Origin: Pseudocercospora fijiensis CIRAD86
Taxonomy: Eukaryota > Ascomycota > Dothideomycetes > Mycosphaerellales > Mycosphaerellaceae
DNA length: 64,000 nt
Direction: 5' to 3'
Assembly: GCF_000340215.1 (NCBI RefSeq)
Contig: NW_006921533.1
Coordinates: forward strand, 8,256,641-8,320,640
Both the position numbers and the translations under genes were made by a program. Each line of letters starts with the position of its first letter. Within the stretch, counting starts at the first letter, position 1. The notes beneath the pieces were generated by a model that saw only the letters and a list, made by a program, of their open reading frames with translations, was not told the origin of the DNA and did no database searches. Below are positions 1 through 64,000 of the stretch, piece by piece.

Positions 1-480
1 TTATACGACTCTAGGCCGAGTAGGCTATCCGCCGCGAGTCGGTAGCAGTAACAGTAGCAATAGGATATAGATCTAGTAGCCGGGAGGCTAGATAAGACAA
101 GGAAACTAGATAGCGGGAAGTAAAGCAGTACGGAACTTATACGACTCTAGGCCGAGTAGGGTATCCGCCGCGAGTCGGTAGTAGTAATAGTAGCAATAGG
201 ATATAGATCTAGTAGCCGGGAGGCTAGATAAGACAAGGAAACTAGATAGCGGGAAGTAAAGTAGTGCGGAACTTATACAACTCTAGGCCGAGTAGGGCAT
301 CCGTAGTAAGTCGGTAGTAGTAATAGTAGTAATAGGATATAGATCTAGTAGCCGGGAGGCTAGATCGGACAAGGAAACTAGATATCGGAAAGTTAAGTAG
401 TACGGAACTTATGCGAATCGAGGCTAAGTAGGCTATCTATAGCGAGTCGGTAGTAGTAGCAGTAGTAGTAGAATGCTAGG
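1..480. repeat. 136-bp tandem repeat, about 3.5 copies
   Basis: Copies begin at 1, 137, 273 and 409, an exact spacing of 136 bp. Each begins TTAT, followed by a segment related to ACGACTCTAGGCCGAGTAGG, then a GTA-rich stretch and AGATCTAGTAGCCGGGAGG. The first three copies are close; the fourth diverges after about 60 bp and runs into GTA trinucleotides. The array continues past the left window edge. Differences between copies are largely CpA/TpA-type. It could be a subterminal array of the neighbouring DNA transposon or an independent minisatellite. Confidence 0.85.
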
Positions 481-639
481 ATAGTAGCTAGGACAATAAT
501 TTTAACTAGTAGTAGCTAAACTCTTCGGCACTATATTAATCTACATTGAGGCCTATCGCGATAAAATGCATAGATATACGTATCTATACTCAAATTGGTC
601 GCTATATATACCGGAATGTTTCAAGTTACTTCTAGGTAA

Positions 640-1500
640 TTCGACAATCCGCGAAGGCGTAGTTGCCGCTAGTATATAGGATACAGGTCAGTCTAGCGCT
701 AACCGAGCGTCTAACACGAAGACGGTAATACTAGAAAATAGCATCGTAATATAGCAGGATATGAGTTTAATATATTAATAGTATTACCGAAAAGTGTAGG
801 CTAACTCTAAGATGCCGAGTTGTAGTGTTAATCCGCCCTTAAATTATTAATCGACCCCGAACTTAGCAACCCTATATATAAATAATGCATATGTCTATAC
901 TAGACTAGCAGTGCTCGCACGCCATCCTGCGATAGTATGCAATACTGCCTTAAGCCGACCGTAGCAAACGTTTATCGTACTGCTTAGAGTTAGCGGTAGC
1001 TAAATATTCGAGTTATAGTAAAACGTACTTCTCTAGACACTATCGATATACTACTTATCTACGCCGCGGACTAAAGCAATAGTACGATCCTTACTAGCGT
1101 CCTAGTCTAATACACTACCGTCTAGAAACATAATGTAGTTAGCGAGCTTAGTATTAGCTAGAACTGGATCGTATAGGAGGTATACAAACTAGTCTTCTAG
1201 GTACGAGCGATCGAGTAGCAAATCCTTGTTAGCGAACTAGCCTATAAAATAGAAAGAGGCACTAGTAGTAGTGTAATTGCTACCGACTAGAAAACAGTAG
1301 ACGCGAGTATTGTTACCCTCCCTAGCCTACTAGTATAGAAAGCCGATTAACTCTAGGTTATAACCTATAATATCCTATTAAGTATAGGCGAGCGAGTAGG
1401 TAACACCCGGCTAAAGCACCTACATCGATACGATTAGCTCTAGATCTCGCTACGTCGAAGATACAGTCTAGTATAAGGGCAATTCGACCCCGACCGGAAA
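640..1500 (-). pseudogene. RIP-degraded reading frame, unrecognised protein
   Basis: Read on the minus strand, one frame runs from about 1500 to 640 interrupted only by TAG and TAA codons of the kind RIP makes from TGG, CAG and CAA. The translation between these stops has normal amino-acid composition, with aromatic residues and a stretch around 1100-1250 containing an FLDG run followed by acidic and basic residues. I do not recognise a family. It is divergent in orientation from the Plavaka-type transposase that starts at 2473, so it could be a second gene of that transposon or the end of another element. The start and stop cannot be fixed because ATG is often converted to ATA. Confidence 0.4.
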
Positions 1501-2472
1501 CACACCTAGCCGACCTTAACACCTAGAACCCTAAAGCGGGTTAGAGCCGCGGGCTCTAGCTAATAGAATAGTGCTATTAGCTAGGGAGCGGATAACTAGC
1601 GCACTATCCCTAGAGCGACGCGAGACCCGATACTTAGCTACGCTAGGGGTTGAGACATAGGTTGATATTAATAAGTCGGCGTATAGGTCTATATAATAGC
1701 GTATGTATAATAGCGTGTATATAATAGCGTATATGTAAAAATCAAATAGAGTCGACAGGATAAGACTTTATACTTCTATCTAATAGGCGCACCGATAGGG
1801 TAGTCGTAACTGCTACGAGTCTTAGAGGCCTTAGATTTAACACGAACCGCTTATTAGATGCCGCCTTAAACGACGTCGTTACTAAGTCGGCTAAGCAATA
1901 CTTACTAGTAGTCACTCGAGCGCTATTCGTTCACTTTGCTTAGGAATACAACCTAGCTATAACATAACTAGAGCAAGCCTTAGTAGTACCGGGCGAATTT
2001 AACGTAATTAATAATGCTACGGCGCAGTATTAAACCGGAGCAATGCTACTCCTATATATATATAGAATTGAACATATACAACGCATTTTACGGTATAATA
2101 TATAGGCCTTAGGGCGTTAGAAGTGACGTAGAAGTCTAGTCGAAGTGTAGTACGGTCGTTTATATTTAGTATTGATTTTCCGATTGGTCCTAACTAGTAG
2201 CCGAGTCGGACGGCGAGTCGGCACACAAATTAGTATTTAAATATTATCGTAAGAGGCGCTAGTAGAGTGACATTAAGTTAGTATAATCGAACGGGATAAA
2301 TCCGAGATTTTGCCGAATCCGCGGGCTACGAATCGATATCGAGTCGGACCCCGACTTATGCCTAACTTCGTAGTAGTAGAGCCTTAGTAACTTCGTATAC
2401 GTCGACATACGGCAACCCTATAGTAGCTATAGCACTAGCGCCTATTATCGAAAGCTAACTATATACATAGTA
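1501..2472. other. RIP-mutated spacer with a perfect 10-bp hairpin
   Basis: No frame could be followed here. It contains an inverted repeat at 1557-1583, arms TAGCTAATAG and CTATTAGCTA around a 7-nt loop, and short runs of TATAATAGCG-like direct repeats near 1690-1740. It separates the minus-strand relic from the plus-strand transposase and may hold the promoter or an end of the latter. Confidence 0.4.
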
Positions 2473-5400
2473 ATGTCTTACTACATCGAATGCGGGTTAT
2501 ACAACCGGCTACTTAAAAGCTCCTACGGCTATAAGTAATATAGAAACAAGTGCGAGAAACGCGTCGTACTAAAAGAATTTGCCGAGCACGATTCTACTAC
2601 AAACAATGCCGCGAAGCGAGCCCGACTTGACTTATATACGATCTAAGGTAGTAACTAGAGCGCCGAATAAGCCGACGATAGATCGATACTAGAAGGCACA
2701 TAGTAAGACGTAAATAAAGAAGGCACAATAGAAGCTGTTCTAGCAACGACATTAACGCTAATAGTACTAGCGCTATAGGAAGACAAGGGAAGTATAGATA
2801 GCATTAAATAGGATAGATATCTTGAATTACCGGAATTCGATATATAGGATAGCCTAGCGGACGAAGACGAAATAGAAAGCGTATAGGCAACTGCCGCCGG
2901 AACGATAATAACGCTAGGAAGCTAGAAGTCAATAAGATTACGGCTAATACTAAAAGGCTACCGTACCGCGGATAATATCGATATATTTACCGAATACACT
3001 AGCTATACCGCTAGCAAGCCTATAGCTAGGTATAGCATAATTACAGTTTAGTATAGTAGAGTAAATACAAGCGCCTAATCTATAAGCAGCGTTGAAATAC
3101 GAACACAAGATACTTCGGGCGAGTACGGAACATTTAAGTTACTATTCGACATAAGCTTTACGCAATTCTTAAAGAGAGAGAGAATATCCGGATATATAAT
3201 TGCGAGGCTTTTCGAAGACGAGAGGCTAGTACTACTATACGATCTACTAAGCTAGAAAAGCATAAAGGCTATAACGTCGAAACTGCGAGCCGGCGGCATA
3301 CTACTATCGAGGGCATTAGGTTAAATAAAGGTTCGAAAGCTGTACCTTCCGACAAGTCGAACAGGTTAGGGTAGTACGGAGCTAGTGCTACGATACCGAT
3401 CCGTTAAGAAAGCAGTAATGTTCTTAATAGGTTATAGTAGCTTTAGGAATAATCTAGTATATAAGCTATATCGAGCGTAGACGACTAACGACCTACCCCG
3501 GCGAATCTACTCTAATATAGCGTTAGCAGACTAGTAGTAGGATACCTAGAGCAAGATAAATATAGACGGCGCAACGATCGTACCTCTAATCGTATCAACC
3601 GATAAAACGCAGATAACTAACTACTAAGGTAACTTAATAGCATACCCTGTATACCTTACTATCGGAAACCTATACGTACGAGTACGTAACGCGAACAACA
3701 GACCCGGTACGATCTTACTAGGACTACTGCCGGTCGTTAAGGATAGCGATAGTTTTACTAAAAACAGTATATATTACATATCGATAGCATATATATTTCG
3801 CTCCGCTATAAAAGCGGCCGACGGCGAGGGCTAGGACATTATATACGCAGATAGCGCGACGCGCAGGTGCTTTCCAATCTTAGTAGTAATATTAGTAGAC
3901 TATAAAGAGCAAGTTACAATTACCGGAGTTAAGACAAACATGCATTGCCTAAGCTGCCTAGTATACCCGATAGAACGAGAGCACCTCGATATTATAGCAG
4001 AATAGCGGTTATACGAATCTACGAAGCAGCGATATCTAAGGTAACGCAAAGGCGAATACATAGCGAAGGATCCGTAGAACGTCTACGACATCGATTGCTT
4101 TATATAGCGCTAGAAATACGTCGACATATACCGGTCTTTAGTAGTAGATATACTGCACTAGCTGCTAAAAGGAGTGCTAATGCACGCAATCTAATAGACT
4201 ACGGACCTACTAGTAGACAAGATAAGCTATATAAAAACGAGGAGATACCGACTAGTTGCCGACTCGACCCCGAATAGGGGCCTATCTACTAAAACAAGAA
4301 AGCTAGGGAAAACAGTAGTATAAGGGATTATCGACACGATACTAGACAGACGGTTCGCGTATATGCCCGTATATACTAATCTTCGCAAGTTCTGCTACTA
4401 CTTAGCAGTTACTTAGTAGATAGGCTAAGAGTAGCAAAGCGTCCTACGAGTCTTATTAGTTGTATTTATACTACTACTCGAAGAGGTCCGTTAACCGTAG
4501 GCGATAAGATTTCTACGTATACTAGTAGACTTTACCGTTCTAGCGATATATAGATACTATAACGACGAAACAGTCAAGTATCTTAGGATAGTATTGCACC
4601 GGATAAACGAATAGAAGAATGTGTTTCGCCTATATAGGGTAACAAAGGCATAGAAGAGGGCCTAGCGGGAGGCGAAGGCTACTACGCGAAGAACGAACGA
4701 TATAAATAACGACGATACAGTTATAATAGACGAGGACGACGAAGCTAACGAGCTAATAATAACACAAATAGAAGGGCACTTTAACATACCGAAATTCTAC
4801 GGCATAACATATGCCCCGAGCTGTATTAAGACGTTCGGCAATCTTCTAGACTTAAATACTAGCTATTTCGAGCATAAATACTATAAACTACTAAAGCTTG
4901 CATTTCGGCTAATAAATAAGAAGCCTAGCTAGGAAGAAAGTATACTAGATAGCGATACTAATAGATTGAATATATAGGCCGAAGACGACAAAGAATATAT
5001 AGCAATCCCTACAAATGCTCGCACTATTAAGGAGTATACGTAATAGCCAATAATGCTAACTGTAGTACGGCTAGTAGAGGACATCCTAGGATACTAGCCC
5101 GAGAAACAGAGGGACGGAAAGAAATCGGTTAAGTAGATTACGATAAGGGAGGCTACAGCTGCAATAGAAGAGAACTTAGGTCGCGACTTCTAATAAGCGA
5201 TTGCGGTATTCGTACGGTAATAGGGTGCCTACGATAAGAATAGCGCATTAAGCACCGTAGCCGACCCTAACGACATCGTAACGGACTATATATACGTCCT
5301 AGACATAGAGATCTACTTCTACGGTAGAATCCGATACTAGAAGCCTACGGGTAAGGATACAGAACATCCTAACGTAGTAGTAGCCGACTTCGCGAGATGT

Positions 5401-6054
5401 GTACTAAACTAGGAGGGGCTCTACGGCAACAGACGTTATAATTTCATATAGGTATAGGAATATAACGTCAATTGTATAGAAACACCTAATAAATTAGCGG
5501 TTCGATTCGGCGGTCGCCTACTAGCTTAACTAAAGTACGTAATCTCGATTAATATAGAAATAGGAATCAAATATAGGAAGGGGCTTAGGACGAAACGGAG
5601 GCCCGTTATAGGCGTTTTTGTTAAGCTTTACGACTATGTTAACGATAAGAGCGAGTATAAGGATGCGTATAGTCTAACGACAATCCGGCTACGGCGTCTT
5701 TTACCGTACTATAGTAGACTTAAAGGGCGACGGGTGTATAGCCTACTACTAGTCTATTATATATTGCACGCCGTGCCCGTAGACGAAGGCGCCCCGTATA
5801 GGACTCGCTATATTAATAGTATAGTTGATTTCGAGACGTATAATACAATTTACGACGAGGAATAGGAGGATAAGGAAATACGAGCCGTAAAGGCTTACAG
5901 GCGAGTAATAAAAAGGCAACGTACCGTATAGAGTATATAGAAATCGTACCTCCGAAACATAGAGGACAATAACACTAAGGCGGCGAAGAATGATTTTATA
6001 GTTTATAGAGAACGTATAAGACAGGATATAGCGACATACAGTAACGACGGTTAA
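2473..6054 (+). pseudogene. Plavaka-type (CACTA-related) transposase relic
   Basis: A single frame of 1,193 codons runs from ATG at 2473 to TAA at 6052-6054, broken only by RIP-type TAG/TAA. The start shows a damaged N-terminal zinc-finger-like arrangement (ECG, then a later NKC). The diagnostic block is at about 3598-3720: DKTQITNY followed by IAYPVYLTIGNL and, after a short gap, ILLGLLPVV, which corresponds to the conserved DKT..AYPVYLTIGN..LIGYLP block of fungal Plavaka transposases. Further on comes a cysteine pair (HCLSCLVYP) and, near 4137, a block resembling the DLLHQLHKGVFKDH motif. These are family characters known to me by memory. Acidic and lysine-rich stretches occur at 4690-4760 and near the C terminus. 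The protein would have bound element ends and cut DNA in the nucleus; this copy is dead. Confidence 0.7.
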
Positions 6055-6240
6055 TGTAATAGTAATATACTTGAAACTGTAGTACTACTAGCATATTCTA
6101 GTTTAGACCGAGTCGACTAATACGACCGAGTCGACGAGTCGATAAGTATTAATATAGCACTATACGAATAGTATAAACACTACTAACGACTACGACTGCG
6201 AGCGACCTAGAGCGATCCTATATATATAAAAATTCACCCT

Positions 6241-6395
6241 ATCGATCCTATCGATTGCGTCGATCGCGTCGATCGCGTCGATCCTATCGATCCTAAGCGA
6301 TCCGGGCGCGAGTCGGGTCGCGACTCGGTCGCTTAGGATCGCTTAGGATCGCTTAGGATCGCTTAGGATCGACAGGATCGATAGGATCGACGCGA
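6241..6395. repeat. Compound inverted and tandem GATC-type repeat
   Basis: The left arm (6241-6306) is built from ATCGATCCTATCGAT and CGATCGCGTCG units. The right arm (6321-6395) has four perfect 10-bp copies of GCTTAGGATC at 6331-6370, then GATCGACAGGATCGATAGG. The arms are roughly reverse complements (CCTAAGCGATCC against GGATCGCTTAGG) around a GC-rich centre at 6306-6325. It lies after the Plavaka-type frame and directly before the A1 LTR, so it is a candidate subterminal region of the Plavaka-type element. The units contain almost no CpA or TpG, which may explain how they stayed identical under RIP. Confidence 0.7.
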
Positions 6396-6418
6396 TTAGA
6401 AAAAAAGTTTTCGTAACG

Positions 6419-6526
6419 TATTATACGAGGGACGATTAGTAGTTAGGTAATAGTATAGTATTGCGTAAGTATCTACGGTGCTACCGAAGTATGTACTAGG
6501 CCCGGCGTGCCGTACCTGCTATAATA
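6419..6526 (-). repeat. A1 LTR (3' end of the element)
   Basis: This 108-bp sequence is nearly identical to 19778-19885 and matches, in reverse complement, the 114-bp LTRs of A2. Its ends are TATT...AATA, the RIP form of TGTT...AACA. Only a few differences from the other A1 LTR are visible, all CpA/TpA changes. Confidence 0.85.
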
Positions 6527-6609
6527 GTACCTCTATCTAATAGGACGAAAGCTAGCGTACTATAATAGCCGAGCCTCTTCTTATATACTCTTCCTACTTT
6601 TTCCTGTTT

Positions 6610-9600
6610 TCCTCGTATTCGTACTATATATACTTGTATTCGTATTATATCGCGTCTACTAGCTATAGTCTTACTTATTAGAGTTAATTAATTCCGGTTC
6701 TATCTTAGAGCCGGTAGCCTTAGCCTTAGTTGCCTTGTCCTCCGTAAAGCTCTATAGTTTCTATATCTTTTTCTTTGTAAACGAATCGCCGTTAGCTACC
6801 TTACGCTTAGTTAGCGTACGCGTAGCTAGAGAGTTTAGGGTACGCGTAGACGTACGCGTAGACGCGCGTATAGCTAGACTGTCGGAAGGGCCTACTATAA
6901 TAGCGCGCGCGGACGCGCGCGTAGCTAGGCGCTAGGTAGCAATCTTTAGCGGCGAGAGGGCCTTAGGCTCGCTTAGTACCTATAGAGTAGGTAGCTTTAC
7001 TAGTAAGGCGAGCTTATCTTCGGGTATAGCTATATACTTAGACTTGCGGCGTAACTAACCTAGCGTCGGTAGTTGCAGTACTAGTGCCTATAGTGCTAGT
7101 ACCTAAGCTAGTAGGGCGCGCGTCTTCTATAGCGGCTAGCCGGGCTCGTCTATCGCTGCGGTACTAACGTATATCTTAGCTTTTACTATAGTAGCGAGCT
7201 CGTCTAGTATATATAAGTATAGGTCGGCCTACTATTAGGGTATAAGCGCTTCGTAACGTCTAGCGATGCCTTTTAGTCCTAGTCCTCGATAGAGGGAGAT
7301 TAGGTAGTTGTCTTCCTTATCGTAGTCGTATAGGATATCGTTTAGACGTAGCGTTGTATTCTTCTTATAGGCCGATCTTAGCGTCTAGTCTCGATCCTTT
7401 CGTAGTATACGGCCTATTTGTAGTTAGAGGTACGTAATACGAAGGAAGTAGTCGAGGGCTACGTTTATAATACTAGCGGATACCTTACGATTAAGGGCTG
7501 CTTTTATATTCTCTAAGACGTAGTCTAGTACCGCGACGATATTAATCTCCGTCGGCTACTCTACCTAGTCTTCCTTAAAGGTTAGCTAACTAGCCGTAAT
7601 AGTCTTTAGCTACTTGCCGTAGAGTAGATATACTAGGTCCTCGCGGTATTTCTTCTATCGCTTCTACTAGTCGCGCGCGGCTATTAGCGGCTCCGTCTCG
7701 CCGGGGATGTCTATTAGGACCTACGAGATTATCGCCTAATCTAGGGCGTTATCGATAGAGGTAAGCTAGACTTAGTACGCTACCTTACGCCGGAAGACTA
7801 TACTACTTATAAGGATATATCGGCTATAGATTAAAGCGATCTTAGGCTTACTATTAGTACTTGCTGTATAGTATAGGTATAGAGGGCCGATTAGCTTACG
7901 TTTAGTACGCGGGAAGCCGTACGCCTCTACTAAGTAGATATACTAGGTACCGAGCTCCTTTAAGGTAATTATAGCGTCGTCGATTATTTGAAATATATTA
8001 CTAAGTTTAACGTCTAAGAGTCGCGTGCCTATAGGCGGTATATAATCGATCGTAACAAAGCCTAATACGTTATAGATTAGTACCGTAGTATCGGCCTAGT
8101 AGCTAGACTTAAGCTATTGCTCGACGTTGGAGTATAGTATTCCGGAGCGCTATAGGTAGGTATCCTTGTCTATATTAGCGGCGCCTCGACGAACCTTCTT
8201 ATCTATCGGAGTACGTACGCTTATCGGTATAGCGATTTATACGCTCGTTAGCGTAGCTATCGTAGCTAATAATAGGATCGGGACTTCGATATTTATAACT
8301 CGCGTAGGGGCCTCTTCCTAAGCGTCGGTATCTATAGATGCCTTTTCTAGAATCTCGTCGTCCTCCTATCGGTAAGATAGGCTAGCGTCTCTAGGTCCTA
8401 CGTCGGGCGTTGCCTCGCGTAATAGCTACGGCGTAGCGTTCTATCCGAGGAAAGGTAGGGAAGTGCCTTCCTCTATATTGCCCTTATTTATAGTCTATAC
8501 GCGATAAAACATTACTACGAGCGCGCTACGTAGGTTAGAGCCTATTAGGGAATCGGTATACTCTACTAAGAGGCCCTCGTATCGCTATTACGTAGTATCG
8601 TCCTTATAGGTATATCTCGTAAAGCTAAGTTCTCGTACCGGATTTAAGACAATATAGGTCTAGCGTACCGTGTCGTTAACCTAGATAAGGCGGTCTACGG
8701 CTAAGTCGTCCTTACGTACGGCGTTAATAATTGCCGCTATAGCTACCGTAAAGGCATAGCTTGCCGCGCGCTAACGTACGCCTAAAGCTGTAACTATATT
8801 ACGTACCTCCTAGCCGATATCTAGGGATACTACGGGAAGGCGCTTACGACGAGGCTTAGGCAGGTTATCGTCGTTATCGTCTCTATCTAAGCTATTCTAT
8901 TCGCTAGAGCCGTTCTGCTTTGCCTTGCCTAGCGTAGTTAGCTGCGTCTTATCTTTCTATTACTTAGTATAGTATTACTACGAAGGTACTACCTTATCTC
9001 GAGAGGAGCCCCTACTAGTAGAGCCCTATACTAGGTATATAGTAATGTCGTATCTATATATAGTACTAAAGGCGGGCTCCGCATTGCGCGAGAGTATAGC
9101 CTTATAGCTAGAGGTACTAAGCTTATAGACGTATATACCGTCGGCGTCTTATTCGCGGATTAAAGTCGAATAGCGGATTAAGTCTAGATCTAAGTCGACG
9201 TCGGCACTATCGGCGTTAAGGAATTCTTCGGTATCTTCTACGCTCTTAGTAGTATAGAGGTTCGGGAAGGCTAACTAAATAGCGTCTACGACCTAGCGTA
9301 CGGTTATCGGGGCGTTAGCGCGGATAAGGATAGCGTCTATAGCCTTACCCTAAAGTTCGTCCTTGCCCTTATTATCTAAAGGAGCGGGGCCCTTGTCGTC
9401 TCTAGTTCTAGCGTTACCGATATCCTTTTCTATAGCCTTTTCTTTCTGTCCTTCGTACTACTCTTTCTCTATTACGTTCTCGCTATCGACGTCTATCTTC
9501 TCTATATTCTACTTTTTACTTATAATTACTTTTTCCGGTTCCTACTCTTCTTTCTCCGTTACGTTCTCGCTATCGACGTCTATCTTTTCTACGTCCTACT

Positions 9601-11330
9601 TTTTACCTACGATTACCTTTCTTAGTCTCTACTCTTCTACTAAACTAGTATCCTAACGCGTCGCGTCGTTAGGGTTCTTAAGGTCCTTCTTATATAGGGC
9701 TAGTAGGCGTATAGGTATTCCCTTAGGGCGTAGGGCCGCCTTTCCCTTAGGGCGCTTAGTAGCTAACTCTATAGCGCTAGTGTCGGCGTTAAGCGCGGTA
9801 GCTACTACGGCGTCCGAGGCATATTAGTATTAATTTATAGTTTCTCCGAAACGCTAAGGAAGGTCCTTATCGCCCTATACCTATCCTTAATTATTACGGT
9901 AATCTATCTACTAGGTATTAGGCTTAATTATTTCTACGATCTTAGTAGGGCCGTATACTAAAGTTAGGGTACGCTCCTTCTAGTAGCGGTATTCCGTCTA
10001 AAATCGCGCGGAGGCGGTAAGTTACTTAGGGTAGGCGTCTAGCAATTTAGTACTATCGCTAGTAACTAGGTCGACGGGCTCGAGTACGATAATCTTTTCC
10101 TATACCTTTATATATATCGCGGCTGTCTACTAATATACTATCGCTTCTACGGTAACGTCCTACTTATCCTCGAACTAGCCTAGCAAGTTATAGCAATTAG
10201 TAGCCTAACTAAGGCGCTCGTCGCTCTACTCTAGTATTTCGTCTTCTAGTCTATCTACTATACGTACTATAATCTATACAATCTATGCGTATACGGATGT
10301 AAGGTTTAGCTCGGTCTCGTCCTAGCCTAGTATACTAGTAAGGATCTTATATAGTTTATCTAAGGCGTGCTTTACGAATCCGTAGCTAGCTAAAGCGCTT
10401 GTAAGTTAAAAGGCGGTCTAGATATAGGGCACCGCGAAGGGTATACCGTTCTCCTTATAAGACGTTAGAGTAAGGTCGAGTTTAGCTAGTATCCGGATCG
10501 CGTAGTAGATATTATAGTTACGGACTCGGTCCGGGATCTCTACTAGATCGCAAAACAATTTAGCGTACTAGGGATTAGGGACGATAACGCGGTATCGCTA
10601 GCCGTCCTAAGCGACGTCTAGCTTAGCGTCTAGAAACTAATAGAACTATAGCAGGCCGAAAAACGTAGCCTAGCTAGCGTAGTTACCTATCTCGTAGCCT
10701 TTAACGCTAGCGCCCTACTATAATAAGATAGCGATATAGCGCGAGGTATTGCGGTCCTTTAGATTAGCTTTAGGGTCGAGTAGCGGTAGGGGCAGGTAGG
10801 TAAGTTCGGAGAGGTCGATTAAACAAATACGTATAATATATACCCTATCGGAGCCGTAGTACTTTAGGAAGAAGTCCTCGAAGGTAATAGGGTTTACCCG
10901 TAAAGTTCTTCTACGTAATAGTAGGCGTAGTAGTAGCGTACGATAGATTCGTGCCTATACTATAGCGTTAACGAAGTTGCTAATATTTTCTAATAGTAGT
11001 CGGTCGAGCTCGCGGTATAACTCCGCTAGAACCTTATCATAAGGGATTTTATTAAGTCTCGCCTAAGCGATATGTTTAGGCGTACTAGTATAGTCCTCGT
11101 AGTGCTCGATTTGTAGTAGTGCTAAGGCGAATAGCAGACCGCTAACCTTGCGACGCTACGGTACCTACTACTAGCTTAGCTCTAAGAGCTCGTCTTCCTT
11201 ATAGGCGTATTACTATTATATAGGAGGGCCGCGCTCGCCCGCTAGCGGACGGTAGCGCTCGGTACGCTCTATTTTAGGGATAGATAGTATTATCGGGGCT
11301 AGTCGTTAAGGCGGCGTATACTTAGTAAGG
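6610..11330 (-). pseudogene. A1 second large frame (ORF2), unknown protein
   Basis: On the minus strand a frame runs from roughly 11330 to 6610, interrupted by TAG/TAA only. It is the counterpart of the better-followed frame at 53546-58567 in A2. I checked part of it: the stretch at about 8550-8850 aligns residue by residue with about 56280-56640 of A2, with shared positions but clearly fewer identities than in pol. An acidic and lysine/arginine-rich section (SLDRDDNDDN, then KPRRKRLP) lies near 8830-8890. No known domain was recognised. The frame begins downstream of a conserved TATA box (11461-11473), suggesting its own transcript. Exact ends are uncertain. Confidence 0.6.
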
Positions 11331-11460
11331 ATATTAGTAATACTAATAAATAAGCGGAGAGAATTTAGTATATTACGTATATATAGCAACTAAGAATTTG
11401 CGGCGTTGCTAGGGCGTCTACGCTTGTTATAACGTAAACTTTACCTCGCTTACGCCGCGC

Positions 11461-11473
11461 TGTTTATATATAC
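11461..11473 (-). promoter_or_regulatory. Candidate internal TATA box of A1 before ORF2
   Basis: On the minus strand the sequence reads TATATATAAACA, preceded by GGGCCGTACC. The same arrangement occurs in A2 at 53399-53411, also between pol and the second frame. Conservation in both copies in a non-coding gap suggests a promoter for the second frame; this is inference. Confidence 0.5.
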
Positions 11474-11566
11474 GGTACGGCCCGTCCGATAATAGGACGC
11501 GTTATACGTTAATAATAATAATAGGGCGCGTCGGCGCGCGCTCTAGGGCGATAATAGGGGAGGATA

Positions 11567-11645
11567 ATAAAGTAAACTATTTTTGTTTTAAAATAAAGTA
11601 AAGTAGGGTACGTTTTAAAATAAAGTAAAGTAGGGTACGATTTAA
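11567..11645. repeat. Paired direct repeat in the A1 pol-ORF2 spacer
   Basis: Two tandem copies of a unit resembling TTTTAAAATAAAGTAAAGTA followed by GGGTACG, about 28 bp each. The same pair, in reverse complement, is found in A2 at 53281-53335. It lies just upstream of the candidate TATA box and could be a regulatory repeat. Confidence 0.6.
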
Positions 11646-11699
11646 TTATAGACAATAGTACTATAACGTAATATGCCGCGATAGAGATTCCTATTACTA

Positions 11700-14600
11700 T
11701 ATATAGTGCTACTTAGTTAACCCTCGTCTAGCGGCTCTTTAGGAGTTGCGTAAGCTAGGCCTCCGAGAAGGCCGAGCCTATAGTTCTTCTACTATTAACT
11801 ATAGCGCGCCTAGGGACGGCGCTACCGGTGCCTCCTATTATAGCGCTTGCTATCGCGGTGCTTGCTATCGTAGTACCTGCTATCGTAGTGCTTGCTATTA
11901 TAACGCTTGCTATAGGTAGAGGCGGTCGTACTCCTAGACGAGTTCCGCTAAATCGCGGAGATCGTCGATATCGTACTAAACGTTATACGCGTAATTATAG
12001 CTACGCTATTTAACTAAGTATTACGTCTTACCTCTCGAGACTCTACGTCCGAGGAGCCTCTCGATCTCGTAATAGGGTGCTCTTAGGTATAGATAGTCGT
12101 CGTCGAAAGATACTTTAACTACTAGGCTAGGCTCCGGTATCTCTCGGTCGTATAGGTTACAGCCTTCCGGATAGGGTTCTAACTGCGAAACTAAGATTAT
12201 AGGGTAGATACGCATTACTAGGGGGAGATCGAGCTCGTAGGCAAGGTTGCCGACTAGACGCACTACCTTAAATAGTCCGGTACGCTACGCTAAAAGTTTG
12301 CGATTAGGGTTCCCTAGTAGGCGGTATCCCTTATATAGCTTAAGTAGTACCTTTTAGCCTATCTTAAAGGAGATAGGGCGATACTTATAGTTATATCGGT
12401 CCTTTATTATCGCTGCCGCCTACGTAAGAGAGTCCGTAGCCTAATCGCGTACTTACTGTCTTAATACTAAGTAGTCCTTAGTAGGGAGCTCGGTAAGGGG
12501 GTTTAGCGCGTCTAAGTTGGTCTTAAATCCTTAAATTAGAATATTAGGTACCTCTCTAGTCGAGGCATTTCTAGCGTTGTTAAGCTCGGCCTAGATATAC
12601 GGAAGTATATCTATCTAATTAGCATCCGGATAATTAGAGGTAAAGAATCGTAGTGCGATTTCTACGGTCTAATTAGTTCGCTTAGACTAGCCGTCCGACT
12701 AAGGATAGTACGCCGTCGTTGCGAAGAACCTCGTGCCTAACTTTTTAAAGGCTGCTTTTATAAAGTTACTAAGCTAAATAGGGTCCCGGTCGCCGATTAT
12801 AATAGCTAGAAGGTTGCGTTCTATTTCGACGTAGCCCTAGATCTAGTCGCTACCGTATTGCTACGCTATCTACGTTAATTTGCACTTGCGTAGTATAACG
12901 CGCTTAGAGTACTTATATGTCTCTATAAGGAAACTATCGTAGCTATCTTTATTAGGTAGCAGACCGTAAACCTCGTCTATAGTAATAGCGTACTATAGGA
13001 TAGGTTAGCATTTAATCGGCTACAATTTACCGTATAGAGGATAGCGTAGCGTCTAGTTTAGGATATACTCGGAGTAATAAGCGATATACTTAGAGACCTC
13101 GCGCCTAAGCCGGCGTATATAGAAACTAGCGTATAAGCGAGCGTAAGTGCGGTAATAACCTATATAGTAATAATAATCGTAGGCTATCTAGAAGACCTCC
13201 TTATATAGGGAGCGGGGGATATATAGTCTCTCTCTACCGTCGGTATCGTCCTTAAAATAGATAAGGTCGTCGTATAAGAAAAAACAAAGTCCTAAAGAGC
13301 TCGACTCGGCCTCGCCTATAATGTCCGCTTCCTTATAGTTAGGGTTCTCGTTAGCTTCTAGCGTCCTCTCGGCGGTAGCTCGTAGGCGGCGTTCTTCTAC
13401 GGCGTTTAGCTAAGCTAGGATTGCGGCCTAATAGGGGTCCTTAGTATATCCCGCCTTTAAGTCGTCCTTAAATTTAGTAGCGAGTTCTACGAGTACGGAG
13501 TAGAAAACTATAGGCTCGCCGGACGTATACGTTCTACCGGAGTGCTCGTCGACTATCGTTACGTAAAAACAAATCGCACCCTCGCTTTCGTATAGGTATA
13601 TATAGTACGCGTCGATTATATTATTTATAGGGGCGGGATCGTCGTATACTAGGGGGTCTAGTATATCGTATACTTAATCTACCCGCTCGGTTAAGATCCG
13701 CTACGAGCCTACTTAAGGCGTCCGGTATTCTATAAAGGCGTCCTAGGCGGCAGTATACCTTAAGCTTAGGGTACTAGGAGAGGTACTAACTAGCTCGCAC
13801 TAGACGAAGGTTAAGCTTGTCCGTAGACATAGTCGTTGCAAGGCTCGCTACCGTAGTAATGCCTAGGGCCGCTATATAGTCGGAGAATACGTATACTAGC
13901 TTGCGTGCCGCCTAGAGGATTATCCGTACCTTACGTACCGTCTAGACTAAACTGCTAACCTCGAGTTTAGTAACTAGATACCGCTTTTCTACGTCTATAA
14001 GTACTTTACTAAGGTATATAATAACTTGTACCTAATCCGCTAGGAAGCGTACGGCCTTGCTATTCTCGATAGTTAGTTCTAGGTCTCTCTTAACGTAGTA
14101 TACTACTACGGCGAAACCTCCTACGTAGGTATCTAGGTCGATATATATAGGGCGATTAGGGTCCGCGTAATAGGAGAGCTTAATATCGCGGTATATCTGC
14201 TTTAGGATGTTAAAAGCCTTATACTCGGTTTCTAGTGCCTTATCTACGTCGAAGGCTAGGGTCTTAGCCGCGTAGCGCTTGCGCTTGCTACCTTTATTAG
14301 CTAGGCTAAAGCGTAAGAGTTCCTTCTTGCGGTTCTCGAATAGTATCGTAATCGTCGAGTAGTATAGAATATGCTAGCGTTGCTATCTAGTAAGTCCTAA
14401 GTAAAATTCGATGTCCTTTAGCGTAGTAGGGAATTTTAAGTCTAGAATAGCCTAGACCTTTTCCTTATAAGTAGTATATCCTAGCCCTAATACTCGTTAG
14501 CCTAAAAGCTTCGTAGATAGATATGCGAGGAACGACTTATAAGGTACGATACTAATTTTCTTGCCTACTAGGCACTCGAAAACGGCGTCTAGATACTTTA

Positions 14601-17600
14601 GGTACTCTTCGAAAATACAGGAATAGATAATAATATCGTCGATGTAAGTACGGTAGTAGGATTTGTATCGCTTAAGGATCTTATCGAGCTAGCGCTAGAC
14701 ATATTGTATACTGTTTAAGAATCCTATAATAGCTATATGTATCTGTTCCTAGCCGCGGTAACTATTAATTGCAAATTTGCTACGGTCCTTCTCGGCTACG
14801 GCCTATTAGTAGAAGAAGGCAACGGCGTCTACTATCGTAATATACGTAGAGCCGCGTAATGCCTTAATAATGTCTTCCTATCTAGGGAGTAGATAAGAAT
14901 CCTTAACTGCAATCTTGTTTAGGCCCCTAATATCTACGACTACGCGTCCTTTACGGACTAGCTTACTATCTACTATCGTCGTTTTCTAGACTACAAAGAC
15001 TAGGAACCCGAATTAGGTAGGCTTAGTCGTAAAGGATATCTTTCCTTAGGCGTATAGTAGGTCGAACGTCTTGTTTGTAACTTCTTTATTAGGGGCGTAG
15101 AGTAGGTACGCTACTATAGGAACTTTATCGTTCTCGTAGCCTAGCTTTAGCGTAACTTCTAGGTAGTCGGACTTAGGAATGTCTATAGTAGTGCCCTTGT
15201 CCTTCTATAGCTCCTCGTGCTTCTTTACTATAGCCTCGATGCGTTATACCTACTCTTCGGTACTATAGGCCGTTACGCTATTAAAAAGTTGCGTTTCCTT
15301 AGTAGGGTTCGGTATATCCGGTAGCGGAAGGCCGGCTACGCCGTAATCTTTAGGCGCGATATAGTAGCAACCGTAGTAGTTACACTCGCGTATATACCCT
15401 ATCTTTGTATATCGTAGTAGAGTTTATAGCCGATCCGTATCGTTATAGACCTGTACGAAATTTATAGCGGCGTCTGTAACTGCGGCGTAGATAGTTAGGG
15501 CCTTGTTCTTAAGCTCCTAGTTTTACGAGTAGAAGGCTACGTCTCGGTCTATAGGAAGGTCTGTTCTAAACTAGACAGGTACCGAAGTTACCGTCTACGG
15601 TACTAGAACGACGTTCTCCTCGCTAGAGTATATAACCGTACGGAACTTAACCTAATCTTTGCGGCCTACTAGTAGGGGAATCTTCGCCTTTTTATAGGAA
15701 TTAATCGTTACCGTACGGTATAGTATATTAATCTTAATGCCTTCCGGGCCGATAATGTCTATAGCTATAAGGAACTTAGCGCTAAGCTCCTTAACGATAT
15801 ATACCTTATAACGCATATAGGCGATAACCTTAGAGCCCTTAACGATTCCCGGTACCTAAAAGTCGAGATCTACGTACTCGCTAATATCCGTAGATCCTAC
15901 GCCTTTAACCTTTAGTAGAGCTACTAGACGCTTACGCTCGATATCCGGGCGTATCTAGCGTAGGAAGGCCTCGTCGATAAGTAATACTATAGCGCTTATA
16001 TCTAAGCAGACCGCGTACTTAGTACTGTCCTTCTATAGGCGTACGACTGTACGTAGATAATAATAGCCTCGAAACGCGTATCCTCCTTTAATCTTTAGTA
16101 ATATAGCGGACTTAATAAGCCTAGCGTCCTTCTCTACGCTATCCCTCTTAGGCGTTAGCTCTGTAGCGTGCTTAGTACGCCTATAGTCCTATAAGAGATT
16201 ATTGCTATCGAATTTCGTACTACAATTTAAGCATAAGAACTTTAAAGGCCGTATTGTAGCGAAGAGTTCTATAGCCGGGGGAAGGTACTTACCGACGTAT
16301 AGGAAGAAGGGCGATAGTAGCGGAACTTCGCTATAGTATACTAATATAGAGTCCTGTAAAGAGGCGTTATTATCTACGTCGTCTAATCCCTAGTAGATGT
16401 CTACCTAGTCGTTAAAATATATCGGTACGGAGTATAGGCTTACTAGCCTCGCGGAGTAGCGTAAGCTTAATCGCGGGCATAAGTATAAACTCGGGTATAG
16501 GATAGGGATAGGATCTTCGCCCTAAGGCTCCGGTTCCTACTTATTAGCATAACAGTTGCGCGGGGCATTATCGTATTAACGGCCGCGTTACTACTAACCC
16601 TAGGTATCGTATGCGTCCTTTCGCGTACCCCTATCTTATCGTCGTCTACAATTAGCGTTCCCTTTACTACCGCGCGCTTCGTAGCCTCGATTATTATTAC
16701 GTAGCTCTACTCGGTTATTACGGTTAGAAGCGTACTCTTTTTAGCGTCCCTCCTCTGCTAGGGCTTGCTTATTGTTTCCTTAGTCTCGATACTAATACTA
16801 GTTTTAATTAGTATAGCTACTATTTCTAGGGCGCTTATTGCCGTAGCCGCCGCTATAGCCGCCGGCGTAACCGCGACCTAAGTTATCGCGATATCTACGC
16901 ACTACTACGGCGTACCGGTCGTCGAACCTACTAGCGTAACCGCGACTTAAAGTATCGCGATATATGCCTAAAGAATCGGCGTACCGGTCGCTATTACGAG
17001 CGTTTCGATACTATAACTTACTATTATATCTATTATAGCCTCGCGCCGTACTGCAGGTATCGGACTATATATATCTGCGGCACTATGCTTTATACTTATC
17101 TTCTACGGCTCGCGTAAAAGTGTAAATCGTATCGCTTAGTAAGGGCTTGTCGAGCTTGTTCTATAGGCGCGGTTCGAATCGTAGCTATACCTAATAGAGG
17201 AGGGCGTACGGCCTATTCGGGTCTGTCTCGAGACCTGCCTTACGTACGTAGCGGATACAGTTTATAATAAATTGCTAGGGTACTCTACGGTTACGTACGT
17301 CCTATACTATATAGGATTTAATATATAGCTTGTCCTAGGCCTCGACAATAGATCTACTAAACTTGTCCCTTAGTGCCTTATACTAGCGCTTAATGCCCTC
17401 TCCTCCGTAGATAGTATCGCGGTTATTACTCGTTAGCTCGTAGATAAACTATTGCTATACGGCTCTACGTAGGCACTTAGTAAGCTAGGTACGTACTATG
17501 CGGGCGTAATTAACCGCCGCGTAGTCGCAAGCCGCGTCTAAAAATAGGTATACCGAGATAAAGGTAACCTTGTTACCGTACGTATAGATGTCCTAGCCGT

Positions 17601-19312
17601 CTAAGTCCGTATATAGGGCGTCGGGGTAGAAGTACCCGATGTCTATCGGGTTAAACCTCTCTAAGCGCTAAGAACGTTGCGGGCTATAATAGGGTAAGCG
17701 GCTAAACTAAAAGTTATCGATATAGTACGGGTTAACGCGGTAACCTCGAGGGCTAAAGTTCCTACCCTAGGTACTAGAATTACCTAGGCTCGGGCTTAGA
17801 GGGCCTCCGCTAGCGGTACCGCCTTAGCTATAGCGGCGTTCTCTAGCCTCGGCATTGCGTTATACGTTACGACGTAACTAATAAGGCTAGGCTTCGACTA
17901 GGTTAGGTAGTAGGGCTAATAGAACCTATTTATATAGACCTGCGCGCGCGAGGCGTTTAGCTCTTCTAGTATCTAGCCTGTCTTATACTAAGCTAGAAGG
18001 GATGCTCTAGCGTAACTAGTTGATCTCGTCCCTAATTTTATCCCTAAGTTGCTATATTTAGATAACTTATTAATTTAATAGTTGTCTAAACAGCTAGCGT
18101 ATCTTATTATATAGGATAGCTAGGTTAGCGGCGTTTAGGATTTCGCCGTCGGCGTCTTTAGCGGCCGCGTTAGCGCTAGTAGCGTTCTAGTTCTCGCGTG
18201 CTAGGACTTCGCGTAGCGCGCCCTCTCGTAGGTATTAAGGCTACGGGTTATCGTAGGCTAGCTACTTGCCGTTGCGCTAGTTTTAGGAGGATAGTCCTAC
18301 GCTAGCGTTGCGTGCTCGCTAGCGGTCCGCGACTAGGCGTCTAGCCTCTATACCTAGGAAAGCGTCGACTAATCTATTATAGCGCTACTAGCGAGGAGGC
18401 GGGTTACGCTATACTAGGCTCTATATATACTAAGTCTATACGCTAGGTATCCGGGTCTATATCTTAAGACATATCGACTGTATTCTTAGCCGATACGGGA
18501 GGGAGTAGTAGCTCTTACTCTTGTCGTCGGGGTTCTCGCTACTAAGTACCTTGTTGCTAAAGCTTAGGAGCTAGTAAAGAGGACTCTAGACTACTTAGGG
18601 CTAGGAGCTCCTACTATTCGGGCTTAGGGCTCTATTACTCCGGAGCTTGCTAATTAGGACTCTACTACTCTATATCCTAGTGCCTAGGCTTAGGACCGTG
18701 TTGCTTAGGACCTTACTATTTAGAACTCTACTACTTAGGGCCGACTAAAACCGGTAAGGACAAATTAGAACTGCTTATAGGTAACAGCTCTAAGGCACTA
18801 AGTTCTCGTAGACCTAGGGGAAAAACAATTAGTAAGGACCTATAGCGTATATACGTAACTCGTCGCATACTAGCTACTAAGATCGTCCGGCGGCGGCGTA
18901 GTTATAGACTAGTATCCGGACTTGCGGGCACTACTATATCTAGAGAGGGTAGTGCTAGTTCCGGAGTAGGAGCCGCTAAGTCGTTAGGTCCTATCGTGTC
19001 TAAAACTACAAGTTCGTTATAGAGAGCAAGTAGCGTCTTCGCTGCTACTATAACTAAAGAGCGGTTAACTACCTAATCCTAAGGAAAACCGAGGGTAGTA
19101 CCGCCTCTAGTGTCCGAGAGTTTTCGTAGTATATATTCTTCTAGGGGCTAATAATACGTAGTAATTTTCGTAACGACTACTATAAGCGGGTCTCTTTGCT
19201 TCTAGTATACTAACTTAGCGTAACCGGCGTTAGCTAAGAACTCCTTAAAGCAAAAAGCGATATTTAATAAGTAGGCGTCTAAATCGGGGCGTACGGAAGC
19301 TAGCGTATCTAT
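11700..19312 (-). pseudogene. A1 gag-pol polyprotein relic
   Basis: One minus-strand frame starts at an ATA (former ATG) at 19312-19310, in register with the A2 start. It runs through Gag (about 19300-16400), retropepsin (about 16000), reverse transcriptase (about 15000-14300), RNase H (about 14200-13750) and integrase (about 13400-12050), ending in a chromodomain at about 12020-11900 (YLVKW, then NVWYD..DL.DLAELV). The RT active site at about 14640 is intact (TYIDDIIIYS), in contrast to A2, E3 and E4. An undamaged 80-codon piece at 12263-12021 covers the integrase C terminus (LEPYPEG). After the chromodomain is a repetitive tail of QALR-like units. The rest is full of TAG/TAA from TGG, CAG and CAA. 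Confidence 0.75.
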
Positions 19313-19777
19313 AGAATAAGCGTAGGCTCGGTAATCTTATAAAAATGTAGGATAAGTATAGAGTTAAGGAACTAGACTAAATTCGGGAAACTGTTAGGGT
19401 GCTTATAGGCTCTTACCTCGACCGGTGCCCGCTTCGGTAGGTGCTAGTATAGAGTAAACAAACCTAGATAAGGAAGGCGGGCCGCCTAGTCTAGCGATTA
19501 GAGGGCTATAGAGCGCTATCGATTAGAGGGCTATCGGTATATAGCTATATATATATAGAAGATAATATACGGAATTTAGAGGACTGTCGTAATCGTATCT
19601 ATATCAAGCGTAGGTAGTTATTATAGTTAGGTAGGTAGGTCGGTGCTACTAGTACGGGACCTCGCGGTCGCGTTAAGCGGCGGCGGTAGGGTTTTTTAGT
19701 TTTTTAAGGTGCCCGTTCGTCTAGTACTCGGGTACTGTTTAAACGGATCTAGATCTAACTAAAGCGAAGCTACTAAT

Positions 19778-19885
19778 TGTTATACGAGGGACGATTAGTA
19801 GTTAGGCAATAGTATAGTATTGCGTAAGTATCTACGGTGCTACCGAAGTATATACTAGGCCCGGCGTACCGTGCCTACTGTAATA
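19778..19885 (-). repeat. A1 LTR (5' end of the element)
   Basis: A 108-bp repeat of 6419-6526. Directly inside it, on the minus strand, is ATTAGTAGCTTCGCTTTAG, also found after the A2 left LTR. Its start would be TTGGTAGC before RIP, a plausible tRNA primer-binding site because TGG pairs with the tRNA 3' CCA. Confidence 0.85.
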
Positions 19886-20560
19886 TCTACCTTCTTAGCC
19901 TATAGCCGGTACTCCTTTATATATGTCTTATACTTCTCGATATCGGCTACGACTAGGCTCTAAGAGAGCGTCTTTCTATAGGAGTCTATCTCTTTCTATA
20001 GAATCTCGGATGCTTTAGCAACGTACTTTAGCTTACTATTCGCCTCTTTATACTTCTTCTTATTAAGTTCGTTTGCCTTAAACAAGATAGAGCACTAGCG
20101 GATCGTTTTACGATAGTCTAATTTAAGCTATCGTAGTAGTAAATAGATCGAGTCGTTGTCTTATAATACTATAGAAGCGAATTACTCGGAGGTTAGCTTC
20201 TAAAGGGATTTTAAGGGGATAGTAATAGTCGTTAGTAAGTCGGCTTTAGTCGCCGTATCGTAATCGATTGCTACTTCGTATTACCTAGTCGTATTATCTT
20301 TACGGATATAAGCATCGTAGATTAGTTTAGAGAAATTAAAAGTTAGGGCTAGAAGTTCTAGATAGGTCGTATCTTAACGATCTCTATACTCCTACTTAGG
20401 ACCTTCTAGCAATTTCTCGAGGATCTCTTTCTCTTACTCGGAGTACTAGTTAGAGAGGAACTCGCCGGGAATAGCGGCTTATATCTTATTATCGGGTCGT
20501 ATAAAGAGTGCGGATTCCCGCGTAGTACGCCGATAGCGTAGTCGCTTAGAACGCGCTATA
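19886..20560 (-). pseudogene. Truncated relic of a coiled-coil protein
   Basis: A minus-strand frame enters near 20560 and runs to the edge of the A1 LTR at 19886, broken only by TAG/TAA. The last third is strongly helical and charged (KANELNKKKYKEANSKLKY, then EIDSYRKTLS), typical of a coiled coil. The middle is acidic with hydrophobic spacing. It resembles the N-terminal part of some fungal retroelement Gag proteins or a transposase tail, but I cannot assign a family. It stops exactly where A1 begins and is not continued on the other side of A1, so it was truncated by a rearrangement rather than simply interrupted. Confidence 0.45.
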
Positions 20561-21226
20561 GCGGAGAGAGTATATATAAGAGGTGCTAATACTTGCCGTT
20601 ATATACTTACTCTTTATTTGCTACGAGAGATATAATTGCAGATACTCGAGTCGGGCGCGTATATATTTTATATAGAATAGCGTACTCGGCTAAGTATAGG
20701 GCGGATTCGAGTAGAACGCGTCTATCTTCTTATAGGCTACGTTTAAGCGAGTTACGGATATAGATACGGATATAGATATACGAGGCTATCTCTTTATAGC
20801 GCTACGCGGTAGCGATTTCGAATGCGAGTGTCGGATACGGTTTCGGATACGAGTTTCGAATAGGTAGATTGCGTAATACTAATATAGTAGTATCCTATAA
20901 GTATATAGTTCGCGAAATGTAACGGAGACCTTATATTCGAGGTAACTACGAAGTCGCGAACAACTATCTAAGAGGTCGTAGGGACTAAGTGTTTAAATAG
21001 GGATCCGGAGGTACTAAGCTACGGCACGGCCCGTGCCGGGCTTTTACGTATTAGACTCGTATATAAAGGGCTTGCCCGTAATATTAAAAAAAGGTATTTA
21101 GCCTTACTATTAGTATATAATAAGTAGTCGATTATTAATAGAGATATACTAGTTGGCTTATATTAGTAGTAAAGTAGACTTTACCGATAAAAGGAAGGCG
21201 AACTATATTATATTTCGTACGCTCCG
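20561..21226. other. RIP-mutated spacer with GC palindrome
   Basis: No frame could be followed. It contains GGATATAGATACGGATATAGA-type direct repeats near 20755-20790 and GGATACGG/GGATACGA repeats near 20832-20852. A perfect palindrome lies at 21022-21038 (arms CGGCACGG and CCGTGCCG around one base). RIP marks fade at about 21200-21230, where normal CA and TG frequency resumes. Confidence 0.45.
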
Positions 21227-22566
21227 CTAGACAGGTCCAAGTTGCGATGAAACAAAGACAGGACTAACGTTGGTTTGGCGGGCGGTAGAGAAGACATGCG
21301 AGTAGCTGCCAGTGCAGCATCGATAGAGCCTCTTCGCGCAAAGTAGTGCGACATCTTCTAAATTATATCGGAGACGAAACACCCACCTTCTGAAGTTTTC
21401 TAAGCATCCAGGGCTTGTGGACTGCGCTTCTCTCATCAGGCATAATTTCTCTAATGAGACTCTGATACGGATGAGTCGCAAAGCCTCTTCTCGCATCGGA
21501 GTGAAAGCGCTCGATATCTCAATCCTGGGTTTTGTGGTTTGCAACGAATCAGATGGACTAAATCTCGAGGACCGGCAGGCATCCACATCCACTCCGATGT
21601 GCAAAGGCGCTGTAGTTGAAGGGCCATGATGAAGGCTCTCGTCGAAGAGAGCGCGGTCACTTTGGTACTTCTCTTCTGAGTTCTGGACTCTGCAAGCAGA
21701 ACGACGCCGAGGCAATCATCAAAGGTCCTCTCTTGCTTGTCTTCGCCACAAGCGCCCGCGGTGTACATGATGCAGTATGCAGGGTTCTGGCGCTGATTGA
21801 TGTTGTCCGCAGATCCTAGCACGTCCTGTCAGGTGAAGTTGCTGCTGAAAAATTTTCCACCGGGCTCGTCTCTCGTCGGTCGAAGGACTTTGCTGGCTGA
21901 GAAATACCATCACACGTCTGGTGTCGCCTGGTTGTGCTCTTGGGTCAATCTTTGCGGCGTTGTATGAAGAGCCACCAAAAGATCGTAAAGAGGTACATGC
22001 TGGTTATCGCCACCCGCCTACGTGGATAGCGCTTCATAGTGTACAGGACTTGTCGCCAAGTGCAGTACCTGTCACGGACTTGGCTCGGAGAGTTAAAGAG
22101 ATCGTGTTGTGATGCCTGCTAGCTGTTATTGGGCAACTTTTATGTTCATCTGCCGACTAATTCGAGCAAAAGATCGTCGGTGTAGCTAAAATAGGCAGGA
22201 CACAAGACCTGCTGACCATTTGCCGACAGTCTTGTGGCTGTTGCGACAAATACGTCGTGCGAGCGCACTTAACCTTAGCAAAGAAGCTTGAATCAAGAGT
22301 TGCCGGCTAGACGGGTTTGCGACATAGCTTGCAGCTAATGAGCCACCCAGGATTTCTGACTCGTCGATATGATTTGCACTGGTGACATGCAAAAGGGCCC
22401 TGCATCCGGCTAGGCTTCTTCCCTGAGATTGGAGTGCCAAAGCCTCATGCCTTGGTGTAATATACCCCGCGAGCTTCAGAGAGTGTGTGCGAGCGTGCGG
22501 TCTAATCAGGCACTTGCCGCCGGAAAGATGAACATCGAGGAAATACCTGTAGGCCGAGAAGGCAGA
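21227..22566. other. Unmutated upstream region, no gene recognised
   Basis: Base use here is that of ordinary fungal DNA, with CA and TG common. Several open frames of 60-160 codons exist on both strands (for example 21227-21715 on the minus strand), but they overlap one another, have poor composition and match no family I know. I read this as the promoter and intergenic region of the peroxidase gene, though a small or rapidly evolving gene cannot be excluded. Confidence 0.5.
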
Positions 22567-22574
22567 TATATAAG
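22567..22574 (+). promoter_or_regulatory. Candidate TATA box of the peroxidase gene
   Basis: TATATAAG lies 63 bp before the proposed ATG at 22637, a usual distance for a fungal core promoter with a short 5' leader. Confidence 0.5.
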
Positions 22575-22636
22575 TCCTGTCACGGCGGTGTAAAGGGAGC
22601 AGTCTCCTCCTTTTGCAAAACAATCCAGCAGCCATC

Positions 22637-24042
22637 ATGTTGTCCAAGGCTTTCGCAACAGCGGCGCTGCTCAATGCCGCAGCGGCATTCCCACATATTG
22701 CTCAGATGGTGGAGAAGCAGCGTATGGAAGAGCGTAGGTAGTCGAACTGACCCATCGAGACATCGGAGCTGACATCTATGCAGGCCAAGTAGGTGTTCCA
22801 GATGGTGCCATTGCATTCCCAGAATGGCCAGGCTCGCCATTGCACGCCTCATTCGACAAATTCGATCCTTCAAGCCAGCTTGTGTCAACATCCGGTGACC
22901 ACGCATGGCAAGCACCAGGTCCGGGTGACATTCGAGGCCCATGCGCTGGTCTCAACGCTGCAGCAAACCACGGCTATCTTCCGAGGTCAGGTATTGTGGA
23001 TGCGGACGCCATCAACACGGGTCTATGGCAGGCATTCGGCTTGGACAAGACGGCCACCATCTTCCTCCAGACTGCCACCTCTTTCTTCAATGGAGATCCA
23101 ATCTCCGGCAGATGGAGCATTGGCTACCACAGCGACAAGACCCAATCACTTGGTGCTGTGGGCGACCTCCTCGGCAACGAGACCGGTATCTGCGCATACG
23201 GTCATCTTCGCAGCGAGGGCGATGCATCAATCACTCGCGGTGACTGGCTCGCGCCAAGCATGAACTCGAACTGCGCATCATACCCAGTCTTCATGCAGGA
23301 GCTCCTCGACCTTGCAAAGGCCAGGACAGGCGGCAACTTGACTCCAAGAGTCATGGCCGAGCACTCCGACAACCGCAAGAAGTACTCCATCGCCAACAAT
23401 CCCAACTACTTCTCGCCACCTTACGCCGGTGTCGCCTTCACCTTCGGCGCTCACATGTTCGCCTTCCAGCTCTTGGCAAATCACAGCGCCACCGAGCCAC
23501 GAGGCTTCCTGACCCCAGAAGTCTTCATGAGCTTCTTCTCGTACACCCAGGATGGCAGCGGCAACTTGCAGTACAAGTACGGCCATGAGCGCATTCCAGA
23601 CAACTGGTACCGCCGCCACAACGACGATCCCTGGACGCTGAACGACATTGCCATCTCTACTGCTCAGCAATGCGCGTCATATCCATCCGCTTGCTTGGTG
23701 GGTGGCAACACTGGTGAAGTAAACAGCTTCGATGGCTTTGACCTGGGTGACATCTCCGGTGGCTTCGTCAACAGCGTTTCTGACCTGTCCGACCCTAAGC
23801 GCATGGCTTGCTTCATTGCTCAGGCCATTCGTGCTGATACTCCAAGCTTCTTGGACAAGGTCTTCTCCGGTGCCACTTTGAGCACTGTGTTGGGACTGGT
23901 TGGTACGCAGATGGAGCCGGTCCTGAAGACTCTGGGTGACTGCCCGAATCTGCCAGCAGGCAAGAGCGTCTTCGGTCCAAATTCAAAGTATCCAGGTGCT
24001 AGATTGGCGACCAGTGGAAGCAGGAATCCATTTAAGAAGTGA
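22637..24042 (+). CDS. Secreted heme-thiolate peroxidase / unspecific peroxygenase-like
   Basis: Two exons are proposed, 22637-22733 and 22784-24042, with a 50-bp intron (GTAGGT...CAG) that restores the frame, giving 451 residues. Residues 1-17 form a signal peptide (basic start, alanine/leucine core, A-A-A end), so the product should be secreted. The heme-thiolate family is shown by GDIRGPCAGLNAAANHGY, with the axial heme ligand Cys86, and by EGDASITRGD at 177-186, where Glu177 and Arg184 match the acid-base pair of unspecific peroxygenases. These enzymes use hydrogen peroxide to oxygenate or oxidise aromatic and aliphatic compounds; the substrate is not predictable. The usual PCP motif is PCA here. 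The C-terminal 100 residues contain two cysteines that could form a disulfide. The upstream ATG has A at -3. The gene is free of RIP although transposons flank both sides. Confidence 0.9.
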
Positions 24043-24399
24043 TTGTAGATGAAATAGTCAAGGCAATGTAACGGAGATTTCGCCGCGTGTAAAAGATCGC
24101 GTCCATCACGTCCGTCGCGCCCATCGCCAATGTCTTCGCTGCCACTGCCACTCCTCGTGACTTGTGAACCGGTAATAATGTTATACGTATTCCAGTCGAG
24201 CGTATCTGATGTGTTGTGGAAGGCGCGACAAGGCGTTATAGTAAGATCGGAGATATGCTTTACCACTACGCGGACTCTGCCTAGAAGTCAAGCGGGCGTG
24301 CCGCACAGCCGCAAATGACGCACACCTCCGAGGTTTCAACTAAGGCACTTTAGTATGCAGTTTCTCAACAACTATTAGAGATATAATGTTTATATTAAG
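24043..24399. other. 3' flank of the peroxidase gene and island edge
   Basis: Contains the 3' untranslated region and short chance frames only. Normal dinucleotide use persists to about 24340, then TpA-rich, CpA-poor sequence begins. No terminal inverted repeat of the adjoining pogo-type element could be established here. Confidence 0.45.
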
Positions 24400-24479
24400 A
24401 CAGTAGACACTTGTAATAATAGGCTTCAAAATAGTATACATATTATAGCTATAGCTTATATCGTTATCGCGTACTACGT

Positions 24480-25797
24480 ATAGGCTAAGATCTACCCTAA
24501 ATCTCGGCTTCTAGCTTCTATACCTTACTACTTTATAACACCTTAGCTAGAGGCTTAACTAGTACTTGTTTGCGACTCCTTAGCTTCTTAGCTAACTATT
24601 ATAGACTATCTTAGAGTTGTCGAGTCGCCTACTTAGTCTCTTTATTACGTTATTTATTAGTAGTATCTACTAGCTTCTAAGCTGCCTTCTCTATAGCTAT
24701 CTTCGAGCGTTCTTCTTTACGTAACTAAATAGCGACTTTCTTCTACTAAGCCCTCGTACGAGACTCTTCCTTCTTAAGCTATTTAGCGGCTTGTTAGTCT
24801 ACTTTGTCTTATTCTTTACGAGCTTATATAGCAAGAGCCTATCTAATCTTCTCTAGCAAGAAGAATACAGCGCCATTATTGTCATTTGCCCCTAGCTCTT
24901 CGAATAAGCCTTTGCTACGCTTGCGCTTCTTCTTCTTAAGATTAAGTACTATTTAAAAGCCCTTATTCTCGGCCTTTAGTAGAGCATTCTTAGTTATTAT
25001 AGCGAGAATAGTATTAGATAGCTTATTAACCTTCCTATACTAAAACTCGTCTAGTTCTCTAGCTACAACGTCTCTAAGTAGTTTTTTAAGCTTCTTCTAG
25101 TTACTAGCTAATAAGATTGAGTTATATAAGTTACTACTAGAAGGCCTTATTACTATCTCCTTCGGTTTAAAGATATCTAGTATCTCTAGTAGATTAAATA
25201 GATATAGGCCTATCTTCTTCTAGGCACTAAGAATATTCTTCTTAGTAAGAGCCTTTATCTAGGTAGGTTAGAACAAGCGTAGGAAGTTACGTTTAGTAAT
25301 ACTATACAACCCCTAGTAGTTATAAAGGAACTTGTCTAGTTCTTAGCTATAGTAAACGCTAAGTAGACTAAAGACTAATACATTAAGCGGCTAGAGCCTA
25401 TACGTTAAGTAAGGAGGGTAGATAGCTACTAAGATCTTATTCTTATTATACTAGTTAAGGAATAGCATATTAATATAGCTACTATAGCCGTCTACAAACA
25501 AGAGCCTATATCTTCTACGTGCCTTATCCTTTATATAGCGATAGAAGATCTGTTCTAGCTACGCTAATCTAAGGTTATTATCTATCTAACCCTTCTTAGA
25601 AGAAGCGAAGAAAGTAGTATATTCTAAAGCCTTAAAGTCCTATACCTAAGTATCCTAAATATTGCCTATCTTAGCTTAACAAATTAGGCTAGGTAGTAGC
25701 TATATTCTATTAGCGTAGATATAGCTAACTATTGTAAGCTACTCTCTATTACTATCCTATATATTACCTAGCAGTCTCTTGCTATCTAAAGCGGCTT
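24480..25797 (-). pseudogene. pogo/Fot-type DDE transposase, C-terminal part
   Basis: Minus-strand frame with TAG/TAA only, continuing the part at 58828-59349 across the A2 insertion. Visible family marks of the DDE_1 (pogo/Fot, Tc1-mariner) transposase are, in order: a DSNRE region; FFASSKKG then DNNLRLA; RRRYRLLFVDGYSSY (the second catalytic Asp is in FVDG) near 25480-25520; and YPPY...PLNVLVFSLL near 25395. It ends in a lysine/glutamate/arginine-rich coiled tail (KKKRKR near 24930) usual for these proteins. The enzyme would excise and insert its element at TA dinucleotides. RIP has destroyed it. It was the host for the A2 insertion. Confidence 0.75.
25793..25797. repeat. A2 target-site duplication, left
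   Basis: GGCTT directly before the A2 LTR, repeated at 58828-58832 directly after the other LTR. This proves that A2, with everything nested in it, is one insertion. Confidence 0.9.
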
Positions 25798-25911
25798 TGT
25801 TATAGTAGGGACGGTACGCTAGCTAAGCCCGGTATATACTTTCCGTAGAACCGTAGATACTTACCCTAATACTATACTATAGCTAACCTACTAATCGTCC
25901 CTCGTATAACA
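25798..25911 (+). repeat. A2 5' LTR
   Basis: 114 bp, starting TGTTATAGTAGGGACGG and ending CCTCGTATAACA, so the TG...CA ends are intact. It is followed by ATTAGTAGCTTCGC, the RIP form of a possible primer-binding site. Confidence 0.9.
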
Positions 25912-26358
25912 ATTAGTAGCTTCGCTTTAGTTAGATCTAGATCTGTTCGAACAGTACCCGAGTACTAGACGAACGGACACCTTAAAAAACTAAAAAGACG
26001 CGACCGCGAGGTCCCGTACTAGCGGCACCGACCTACCTACCTAACTATAACAACTACCTACGCTCGATACCGAGACGATTACGACAGTCCTCTAAATTCC
26101 GTATATTATCTTCTATATATATATAGCTACATACCGACAGCCCTCTAATCGACGGCGCCCTATAGCCCTTTAATCGCTAGACTAGGCGGCCCGCCTTCCT
26201 TATTTAGGTTTATTTACTCTATACTAGTACCTACCGAAGCGGGCACCGGTCGAGGCAAGAGCCTCTAAGCACTCTAATAGTTTCCCGACTTTAGTCTAGT
26301 TCCTTAACTCTATACCTATCCTATATTTTTATAAGATTACCGAGCCTACGCTTATTCT

Positions 26359-28686
26359 ATAAATACGCTAGCTTCCGTATGCCCCGATTTAGACGCCTAC
26401 TCGTTAAACATTACCTTTTGCTTTAAGGAGTTCTTAGCTAACGCCGGTTACGCTAAGTTAGTGCACTAGAAGCAAAGAGACCCGCTTATAGTAGTCGTTA
26501 CGAAAATTACTACGCATTATTAGCCCCTAGAAGAATATATACTACGAAAACTCTCGGACACTAGAGGCGGTACTACCCTCGGTTTCCCTTAGGATTAGGC
26601 AGTTAACCGCTCTTTAGTTACGGCAGTAGCGAAGACGCTACTTGCCCTCCGTAACGAACTTGCAGTTTTAGATACGATAGAACCTAACGACTTAGCGGCT
26701 CCTACTCCGGAACTAGCACTACCGTTACTAGATATAGTAGTGCCTACAAGTCTAAGTCCGGACGCTAGCTTATAGCTACGTCGCCGTCGGACTATTTTAG
26801 CAGCTAGCATACGACGAGTTACGTATATACGTTACAGGTCCTTACTAATTGTATTTCCCTTAGGCCTACGAGAACTTAGTGCCTTAGAGCTGTTAGTCCC
26901 GAGCAGTCCTAATTTGTCCTTACCGGTTTTAGTCGGCTCTAAGCAACACGGTCCTAAGCCCGAGTACTAGGATACAGAGTAGCAGAGTCCTAATTAGCAA
27001 GCTCCGGAGCAATAGAGCCCTAAGCCCGAGTAGTAGGAGCTCCCGGCCCTAAGCAGTCTAGAGTCCTCTTTACTAGCTCCTAAGCTTTAGTAATAAGGCA
27101 CTTAGTAGCGAGAACCCCGACGATAAGAGTAAGAGCTACTACTCCCTCCCGCATCTACTAAAGATATAGCCGACATGTCCTAAAATATAGACCTAGAATT
27201 CTAGCGTACGGACTTAGTATACGTAGAACCTAGTATTAAGCGGGACCTACCTCCTCGATAGTAGATATAGCGCCGCCGATCGGTTAACGCTTTTCTAGGC
27301 ACAGAAGCTAGGCGTCTAGTTACGGACCGCTAGCGAGTATATAACGCAGCCGTAGGACTATCCTCCTAAAACTAGCGTAACGGTAAGTAGCTAGCTTACG
27401 ACAATTCCTAGCCTTAACGCCTACGAGAGGGCACGCTACGCGAAGTCCTAGTACGCGAGAACTAGAACGCCGCTAGCGCTAACGCGGCCGCTAAAGACGC
27501 TAACGGCGAAATCCTAAACGCCGCTAACCTAGCCGTCCTACGTAATAAGATACGCTAGCTGTTTAGACAACTATTAAATTAACAAGTTATCTAAATATAG
27601 CAACTTAGGGATAAAATTAGGGACGAGATCGACTAGTTATACTAGAGCATCCCTTTAAGCTTAGTATAAGACAGGCTCGATACCGGGAGAGCTAAACGCC
27701 TCGCGCGTATAGGTTTAAATAAACAGGTCCCGTAGGAACAAGTGCTATTAGCCCTACTGCCTAACCTAGTTAAGGCCTAGCCGTATTAGTTACGCCGTAA
27801 CGTCTAACGTAACGCCGAGGCTAGACAGCGCCGCTATAGTTAAGGCGGTGCGGCTAGCGGAGGGCCTCTAAGCCTAAGCCTAGGTAATTCTAGTACCTAG
27901 GGCGGGAACTATAGCCCCCGAGGTTACAACTTTAACCCGTACTATATCGATAGCTTTTAATTTAGCCGCTTACCCTATTATAGCCTACAGCGTTCTTAGC
28001 GCTTAGAGAGGTTTAACCCGACAGACATCGGGTACTTCTACCCTAATGCCCTATACGCGGACTTAGATAGCTAGGATATCTATACGTACGGCAACAAGGT
28101 TACATTTACCTTAGTATACCTATTCTTAGACGCAGCTTGCGACTACGCGGCGGTTAGTTACGCCCGTATAGTACGTACTTAGCTTACGAAGTGCCTCCGT
28201 AGAGCCGTATAATAATAGTTTATTTACGAGCTTGTAAGCAATAATCGTAATACGATTCGCGGAGGAGAGGGCATCGAGCGCTAGTATAAAGCCCTAAGGG
28301 ACAAGTTTAGTAGATCTATTGTCGAGGCCTAGGACAAGCTATACGCTAAATCGTATATAGTATAGGACGTACGTAACCGTAGAGCACCCTAGTAGTTTAT
28401 TATAAACTGCATCCGCTACGTACGCGAGGTAGGTCTCGAGATAGACCCTAATAGGCCGTACGCTCTTCTCTACTAGGCATAGTTGCGATTCGAGCCCCGC
28501 CTATAAGACAAGCTCGACAAGCCTTTACTAAGTAATACGATTTATACTTTTACGCAAGCCGTAAAAGACAAGTATAAAGTATAGTGCTGTAGGTATATAC
28601 AGTCCGATAGCTACGGTATAGTACGAGGCCGTAATAGGTATAATAGTAAGTTATAATACCGAAACGCTCGTAATAGCGACCGGTAC
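26359..28686 (+). pseudogene. A2 gag-pol, part 1 (Gag)
   Basis: The frame starts at ATA (former ATG) 26359-26361; A1 has the same start. The first 400 codons are low in known features and rich in proline, serine and glutamate. From about 27600 a typical fungal Gypsy Gag core follows: FNPTDIGYFYPNA at about 28020 and, after it, YTYGNKVTFT, then a helical region to about 28560. The frame is then cut by E3 after codon TAC at 28684-28686 and resumes at 35683. All breaks are TAG/TAA. Gag would assemble the virus-like particle in the cytoplasm. Confidence 0.7.
28682..28686. repeat. E3 target-site duplication, left
   Basis: GGTAC before the E3 LTR, repeated at 35678-35682 after the second LTR. The A1 counterpart carries a single CGGTACGCC at this place, which confirms the pre-insertion sequence. 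Confidence 0.9.
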
Positions 28687-28995
28687 TATAAGAACCTAAG
28701 TAAGTAAAGTCTCCTATTGTGCCTTAGTAAGCCTACGTAACAATTATGTGATATTATTACGTATACTGCGGTGCTGTCTCGCTAGCGTAAAGCCTACTTA
28801 GTATATATGTGGAAAAGCTCGGTCGCTTATACGGATATACTCGGTTACTAGCTCGGTATATATGCTATCCGTACGTAGCCTAGTTAATAGTAAACACTCT
28901 GCCCTATTCTAAGAAAGGTACGGTTTAGTTCTACTTCCTACTACGGCGATTAGTAGAGGGTGTTCTATGCGTTGCTATATGCCTATTTCCTTATA
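28687..28995 (+). repeat. E3 5' LTR
   Basis: 309 bp, from TATAAGAACCTAAG to TTCCTTATA, which is TG...CA after RIP. Identical in length to 35369-35677, with differences of the CpA/TpA kind. Confidence 0.9.
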
Positions 28996-29041
28996 GTTCT
29001 AAACCGTCTACCCTTCGTAGCGGCCTATAGAACCCCGAAAG

Positions 29042-30469
29042 ATGAACGTAAGCGGTCCGAATACGCCGAGCGCGGGAAACGCGTAGAATAATACCCTAGG
29101 AGCGCCGATAGTATTAGAAAATAACGCAGCGATATAATAAGACGAAGCCGAATATTAGGCGCGCCGAGAAGCGACCCGCCTATAGCTCGAACGATTTCTA
29201 GCTAAGCAAGAAGTACTTAGGCTAGAAGTACAGGCTTAAGAAGCTAAGCGAGAGAATGCGCGCCTTCGTACCCTTAGGGACGTAGGCGATGCGCTAGCTC
29301 CGAGTAGCGGCACTACCGGCGAGGGTCCTACGAGGACCCTATCCCTAGATAAGGACGAGGACGAGGAAGAATTAGCTAACAAGTCGATTTAGAGGCCTAA
29401 ATCTTAGAGAGCTAAATCTATCTCGTATCGACTACCTCTTTCCGGAAGTGCGCTAAGCGTAGCTACTATACCTAGTATAAGCTACGTAGTCGCTAGTCTT
29501 ACGGCTATTAAGCCTCGCCTAAAGGAACCTAAGCCCTTTAAAGGCGATACAATTAAGGAGTCGAGGCGATTCCTTAGAGAACTTTCTATTACCTTTGTAC
29601 TATCCGGAGCTACCTATTATACGGACGAAAGTAAGGTGCTTTATAGTATTATATACCTCGTAGGCGATACGTAGGAGCGATAGTATAATAAAAACAGCCT
29701 TAAGGACCTGCAAAATTATACCTACTAGAACTTTAAAACCTTCTATCGGGACTGCGTCGGGGACCCTATAAACCGTATACTAGACGTAACCCTCGAGTAT
29801 AAGGCGGCCCGTTAGCGTAAGGGACAGTTAGTCTAAAGCTTTGCCCTTAAGCTCGTAGTGCTCGAAGATTAACTTAGCGACTATAGCGAGGAGTATAGGA
29901 TCCGCTATCTCCTCGTTAAACTCTAGCCGGCGATTCGCAGCGCGATTATTAAATACTATATAGTACTAACGACGCGTTACGAACTCGTAGAGCTTACGAC
30001 GCGTATCGAGACCCCTAATAAGCCGTCTAGCAAACGTAAGGATCGTAACTACGATAAAACCGGAGGCAGTAAAGGTAAGAAGCGTCGATCTAATAGTTAG
30101 GCCCGTAAGTAGTAGTCAAATCGCGACCGTAGCGTAGGCGGAAAGCATACGAAGGGCGATAACTCGTAAGGCAGGTATAATATTAGTAAAGTCGAATGTT
30201 ATAGCTATCGCTAGAAAGGATATTACAAGAACGCGTACCTAAACCGCTATCTCTAGAAAGACGACAACCCTACGGTACGTAAGGTAGCCGCTAACGCTAA
30301 AGAGAAGAAGAACGACTCGAAGGCTAAGGGAAAAGATAAGGCACCTCCTAAGAGCTAGGAATAGGTACGGAATCTTAACTAAGTAGCTTAGTAGTAGTAG
30401 TACCTACGGGACGCGTACGCGGAGCAATCGTTACGTAAGAAGGGGAAGTATCCGTCGAATGCTTATTAG
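29042..30469 (+). pseudogene. E3 Gag relic
   Basis: ATG at 29042 opens a frame of about 475 codons to TAG at 30467-30469, interrupted by RIP stops. Order: charged N terminus with a coiled-coil (about 29160-29280), an acidic stretch (KDEDEEEEL-like, about 29360), then the capsid core beginning PKPFKGDTIKESRRFL at about 29531, and a basic region before one zinc knuckle at 30197-30238. Only the first cysteine of the CX2CX4HX4C knuckle survives; the other three ligands now read as Tyr (TAT/TAC), as expected from TGT/TGC and CAT/CAC under RIP. Confidence 0.8.
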
Positions 30470-33400
30470 ATAATGCTACTAATATTAATATAGTATCTTA
30501 AGAATTCGTTCTACGACACTAGCCTTAGCGGATTGTTAATGCCGTACTACCTAGTGCCGATAGTTTCTAGGGCGACCGAGGATACTACTATAGAGCGCAT
30601 TATCTACGCTTATAGATCGCCGACTCTATAGGCTAAGAACGCATTACTACCGGAGTGTTCTACGCTTTCGAGATGCCCCTCCCTAACATTATTCTTAGTA
30701 GGCCTTAGAGGCGCGATTAAAAGGTAATCGTCGATAGCTCGATAGATGCCTAGACCTATAGGAACGAAGCCGTAGCGCGTTCGATACGCGTACGGGAACT
30801 ATAGGAATTCTAGAAGGATATACGTAACGCTCTATATATATACGCGATTAGCGTTCGCTAGCTCCGCGATATCGCTAAGGGTTCCTCCTTACTAGAAGAA
30901 TTTAAAGACTTCGAAGACGTCTTTACTATAACGCCCGAAGCGCGATATAAGCTCCTCGAAGACGCAGAGTATACGATCGACCTAATCCTCGGAATAAAGC
31001 CGCTATATAAACCTCTCTACTATTCTTTAGAGAGAGAGCTTAGCGACCTTCGTAATTACCTAAGCTTAGCCTTAGAGAATAATTAGATCTAGCTTAGTAT
31101 AAGCGAGGCGGGTACGCCGATCCTGTTCGTACTAAAGAAGGATAGTAGTCTAAGACTCTACGTCGATTATAGGGGGCTAAACGAGATTACTATTAAAAAT
31201 CGTTACCCCCTGCCTCTTATTAGCGAAACGCTTAATAGGCTTAAGGACGCCGAATAGTATACGTCCTTAGACCTTTAGGATATATATTACCGTATCTATA
31301 TTAAGCGAGGCGACGAGTAGAAGACTACGTTCCGTACGCGGTACGGGCACTTCGAGTATAAGGTAATACCTTTTAGGCTTACTAATGCTCCTACTACGTT
31401 CTAAGGATACATTAACAGGGCGTTAGCTAGCCTTGTTAATATTTGCTATATCGTCTACCTTAACGATATTCTTATCTATAGTAAAACGCGAGAGGACTAT
31501 ATACGAGACGTACGCGCTATCCTTACGCGGCTCCGGAAGTTCGCCTTATATACGAACAGAAAGAAATATTCCTTCTAGAAGAAAGAAGTCGAATTCCTCG
31601 GGTTTATCGTTAGTACCGAAGGCGTATCGATAGATTAGCGTAGGGTAAACGCTATTACTAAGTAGCCTCGCCTATTAACGCTAAAGGAGGTTTAATCCTT
31701 CCTTAGATTCTATAACTTCTATCGGAGGTTTATTCTAAATTACTCCTAAATCGTTATACCGCTAACCGCCCTATCGAAAGATGCCGTAAATAGCCGGAAG
31801 CTAGGGCAGGTCCCGTAGGGCGAAAGCAAGGAGCAAGCGTTCCGCTAGCTAAAGGCTGCCTTTAGCTCGGCCTCGATATTACGATACTATAATCCTACGA
31901 AGCCCCTACATATCGAAACTAATACCTCTACGTTTACCTTAGTAGGAATTATGTTATAATAGAGCGAAGATAGGAATTAGTACCCTATTGCCTTCTAGTT
32001 ACGAAAAATAGTCCTAGCCGAGACAAATTATAAGACCTATAACTAGGAGCTCCTAGCGGTTATCGAGTCCTTTAAGCATTAGCGCCCGTACCTCGACGGC
32101 GCCTAGTATACGACCCGCGTAGTTGTCGACTACGCTAATCTTAAGGGCTTTATAAAGATAAAGTAGCTTATTAGAAGGCAGGTAAGATAGGTAACCTTCC
32201 TTATACCTTTCGACTTTACTATTAAATATCGGGCTAGTAAACGAAATCTAGCCGATGCGCCTTTACGACGTAGCGACTACGAGAGCGAGTCGTAGGCGGT
32301 AAACAACCTTCTTCCTATATTATAGTCGAAACTAGCTCTATAGTTAAATCTGCCCGATAATATCGAGCCGATCGCGAATCGTATCTCGATTATATACATA
32401 GGGATACGAGACGCTACTATAACGCTAGCGGAGCGTAAGGCTTTTATTAGTAGTCCCGTAAGAGTAGCGGCTACTATCGTTAGTAACGACGGACCCTACT
32501 ACGCGACGCCTAATATTATCCTTAGCTTCGTACGTACCTTATAATAGTTAGAGCAAGCGAGAGGAGGAGGCTTAGACGAGACAAGGTTACCGTCGGGTAG
32601 CCTAGCCTCTTCGAGTAGCTCTAACCTCCCGCCTAGCTATTCTCGTCGTAGTAACCTTATTTACTACGGCGATACGCTATATATCCCTAAGGACTACGCA
32701 TTGTATACGCAACTAATACGTATATACTACGACGACCCTTTAGCTAGACACTTTAGTATAGCTAAGACTATAGACCTAATACGCCGAAAGTACTTCTAGC
32801 CGAAGATAGCTAAGGATATTACGGCCTATATCCGCACCTATAGAATTTGTTAACAGTCGAAAGCGAAGCGCTATCGCCTATATAGCGAGCTCGCTACGCT
32901 ACCTATACTAACCCGACTATAGCAAGAATTAACGATAGACTTTATTACCGATCTCCCGCCGAGCAAGCTCGGCACCTACGTATATACTACGATCCTCGTA
33001 ATAGTCGACCGCTATACGAAGATAAGCCTCTTTATCCTAACGACGAAGAAGTGTATAGTAGTAGAACTCGCGGATATCCTTTAAAGGGAGGTAATTAGGC
33101 GTTTTAGAGTACTATTAGGCATTGTTAGCGATCGTAGATCGCTTTTTACTAGCTAGTTTTAGAGCGACTTCTGCTTCGAAGCGTATATAAAGCGCAGGCT
33201 TAGCATAGCCTTCTATCCTTAGACTAATAGGCAAACCGAACGCGCGAACTAGACCTTCGAGCAATACCTACGATACTATTACTCTAAGAACTAGGATAAT
33301 TAGGCTAAATTGTTACCTTAGGCGGAGTTTGCCTATAATAACAGCGTTTATCCTACGTTACGTATAAGCCCCTTTAAGATGCTCTACGGCTTTAACCCTA

Positions 33401-34002
33401 ATTTAATGCCGAGCGTAAATAAGCTACTAGCTCGGAACGAGCTAACTAAGGGAAGGGCACTAGTAGCTATCGACGCTACGGAGCGACTATAGAAAGTATA
33501 TAAGACGCTTGCGGAACGCTAGCAGAAAGCAGCAGAATACTAGGCTAAGTAATACAATATATACTATACTGCTAAGATATATAGTATAGGCGACTTAGTC
33601 TTGCTATCGATAAAGAATATTAGCTTAGATGTCCTAAAGAAGAAACTTAGCCCGAAGTATATAGGGCCTTTCCGTATTATTAATATAGTCGGAGCGTAGG
33701 CGTACCGCCTAGTACTACTATTAAGTACGAAGATCTATAATGTTTTCTATGTTTCCCTCCTCGAGCCTTAGTATAGGCGCGATAGCGAGGAGTATAAGAT
33801 AAGTATGCCTATCGCTAAAGGTAACGAGTAGCAGGTAGAAACAATTATAGCAAAGAAGATAAAGAAGCGGAAGGCGTACTACCTTATTAAGTAGCGAGGT
33901 TAGCCTAAAGAATACAATACTTAGGAGCTAGCTATTTATATTAAAGATTCTATAGCGTTAGACGAGTTCGAAGCTTAAGCGAAGCGTAAGCGTAGGCAGT
34001 AA
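30470..34002 (+). pseudogene. E3 Pol relic (PR-RT-RH-IN-chromodomain)
   Basis: This frame differs from gag and ends with TAA at 34000-34002. Protease lies at about 30470-30800. RT extends from about 31000, with [19 protein letters not shown] and PLPLI blocks, and the active-site box at 31456-31467 reads YLND instead of YLDD. RNase H follows at about 31850-32250 and the integrase core at about 32650-33500 (TIDFITDLP, then FYP.TN.QTERAN). A chromodomain at about 33850-33975 includes YYLIK.RG.PKEYNT. Pol would copy and integrate the element; the chromodomain directs integration to modified histones. Entry into pol would need a frameshift relative to gag. Confidence 0.85.
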
Positions 34003-34131
34003 TTAAAACAAAAGAAAATGAAACTTAAAAAAATAGTAGATACGTGCTCGTTTCGCTACTAAAAAAGGCCTATCGGCCTAGTATATATAAAGGTAGCGCC
34101 GCGTAGGCGCGGCAACGGCGGGCCGCCTACT

Positions 34132-34930
34132 CTACTTATTCTTAGACTCCTCCTCTTCGTCCTCCTCTTTAATACCTATAGCGGCATCGATAGTAGCGAC
34201 GGCGTTAGCGCCGACGCGCTAAGCGAGGTTCTAGTACAGTTAGTATACGAAGCGTAGATAAGACGAGGCTATAGGAAAAAACTATACCTAACGACCGATC
34301 TCTACTAAGCCGGCTAAGTTAGTACCGATATTCTCGAGGGCACTAAGCAAGTTAATATCCGTAAGGGACCCGCTAGCGGCCCCCTTACGGGCTAGAGCTT
34401 TGCCGCCTAGGGTTACCTTATTCTTGTTAATATAGAAGGCGTCGAGCGTAGATAGGATAACTAATAAGAAGGTTAGTATACGAAGCGCAAGCGGAGCGTA
34501 TAAGAAACCTACATATAACGACGGCGTCTAGGTTAGCCTAGAGTGCCTCTAAGGCCTCGTTAGACTCCTCGACGGAGTCGTAGCTATCTAGATCGTAAAG
34601 GTCGCGCGTAGCGCATACGGCGCGGATATAGGCTAGTAGCGACACTAGCGCGCGTACCGTAATAGGAGTGTAGGTATAATAGCTGCTATAGCAGCGATTA
34701 TAGTTACGCTTAGTAGTAGGGTCTATATTACCGCCTACGTAGAGCTTAGACAGGTTATCTAAGGCGAGTTAGTTGCGAAGCGCGTATATATAGCAAGGGT
34801 CGAGAAAACGTACTATTAGCCGTTATATACCTAAAGTAACGAGTATAGCCCTCTAGGACTTTTAGTAGGCGCTAGGTAGGCGTAGTAGGTATCGAGGGCG
34901 GAGCGCCTACGGCGCGCTTGCCTAAGGTAC
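34132..34930 (-). pseudogene. E3 antisense accessory gene with two introns, unknown product
   Basis: On the minus strand a frame enters near 34930 and is followed through three exons: about 34930-34513, 34460-34288 and 34230-34132, with TAG stop at 34134-34132. Two introns are proposed: 34512-34461 (GTAGGT...CTAAC...TAG, 52 bp) and 34287-34231 (GTATAG...CTAAC...TAG, 57 bp). Removing them joins clean coding sequence in phase. The product would be about 260 residues: a helical N-terminal half, a KVTLGGKALARKGAASGSL stretch in the middle exon, and a very acidic tail. Breaks are TAG/TAA of RIP type. I recognise no family. The start is unknown, and another upstream exon is possible. It runs toward pol, tail to tail. 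Confidence 0.55.
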
Positions 34931-35368
34931 GCGAAGGAGTAGCTATACTAGTAATGTTTTTTTTAATAGATATTTAAGAAAGAAAAATCTTTAAGTAATA
35001 CTAGGAGGGCGCAAGGGAGGAATAGGTAGAGGGTAGGCGGGTAGTATTTAGAGCGCTTAGAAAAAGAAGAAGTTTTCAAGCGGGCTTCGAATACTTTAAA
35101 TACTCGCCTCGCTTTCGGATAGCTTGCGTTCTCGCGTAGCTACCGCGTTCTTAGAAATTTAGGCAACCTCTAGTTAGTGCTAGAAGTAGCCGCGCTTTAA
35201 ATCTATAAACAAACAAGCAACTACGAGGCAAATTATAACGTGCCTAGCAACTATAGCCTAGCGATAGGTACGTATAAGACGCGCAAGTATAGCGCAGAGT
35301 ATAAGAAATAGTATAATTTACTATATTGCCCTATAGCTAGGATAGCTATATTAGGGGAAGGAGATAAT
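34931..35368. other. E3 region before the 3' LTR
   Basis: A T8 run at about 34957 (which would be an A-run upstream of the antisense gene) is followed by purine-rich stretches (GGAGGGCGCAAGGGAGG at about 35005) and GGGGAAGGAGATAATTA just before the LTR at 35369, a likely polypurine tract. No frame was recognised. Confidence 0.5.
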
Positions 35369-35677
35369 TATAAGAACCTAAGCAAGTAAAGTCTCCTATT
35401 ATGCCTTAGCAAGCCTATATAACAATTATATAATGTTATTACATATACTACGGTGCTATCTCGCTAGCGTAAAGCCTGCTTAGCGTATACGCGGAAAAGC
35501 TCGGTCGCTCGTACGGATATACTCGGTTACTAGCTCGGTATATATACTATCTGTGCGTAGCCTAGTTAATAGTAAATACTCTGCCCTGTTCTAAGAAAGG
35601 CACGGTTTAGTTCTACTTCCTACTACAGCGATTAGTAGAGGGTGTTCTATACGTTGCTATATACCTATTTCCTTATA
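35369..35677 (+). repeat. E3 3' LTR
   Basis: 309-bp copy of 28687-28995, followed by the duplication GGTAC at 35678-35682. Confidence 0.9.
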
Positions 35678-35682
35678 GGTAC

Positions 35683-38616
35683 GCCGATTCTTCGGGCGCG
35701 TATCGCGATACTTTAGATCGCGGTTACGCTAGTAGGTTCGACGATCGGTACGCCGTAGTAGTACGCAGATATCGCGACAATTTAGGTCGCGGTTACGCCG
35801 GCGGCTATAGTAATAAGCGCCCTAGAAATAGTAGCTATACTAATTAAAACTAGTATTAGCGCCGAGATTAAGGAAACGATAGGCAAGCCCTAGTAGGAGA
35901 GGGACGCTAAAAAGAGTACGCTTCTAACTATAATAATCGGGTAGAGCTACGTAATAATAATCGGGGCTATAAAGCACGCGGTAGCAAGAATGCTAATCGT
36001 AGACGACGATAAGATAGGGATACGCGAAACGACGTACGCGATACCTAGGGTTAGTAAGAACGCGGCCGCTAAGGCAATAAGGCCCCGCGCAACTATTACG
36101 CTAATAAGTAGGTACCGGAGCCTCTAGTCGAAGAGCCTATATCTATCTTATAGCCGCGTTTATACTTACGCCTACGATCTAGCTTATACTACTCGGCGAG
36201 GCTAGTAAGCCTACACTCCGTACCGGCGTACTTTAACGACTAGATAGACATCTACTATAGATTAGACGACGTAGATAATAACGCCTCTTTATAGGACTCC
36301 GTATTAGTATACTATAGCGAAGTACCGCTACTATCCCCCTTTTCCCTATATATCGGCAAGCACCTTCCTCTAGCTATAGAACCCTTCGCTACGATACGGC
36401 CTTTAAAGTTCTTATACTTAAATTGCAGCGCGAAGTTCGATAGCAACAATCTCTTATAGGACTATAGGCGTACTAAGTACGCTACGGAGCTAACGCCTAA
36501 GAAGGATAGCGTAGAGAAGAACGCTAGGCTTATTAAGTCCGCTATATTACTAAAGGTTAAGGGAGGATACGCGTTCCGAGGCTATTATTATTTGCGTACG
36601 GTCGTGCGCCTATAGAAGGACAGCACCGAATACGCGGTCTGCCTAGATATAGGCGCGATAGTATTACTTATCGATAAGGCCTTCCTATACTAGATACGCC
36701 CGGACATCGAGCGTAAGCGCTTAGTAGCTCTACTAAAGGTTAAGGGCGTAGGTTCGACGGATATTAGCGAGTACGTAGACCTCGATTTTTAGATACCGGG
36801 AATTGTTAAGGGCTCTAAGGTTATCGCCTATATATATTATAAGGTATACGTCGTTAAGGAGCTTAGCGCTAAGTTCCTTATAGCGATAGACATTATCGGC
36901 CCGGAGGGCATTAAGATCGATATGCTATACCGTACCGCGACGATTAATTCTTATAAAAAAGCGAAGATTCCCCTACTAGTAAGCCGTAAAGATTACGTTA
37001 AGTTCTGTACGGTTATATACTTCGGCGATAAGAACGTTGTTCTAGTACTATAGACGGTAACTTCGGTGCCTATCTAGTTTAGAACAGACCTTCCTATAGA
37101 TCGAGACGTAGCCTTCTACCCGCAAAACTAGGAGCTTAAGAACAAAGCCCTAACTATCTACGCCGCCGTCGTAGACGCTATAGTAAATTTTATATAGGTC
37201 CGTAACGATACGGATTAGCTATAGACTCTACTACGATATATAAAGATAGGGTATATACGCGAGTGTAACTACTACGGCTGCTACTATATCGCGCCTAAAG
37301 ATTACGGCGTAGCCGGCCTTCCGCTACTAGACCTACCGAACCCTACAAAAGAGACCTAGCTTTTTAATAGCGTAACGGCCTACGGTACCGAGGAGTAGGT
37401 ACGACTTATCGAGGCCGTAGTAAAAAAGCACGAAGACCTATAGAAGGATAAAGGCACTACCGTAGACATCCCCGAGTCCGATTTCCTAGAAGTTACGCTA
37501 AAACTAGGCTACGAGAATAACAAGGTCCCTATAGTAGCGTATCTACTCTACGCCCTAGATAAGGAGGTCGTAAATAAGACGTTCGACCCGCTATACGTAT
37601 AAGGAAAGATGTCTTTTACTACTAAGCCTACTTAATTCGGGTTCCTAGTCTTTATAGTTTAGAAAACGACGATAGTAGACGGCAAGCTAGTCCGTAAGGG
37701 CCGTATAGTCGTAGACATCCGAGGCCTAAACAAGATTACGGTTAAGGACTCTTACCCGCTCCCTAGATAGGAGGACATAATTAAGGCGCTACGCGGTTCC
37801 TCGTATATTACAATAGTAGACGCCGTCGCGTTTTTCTATTAATAGGTAGTAGCTAAAAAGGACCGTAGCAAATTCGCGATTAATAGCTACCGCGGCTAGG
37901 AATAGATGTATATAGCTATTATAGGTTTCTCGAATAGCGTACAATATGTCTAGCGCTAGCTTAATAAGATCCTTAAGCGATATAAAGCCTACTACCGTAC
38001 TTATATCGATAATATTGTTATCTACTCCCGTACCTTCGAAGAGTACCTATAGTATCTAGACGCCGTTTTCGAGTGCCTAGTAGGCAAGAACATTAGTATC
38101 GCACCGTATAAGTCGTTCCTCGCTTATCTATCTACGAAGCTTTTAGGCTAACGAGTATTAGGACTAGGATATACTACTTACGAGGAGAAGGTCTAGGCTA
38201 TTCTAGACTTGAAATTCCCTACTACGCTAAAGGACATCGAATTTTACTTAGGACTCACTAGATAGCAACGCTAGTATATTCTATACTACTCTACGATTAC
38301 AATGCTATTCGAGAATCGCAAGAAGGAGCTCTTGCGTTTTAGCCTAGCTAATAAAGGCAACAAGCGCAAACGCTACGTAGCTAGGACCCTAGCCTTCGAC
38401 TCGGATAAATCGCTAGAGATAGAACATAAAGCCTTTAACATCCTAAGACAGATATACCGCGATATTAAGTTCTCCTATTACGCGGACCCTAATCGCCCTA
38501 TATATATCGACCTAGATACCTACGTAGGAGGGTTCGCGGCAGTAGTATACTACGTTAAGGGAGACCTAGAGCCGACTATCGAGAATAGTAAGGCTGTACG
38601 CTTCCTAGTAGATTAG
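35683..38616 (+). pseudogene. A2 gag-pol, part 2 (Gag end, PR, RT, RNase H start)
   Basis: The frame continues from 28686 without change once E3 and its duplication are removed. It begins with an arginine/glycine/tyrosine-rich Gag tail (to about 36100), then retropepsin: LDIGA at 36643-36657 (from LDTGA by CpA to TpA) and a DIIGPEG block at about 36889. RT follows at about 37600-38250 with VDIRGLNKIT, and its active site at 38002-38013 is YIDN instead of YIDD. The last 105 codons (38302-38616) are undamaged and cover the RT-RNase H link, including YIDLDTYVGGFAAVVYY. The frame is cut at 38616 by E4 and resumes at 50908. Gag and Pol are thus one frame in this family. Confidence 0.8.
38613..38616. 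repeat. E4 target-site duplication, left
   Basis: TTAG, repeated at 50904-50907. A1 has one copy at this place (GATTAGGTACAAG). A 5-bp reading (ATTAG) is possible because the element end is ambiguous. Confidence 0.75.
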
Positions 38617-38895
38617 TATTAGCTAGTAACCGGCCCTACACCTATAGGCTAGTTTTAAGCCTATATAAGAGGCCTCCTTCTACATTGTAGATAGATTATT
38701 AACCTCGTATAGTATATTGTTTATGTTACACTTCTATAATGCCTATATTGCAGGGCTCTAGTTATTAGCCTAAGCGATAGTCTCGTTATCCTATCTTGCT
38801 AAATATAGCTACCTATATTGCTATAGGTTATGTTATCCTCGGTAGCCTATACTATTGCTATAAGTAGTAGTAGTAGTATTAGTTTCCGTCCTTTA
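38617..38895 (+). repeat. E4 5' LTR
   Basis: 279 bp from TATTAGCTAGTAACC to TCCGTCCTTTA, the RIP form of TG...CA. It contains a GTA microsatellite near its end; one GTA fewer than the 3' LTR accounts for the 3-bp length difference. It is followed by TTAGAGCCGAAGG, before RIP TTGGAGCC, a possible primer-binding site. Confidence 0.85.
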
Positions 38896-39713
38896 TTAGA
38901 GCCGAAGGTAGGGCTATCTCTTTATATCTAACAGGTTCGGGTATGTTGAAGGTAGTCTCTAGGTACGAATAGCTATAACCGAAGCGAGGGTACGATAAGA
39001 GCCTACGATACGGACGATACTAAAGTATCTTAAGGGGCCGTTACGACAAGTAGAGAAACCTCTTAACGAGGGCATCGCTTTAACCCCGAAAAGCTACAAA
39101 CCCTTAGGACTGTTACAGCTTAGGGCCTAGTCTATAACTATAGCTAGCTTCTAAGGACTCGGCTCCGGGTCGAAGACCTATTTAGCACCGCTTGCTCGAA
39201 ATAAGCTACCGCCCGCCTAAGGAGGAGATAGATTAATTACCTATCGGCCTTGCTTAGTTTACTAAGACTATCTATATAATAGCAATTTCTAGATTATAGG
39301 ACGGATGCCTAGGCAGTTCCCCTATTAACTAGGTAGACTGTTTCGGGATTCGCTGCCTCGTTCGGACAGTGTTTAGCCTTCTACTAGAAAAAGAAGGTCC
39401 CCGCCTCCCCGCCTAGCTAAAAGAGATAACGATAGTTAGTAAAGTAGCTAGTTTCTAGGATCTAGGTATAAATAGAGATTGCAGTTCCTTCCTCCGAGCG
39501 GCTTTTGTCTAAATTTACTAAATTAAAGCTTCTAGGGGTGTCTAGGCGACCCCTAGGAGGCTAAACTCTAATGCTACCCTAGAGGTAATATTAGAAGAAA
39601 ACAGCCTAGTACACTATTTTCTCGCATAGCAATATCGAAATAAACCAAACCTACAATATATACTAAAAACACTTTCCTATAGTATTTTATTTTAACTACT
39701 TTATAATAATCGA
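38896..39713. other. E4 leader with palindrome copy 1
   Basis: Untranslated leader. It holds no clear frame. The first copy of the E4 palindrome is at 39569-39593, arms TAATGCTACCCT and GAGGTAATATTA around one base, 120 bp before the first frame. Confidence 0.6.
39569..39593. repeat. E4 palindrome, copy 1
   Basis: 25 bp, inverted repeat of 12-bp arms around one base, before the Gag-protease frame. It is the most diverged of the five copies. Confidence 0.8.
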
Positions 39714-42563
39714 ATAAGCTCTAGCGAAAGCGAGTATTACGAATTAGCGGAATCTTCGGAATCTAATAACCTACCGGACCCTATTAACGAAGAAATTAGG
39801 CGACGACTAGTTGTTATAAGCGCTATCGAACTAGGGGCTATCGAGCCTTCTACGCCCGAGGCCCTCTACAATGTCGTTATAAAGATGATTTAAGGGCAAA
39901 CTAACCTTCTCCGTTAGAATAGGCGTCGCCCGCTAGAGCTAGGAAGTAGTAGGAACCCTTTGTTCGAAGGGTAGAACGCTACGGCGCACGTAGAACGCTT
40001 TAAGGACAACTTAGCCGAGTACGGGCTCGAAGAGGAGTCGGACTAGTATAAGGTCCGGTCTCTTACGAGGACTACTATTACTAAGCTTTACCGAACCCTT
40101 AGAACCCTAGTTAGCTACCTAGAAAAGGACGATAAGTCTAATGCCGACTAGGAGGTCTTTAAGCAGGCCTTTATAAGGGAGTATCGGGATCGCGATAGCC
40201 GTCGCATTAAAGGCAGTCGTATATAGCTTAAGAACCTCTATATAGAGAGGCGTACCGAAGATAACGACCTAAAGGAGTACGTCCGCGAGTTTGTTAAGTT
40301 AGCGGACGGTATCGACTAGTAGGACCTCGAGAATTCTTAGAGAACGAGGCTGCTCCTTAAAGGGTTACTATAGTCTACGGCTAAGCGTATCTTCCGTCGC
40401 TATAAGCTTAGCGAAGCTAATCCTAAGACCTTTAGGAAGTACAAAGAGGTCCTAGAGGCTATTAAGGACGACATTAACAGCTCTGCCGATATAAAGAAGT
40501 TTATTTACGGCGAGGACCGGAATAACCTAGCCTAGGTAAGGAACGATACCTCGGGAACTAGAGGGCCTAAGTTTCTTCCTAAATCGCAAAGTAGTCCTAG
40601 TACCGTAACTCCTACCGTTACTAAGCATTCTTAGGACGTTGCGGACTTAGCTAAATCCCTAGCCTAGCTTAACCTTAATGCGAAAGCACTATAGCGAGTT
40701 AGGGAGGTCCTTAATATTAGTATACTAAAGGATGTGCTACTAGTCTACTAGGTCTCCGATCCTAACTATCCTAAGGCCCCTTTAGTTAACGTCTACGCTA
40801 TACGGAAGATCTATTCTAACTTAGATAGTAAGTGCTAGATATGCGGCGGTTTTAAATATGTTTAATCAAACTACCCTATCTAGAAGGAGCTTCTTAAGAG
40901 GAAGCTCGTTATATAAGTAAATAGTCGGTTCTACTATACTAATACCGGCGACAAGATTGACTTCGAGTAGGATCGTAGAGCTCCGAAGCTGCCTCAACTT
41001 AGGAGTCTTCTAGAGAAGAAGTATAGTAGCAAGATCGAGTTTAAGGATACTAGGAATAGTACCCTCGCTGCTATTACTAAACGAGAAACTTAGAAGGTTA
41101 GGGCAAAACAGGTTAAGGAGCGGAGTAGTAATAGTACTACTAAGCCTATTAAAGTCAACTTTGTGTCTTAGGACCCGGACGTAGTTACTAATGTTTACGC
41201 GGTTACTAAGAATAGTATAGATGTCTACGCTGCTACAAGGTCCTAAACTTAGTCGTCCTAAACCTAGTCGTCCTAGGGCAAGGGCAAGAGCCTATAGAAC
41301 CCTACCCGCCCTAGTACGGCAGCCCCTACTAGGATACTTAAGAAGCAGGCAGCTAATAAGGCTAAGAAACAGCGAGAATTAGTCGCTAAGACTAAAACAC
41401 TCTAGACAGCTAAAGACCGTACAACCCGAGCTAGTATAGCTACTCCGGAGGTACTAGAGACTCCCGATATCGATATAGAGGATGCTACTACCGACCTTAG
41501 TAGTACCCTAGGCCTAGCTAACCCGCCGGCCTATAAACGAAAGTTAGCCGACCTAAAGAGCTTTCGCTTTAATAGGTATATAAAGAAGTATAGTGCCGGG
41601 CCTACTAACTCTTACGATATAAAGGTAAATGCTCTCTTCTAGGCTTTATAGTTCCTAGACCTTAAGTCTAACGTGTCTATAGGGGAGCTTCTAGTATACG
41701 GTTTGCCTACTAACCTGTTCTAGAGCCGGATTCCTAACGATATAACCTTTATAAAAGACCTTGCAGCCCTTCGACGTAAATAGGGGCGAGAGGACTATAT
41801 CGACGTCTCTTCCCTATAGTTCCTTCCTAAATTTTTAGGGGCCTAGGAGTTAGCAGAAGGCGAATTAGTGACCTACGAGAGCTAGGAGACTATCGATAAT
41901 GCTAACGAAGAGGGGATTAAGGAGATAGGCCGAGGGGATAATAATAATACCGACCCTGCTTCGGTTTTAGTTTCTATTAAGGCTGTCCGATTTACTAGCT
42001 AACAAATCGGTCGAGTAGGACCTCCTCGACCTAAGGAACTTTACTCTATCCCTAATAATATAGACCTTTCCGTAGTTACCCGTTCCTTTACCGTCGTTCC
42101 CGCTATCTATATTTAAGTTACTATCGGAAGCTATAGTTAGTAGTTGCTAGCAATGCTTAATAATAGTTTAGAGTTACTTATTATAAGTAAGCGCTAGGCT
42201 AAACAGCTCCGACTGCTAATAAATAGAGATATTTCCCTTAGTATATAGGGAGTAAATAGGGAGGTTACGCTAGTAGGTGCCTACTATAATGTTATAGTAG
42301 ACGCTTTCGGTATATGCTTTTCCTTTACCTTCTAGATTGCCGCTAACCCGAATACGCTAATTATTCTAGGTCGTCTATAGTCTCGCATAACCCGGGGTAT
42401 CTAGCGCAACTACGACGATAGCTCCTAGGAAGGAACTATCGCTAACTAGAAGGGTAACCGAGTCGTGTTTACTAGTTATATCGGAAACACTAGCTGCAAG
42501 TCCTACGAGGATATCCTTACTACTTCTAAGCGCTCTTCGGGAAACGCTATAGCGCGGTTGTAA
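39714..42563 (+). pseudogene. E4 frame 1: Gag with retropepsin
   Basis: Starts at ATA (former ATG) 39714, followed by a serine/glutamate-rich start, and runs in one phase to TAA at 42561-42563 or a stop shortly after. The Gag capsid part covers about 40000-40600 (helical, basic and acidic residues alternating). A single zinc knuckle is at 40833-40874: Cys, two residues, Cys, four residues, then TAT where His (CAT) is expected, four residues, then TAC where Cys (TGC) is expected. A lysine-rich linker follows. Protease is at the end of the frame: a damaged D-D/S-S active site at about 42156 and IILGRL, the ILGRP flap-distal motif, at about 42361-42378. It would supply capsid and the maturation protease. 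Confidence 0.75.
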
Positions 42564-42812
42564 GACCGGCAATCTACGCTATAAGTTAGTATAGCTTAAA
42601 TAGGTTATATCTAGAGGTGCGCCGCTCCGTACGTTAAGGCAAGTTTCTAGGCTCTATACTAAGGAGGCGAATGCTCGAAGCGATAGCGAGTATAACAACC
42701 CGGCAACGACAACCTAGTACACGAATCTCGGTAATAATGCTATCGTAGGCATCGCCGCCGGAAGCGGATCTACCCGAGCCCGAATCCGAACTAACTAATT
42801 AGAGCGCCGATC

Positions 42813-42837
42813 TAATGCTACCCCGGGGGTATTATTA
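42813..42837. repeat. E4 palindrome, copy 2 (between frames 1 and 2)
   Basis: Arms TAATGCTACCCC and GGGGTATTATTA around G; identical to copy 5 at 50491-50515. It sits in the gap between the Gag-protease and RT-integrase frames. Confidence 0.9.
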
Positions 42838-42841
42838 GGAA

Positions 42842-45800
42842 TCTAACGTTTTCGCCGGAATTATAAATTAGGATTACTAGCTATATACCTACCGACTTAA
42901 GAAGACTTCCGATAAAGTTTACGCGCTATTCTATTGCGCCAATCTCCGGGCCTAACGTTAAAGAGAGAGGGCTCGGGTATTACGAGCGGTTAGTGTATAT
43001 ACCCTATATAAGAGGGTAGCTAACAAGATTAAGCCCGTAAAAGGCAGCGTATATATAACCGATAGGTCTAATCCTAGCGGAAATCCTAACTAGCGACAAA
43101 AGTGCCTTAACCGCGAAGCGATATTAATACCTAGGGATAGTCTATACGACTAGAGGTATATTACTAAAAAGTTCTCCGCTATTCCTAGGGGATCGAGGCT
43201 AACGCCGGAGAGACTAGCGAATATTAAACCTAGCATCGAGCTTTCGGATCTTAAACTAGATTTGCTATACGAGCTTCTATATAACCGCGAAGCCGTATTA
43301 GTATATAACTTTACGTATCTAGGTAGGATTAACCCGGAGGTTGCCCCTTTATAGAGGATCCGAACGATCGAGTATAAGCCTTAGGCTTACCTAGGGTTTA
43401 AGCTAAACCTAAGCCTAAGAGGTATAGTTAAGGACATAATACGGCAGCGTATAAAGGCTAGTACCTTAGAGCCTTCCTATGCCTCGTATCGCAACCTATA
43501 CTTCCTAGTTTAGAAGAAGACAGCTCCTAGGGAACTAAAGAAGTACCGTCTAATTAACGCTATATAGAAGTTTAACGTAGTTACGATTAGAGATGCTAAC
43601 CTCCCTCCGGAGACTAATAGGTTCTCGGAAGCTTTTACTAACTATATTGTAGCCTTACTAGTTAATGTTTTCTCGGGCTACGACTAGATCCCTCTCTATC
43701 CTAATAGCCGCGACCTTACTAGTTTCGAGACACCTCTTAGGCTATATAGACAAACTACCCTTCCCTAAGGGGCAACTAACTCCGTAGCCTAGTTCGTTCG
43801 TATTATAAACTAAGTCCTCGCGGCCTATATCTCCTATATAGCGATGCCTTTCCTTAACGACATCGGTATTAAGGGCCCTAAAACTAGGTACGATAATAAA
43901 GAAGTAGAGCCTAGCATCCGTAGGTTCTTTCTCGAACACATTTAGAACCTCGATAGTGTCCTCTACGACCTAGAGCGAGCTAACCTAACGGTATATAGGG
44001 AGAAGCTTTAGCTCCTATACAAACGAATAAATATTGTCGGGTTTGTAACTAATAAGAACGGCCGCTATCCTAACAATGTACGGGTCCTAAAGATTGTGTC
44101 CTAGCTAGACCCTACCTATTAGAAAGATGTCCGGATCTAGCTTAGAGTAGTCTCCTACTTCCGCATCTAGGTCGAAAACTTTGCGTTAGTATACAAGCCT
44201 CTATACGCCTTACTTAAGAAGGATATAGAGTTTAAATAGACCTCCGTTTACTAAGCCGCTAAGGACAAGGTTACTAAGGCACTTATTAGCGCGCCTACGC
44301 TTACCTCTATTAACTACTCGGAAGGCGTAGGTCTACTAATTATTACTATCGACTCGAGCGGGGAAGGCTACGGCGAGATACTAATATAGTGTAATCGTAA
44401 GGAGCCCTCCTTACGTTACCCTATCCGGTACGAGTCCGGTCTATAGAAACCTATCGAGGCCCGATACGATGCTAGCAAGCGAGAGTGCCTTAGTGTCTAT
44501 AAGGCTCTTAAGAAGTTCCGACCTTGGCTTTTTAGAGTGTTCTTTCGCCTAGAAGTCGACGCTTAGACGCTAGTCTATTAACTTAACCGTATAGCCTCCG
44601 ACCTGCCTAACTCTGCGATAGCTCGGTAGGTTGCCTAGATCTATTTGTTTAATTTCGACGTCTTCTATATTCCTAGTAAGAAGCACACTAGACCGGATAG
44701 CCTTTCTAGAAGGCCTACTATAGAAGAAGACATCGCTAAGATAATAGAAGAAGAGGATGTCGACGCGGTTATTAACCGTACCTTCTTTACTGCCTTCTAT
44801 ATTAACGCTATGCTAGTAATTACTAGGTCTACTACCGACGACTAACCTAGTAACTAGCCTAACGAAGACCCTACTACTAATAGCGAGGACTAGGACGATA
44901 CTAAGGCGGGCGAACTAGATAGGGATAATATCCTTAATAGGGTCTACTCCGACGACTCCTATAATATCGCCTACTTCCTTACCTATACGAAGAGAGCTCC
45001 CGGTCTGTTAAAGAGTTAATACCGCCGTATTATTCGCTATTCTCGGAGGTTCCTTATTAAGGATCGCATCCTTTAGCGACAGGCTATAGTTAATGCACCG
45101 CTCTAGCGTATTATTAACGATCTAGTAGCCCGATAGGAAATCCTTCGTTCCGTTTACGATAAGCTCGGCTACCGGGCGGCGGAGGGCACCTTCGATGTCC
45201 TTCGTCGTTGCTACTAGTAGGACGGCGTATAGGCTAATGTCTCTCGCTACTATAAGAGCTGTCCTAAGTGCAACTTTAGGAACAGCTACCGACGTCTAGG
45301 AGAACTACGTATCCCTACTGCCTAGTTAGTTAGGGAGCGGTAGTATAGCGATAGGGTCTATCTTAGCCGCAACAATAGCCTATATATTATTCGAGAGGGT
45401 CTTTCTCGATAGCCGGAGGCCTATTATTTCTATAAAGGTTGCGGTGCTATTAATGCCCGTAATATAGCTACCTTCCTGTTTAAGGATCTGTTTTGCCGCT
45501 AGGGAACACCTTACGAGGTTATCTTAGATAACGCTACGAACAATATAGCTAAGGAGGTTTAAGCGCTACTTGTTTCGTACGGGGCTAAGAACGTTCGCAT
45601 CTCCCTATACTATCCCTAGTCGAATACTATTATTAAGCGCGGCTATCGGTCGTTAATTGATGCCCTGTCTAAGATAACTAATAGTAGCGACAGATTAGTT
45701 CCTATTTCTACCCGCGTCCTAGCCCTTCTCTAGGCGGACCGAACTACTATTGTCGATACGACTAGACTTATACTAGCGGAACTTATAATTAGGAGGGACG

Positions 45801-46552
45801 CCGTTCTTCCTATTAAATTATCCTACCGCACGTACGGCGTTTACGATTAGGGGTCTATTCGTACTAGGGCAGACCTTCTTACCTTGCGGGCTAAGGCTCT
45901 TAAGGATATAACTACGACTTCTTAAGAGGGTCTTGCTCGACAACGTCGGCTTCGGAAAGAGGCGAAGCAGTATTTTAATAACTACAATGCTATTAATTAG
46001 GAACCTTTAAAGGTTAGCGATATAGTCCTTCTATACCGGTCCGAACTAGAGTATAGTTACTCCTATAAGCTAGCCTTTAAGTAGAAGGGTCCTTATAGAG
46101 TAAAGGAGGTCCTTTACTCGGGTTCCGTATACCTTCTTTAGGAGCTAGATAGTGCTACCTTAAAGCACTCTTACCCTCGGGCCAATCTGAAGAAGATCGT
46201 TAAGTTACGCGAACCTGCCTACCCTCCGCCGACCGAGGAGGAAGTTAGTGCCTCTATAGACCCTCTACCGTCCTTAGATACCTATCGGGAGGAGGATCCT
46301 ACCGCTATTATAGATCCTATTCTACCTAAGAACTATACCTATCCCTAGGTTCGTCTTAGTAAGCTATTAAGAATAACTTAAGAATAGAGGGAGGGTTATA
46401 TACGGATTAACTATATATAGAGCGTTTCCGATATTAATTCCGATTCTAATAGTAAACTAGACTTTTAGCTATCTAACTCTAACTCCGAGGAACCTAACTA
46501 GTCTAGCGACGAAGACCGCTTAGAATTATAGCTAGATCCCGAGACTAAATAA
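42842..46552 (+). pseudogene. E4 frame 2: RT, RNase H, integrase
   Basis: About 1,237 codons in one phase, ending TAA at 46550-46552. The RT opening matches the fungal Gypsy pattern RLTPERL, then YLGRINPEVAPL, then KYRLINA and VTIRDANLPPETN (about 43580-43620). The active-site box at 43850-43870 reads FLNDIGIKG, where LDD is expected. RNase H follows with ITIDSSGEGYGEIL (about 44343-44385) and ends in FYIPSKKHTRPDSLSRRP (44660-44715). Integrase is at about 45000-46150, with an EVILDNATNN block (about 45510) and KRGYRSLIDALSK (about 45637). It would copy and integrate the element. The start is not fixed and lies soon after palindrome copy 2. Confidence 0.8.
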
Positions 46553-46819
46553 TTGCTTACTCTTCCGTGCCTCTACCTACCTCTACTACGTTGCTTCCTT
46601 ACTCTTGTCGATCGTTCTCCGCGCTATTAATATAGTACCGCCCTGTACCTTTAGTCCTTACCTATTATCTGTTCCTACTAATATTTATACTCTCGTTTGT
46701 TACTTTTAGTTTATCCTATTATTGTCTTTTGCTTTTGCCTTTACCTTCGATTAATGTTGCTATAACTTTATTCCTTCGCTCTTGTTTCCTTAGATAGAAC
46801 TATACGAGGCGTGTTTTCC

Positions 46820-46844
46820 TAATAATATCCCGGGGGTAGTATTA
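46820..46844. repeat. E4 palindrome, copy 3
   Basis: Arms TAATAATATCCC and GGGGTAGTATTA around G, about 270 bp after the integrase frame. Its right arm keeps GTAG, which suggests the original right arm was GGGGTAGCATTA and the palindrome was perfect. Confidence 0.85.
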
Positions 46845-47251
46845 GGAAGATAGCCGAACCTAACCCCTCTATCCTTCTAGGACTACTTCCCTCTAGATTC
46901 CTAGACTCTAGCAACCGCCCTTAGGTAGTAACGACAATAAGATACTCCGCTAGAGAAGATTGTTCCTACCCTAATTAGTATTAGTTACGTAGGACACTAA
47001 GAAAGGGAGGATCCCTCTCCCTTCCTAGCTCTTAGATAGACGTAGCAACCTAGGCCTATAGCCTCTAAGAATAGGGACCTTAGGCCGCTAAGCTTAGTAT
47101 CTAGAAGAAAGAAGAACGCACGGGCTACGTTTATATACCTGCTGCTATAAAAGGTAATGCTACATCTACAACGATAGTACTATAGGCTAATACAAGCTAC
47201 GCTAGGCCTAGGCGATTTGCTCCTAGTTGCCGAGCATCTCTAGAGAAAAGC

Positions 47252-47276
47252 TAATACTATCCTAGGGGTATTATTA
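47252..47276. repeat. E4 palindrome, copy 4
   Basis: Arms TAATACTATCCT and GGGGTATTATTA around A, 422 bp before the frame-3 ATG. Confidence 0.85.
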
Positions 47277-47697
47277 GTCCCGCTAGCCTTACTACTATAG
47301 ATTGCTACTAGGTACTCGAACTAACTAGTTACATTTCGAGTACGCGGGAATCTACGAAAGCTAGAGGTTAACGAAGGCGCGTAGTCGCTACTAGCAATTA
47401 GCTAGATCGATTGTTAAACTTTAGCTGCCCTACTAATAAAGGAGTCTCGTATATAGCTTTACTTTTTAGGGTCTATATATAATCGTTATCCGTTTGCTTT
47501 ACCGGAATATACGGACTACGCTACCTTCGCACCCTATTTAAGGCGAGCCTTCTAAGCTCTTTCTTCTACTCGAGTACTAACTAACTTACTACCGCCTACC
47601 CCCCCCCTCTTCTATCTAAACCCTTTAATTATTATTAACAAGCTACGAACGTTTTTATAAGCTCGTTACTAACTCCTTTCTACTCCGGTCGACTAAG

Positions 47698-50433
47698 ATG
47701 TCTTCCGGCGCCCTAAATCCGCTAGGTGCTAGCAGTAGTAGCAACCTACGAGCCCTAAACCTAGGCGTACTAGTCCCGATCGAAGCCCCCTCCGATAGCG
47801 CCTTAGCTGCTATAACTAGTCTCGAGCATTACTTCTAGATCGTTACCGCTCTTAAAGACCCTTAAGAGAAGATCTAGAACGCTCGTACCCTGCTACGCGT
47901 TATTAATAGGAACATTAAGAAGGCTACTATCTTAGTTGCGTACGGTATAAACAACTTGCGTTAGTCTATCGGTAAGCGTATCTTTAAGCGCGAGGTTCTT
48001 AACGATATAGATATCGAACAAGCCTTTCCTATCGTCTATAGCCTCGAGACGGCCGGCACCTAGATTCGCTTGCGCTTTAAGACCCTCGACTAGGCCTTCG
48101 AATATTAGGGAGGACTAAGCAGTCTTCCTAAGAGCCTTATTAACTTCGCCTACGGTAGACAAGAGCGTACTAAGCAGGTCTCTTCGTTCGTTAATAAGTA
48201 CAAGGTCCGTCGTTAAGGCGCTAAGTACCTTTCCCGTACTATAATCTATCGTATATCTACCGCTAGCAAGAAGGTAGGCAAGTAGTTACTTAACTTGTCC
48301 TTTACGCTTAACGACTTTACGACATCCTACTAGAAGCGGTACTACGATATAATTGTCTAGATCGATCTTAATATATAGACAACTAAGGATCTACTAAAAG
48401 AGAAGGGCTATCGCATTAATAGTACAGGTTTTATTATTAAAGGTTAAGAGGCTCCTATCGTTAATGTCCTTAAACGTAAGGCTCTTCGCCTAGAGATAGA
48501 GGCCGATACGGCTACTAGTCTCGCGCTCGCTACGGAGATATAGGCTTAAGACCGTCGCTCGACCTGCAACTATAAGGTCCCTTAGGAAGTTAAGGACGAG
48601 CGCGCTAAGGCCGAAGCAGCGCGCAAGAAGGTATTGCATACTCGCTAGGCCCTCCGCAAGGCTACTAAGAAGTATAGCGCCCCTTCTAGGACTAACTATA
48701 GTACTAACTATAGTAACTCGGATGTTAATATACTAGATATACTACTAGAAGATGTCTCCTCCGAAGGCTCCTTTAGCGAGCGTAGAGATAGAGGGCTCTC
48801 GCCGATCCTATTAACTAAGAACATCTATAGTTCTTATAAAAGCGACTCTATTACGCACCTTATTACTAAGATCGATATAGTTCCTAAAGCCGATATAGGT
48901 AAAGCTCCTACTGCCCTATCTATCTATTAATAGCTCGACGACCTTAGCAAGCTAGGAGAAGAGCCGTTCTCTATATATGCTAACTATGTTAAGAAGGCCG
49001 CTAAGGTCTATAGTCTCTATGCTAGTGCTAAGGCGATTATCCTCGTCGGTCGCCTATTAAAGATTAGTCGCGAGGTTCCTAATTAAGACGCCTTCGCTAC
49101 CCTTAAGGCTAATTAGGCCTATACTAACTAGTTTCCTAGACGCCCTATTACCGCCCCGACATCTCTAGGACTCTACGCGTTTAACCCTACTAGTACTATT
49201 ACTCGCGCCCTTACGCTAACAGATCGCTAGAGTAAGTTCGTTACCGGCATTCTTAGCTAAGGTACCTCCTTCGATCGCTTTCGCTAGACTAGTAATGCCG
49301 TCTTCCCTTAAGTCTTTAGTTAGTTATAAGAGCCTTATAGAGTACATCTTCCTTTCCTTATCGACCTAATATAGGAAGAGTTTAAGATATACCTTTAGTA
49401 TATACGTAATATACCTAAGTCTAAGTAGGAAGGCCGCAATGCCCTTTAAACTTATAGTATAAGCAACTAAATCGTCCGCTAGCACCCTGCCCTATAGCTC
49501 CTAGCTATCGCCCTTCGACCTAATTACGTATACGAGCTTATCTCCGTCCCTAAGCCTACTAAGTTCTTTAAGGTTAGCGGTACTTACGAGAACTGTCCTT
49601 CTAAGGAGTCTACTCGTCTCGGACAAGATATAGTTAAGCTCGTAGCTAGCGAGGGTGCTAGTTACCTGCGTATTAAGGTCTGCCTTATGTCTAAGGATAA
49701 GACTAGCTACTCTACTATTGTCGAAGGTATACATTAGCCCGAGGTCTTTACGAACTAGGTTAAGAAGCTTAAGGCTCGTAGCCTAGTCCCGCTAAGCAAG
49801 ATCGGCAAGCTTACTAATAAGTACCTTACCGACGACGACCTCGACTATATGTTCGATAGTTAGCCTAATAGTAAGGGGCGTAAGGTAGAGTAGATCCTTA
49901 ACCCTCTAAAGGAGTACGAAGTCTCTATTTAGATGCTATACCTACTATATAGTAATCTAAAGACTAAGAGCAACCGTATATTAATTAACCTAGGCTACTC
50001 TCGCGTTATCGACGGCACTAAGATTAAGGGTTATAACAACTTAACCGTCGCTAAGGTTGCTAAGGCGTACCGTAATCTAACTGCCCTTCTAGGTTCGAAT
50101 ACCTTCGTACCGTTTCCCTTCCCTGCCGCTATCTTAGTCGAAGGCCTTAGTTGCATCTCCGACGCCCTAGTTAGTAGGATTCCTTAGTTAAGTTACGTTG
50201 TTTAGAACGAAGTTAAACAGATCCTCTAGCTTAATAACGAGGGACTTAAGGAATATCTATACGATTAGGAGAATGCTACGAAGGAAAAGGCTACTAACCT
50301 CTTCGTTAATTAAGCTTTCTACGAGGGACAGTACTTCGGTGCTAATAGCTTTAACGCATACGGAGGAGATTTCGAGAACCGACTAGTAGATAAGGTTATT
50401 GCTAGTAAGGATTACGGCGCGTTAAAGCAATAG
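47698..50433 (+). pseudogene. E4 frame 3: unknown 911-codon protein
   Basis: ATG at 47698 opens a frame followed to TAG at 50431-50433 in a phase different from both gag and pol. Every interruption I saw is TAG or TAA; no frameshift is needed over 2.7 kb, so it was under selection until RIP. The protein starts with a serine/asparagine-rich segment, has a lysine/arginine/alanine-rich charged helix at about 48530-48680, a serine-rich acidic linker at about 48720-48800, and a long C-terminal half with normal globular composition. I see no zinc finger, protease motif or clear membrane segment, so an envelope role is not supported. Function is unknown. It is flanked by palindromes at 47252 and 50491. 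Confidence 0.6.
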
Positions 50434-50490
50434 TAGGTCTATATAGTGTTGCTTAGGAAGTTGTTTTTATATAATTATAGTATCTAGGAT

Positions 50491-50515
50491 TAATGCTACC
50501 CCGGGGGTATTATTA
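50491..50515. repeat. E4 palindrome, copy 5 (after frame 3)
   Basis: Identical 25 bp to copy 2, 57 bp downstream of the frame-3 stop and 106 bp before the 3' LTR. Confidence 0.9.
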
Positions 50516-50621
50516 CGGAGTTCTAAAAATAGCCTTAGCTAAGAACGCTAAGGATACATATATGTTTGTTTTAAGCGCGTAATGTAAAGCGTGTCTAGTT
50601 AGATACGAAGAAAGGGAGGGA

Positions 50622-50903
50622 TATTAGCTAGTAACCGGCCCTACACCTATAGGCTAGTTTTGAGCCTATATAAGAGGCCTCCTTCTGCATTATAGATAGA
50701 TTATTAACCTCGTATAGCACATTGTTTATGTCACACTTCTATAATGCCTATATTGCAGGGCTCTAGTTATTAGCCTAAGCGACAGTCTCGTTATCCTATC
50801 TTGCTAAATATAGCTACCTATATTGCTATAGGTTATATTACCCTCGGTAGCCTATACTATTGCTATAAGTAGTAGTAGTAGTAGTATTAGTTTCCGTCCT
50901 TTA
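50622..50903 (+). repeat. E4 3' LTR
   Basis: 282-bp copy of 38617-38895. It is preceded by GAAGAAAGGGAGGGA (50607-50621), a clear polypurine tract, and followed by the duplication TTAG. Confidence 0.85.
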
Positions 50904-50907
50904 TTAG

Positions 50908-53210
50908 GTACAAGTTATTATATACCTTAGCAAAGCCCTTACAGACGTAGAAAAGCGGTACCTAGCTACCGAGCTTAAGGTTAGCGGACTAGTCTAGACA
51001 GCTCGCAAAGTACGAATAATCCTATAAGCGGTACGTAAGCTAGTATATGTTTTTTCCGACTATATAGCGGCCCTAGGCATTACTACGGCAGCGAGTCTCG
51101 CGACGACTATATCTACGGACAAGCTTAATCTCCGCCTAGTGCGAGCTAGTTAGTACCTCTCTTAGTACCCTAAGCTTAAGGTACACTACCGCCTAGGACG
51201 CCTCTACGGAATACCGAACGCCTTAAGTAGGCTCGTAGCGGACCTCGACCGAGCGGCAGATTAGATATACGATATACTAGATCCCCTAGTATATAACAAT
51301 CCGGCGCCTACGAATAATATAATCGACGCGTACTATATATGCCTATACGAAAGCGAGGGTACGATTTGCTTTTACGCTACTATAATCGACGAGTACTCCG
51401 GCCGAACGTATACCTCTAACGAGCCTATAGTTTTCTACTCCGTACTCGTAGAACTCGCTACCGAATTTAAGGACGACTTAAAAGCAGGATATACTAAGGA
51501 CCTGTATTAGTCCGCAATCCTAGCTTAGCTAAACGCCGTAGAAGAACGCCGCCTACGAGCCGCCGCTAAGAGGACCTTAGACGCTAACGACAGCCCTAAT
51601 TATAAGGAAGCTAACATTATAGGCGAGGCCGAGTCGAGCCTATTAGGACTTTGTTTTTTCTTACGCGACGACCTTATCTATTTTAAGGACGATACCGACG
51701 GCAGAGAGAGGCTATATATCCCCCGCTCCCTATATAAGGAGGTCTTCTAAATAGCCTACGATTATTACTACTACGCAGGTTATTACCGCACTTACGCTCG
51801 TCTATACGCTAGCTTTTATATATACCGGCTCGGACGCGAGGTCTCTAAGTATATCGCTTATTGCTCCGAGTATATCCTAAACTAGACGCTACGCTATCCT
51901 CTATACGGTAAATTGCAACCGATTAAATGCTAGCCTATTCTATAGTACGCTATTACTATAAACTAGGTTTACGGCCTGCTACCTAATAAAGACGGCTACG
52001 ATAGTTTCCTTACTAAGACGTATAAGTACTCTAAGCGCGTTATACTACGTAAGTATAAATTAACGTAGACGGCGTAGTAGCACGGCAGCGATTAGATCTA
52101 AGGACATATCGAAATAGAGCGCAACCTTCCGGCTATTATAATCGGCGACCGGGACCCTATTTAGCTTAGTAACTTTATAAAAGCAGCCTTTAAGAAGTTA
52201 GGTACGAGGTTCTTTATAACGACGGCGTACTACCCTTAGTCGGACGGCTAGTCTAAGCGAACTAATTAGACCGTAGAAATCGCACTACGATTCTTTACCT
52301 CTAATTATCTAGACGCTAATTAGACGGACGCACTTCCGTATATCTAGGCCGAGCTTAATAACGCTAGAAACGCCTCGACGGGAGAGGTACCTAATATTCT
52401 GATTTAAGGATTTAAGACTAACTTAGACGCGCTAAACCCCCTTACCGAGCTCCCTACTAAGGACTACTTAGTATTAAGATAGGAGGTACGCGATTAGGCC
52501 GCGGACTCTCTCGCGTAGGTAATAGCAATAATAAAAGACCGATACGACCGCAAGTATCGCCCTATTTCCTTTAAGACGGGCTAGAAGGTACTACTTAAGC
52601 TATATAAGAGATACCGCCTACTAGGGAACCCTAACCGAAAGCTCTCCGCGTAGCGTACTAGTCCTTTTAAGGTAGTACGCCTAGTCGGCAACCTCGCGTA
52701 CGAACTCGATCTCCTCCTAGTAATGCGTATCTACCCTATAATCTCAGTTTCGTAGCTAGAACCTTACCCCGAGGGCCGTAATCTATACGATAGAGAGATA
52801 CCTAAGCCTAGGCTAGTAGATAAAGCACCTTTCGACGACGACTACCTATACCTAAAGGCGCCCTATTACGAGATCGAGAAGCTCCTCGGACGTAGAGTCT
52901 CTAGGGGCAAGACGTAATATCTAGTTAAGTAGCGTAGCTACGGTTACGCGTATAACGTTTAGTACGACGTTAACGACCTCCGCGACTTAGCGGAACTTGT
53001 TTAGGAATACGATCGCCTCTACCTATAACAAGCGTTACGATAGCAAGCGTTACGTTAGTAGGCGGCACGTTAGCAAGCGCTATAATAGCAGATACCGATA
53101 GCGCCGTCCCTAAGCGCGCCGTAGTCGATAGTAGAAGAACTATAGGCTCGGCCTTCTCGGAGGCCTAGCTTGCGTAACTCCTAAAGAACGGCTATATAGA
53201 AGGTTAACTA
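50908..53210 (+). pseudogene. A2 gag-pol, part 3 (RNase H end, integrase, chromodomain)
   Basis: Resumes the frame cut at 38616. RNase H tail: ALTDVEKRYLATELKVSGLV near 50933-50995 and a TDKLNLRLVRAS.YLS block at about 51115. Integrase at about 51700-52450 includes a zinc-binding region damaged to Tyr at Cys/His sites and FFITTAYYP.SDG at about 52213. The C-terminal segment reads LEPYPEGRNLYDREIP (about 52758-52805). The chromodomain is at 52912-53020: YLVK.RSYGYAYNV.YDVNDLRDLAELV. A repetitive QALR-type tail follows to about 53100 and the frame ends near 53170-53210. It closely matches the A1 version. Confidence 0.8.
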
Positions 53211-53545
53211 AGTAGCACTATACGCAATAATAGGCATCTCTATCGCGGCATACTACGTTATAGCATTATTGTCTATAATTAAATCGCACCCTACTTTACC
53301 TTATTTTAAATCGCACCTTACTTTACTTTATTTTTAAAACGCAAATAGTTTACTTTATTGTCTTTCCCCTATTATTACTCTAATCCGACGGGCCGTACTA
53401 TATATATAAACGGCGTAGCGTAGGTAAGGTAAAGTTTACGTTATAATAAAGCGGAACGCCCTAGCAATACCCTAAAAATTTTTAGCTACTACGTATATAT
53501 CAAACTTAATATACTAACCTCCCTCTACTCTAGCGAACCTACGAC
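53211..53545. other. A2 pol-ORF2 spacer with paired repeat
   Basis: It holds a tandem pair at 53281-53307 and 53308-53335, each about AAATCGCACCCTACTTTACC plus TTATTTT. The equivalent pair in A1 is at 11567-11645. The candidate TATA box follows at 53399-53411. There is no coding sequence. Confidence 0.6.
53399..53411 (+). promoter_or_regulatory. Candidate internal TATA box of A2 before ORF2
   Basis: TATATATATAAAC preceded by GGGCCGTAC, about 140 bp before the point where the second frame can be followed. It is conserved in A1 at 11461-11473 (minus strand), which supports a separate promoter for the second frame. Confidence 0.5.
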
Positions 53546-56500
53546 TACGTACGCCCTCTAGTAATATACCGCTACCCCGTCGGCAACCCTATTATATCGA
53601 GCAACGCTAGTACGCCTAGCGACATTACCGCGATAGTACGCTACTGCCCTTAGAATAACACCTATAGCCCGCCGCCTATCGCCTTATATATATACCGCTA
53701 GGACGAACTGTCTAACTCTAGCTAGACCTAGCTAAAGGAACGCTACTATAAGTCCCTACTATTCTTCGCCTCTTAAGAGCCTAAATTCGAGCTATATAAC
53801 GACTACGCTACTACGCCGATAGAAGTAGCGTAGAGACTTAATTACGGTATCCTAGTAGAGTAGGTGCTAGCACTAGTATACCGCGAACTAGACTAGCCGC
53901 TACGCGACTACGTCGGCGAGTTTATAAGCGCTAAGATCTAGACGCGAATCTATAATACGCCGATCCTACGAGTTCTTCTTCGCGGACGCGCTACTAAGAT
54001 CTATCTAATTACGATCGCGGATTTTTTCCTATATAAGTACGGCTCCTATCGCGCCTTTATTACGCGTATCCGCGCGTAGGACTATATAGAAGCTACGGAC
54101 TTCGCCTTATCTCTACTCGACCCGGAGCCTAGCGTAATAGACTATAACTTATTACGACGTATTAAGATTACACTCTAGGAAAATGCGAGCCTTCGTAGGT
54201 ACGATAAGGACGACTGCTCCGAGTAGGCCTGTTTCTTTAGCGTACTAGAATTCTACTAGTTTCTCGATTAGGCGCCCGATATATTCGACGCTAGCGACGA
54301 AGGCGCGGTTGTTACGCTCTCTAACCCCTAGTATACGAAGCTTTTCTACGACCTAGATAACATCTCTATACGCGTACGGAACTACGACATCTATTACGCT
54401 ATCCGAACGCTATTACGACTTAATATCGGCATAACTAATTATAAGGAGATAGGAGCGCTATATAGCAGAAACTACGTCTAGGCGGCAGCGCTACTATTCC
54501 GCGTACTAGTAAAGTACGGTTTCTATTCTAACGCAATTAGCACTCTATACGAGGTACTTAAAGATATGCCTAGATAGGATAACACTAATATTAACCTTGT
54601 CGTAGTCTGCGACTAGATCGCTTAGGTCGCGGGCCGCGACGATATAGAGTAGTACCTAAATCGCGACGACCTACCGGGTTAGTATCCCTTAAACTAGATA
54701 CTTACGGCCGAGCGGATACGTAACTAGCAAACGGCGGCGATGCACGTAAAGGCATAAGAAAAGATTCTAGCCGCAGAGCTAGTAGACCCTATTACTAGCG
54801 AAATAACCGCGCTACTATAATACTTTATATAGATCGCGTTAATAGCAGACTTTTAAACTAAATACCGGTACTAGCCCGAGCGTACGCTTACAATCGTCTA
54901 CGACTAAGATACTATTATATAGAAGCGTAAGACGATTAGAGAGTAGAAGGATTATTATAATACGCTATATAGCTACTAGGGCGACGAAGGCTTAAATCTA
55001 AATAAGAAGGCCCTACGATATAAGTAGGGCGCCGAGCTAAGCGAGACTATAGCAAATAACAAGCAAGACGCGCTAGGTATAAACACAGCGCAAGATAAGC
55101 AAGATACTATCGAGCTATAGCCTATAACGTCTAGCGCGACGATCCTAATAAAAGATACTAAGAAGTAGGACGTTATAGCGAATACCGAAGCTAATCTACT
55201 ACTACCTAAGGGCCGTTACCTTAAGGACTCCCTATAGAAGTACTAGCCGACGCTAATCTAGGTAGTGCTCGCGAATGTTTTCCTATAAAAGATAACGCTC
55301 GATACTATTTATAAGGACGTCTAGACCCTCCTTAGATATACGATAATAGCGCGTTCCGTCGATAAGGAGCTCGGTAGGTAGGTAGAAGACGAGAACAGTA
55401 TAGTAATTATAGTAGACGGCGAATAGGTACTTACCTTATATAGCTAAGTAATATATAAAAAGGCGGTAGGCAAGCTTCCGGAGGCGGATACTAAGCTATT
55501 ACGAGATCGCCTATACTAGCTAAAGACTATTAACAAGCGACAACCGCAAAAGGCTACCGAGTAGCTACGACTACTAAAGGACGCTAGCAACGCAGAGGAC
55601 GCCGCTACTAATAAGTCGCCGAAGGATATACCTAAAGATACCGACTATAAGGAGGAGACAGGTCTAGTCGCTATATTATCGACTATAGTAGGAAGTAAGG
55701 CTCTAGAATAGGATACCGAGATATAGGACCCTATAGAGGTATAAGAACGCAATAAAGAGCTCTAGGAGGTAGTAATAGAGGCAATTTTAGCCTACGTAAT
55801 AGAGCCTATAACGGTAGTATAGCTAACCGAGGCTGTCTCTATCGCGTTCCTAAATATAAAAACTATACTAGACGCTAAGTTCGCGTAGGAGTTACTAGAA
55901 GCTAACGTTAGTATAAGCCTTAGCGAAGTAGGCGACGCGTTTATTCTAACCTTAAAAAGTAGGTTAGGGGCGAAGATTCGCGTAATAGAAACTACCTACT
56001 TTAATAACGAGTGCAATCTAGGTTAGTACGTCGTAGCGAACGACTCTAAGGCAGAAACGCTTATATAAACGTACGACGAGGAGACCGAGTATAACGATGC
56101 CCTAGCCTCTATCGACTATAACTCCCTAGTACGCGAGAACTCTAACGGTAGCGACGACTCTCTAGTACGCGACGACGCTTATAACGATAGCGACTCTCTA
56201 GTACGCTAAAACGCTAATAATAGCGACGACTTATAGTACGGCGATTAGAACGACGGTAAGCGACCGTAATATCCGATCCTAGACAGCGTCGATATAAATA
56301 GAGATATTTAAGACGCTATAAAGGCATTAGGCGCTCGCTAGCGTACCGCCGCCCTCTTCTATATAACGACGGTAAACGCCGTTAAGGTCGCTATAAAGGA
56401 GGATAATAATATTATCGAGCGTATTATAATAATAGACAAGTTAGCCTATATAGGACAAATTACGCTCTAACTAGTATACGAATACTAATTCCTTAGCTCG

Positions 56501-58567
56501 GTATATAAGACTGCTTATATAAACGAGTACTTTAAAGAATTTATTAGCGACTTTTACCCTACTCTAGTACCTAGTACAGACCTACGTAGTAGGCTCTAAG
56601 CTATATTCGACCGCGTCTAGGGATACTATAGAGGCCCGCTAGTCTTAGGACCGACCCTATTACTCTATATACTACTATAGACGCATACGGTAGTAGAGCA
56701 CGACGCTAACCCCCTAGCCGCCGACTATAAAAACGAGATATCGGACGAGCCTACCGATTACGCCGAGCCTACTAATAGCGCCGATCCTACTACCTACGAT
56801 AAGCCTACTAACGATACCGAGGACAATTAGGACTCTATATAAGCCGATACTAAGGACGCTAACGTTTAGGACCTTATATAAGCCGAGGACTATACCGATA
56901 ACGCTAGCGATATATCTACTATCGACGACGCGATAGATACGCCTAAGGGATAAGAGAAGGACGACGATAAGAAGGACGCCCTAATAGACGTAAAGGAGGA
57001 GAAGCAGCGCCGTAGAGCGGCTAGAGTAGCTAAGATAAATAAGAGTAAGATAGACAAGGACGACGATTAGGAAGACAGCCTAGCTATTATAGATAAGAAG
57101 AAGGTACGCTATAGAGCGGTTAATATAGATAAGAACAAGAACTTCTAGTACTCTAGTATATAGTATACTAGTATAGAAGACTAGTTAGAGTCGTAGTATT
57201 AAGCTAATATAGCAGTACTAATATATAATATGCTAGGATTTAGGACAATAGATTATATACTACTAATAGGTACCCGCTTATCCGACTTTAAATTAGGAAT
57301 AATATACCGTAAGGTCGACGACACTACTATCGGCTTAAAGGATCTCGGAAAGTAGTATACGTACTCTGTCGAGGCATAGGGATATCTACGCTCTAAGCGT
57401 AAGCTAATCGGCCCGCTATACCTATACTATAAGCAGTATCCTAACAGAACATATAAGATTGCCGCTATTACCTATTATACTATACTTATAGGTAGCGGCA
57501 CCTTCCGCTATAAGGCCCTAGATTAAGTTACTTAGACGTATATCGATAATATAAGTAACTAGGCGATAATTACGACTATAATACCGCTAGACATCGAGGG
57601 CGAAACCGAGCTAGTTACCTCTTTACGCTAATAGCAGGCGCGCTAGCGGAAGTACTATAAGGACCTAAACTACGACCTATATAAGAAGTAGCTCTAAATT
57701 ATTTCCCTGTCCTACCTTACCTTTAAGGCTGCTATAGTAGAGTAGCTAAAGGAGATTAATATTAAGGCAATCCTAGACTACGCCCTTACGAATATATAGG
57801 TCTATAATACGACTAACGAAGATAGTATACTAACGGATGTCGCGCTCGACTATTTCCTACGTATAGTATATCTCTAGCTATAATTAGGCCGTATACTAAG
57901 CGTAGACCGCGATTAGGTTGCTACCTATAATAAGAAGGGCCTACTACTAAAAGATATTAAATACGATTACGCTACGGAGGACGTAGATCCGGTAAAGTTA
58001 TACTACGGACTAGGGTATATAAGTATTATAGGACGATACTAGTCGCTTACCGACGAGCAACGCGCCGATCTATATCTCTACCTACTAGACGAGCTCGCTA
58101 TAGCTATTAAGTCTAAGACGCTCGTTAGTACCGTAGCTGCTAACGAAGAAGCGCTAGCTACGCCGCAACTATCGGAGAAGCGTAAGACTAAGTCGCGGTA
58201 TAGCGCCGCCGACGCTAGTACCCTTGCCCTAGCCTCTAAGGGCAAAGGCAAAGCCTTCCCCCTACTAAAAGGCAAGGATAAGAATAGGACGCGCTAACCC
58301 TTCGATCGCGCCTTATCCCTACTAGCCTCGGCACCCGCCTCGATACCTATACCCGAAACGCTAAAGCAAGTCTAGTACGTCGGCGTACGTAAGACATAAG
58401 ACAAGAGTAGCAGAACAAAGCGCAAGCGAGCTAGTACTAGTACTAGCGAGATATCTAACTAAAAGAGACGACGCTAATACGTAAACTTTATAACTAGCTC
58501 CGACACTAAGGCTATACTAAAGTCGGCTACTAAGAAGACGCGCGCTAAACTAGTAGACTTAGACTAA
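53546..58567 (+). pseudogene. A2 second large frame (ORF2), about 1,670 codons, unknown protein
   Basis: One phase was followed codon by codon from about 53546 to TAA at 58565-58567 (the true stop may be a little later). All interruptions are TAG or TAA and no shift is needed over 5 kb. N-terminal third: globular composition rich in Tyr, Arg and Asp. Middle (about 56060-56260): repeated SLVR-type units with Asn/Ser/Asp. About 56700-57060: very acidic, Thr/Asp/Pro-rich, then a lysine/arginine-rich helix (KEEKQRRRAARVAK). C terminus (about 58180-58500): Ala/Lys/Arg-rich with GKGKAFP and KRKRA, resembling nuclear localisation signals. No catalytic motif was recognised. The A1 homologue (6610-11330) keeps the frame but is clearly more diverged than pol. 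Confidence 0.65.
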
Positions 58568-58700
58568 GGAGAGGAGGATATACTAAGAACATATAATACG
58601 AACGCATAATACGAATACGAGCGGTAAGAAAAACGAGTAAAAGCGGAAGGAGTATATAAGAAGGGGTTTAGCTAATATAGTACGCTAGCCTTCGTTCTAT

Positions 58701-58713
58701 CGGACGGGGGTGC
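58701..58713 (+). other. A2 polypurine tract
   Basis: CGGACGGGGGTGC lies directly before the 3' LTR, in the position of the plus-strand primer of LTR retroelements. Confidence 0.6.
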
Positions 58714-58827
58714 TATTACGGCAGGGACGGTACGCTAGCTAAGCCCGGTATATACTTTCCGTAGAACCGTAGATACTTACCCTAATACTATACTATAGCT
58801 AACCTACTAATCGTCCCTTATATAACA
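58714..58827 (+). repeat. A2 3' LTR
   Basis: 114-bp copy of 25798-25911, starting TATTACGGCAGGG (TG to TA by RIP) and ending CTTATATAACA, followed by GGCTT. Confidence 0.9.
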
Positions 58828-59349
58828 GGCTTTTAAGACTACTCTCTTTGCCTTTATAAGGAAGCTAATAAGGATACCCTTCTTATCTATATTATATATA
58901 TTCTTAGGTAGTATATTATACTCTTTAATCTTCCGCTCTACTAACTCGAAGTATAAGTAATATTAAGCCTTGCTATCTGCCTTCTTGCGCTCCTTATCTA
59001 GTAGTTAGAGATAGAGAGAGAGAATCTTGTTTCTATACCTTTTATAGAAGGCAGGCACCTAACCCTTACTAGGCCGTCTCTTTACGATATCGCATACGAA
59101 GTTACAAAGCATCGATAGTATAGGAGGCAATCTACGCTCTAAAAGGGTATTAAAGTACTCGACAAGCGTGCGTTCTTATTAATAGGATAAAATCATCTAG
59201 TTTTCGTATTTTTAGGCAGCTATTCTAGCGACGCTATTCGCGCGTCTACTAAGCGTCGACTAGTCTACTTTATAATATCTCGCTACTACTAAAATATTGC
59301 GCTTATCTTACTAATTAATTTCCGCTATCGTATAACTATATTAGTCCAT
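58828..59349 (-). pseudogene. pogo/Fot-type DDE transposase, N-terminal part
   Basis: ATG is plus-strand CAT at 59347-59349. The minus-strand frame runs to 58828 and continues at 25797 once A2 is removed. It starts with a helix-turn-helix region (YTIAEIN, then VARYYKVD.STLSRR) as in pogo-type transposases, then the Tc5-like DNA-binding segment (GWVP-type, with RRPSKG at about 59080). It ends with NIYNIDKKGILI (about 58870-58905), equivalent to the NMDEKGF motif holding the first catalytic Asp of the DDE domain. Breaks are TAG/TAA only. Confidence 0.75.
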
Positions 59350-59660
59350 TGTAGAACAAGATATATAGTAGTAAAGATAATGCTAGAAACTAAGAATCTA
59401 TACGTTACGTACGGCTATATAGTACGTCCGCTTAACTTCTACTGTCTTCTATTCGTGTGTACCCTAGCCATGTGCTAGCTCTCGTAGAGACTGCAGATAC
59501 TGCACACCTACTAGATAAGCTGTTTTAGTTTTAGTAAATTAAATTTATAAATTAATATTTAAGTAATTTCTTTTTATATTATTATAGCTTCATTACCTAA
59601 GGCAGTAAGTATGGTAGTTAGTAGTATAATATAGCTATATATTTCTTACTACACTTATCT
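59350..59660. other. AT-rich flank of the pogo-type element, island edge
   Basis: No frame. CA and TG reappear gradually from about 59445, a very AT-rich stretch lies at 59525-59590, and ordinary gene-type base use begins at about 59660. Confidence 0.4.
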
Positions 59661-61132
59661 TCTATTAGACAAGCCTACAAAGCATCCAAATTAGCTCCCG
59701 AAGCGAGGCGAGGGGGTCTGAATCTGAGACCGGAGCACAACCGAATTCAAGACGATACGGCTCGTTCGGCTTCACGTATTGTGGTCCTCGAGATGCGGCG
59801 CAAGATGGACAAGGCCCCGACCCTAAGTGTTCAACCCGCCGCATCCACCTGCAATCAAACCCGCTCACGCTCGAGCATGGAACATAGGCAGGCGCTCCAC
59901 GATTCCAGGCTCAACCGTCAAGGCAGTCCAGAGGCCTGGTCAGCTACAAATGATCCACGACATTTACCTCCTTTGCGCAGCTGAGAGCGTGGGTATCCGA
60001 ATGTCAAGCCTTGCGCTCCAGCAGCACAGACTGGCTCGGAACAAGGTCTGAAAGCATCGACTTGGCAATTCAGGACAGTGCGGACTCCTGCGGAGGCGGC
60101 TGGTCTCTTCAGCATCATTTCTCGCGGACGGTATCCGAACATGGGCCAGCAGTGAGATGTCGAAGCTGCGCCGGCGCAATGGAGGATTTCTCTAGGAGCG
60201 CCAAATGTGAGATCTGACGTCGAAAGCCTCTACGCCACTCGATCAGACTTGAAGCCAGAGATCACTCACATATCAGTTGGTGCAGGAAGGAGACTACGAT
60301 TTTGACCTCTTGAGCTTCCGAAAGGCGATAGGCTGATCACTGTTTCCACCACAGCATCTTATTATGAGGCGCCTACGGAACGAGGCATTCAGTCATCGGA
60401 TTCGGCGAAGACACCGCTATCTTGGCCGACTCTATCGTGTGGATACAGTGCTGGTAACCCGCAGGCGTCCGGGTTTCTTACTGTACTTGGCAGCTGTCGG
60501 AGTGTCATTCCAGCCAAGGCCTCATCAAGCAGCTCCTGATGCGAACATGTCCAAAACATGGCAGCCCTAGAATGTTTTCGAGGGGCGGCTCGCGACAATG
60601 CTCGTGAACAATTCTCTGTCGCCAACACGGCAACCCATCGCAACCCATCCGAGAAGTGTGCCATCTTCCAAAGGATCTTGCAGCGCCTCAGCCGCAATTT
60701 GTGCTGGGCTTGGCACCACTGTAGAAGGAGAAGATGGATTTCGAAGGACCACAGATCATCCGTTTCGACACCATTTCTGGCGCAACGGAACCACGCGACC
60801 GCACGTGGAGTGCATTGTCAAGACATTGGCGTTGGTGGGCCTCCGGGAAAGAATGCGTCGATCTTGCTGTTCCTCTTTCCGCCAAGCGCAAAGCCGAGAA
60901 CAACGCACGTCATCGCGCCAATGTCAACAGACCGATGCGGCGCGGACTCTGCGAGACTTCCAGGCATGGCTTACGTTTGCCAACGCGCTGCTTCGGCGAC
61001 AAGAGAGTGTGGTGGCACGAAGGACCGGCTCCATTATTTACGTTGAACAGGTATGGTGTTAAGTATTCCATCTTCTTGTTTTCATCTGACGCGGTTCCTT
61101 GCTCAATCTCGTTGTCTGATCCATCCCTAATC
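59661..61132. other. Unmutated region upstream of the MFS gene
   Basis: Normal dinucleotide use. Several mutually overlapping frames of 60-160 codons occur on both strands (for example 60558-61046 and 60598-61062), none with a recognisable domain or convincing composition. I interpret the stretch as promoter and 5' leader of the transporter, possibly including remains of a lost gene. The transporter frame is open upstream of its ATG back to 60734, but that extension looks non-coding. Confidence 0.45.
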
Positions 61133-63232
61133 ATGGCAGCTCCTAGAAAGGATGAAGAGGCTGCGAGCCACATTGAACCCGAAAAGAGGCCGTCACCTTC
61201 GACGGCGTCCTCCTCCGACGAAGGCAAGGAACATCACGAAAGAACGGACGATGGCCCACCACGACAGGCCAGTGTGGCTGCTCTGCTCAAGAACCCGCTC
61301 CTTGGCATGAGCGAGGAGGATGTGCTTCGAGATGCAGACGATTTCGTTGAGTCTCGTGGCCTCCAGGACGACCGAGATGCCTTTCGCAAAGGCGCGCTTC
61401 TAGCTCGCGTCATTCAGCGAGACACGGGCTTCGAAATGATCGATCAGCTGTCGGAAGAGGAGAAGTCCTGGCTACGAGATGAGATCGCTCATCGCTGGCG
61501 CCAACCGTTTATGCTCTACTTCTTAGTCGTGCTTTGCGCGGGTTCAGCTATCGTACAAGGCATGGACCAAACAGCCGTCAACGGTGCTCAGCAATTCTAC
61601 TTCCGCACATTCAATATTGGCGAGGAGCAAGTCTGGCTTCGTGGACTCCTCAACGGCGCGCCATATCTGTGTTCGGCGTTGCTCGGCTGCTGGACAAACG
61701 CTCCACTCAACAAGTTCTTTGGACGTCGAGGAACAATTTGGATATCCTGCTTCATCTCCTTCGTTGCAGGCATCTGGATGGCAGCGGCCGACTCATGGTA
61801 CAATCTCCTCATCGCGCGCTTCGCTCTTGGTTTTGCCGTTGGTGCCAAGTCAAGCACCACACCAGTCTATGCGGCCGAGTCCGCGCCAAAGACCATTCGA
61901 GGCGCATTGACAATGATGTGGCAGATGTGGACAGCGTTCGGCATCATGCTTGGTTTCGTCGTCAGTGTCGCTTTCCAGCCCCTGGACTTTTTGGGTGAAG
62001 ATACACAATGGCGATGGATGATGGCTTCGACCTCCATTCCTCCACTCATCGTCATGTTCATGGTTTACATCTGTCCAGAATCTCCTCGCTGGTACATGGA
62101 GAAGGGTAAATTCGACAAAGCATTCCACTCCATGTCTCGCCTGCGATCCCATAAGATCCAAGCAGCGAGGGACATGTACTACGCCTCCAAACTCCTCGAA
62201 GTCGAAGCCGCCCAGAGAGAAGGCAAAAGCTTATGGAAAGAATTCTTCACGGTCAAGCGAAACCGTCGTGCAGCGCAATCCTCCTTCTTCGTCATGTTCA
62301 TGCAGCAGGTAAGTCATCAAACCTCCTCCCACCCTCCCACCATCCTCGATTCTAATCCCTCCTTTCCAGTTCTGCGGCGTAAACGTCATCGCATACTACA
62401 GCACGCAGATATTTCTCGACGCAGGCTTCAACGAAACAAACGCCCTCCTCGTCTCCTTCGGCACAGGCGTCACAAACTGGCTCTTCGCAATCCCCGCAAT
62501 CTACACAATCGACACCTTCGGTCGTCGAAACCTCCTGCTCGTCACCTTCCCACTCATGGCCATCTGTCTCTTCTGGTGCGGTTTCTCCTTCCTCATCCCA
62601 GACACAATAGGACCCGAAGGCCCCGAACCCACTGACGCGAAACTCGGATCCATCGCCGCAAGCATCTACCTCTTCATGGTCGTCTATTCCCCAGGAGAAG
62701 GCCCCGTGCCGTTTACATATTCCGCCGAAGCTTTCCCCTTGTACATTCGAGACATCGGAATGAGTTTCGCCACAGCCACAACATGGGTTCGTCCAATCCC
62801 CCCTCTTTTATTTCCCCTTCCCACTAACATCCTTCCTCCCAGGGGTTCAACTTCATCCTCTCCCTAACCTGGCCCGCCCTCGTCCAAGCCTTCACCCCAA
62901 CGGGCGCTTTCGGGTGGTACGCAGCCTGGAACCTCTTCGGCTGGATTTTCTGCTACTTCCTCCTGCCCGAAACCAAAAATCTGACCCTCGAGGAATTGGA
63001 TAATGTGTTTAGTGTGGGAAATCGCGAACATGCGAAATATTATACCGAGAAATTGCCGTGGTATTTTAATCGACATGTTTTGAGAAGGGATGTCAAGGTT
63101 TTTGATCCGCTTTATCAGTTTGCTGATCCTTATGCCGAGAGGGAGAGGAGGGGGAGTTTGAGTGGCAAGAGGAAGGGGAGTGTGGGTGCGGAGGATAAGG
63201 GGAATACGGGTGTTGGTGGGACGGTTGGGTAG
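61133..63232 (+). CDS. MFS sugar/polyol-type transporter
   Basis: Three exons: 61133-62308, 62370-62786 and 62843-63232, with introns of 61 bp (GTAAGT...CAG) and 56 bp (GTTCGT...CAG), both phase 0, giving 660 residues. The long cytoplasmic N terminus (about 120 residues) is charged and ends in LSEEEKSWLRDEIAHRWRQP, typical of a fungal subgroup of the sugar porter family. Family marks are GMDQTAVNGAQQF in the first membrane helix (143-155), GRRG at 197-200, PESPRW at 315-320, GVNVIAYYS at the start of exon 2, DTFGRR in the loop between helices 8 and 9, and PETKNLTLEE at 573-582. About 12 membrane segments are expected in the plasma membrane. The substrate (hexose, inositol, quinate or other) cannot be told. 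I chose the ATG at 61133 because sequence before it has non-coding character. Confidence 0.88.
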
Positions 63233-63281
63233 AGTGGAAGGGAATGGAAATATCGAACAGATATTGATACTATCTACACTA

Positions 63282-64000
63282 CTACACGGGTTTATCTCCA
63301 GCGAGAGTAATTCTATGCATCCTTCTCCTATACCCATGATAATCATTCAGAGGATAATGTTGCGTACATCTGTTATCCCAAAATGCAATCGTTCCGGCTT
63401 CCCATCTCAATCTACACGTGAACTCCGGTTTGACCTGATGTTTGAACAAGAACTGTAACAAAGCCGCACTTTCATCTTCCGTCCAACCCTCGAATCTCGT
63501 CGTATGCGCGACATTCACGAACAAAGCTCTCCGTCCCGTCTCAGGATGCGTTCGTACGACAGGATGTAATTTTTCCATATGCTCCGTCTCCCGTCCAGAA
63601 TCCGCGATCCGGTCTTCTCGCGTCTTCGATGCGTCGGCTTTGGCCGAGGATTGAACGCAGAGCAGAGGGTCGAGGGTTCTTTTCAGGCCCGAGGATAGCG
63701 ATTCGTAGGCTTGGTATTGATTGGACCATAATGTGTCGCCGCCAACGGAGGGGACTTCTTTGGCGAGCAGGATCGATGCCATCGGGGGTTCCGGGAGGTA
63801 AGTTGTGTCGCTGTGCCAGACACCGCCGAAGTTGGCGCCTGTTTCGGTTTCTTTCTTGAGGACTTGGATCACTTCGGGATGGCCGTCTAGGCCTTTGACG
63901 AAGGGGTATTCGACTGGTTTTCCGAAGAAGGAGGTGAAGTGGAGGAATTCTGGGGGGGAAAGGGGTTGGTTTCGGAAGAAGATTACTTGGTTGTCGAGGA
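63282..64000 (-). CDS. TauD/TfdA-type 2-oxoglutarate/Fe(II) dioxygenase (partial)
   Basis: The stop TAG is at 63284-63282. The frame is open to the right window edge, so the N terminus is missing; 238 residues are visible. The order matches TauD: NQVIFFRNQPLSPPEF, then HFTSFFGKPVEYPFVKG. VWHSDTTY supplies the first iron His (63815-63813) and Asp (63809-63807), GGDTLWSNQY follows, and RCTQHYPLNDY supplies the distal His (63359-63357), followed by RRRMHRITLAGD, whose arginines bind 2-oxoglutarate. Such enzymes hydroxylate taurine, alkyl sulfates, aryloxy acids or similar compounds; the substrate here is unknown. No intron was seen in the visible part. It converges on the MFS gene with 49 bp between the stop codons, so the two 3' ends probably overlap. 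Confidence 0.9.
   Translation of the reverse strand, partial: LDNQVIFFRNQPLSPPEFLHFTSFFGKPVEYPFVKGLDGHPEVIQVLKKETETGANFGGVWHSDTTYLPEPPMASILLAKEVPSVGGDTLWSNQYQAYESLSSGLKRTLDPLLCVQSSAKADASKTREDRIADSGRETEHMEKLHPVVRTHPETGRRALFVNVAHTTRFEGWTEDESAALLQFLFKHQVKPEFTCRLRWEAGTIAFWDNRCTQHYPLNDYHGYRRRMHRITLAGDKPV

What the first reader, a model, noticed from the sequence alone, without database searches (positions are those of the whole stretch)
53546..58567. Giant Gypsy chromovirus family with a second frame of about 1,670 codons after pol
A1 and A2 are two copies, in opposite orientation, of a retroelement of about 13.5 kb with LTRs of only 108-114 bp. Downstream of a complete gag-pol-chromodomain frame both have another frame of about 5 kb. 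In A2 I could follow it in one phase over its whole length with only TAG/TAA breaks. I know of no described chromovirus with such a frame and could not assign any domain; novelty is inference.
Basis: partly seen in the sequence, partly recalled or inferred. Interest (0 to 1): 0.87.

Follow-up and report, generated by a model that had tools for sequence, protein, structure and literature searches.

The report
Swappable giant third gene in retrotransposon
A mutated fungal retrotransposon family carries, behind its usual genes, a very large extra gene of unknown function that comes in two very different versions, and these versions appear to have been swapped between otherwise similar copies.

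Summary
The frame is real and belongs to the element. A2 (25798-58827, two nested insertions) and A1 (6419-19885, minus strand) are RIP-mutated chromovirus copies with a sense frame of about 1,600 codons between pol and the 3' LTR. The genome search scored 40 of 84 pol candidates; all 40 are followed by the frame. All 12 distinct indel types inside the frame of 17 further copies are multiples of three. The A1 and A2 proteins are 38% identical, 44% and 54% in two domains.

Unexpected: the frame has two deep types, A and B, while pol does not separate by type (median identity to A2 94% for both). Two clear recombinants (L046, L047) and a probable third (L030) switch type at different points just behind pol. 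Six B frames are followed by an A-type 3' end. The frame therefore moved as a cassette. No homologue or domain was found; fold prediction did not finish. Fungal Gypsy elements with an additional ORF of unknown function were reported in 2010 (PMC2864245). New variant of a known kind; the function is inference.

The parts
25798..58827 (+). A2: chromovirus copy with A-type frame, interrupted by nested elements at 28687-35668 and 38617-50886
   Evidence: repeats and self-comparison; TSD GGCTT 25793-25797 / 58828-58832
25798..25911 (+). A2 5' LTR, 114 bp
   Evidence: 98% identical to the 3' LTR over 105 bp
58714..58827 (+). A2 3' LTR, 114 bp
53702..58584 (+). A-type additional frame (ORF2) of A2: conserved N domain about 53702-54994, variable middle, conserved C domain about 57137-58141, basic C tail; start and end codons not determinable because of RIP
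53117..53522 (+). 3' end of pol / intergenic stretch in which recombinant copies switch frame type (L047 near 53117, L046 near 53237, L030 before 53522)
58590..58713 (+). 3' tail between ORF2 and LTR, shared at 95-98% (tail plus LTR) by A-type copies and six B-type copies
6419..19885 (-). A1: chromovirus copy with B-type frame
6419..6526 (-). A1 3' LTR, 108 bp
19778..19885 (-). A1 5' LTR, 108 bp
13585..16584 (-). A1 pol stretch with RVT_1 and RNase H; YIDD at 14646
12084..13583 (-). A1 integrase zinc-binding and Tf2-1-like SH3 domain
11925..12071 (-). A1 chromodomain (residues 5-53 of window:11385-12083:-)
6650..11197 (-). B-type additional frame (ORF2) of A1, about 1,516 codons as read
56121..56231 (+). 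36-nt (12-codon) tandem units in the variable middle of the A-type frame; other copies differ here by 36 or 39 nt, in frame

Best explanation
The stretch is the third gene of a large Ty3/Gypsy chromovirus of a filamentous fungus that uses RIP. When the family was active it encoded, in sense between pol and the 3' LTR, a protein of about 1,600 residues with two conserved domains, a fast-evolving acidic and repeat-bearing middle, and a basic C tail. Two ancient types of this gene (A and B) circulated in one element population and were exchanged as a cassette, most likely because reverse transcriptase switched templates between two co-packaged RNAs, in the conserved sequence just behind the chromodomain and again in the 3' tail/LTR. 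Shown here: the frame, its conservation, its presence behind every scored pol copy, two types, cassette exchange. Inferred: template switching as the route (DNA-level gene conversion would give the same pattern), and the protein's role. I think it most likely works as an intracellular accessory protein that binds nucleic acid or host factors (particle, nuclear entry, targeting or escape from silencing), and that conflict with host or sibling elements kept two versions in play.
For: Frame: 12 of 12 distinct indel types up to about 58,500 are multiples of three in 17 copies, whereas 5 of 6 in the intergenic stretch and 4 of 5 in the tail are not; fewer stops than the other sense phases; codon-position identity 0.51/0.61/0.37 and coinciding stops 40 against 5.2; sense phase scores best. 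Integral: 40 of 40 scored pol copies have it downstream, 25 A and 15 B. Exchange: L047 (B frame) sits inside the A2 clade on pol with support 1.000, and 0.999 without transition columns; its pol is 93-98% identical to A2 up to about 53,117 and then drops to 33-66% where both are present, while it is 83-95% identical to A1; L046 does the same from about 53,237 and returns to the A type in the tail and LTR (93% to A2, 73% to A1). Six B frames are followed by an A-type tail at 95-98%. Pol identity to A2 does not differ by type (medians 94 and 94, p = 0.32). Basic C tail in both types (+16 of 28 and +15 of 27 charged per 100 residues).
Against: Function is not shown: no homologue, domain or fold, and no intact copy was seen to read the protein from. 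The no-hit searches had no positive control for fungal proteins, and RIP garbles the queries. The pN/pS test within the A type is inconclusive: 0.61-0.76 over all variants in the right phase, but not significant for variants shared by two or more copies, and one wrong phase also gave a low value. One antisense phase has about as few stops in A1 (87 against 89) and scores second. The position of L046 on the pol tree is weakly resolved (0.221) and that of L045 conflicts between the two trees. L030 may keep an old intergenic stretch instead of being a recombinant.
Confidence: 0.6

Rival explanations
1. The frame is an env-like gene: a surface or membrane protein that lets the element leave or enter cells or hyphae, exchanged between elements as retroviral env genes are.
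For: Right place (sense, between pol and 3' LTR), fast divergence and exchange as a 3' module, which resembles env behaviour (general knowledge; plant sense aORFs are discussed as env-like in PMC7264820, passages).
Against: No hydrophobic stretch near the N terminus among the best six of either protein, and none of 1.6 or more (Kyte-Doolittle, 19 residues) at corresponding places in both. The length of about 1,600 residues and the basic tail are unusual for env. RIP alters hydropathy, so this is weak.
Confidence: 0.12
2. A captured host gene that serves as a silencing or RIP antagonist, or another host-directed function, specific to this lineage.
For: Size and two-domain layout, and two long-lived types, fit an arms race.
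Against: The protein search of the same genome listed 30 and 38 places, and those I could compare lie in element copies; only 29 of 114 and 31 of 122 candidates were scored, so a diverged host homologue was not ruled out. The scored copies were all RIP-mutated, so any protection failed in the end.
Confidence: 0.2
3. A and B are separate old families that only look recombined because pol is conserved or converged by RIP.
For: RIP drives the same changes in all copies; the backbones of A1 and L048 do form their own group (0.986).
Against: L047 nests inside the A2 clade also after all transition columns are dropped (0.999). L046 changes identity abruptly on both sides of the frame. Six B frames have A-type tails.
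Confidence: 0.05
4. The 5-kb stretch is a separate element nested in one copy, or a chance open frame in RIP-mutated DNA.
For: The window is full of nested elements; RIP biases stop codons and removes TGA.
Against: Present behind 40 of 40 scored pol copies; no bounding inverted repeat; conserved as protein between types, with indels in threes.
Confidence: 0.02

Closest known systems
[quoted passage not shown] 2010, PMC2864245; section 5 and passages read)
   Same: Fungal chromodomain Gypsy elements; some carry an additional ORF; lengths reach more than 13 kb
   Different: I saw only the text and figure legend: position, length, orientation and sequence of those ORFs were not seen, so relatedness is untested; no exchange of the ORF is mentioned in the section read
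Boty / BcGypsy1 of Botrytis cinerea with the additional gene brtn (Zhao et al. 2011, known here through PMC7264820 and PMC8365987 passages)
   Same: Fungal LTR element with an extra gene between pol and 3' LTR
   Different: brtn is antisense; this frame scores as sense. The two sequences were not compared
Sense aORFs (aORF-3S) of plant LTR retrotransposons, e.g. Athila, Bagy2 (PMC7264820, passages)
   Same: Sense ORF between pol and 3' LTR kept in most copies
   Different: Those are described as env-like; here no membrane features were found, the frame is much longer than I recall for those, and it comes in two exchanged types
ORF3 modules of bdelloid rotifer LTR retrotransposons (PMC5408684, abstract and section 3.4 read)
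   Same: Extra ORF behind pol, shared between retroelement types as a module
   Different: There unrelated ORF3 types of known fold (GDSL, DEDDy, env) are shared between different element classes; here two homologous but deeply diverged types are exchanged within one family, with no known fold

Membership tests
Ty3/Gypsy chromovirus | pol order RT - RNase H - integrase | tested here: met
   RVT_1, RT_RNaseH, then Integrase_H2C2 and SH3_Tf2-1 in A1 in that order; YIDD motif
Ty3/Gypsy chromovirus | chromodomain at the end of integrase | tested here: met
   PF00385 at 6.6e-06, above its cut-off, behind SH3_Tf2-1
Ty3/Gypsy chromovirus | LTRs TG...CA with target duplication | tested here: met
   A2: TG...CA 5' LTR and GGCTT duplication; A1 flanks do not match
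Ty3/Gypsy chromovirus | gag and protease | tested here: inconclusive
   No Pfam match in the pieces tried upstream of RT, read in one frame each with X at stops; RIP turns Cys and His codons into Tyr, so zinc knuckles would be lost
Named fungal chromovirus clade (Tf1, Pyret, Maggy, Polly and others) | place on an RT/integrase tree | not tested
   no reference sequences at hand
[quoted passage not shown]
   40 of 40 scored pol copies, 84 candidates in all; sense phase best
Env-like genes | signal peptide and membrane segments | tested here: inconclusive
   none shared by both types, but RIP-altered sequence
brtn-type antisense gene | antisense orientation | tested here: not met
   sense phase 2143 against 1243 for the best antisense phase (the alignment was made in the sense frame, which favours it)
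Additional ORF of PMC2864245 elements | sequence homology to that ORF | not testable with these tools

The most novel reading that the evidence does not exclude
The frame is a new protein family acting as an exchangeable specificity module of fungal chromoviruses: two or more incompatible versions, kept apart for a long time and reshuffled by recombination, decide which element RNAs, hosts or target sites an element can use or which defence it escapes, much as env decides tropism in retroviruses, but without a membrane protein.
Probability: 0.2. Interest if true: 0.8.

Novelty: new variant of a known kind. Interest (0 to 1): 0.55.

Why it matters
Extra ORFs in LTR retrotransposons are known but mostly unexplained. 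Here one of the largest parts of the element is an extra gene that behaves genetically like a cassette: sharp exchange borders just behind pol and at the 3' tail, two deep types on one backbone, conserved ends and a variable middle. That gives a dated, copy-rich system to ask why retrotransposons keep third genes and how modules move between them. It also shows, for scans of RIP-mutated DNA, that absence of TGA in a frame means nothing, whereas indels in threes and stop codons that coincide between homologues do.

Tried and rejected
Rejected: separate nested element (no bounding repeats; frame behind 40 of 40 scored pol copies). Rejected: chance frame. Rejected as evidence: lack of TGA. Rejected as a lead: the single PDB profile hit 5h61 (E 0.0064, 68 residues), too weak and alone; best 0.43. 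Inconclusive: pN/pS within the A type. Related frame elsewhere in the window: none at E 0.01 in the six segments tried. No hit: protein database, viral contigs, Pfam, PHROGs. Host species: not identified.

Copies left out: for the indel and stop counts I used 17 of the 20 fetched A-type copies (L025, L037, L043 were interrupted or incomplete) plus A2. Of the B type I fetched 4 of the places listed. In the pol test I gave all 40 pol places, 33 of 37 A places and 21 of 37 B places.

Structure: the job for the C domain was accepted, was unfinished, and the tool was declared switched off; I did not call it again and have no model.

Full report
What is there. A1 (6419-19885, minus strand) and A2 (25798-58827, plus strand) are two copies of one LTR retroelement with very short LTRs of 108 and 114 bp. 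A2 is interrupted by two other LTR elements, at 28687-35668 and 38617-50886, and is framed by a 5-bp duplication, GGCTT; the flanks of A1 do not match. In A1, with X at stops, Pfam finds reverse transcriptase, RNase H, integrase zinc-binding, Tf2-1-like SH3 and a chromodomain in chromovirus order, and a YIDD motif. Gag and protease were not recognised. Both copies are saturated with RIP: (CA+TG)/(AC+GT) is 0.19 in A1 and 0.18 in the 3' part of A2 against 1.28 in the gene-bearing stretch 60000-64000.

The frame. Behind pol, A2 has a sense frame in phase 53000+3k. Better evidence: the frame has 95 stops against 158 and 156 in the other phases. Between A2 and 17 other A-type copies there are 12 distinct indel types up to about 58,500, all multiples of three. 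Beyond that point two copies (L034, L039) run out and show eight more indels, seven of them not multiples of three. As controls, 4 of 5 indels in pol, 1 of 6 in the intergenic stretch and 1 of 5 in the 3' tail are multiples of three; the intergenic ones that are not all come from one copy, L030, and the tail ones sit at one spot. The conserved N and C segments are multiples of three long in 17 of 17 A copies; in four B copies this holds for N in 4 and C in 2, the other two being broken in the C part.

A and B. The frame of A1 is homologous but deeply different: 38% amino-acid identity over 1,444 aligned codons, 44% in the N domain and 54% in the C domain, with nucleotide identity 0.51, 0.61 and 0.37 at codon positions 1, 2 and 3, and 40 coinciding stops against 5.2 expected. 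The sense phase scores 2143 against 1243 for the next best, an antisense phase; the alignment was made in the sense phase, and that antisense phase has about as few stops in A1, so strand rests mainly on position 2 being most conserved. Gag-pol of A1 and A2 is 85.5-87.7% identical, so the drop behind pol is abrupt. In the genome I found 30 places of the A type (29 of 114 candidates scored) and 38 of the B type including fragments (31 of 122 scored); only 2 TGA occur in the latter and none in the former.

Cassette exchange. The pol search scored 40 of 84 candidates; each of the 40 is followed on the same strand by a frame, 25 of type A and 15 of type B, one of the latter 9.3 kb away. Pol identity to A2 is the same for both (median 94, 24 A against 15 B, p = 0.32). 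L047 carries a B frame, but its pol lies inside the A2 clade (support 1.000; 0.999 without transition columns), is 93-98% identical to A2 in 250-column windows and changes to the A1 type near 53,117. L046 changes near 53,237 and changes back in the 3' tail and LTR, where it is 93% identical to A2 and 73% to A1. L030 has an A frame behind a B-like intergenic stretch and changes just before 53,522; it is either a third recombinant or keeps an older intergenic form. Six B frames are followed by an A-type tail at 95-98% (a lower bound). Weak points: the neighbour of L046 on the tree is unresolved (0.221), L045 is placed differently by the two trees, and RT template switching cannot be told from DNA-level gene conversion here.

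What the protein might do. Two conserved domains, an acidic and repeat-bearing middle in the A type (12-codon units at 56121-56231), and a basic tail in both types. No shared hydrophobic segment of membrane strength. No Pfam match at E up to 10 for the whole frames or up to 1 for members of the two domain alignments, no PHROG, no relative among scored candidates of the protein database (8000, 3221 and 8000 candidates), none in viral contigs. These negatives are soft: RIP turns Cys and His codons into Tyr, Met into Ile and Gln/Trp into stops (codon logic; the frame has 3 Met, 4 Cys, 3 His in 1,633), and no control showed that the protein database holds fungi. The fold job did not return. My best guess, an intracellular accessory protein kept in two versions by conflict, is inference.

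Literature. PMC2864245 (section 5 and passages) reports fungal Gypsy elements of about 4.4 to more than 13 kb and labels an additional ORF of unknown function in its figure of structures; which element has it, and where, I did not see. PMC7264820 (passages) reviews sense and antisense additional ORFs and names Boty/brtn; PMC8365987 (passages) mentions brtn in BcGypsy1. PMC5408684 (abstract and section 3.4) describes ORF3 modules shared between retroelements. PMC3562529 and PMC3248453 were seen in passages only. Six searches listed no paper that, by title and abstract, describes exchange of such a frame in fungi; the library lacks most subscription journals.

Noticed in passing
28687-35668: Nested LTR element with about 300-bp LTRs (91%), inserted in A2; distant protein similarity to A1 pol (26%, E 5e-26).
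   Followed up: partly
38617-50886: Second nested element, 12.3 kb with about 265-bp LTRs (96%), no protein match to A1 at E 1e-4; content not identified.
   Followed up: partly
1-474: Tandem repeat of 136-bp units.
   Followed up: no
9439-9612: 87-nt tandem duplication inside the B-type frame of A1: 29 codons, again a multiple of three.
   Followed up: no
60734-62635: Intact sugar/MFS transporter ORF next to the element, not RIP-mutated.
   Followed up: no
L048 (G000:C3:450758-458358): Copy with an older B-like frame (69% to the A1 protein) and pol 84% to A2; a possible third frame subtype, broken in its C part.
   Followed up: partly
G000:C9:1364429-1365104: Fragment with 68% DNA identity to the B frame, perhaps a more distant frame type; could not be fetched.
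   Followed up: no
19886-25799: Stretch between A1 and A2 with GC up to 0.57 and much weaker RIP signal (0.88).
   Followed up: no
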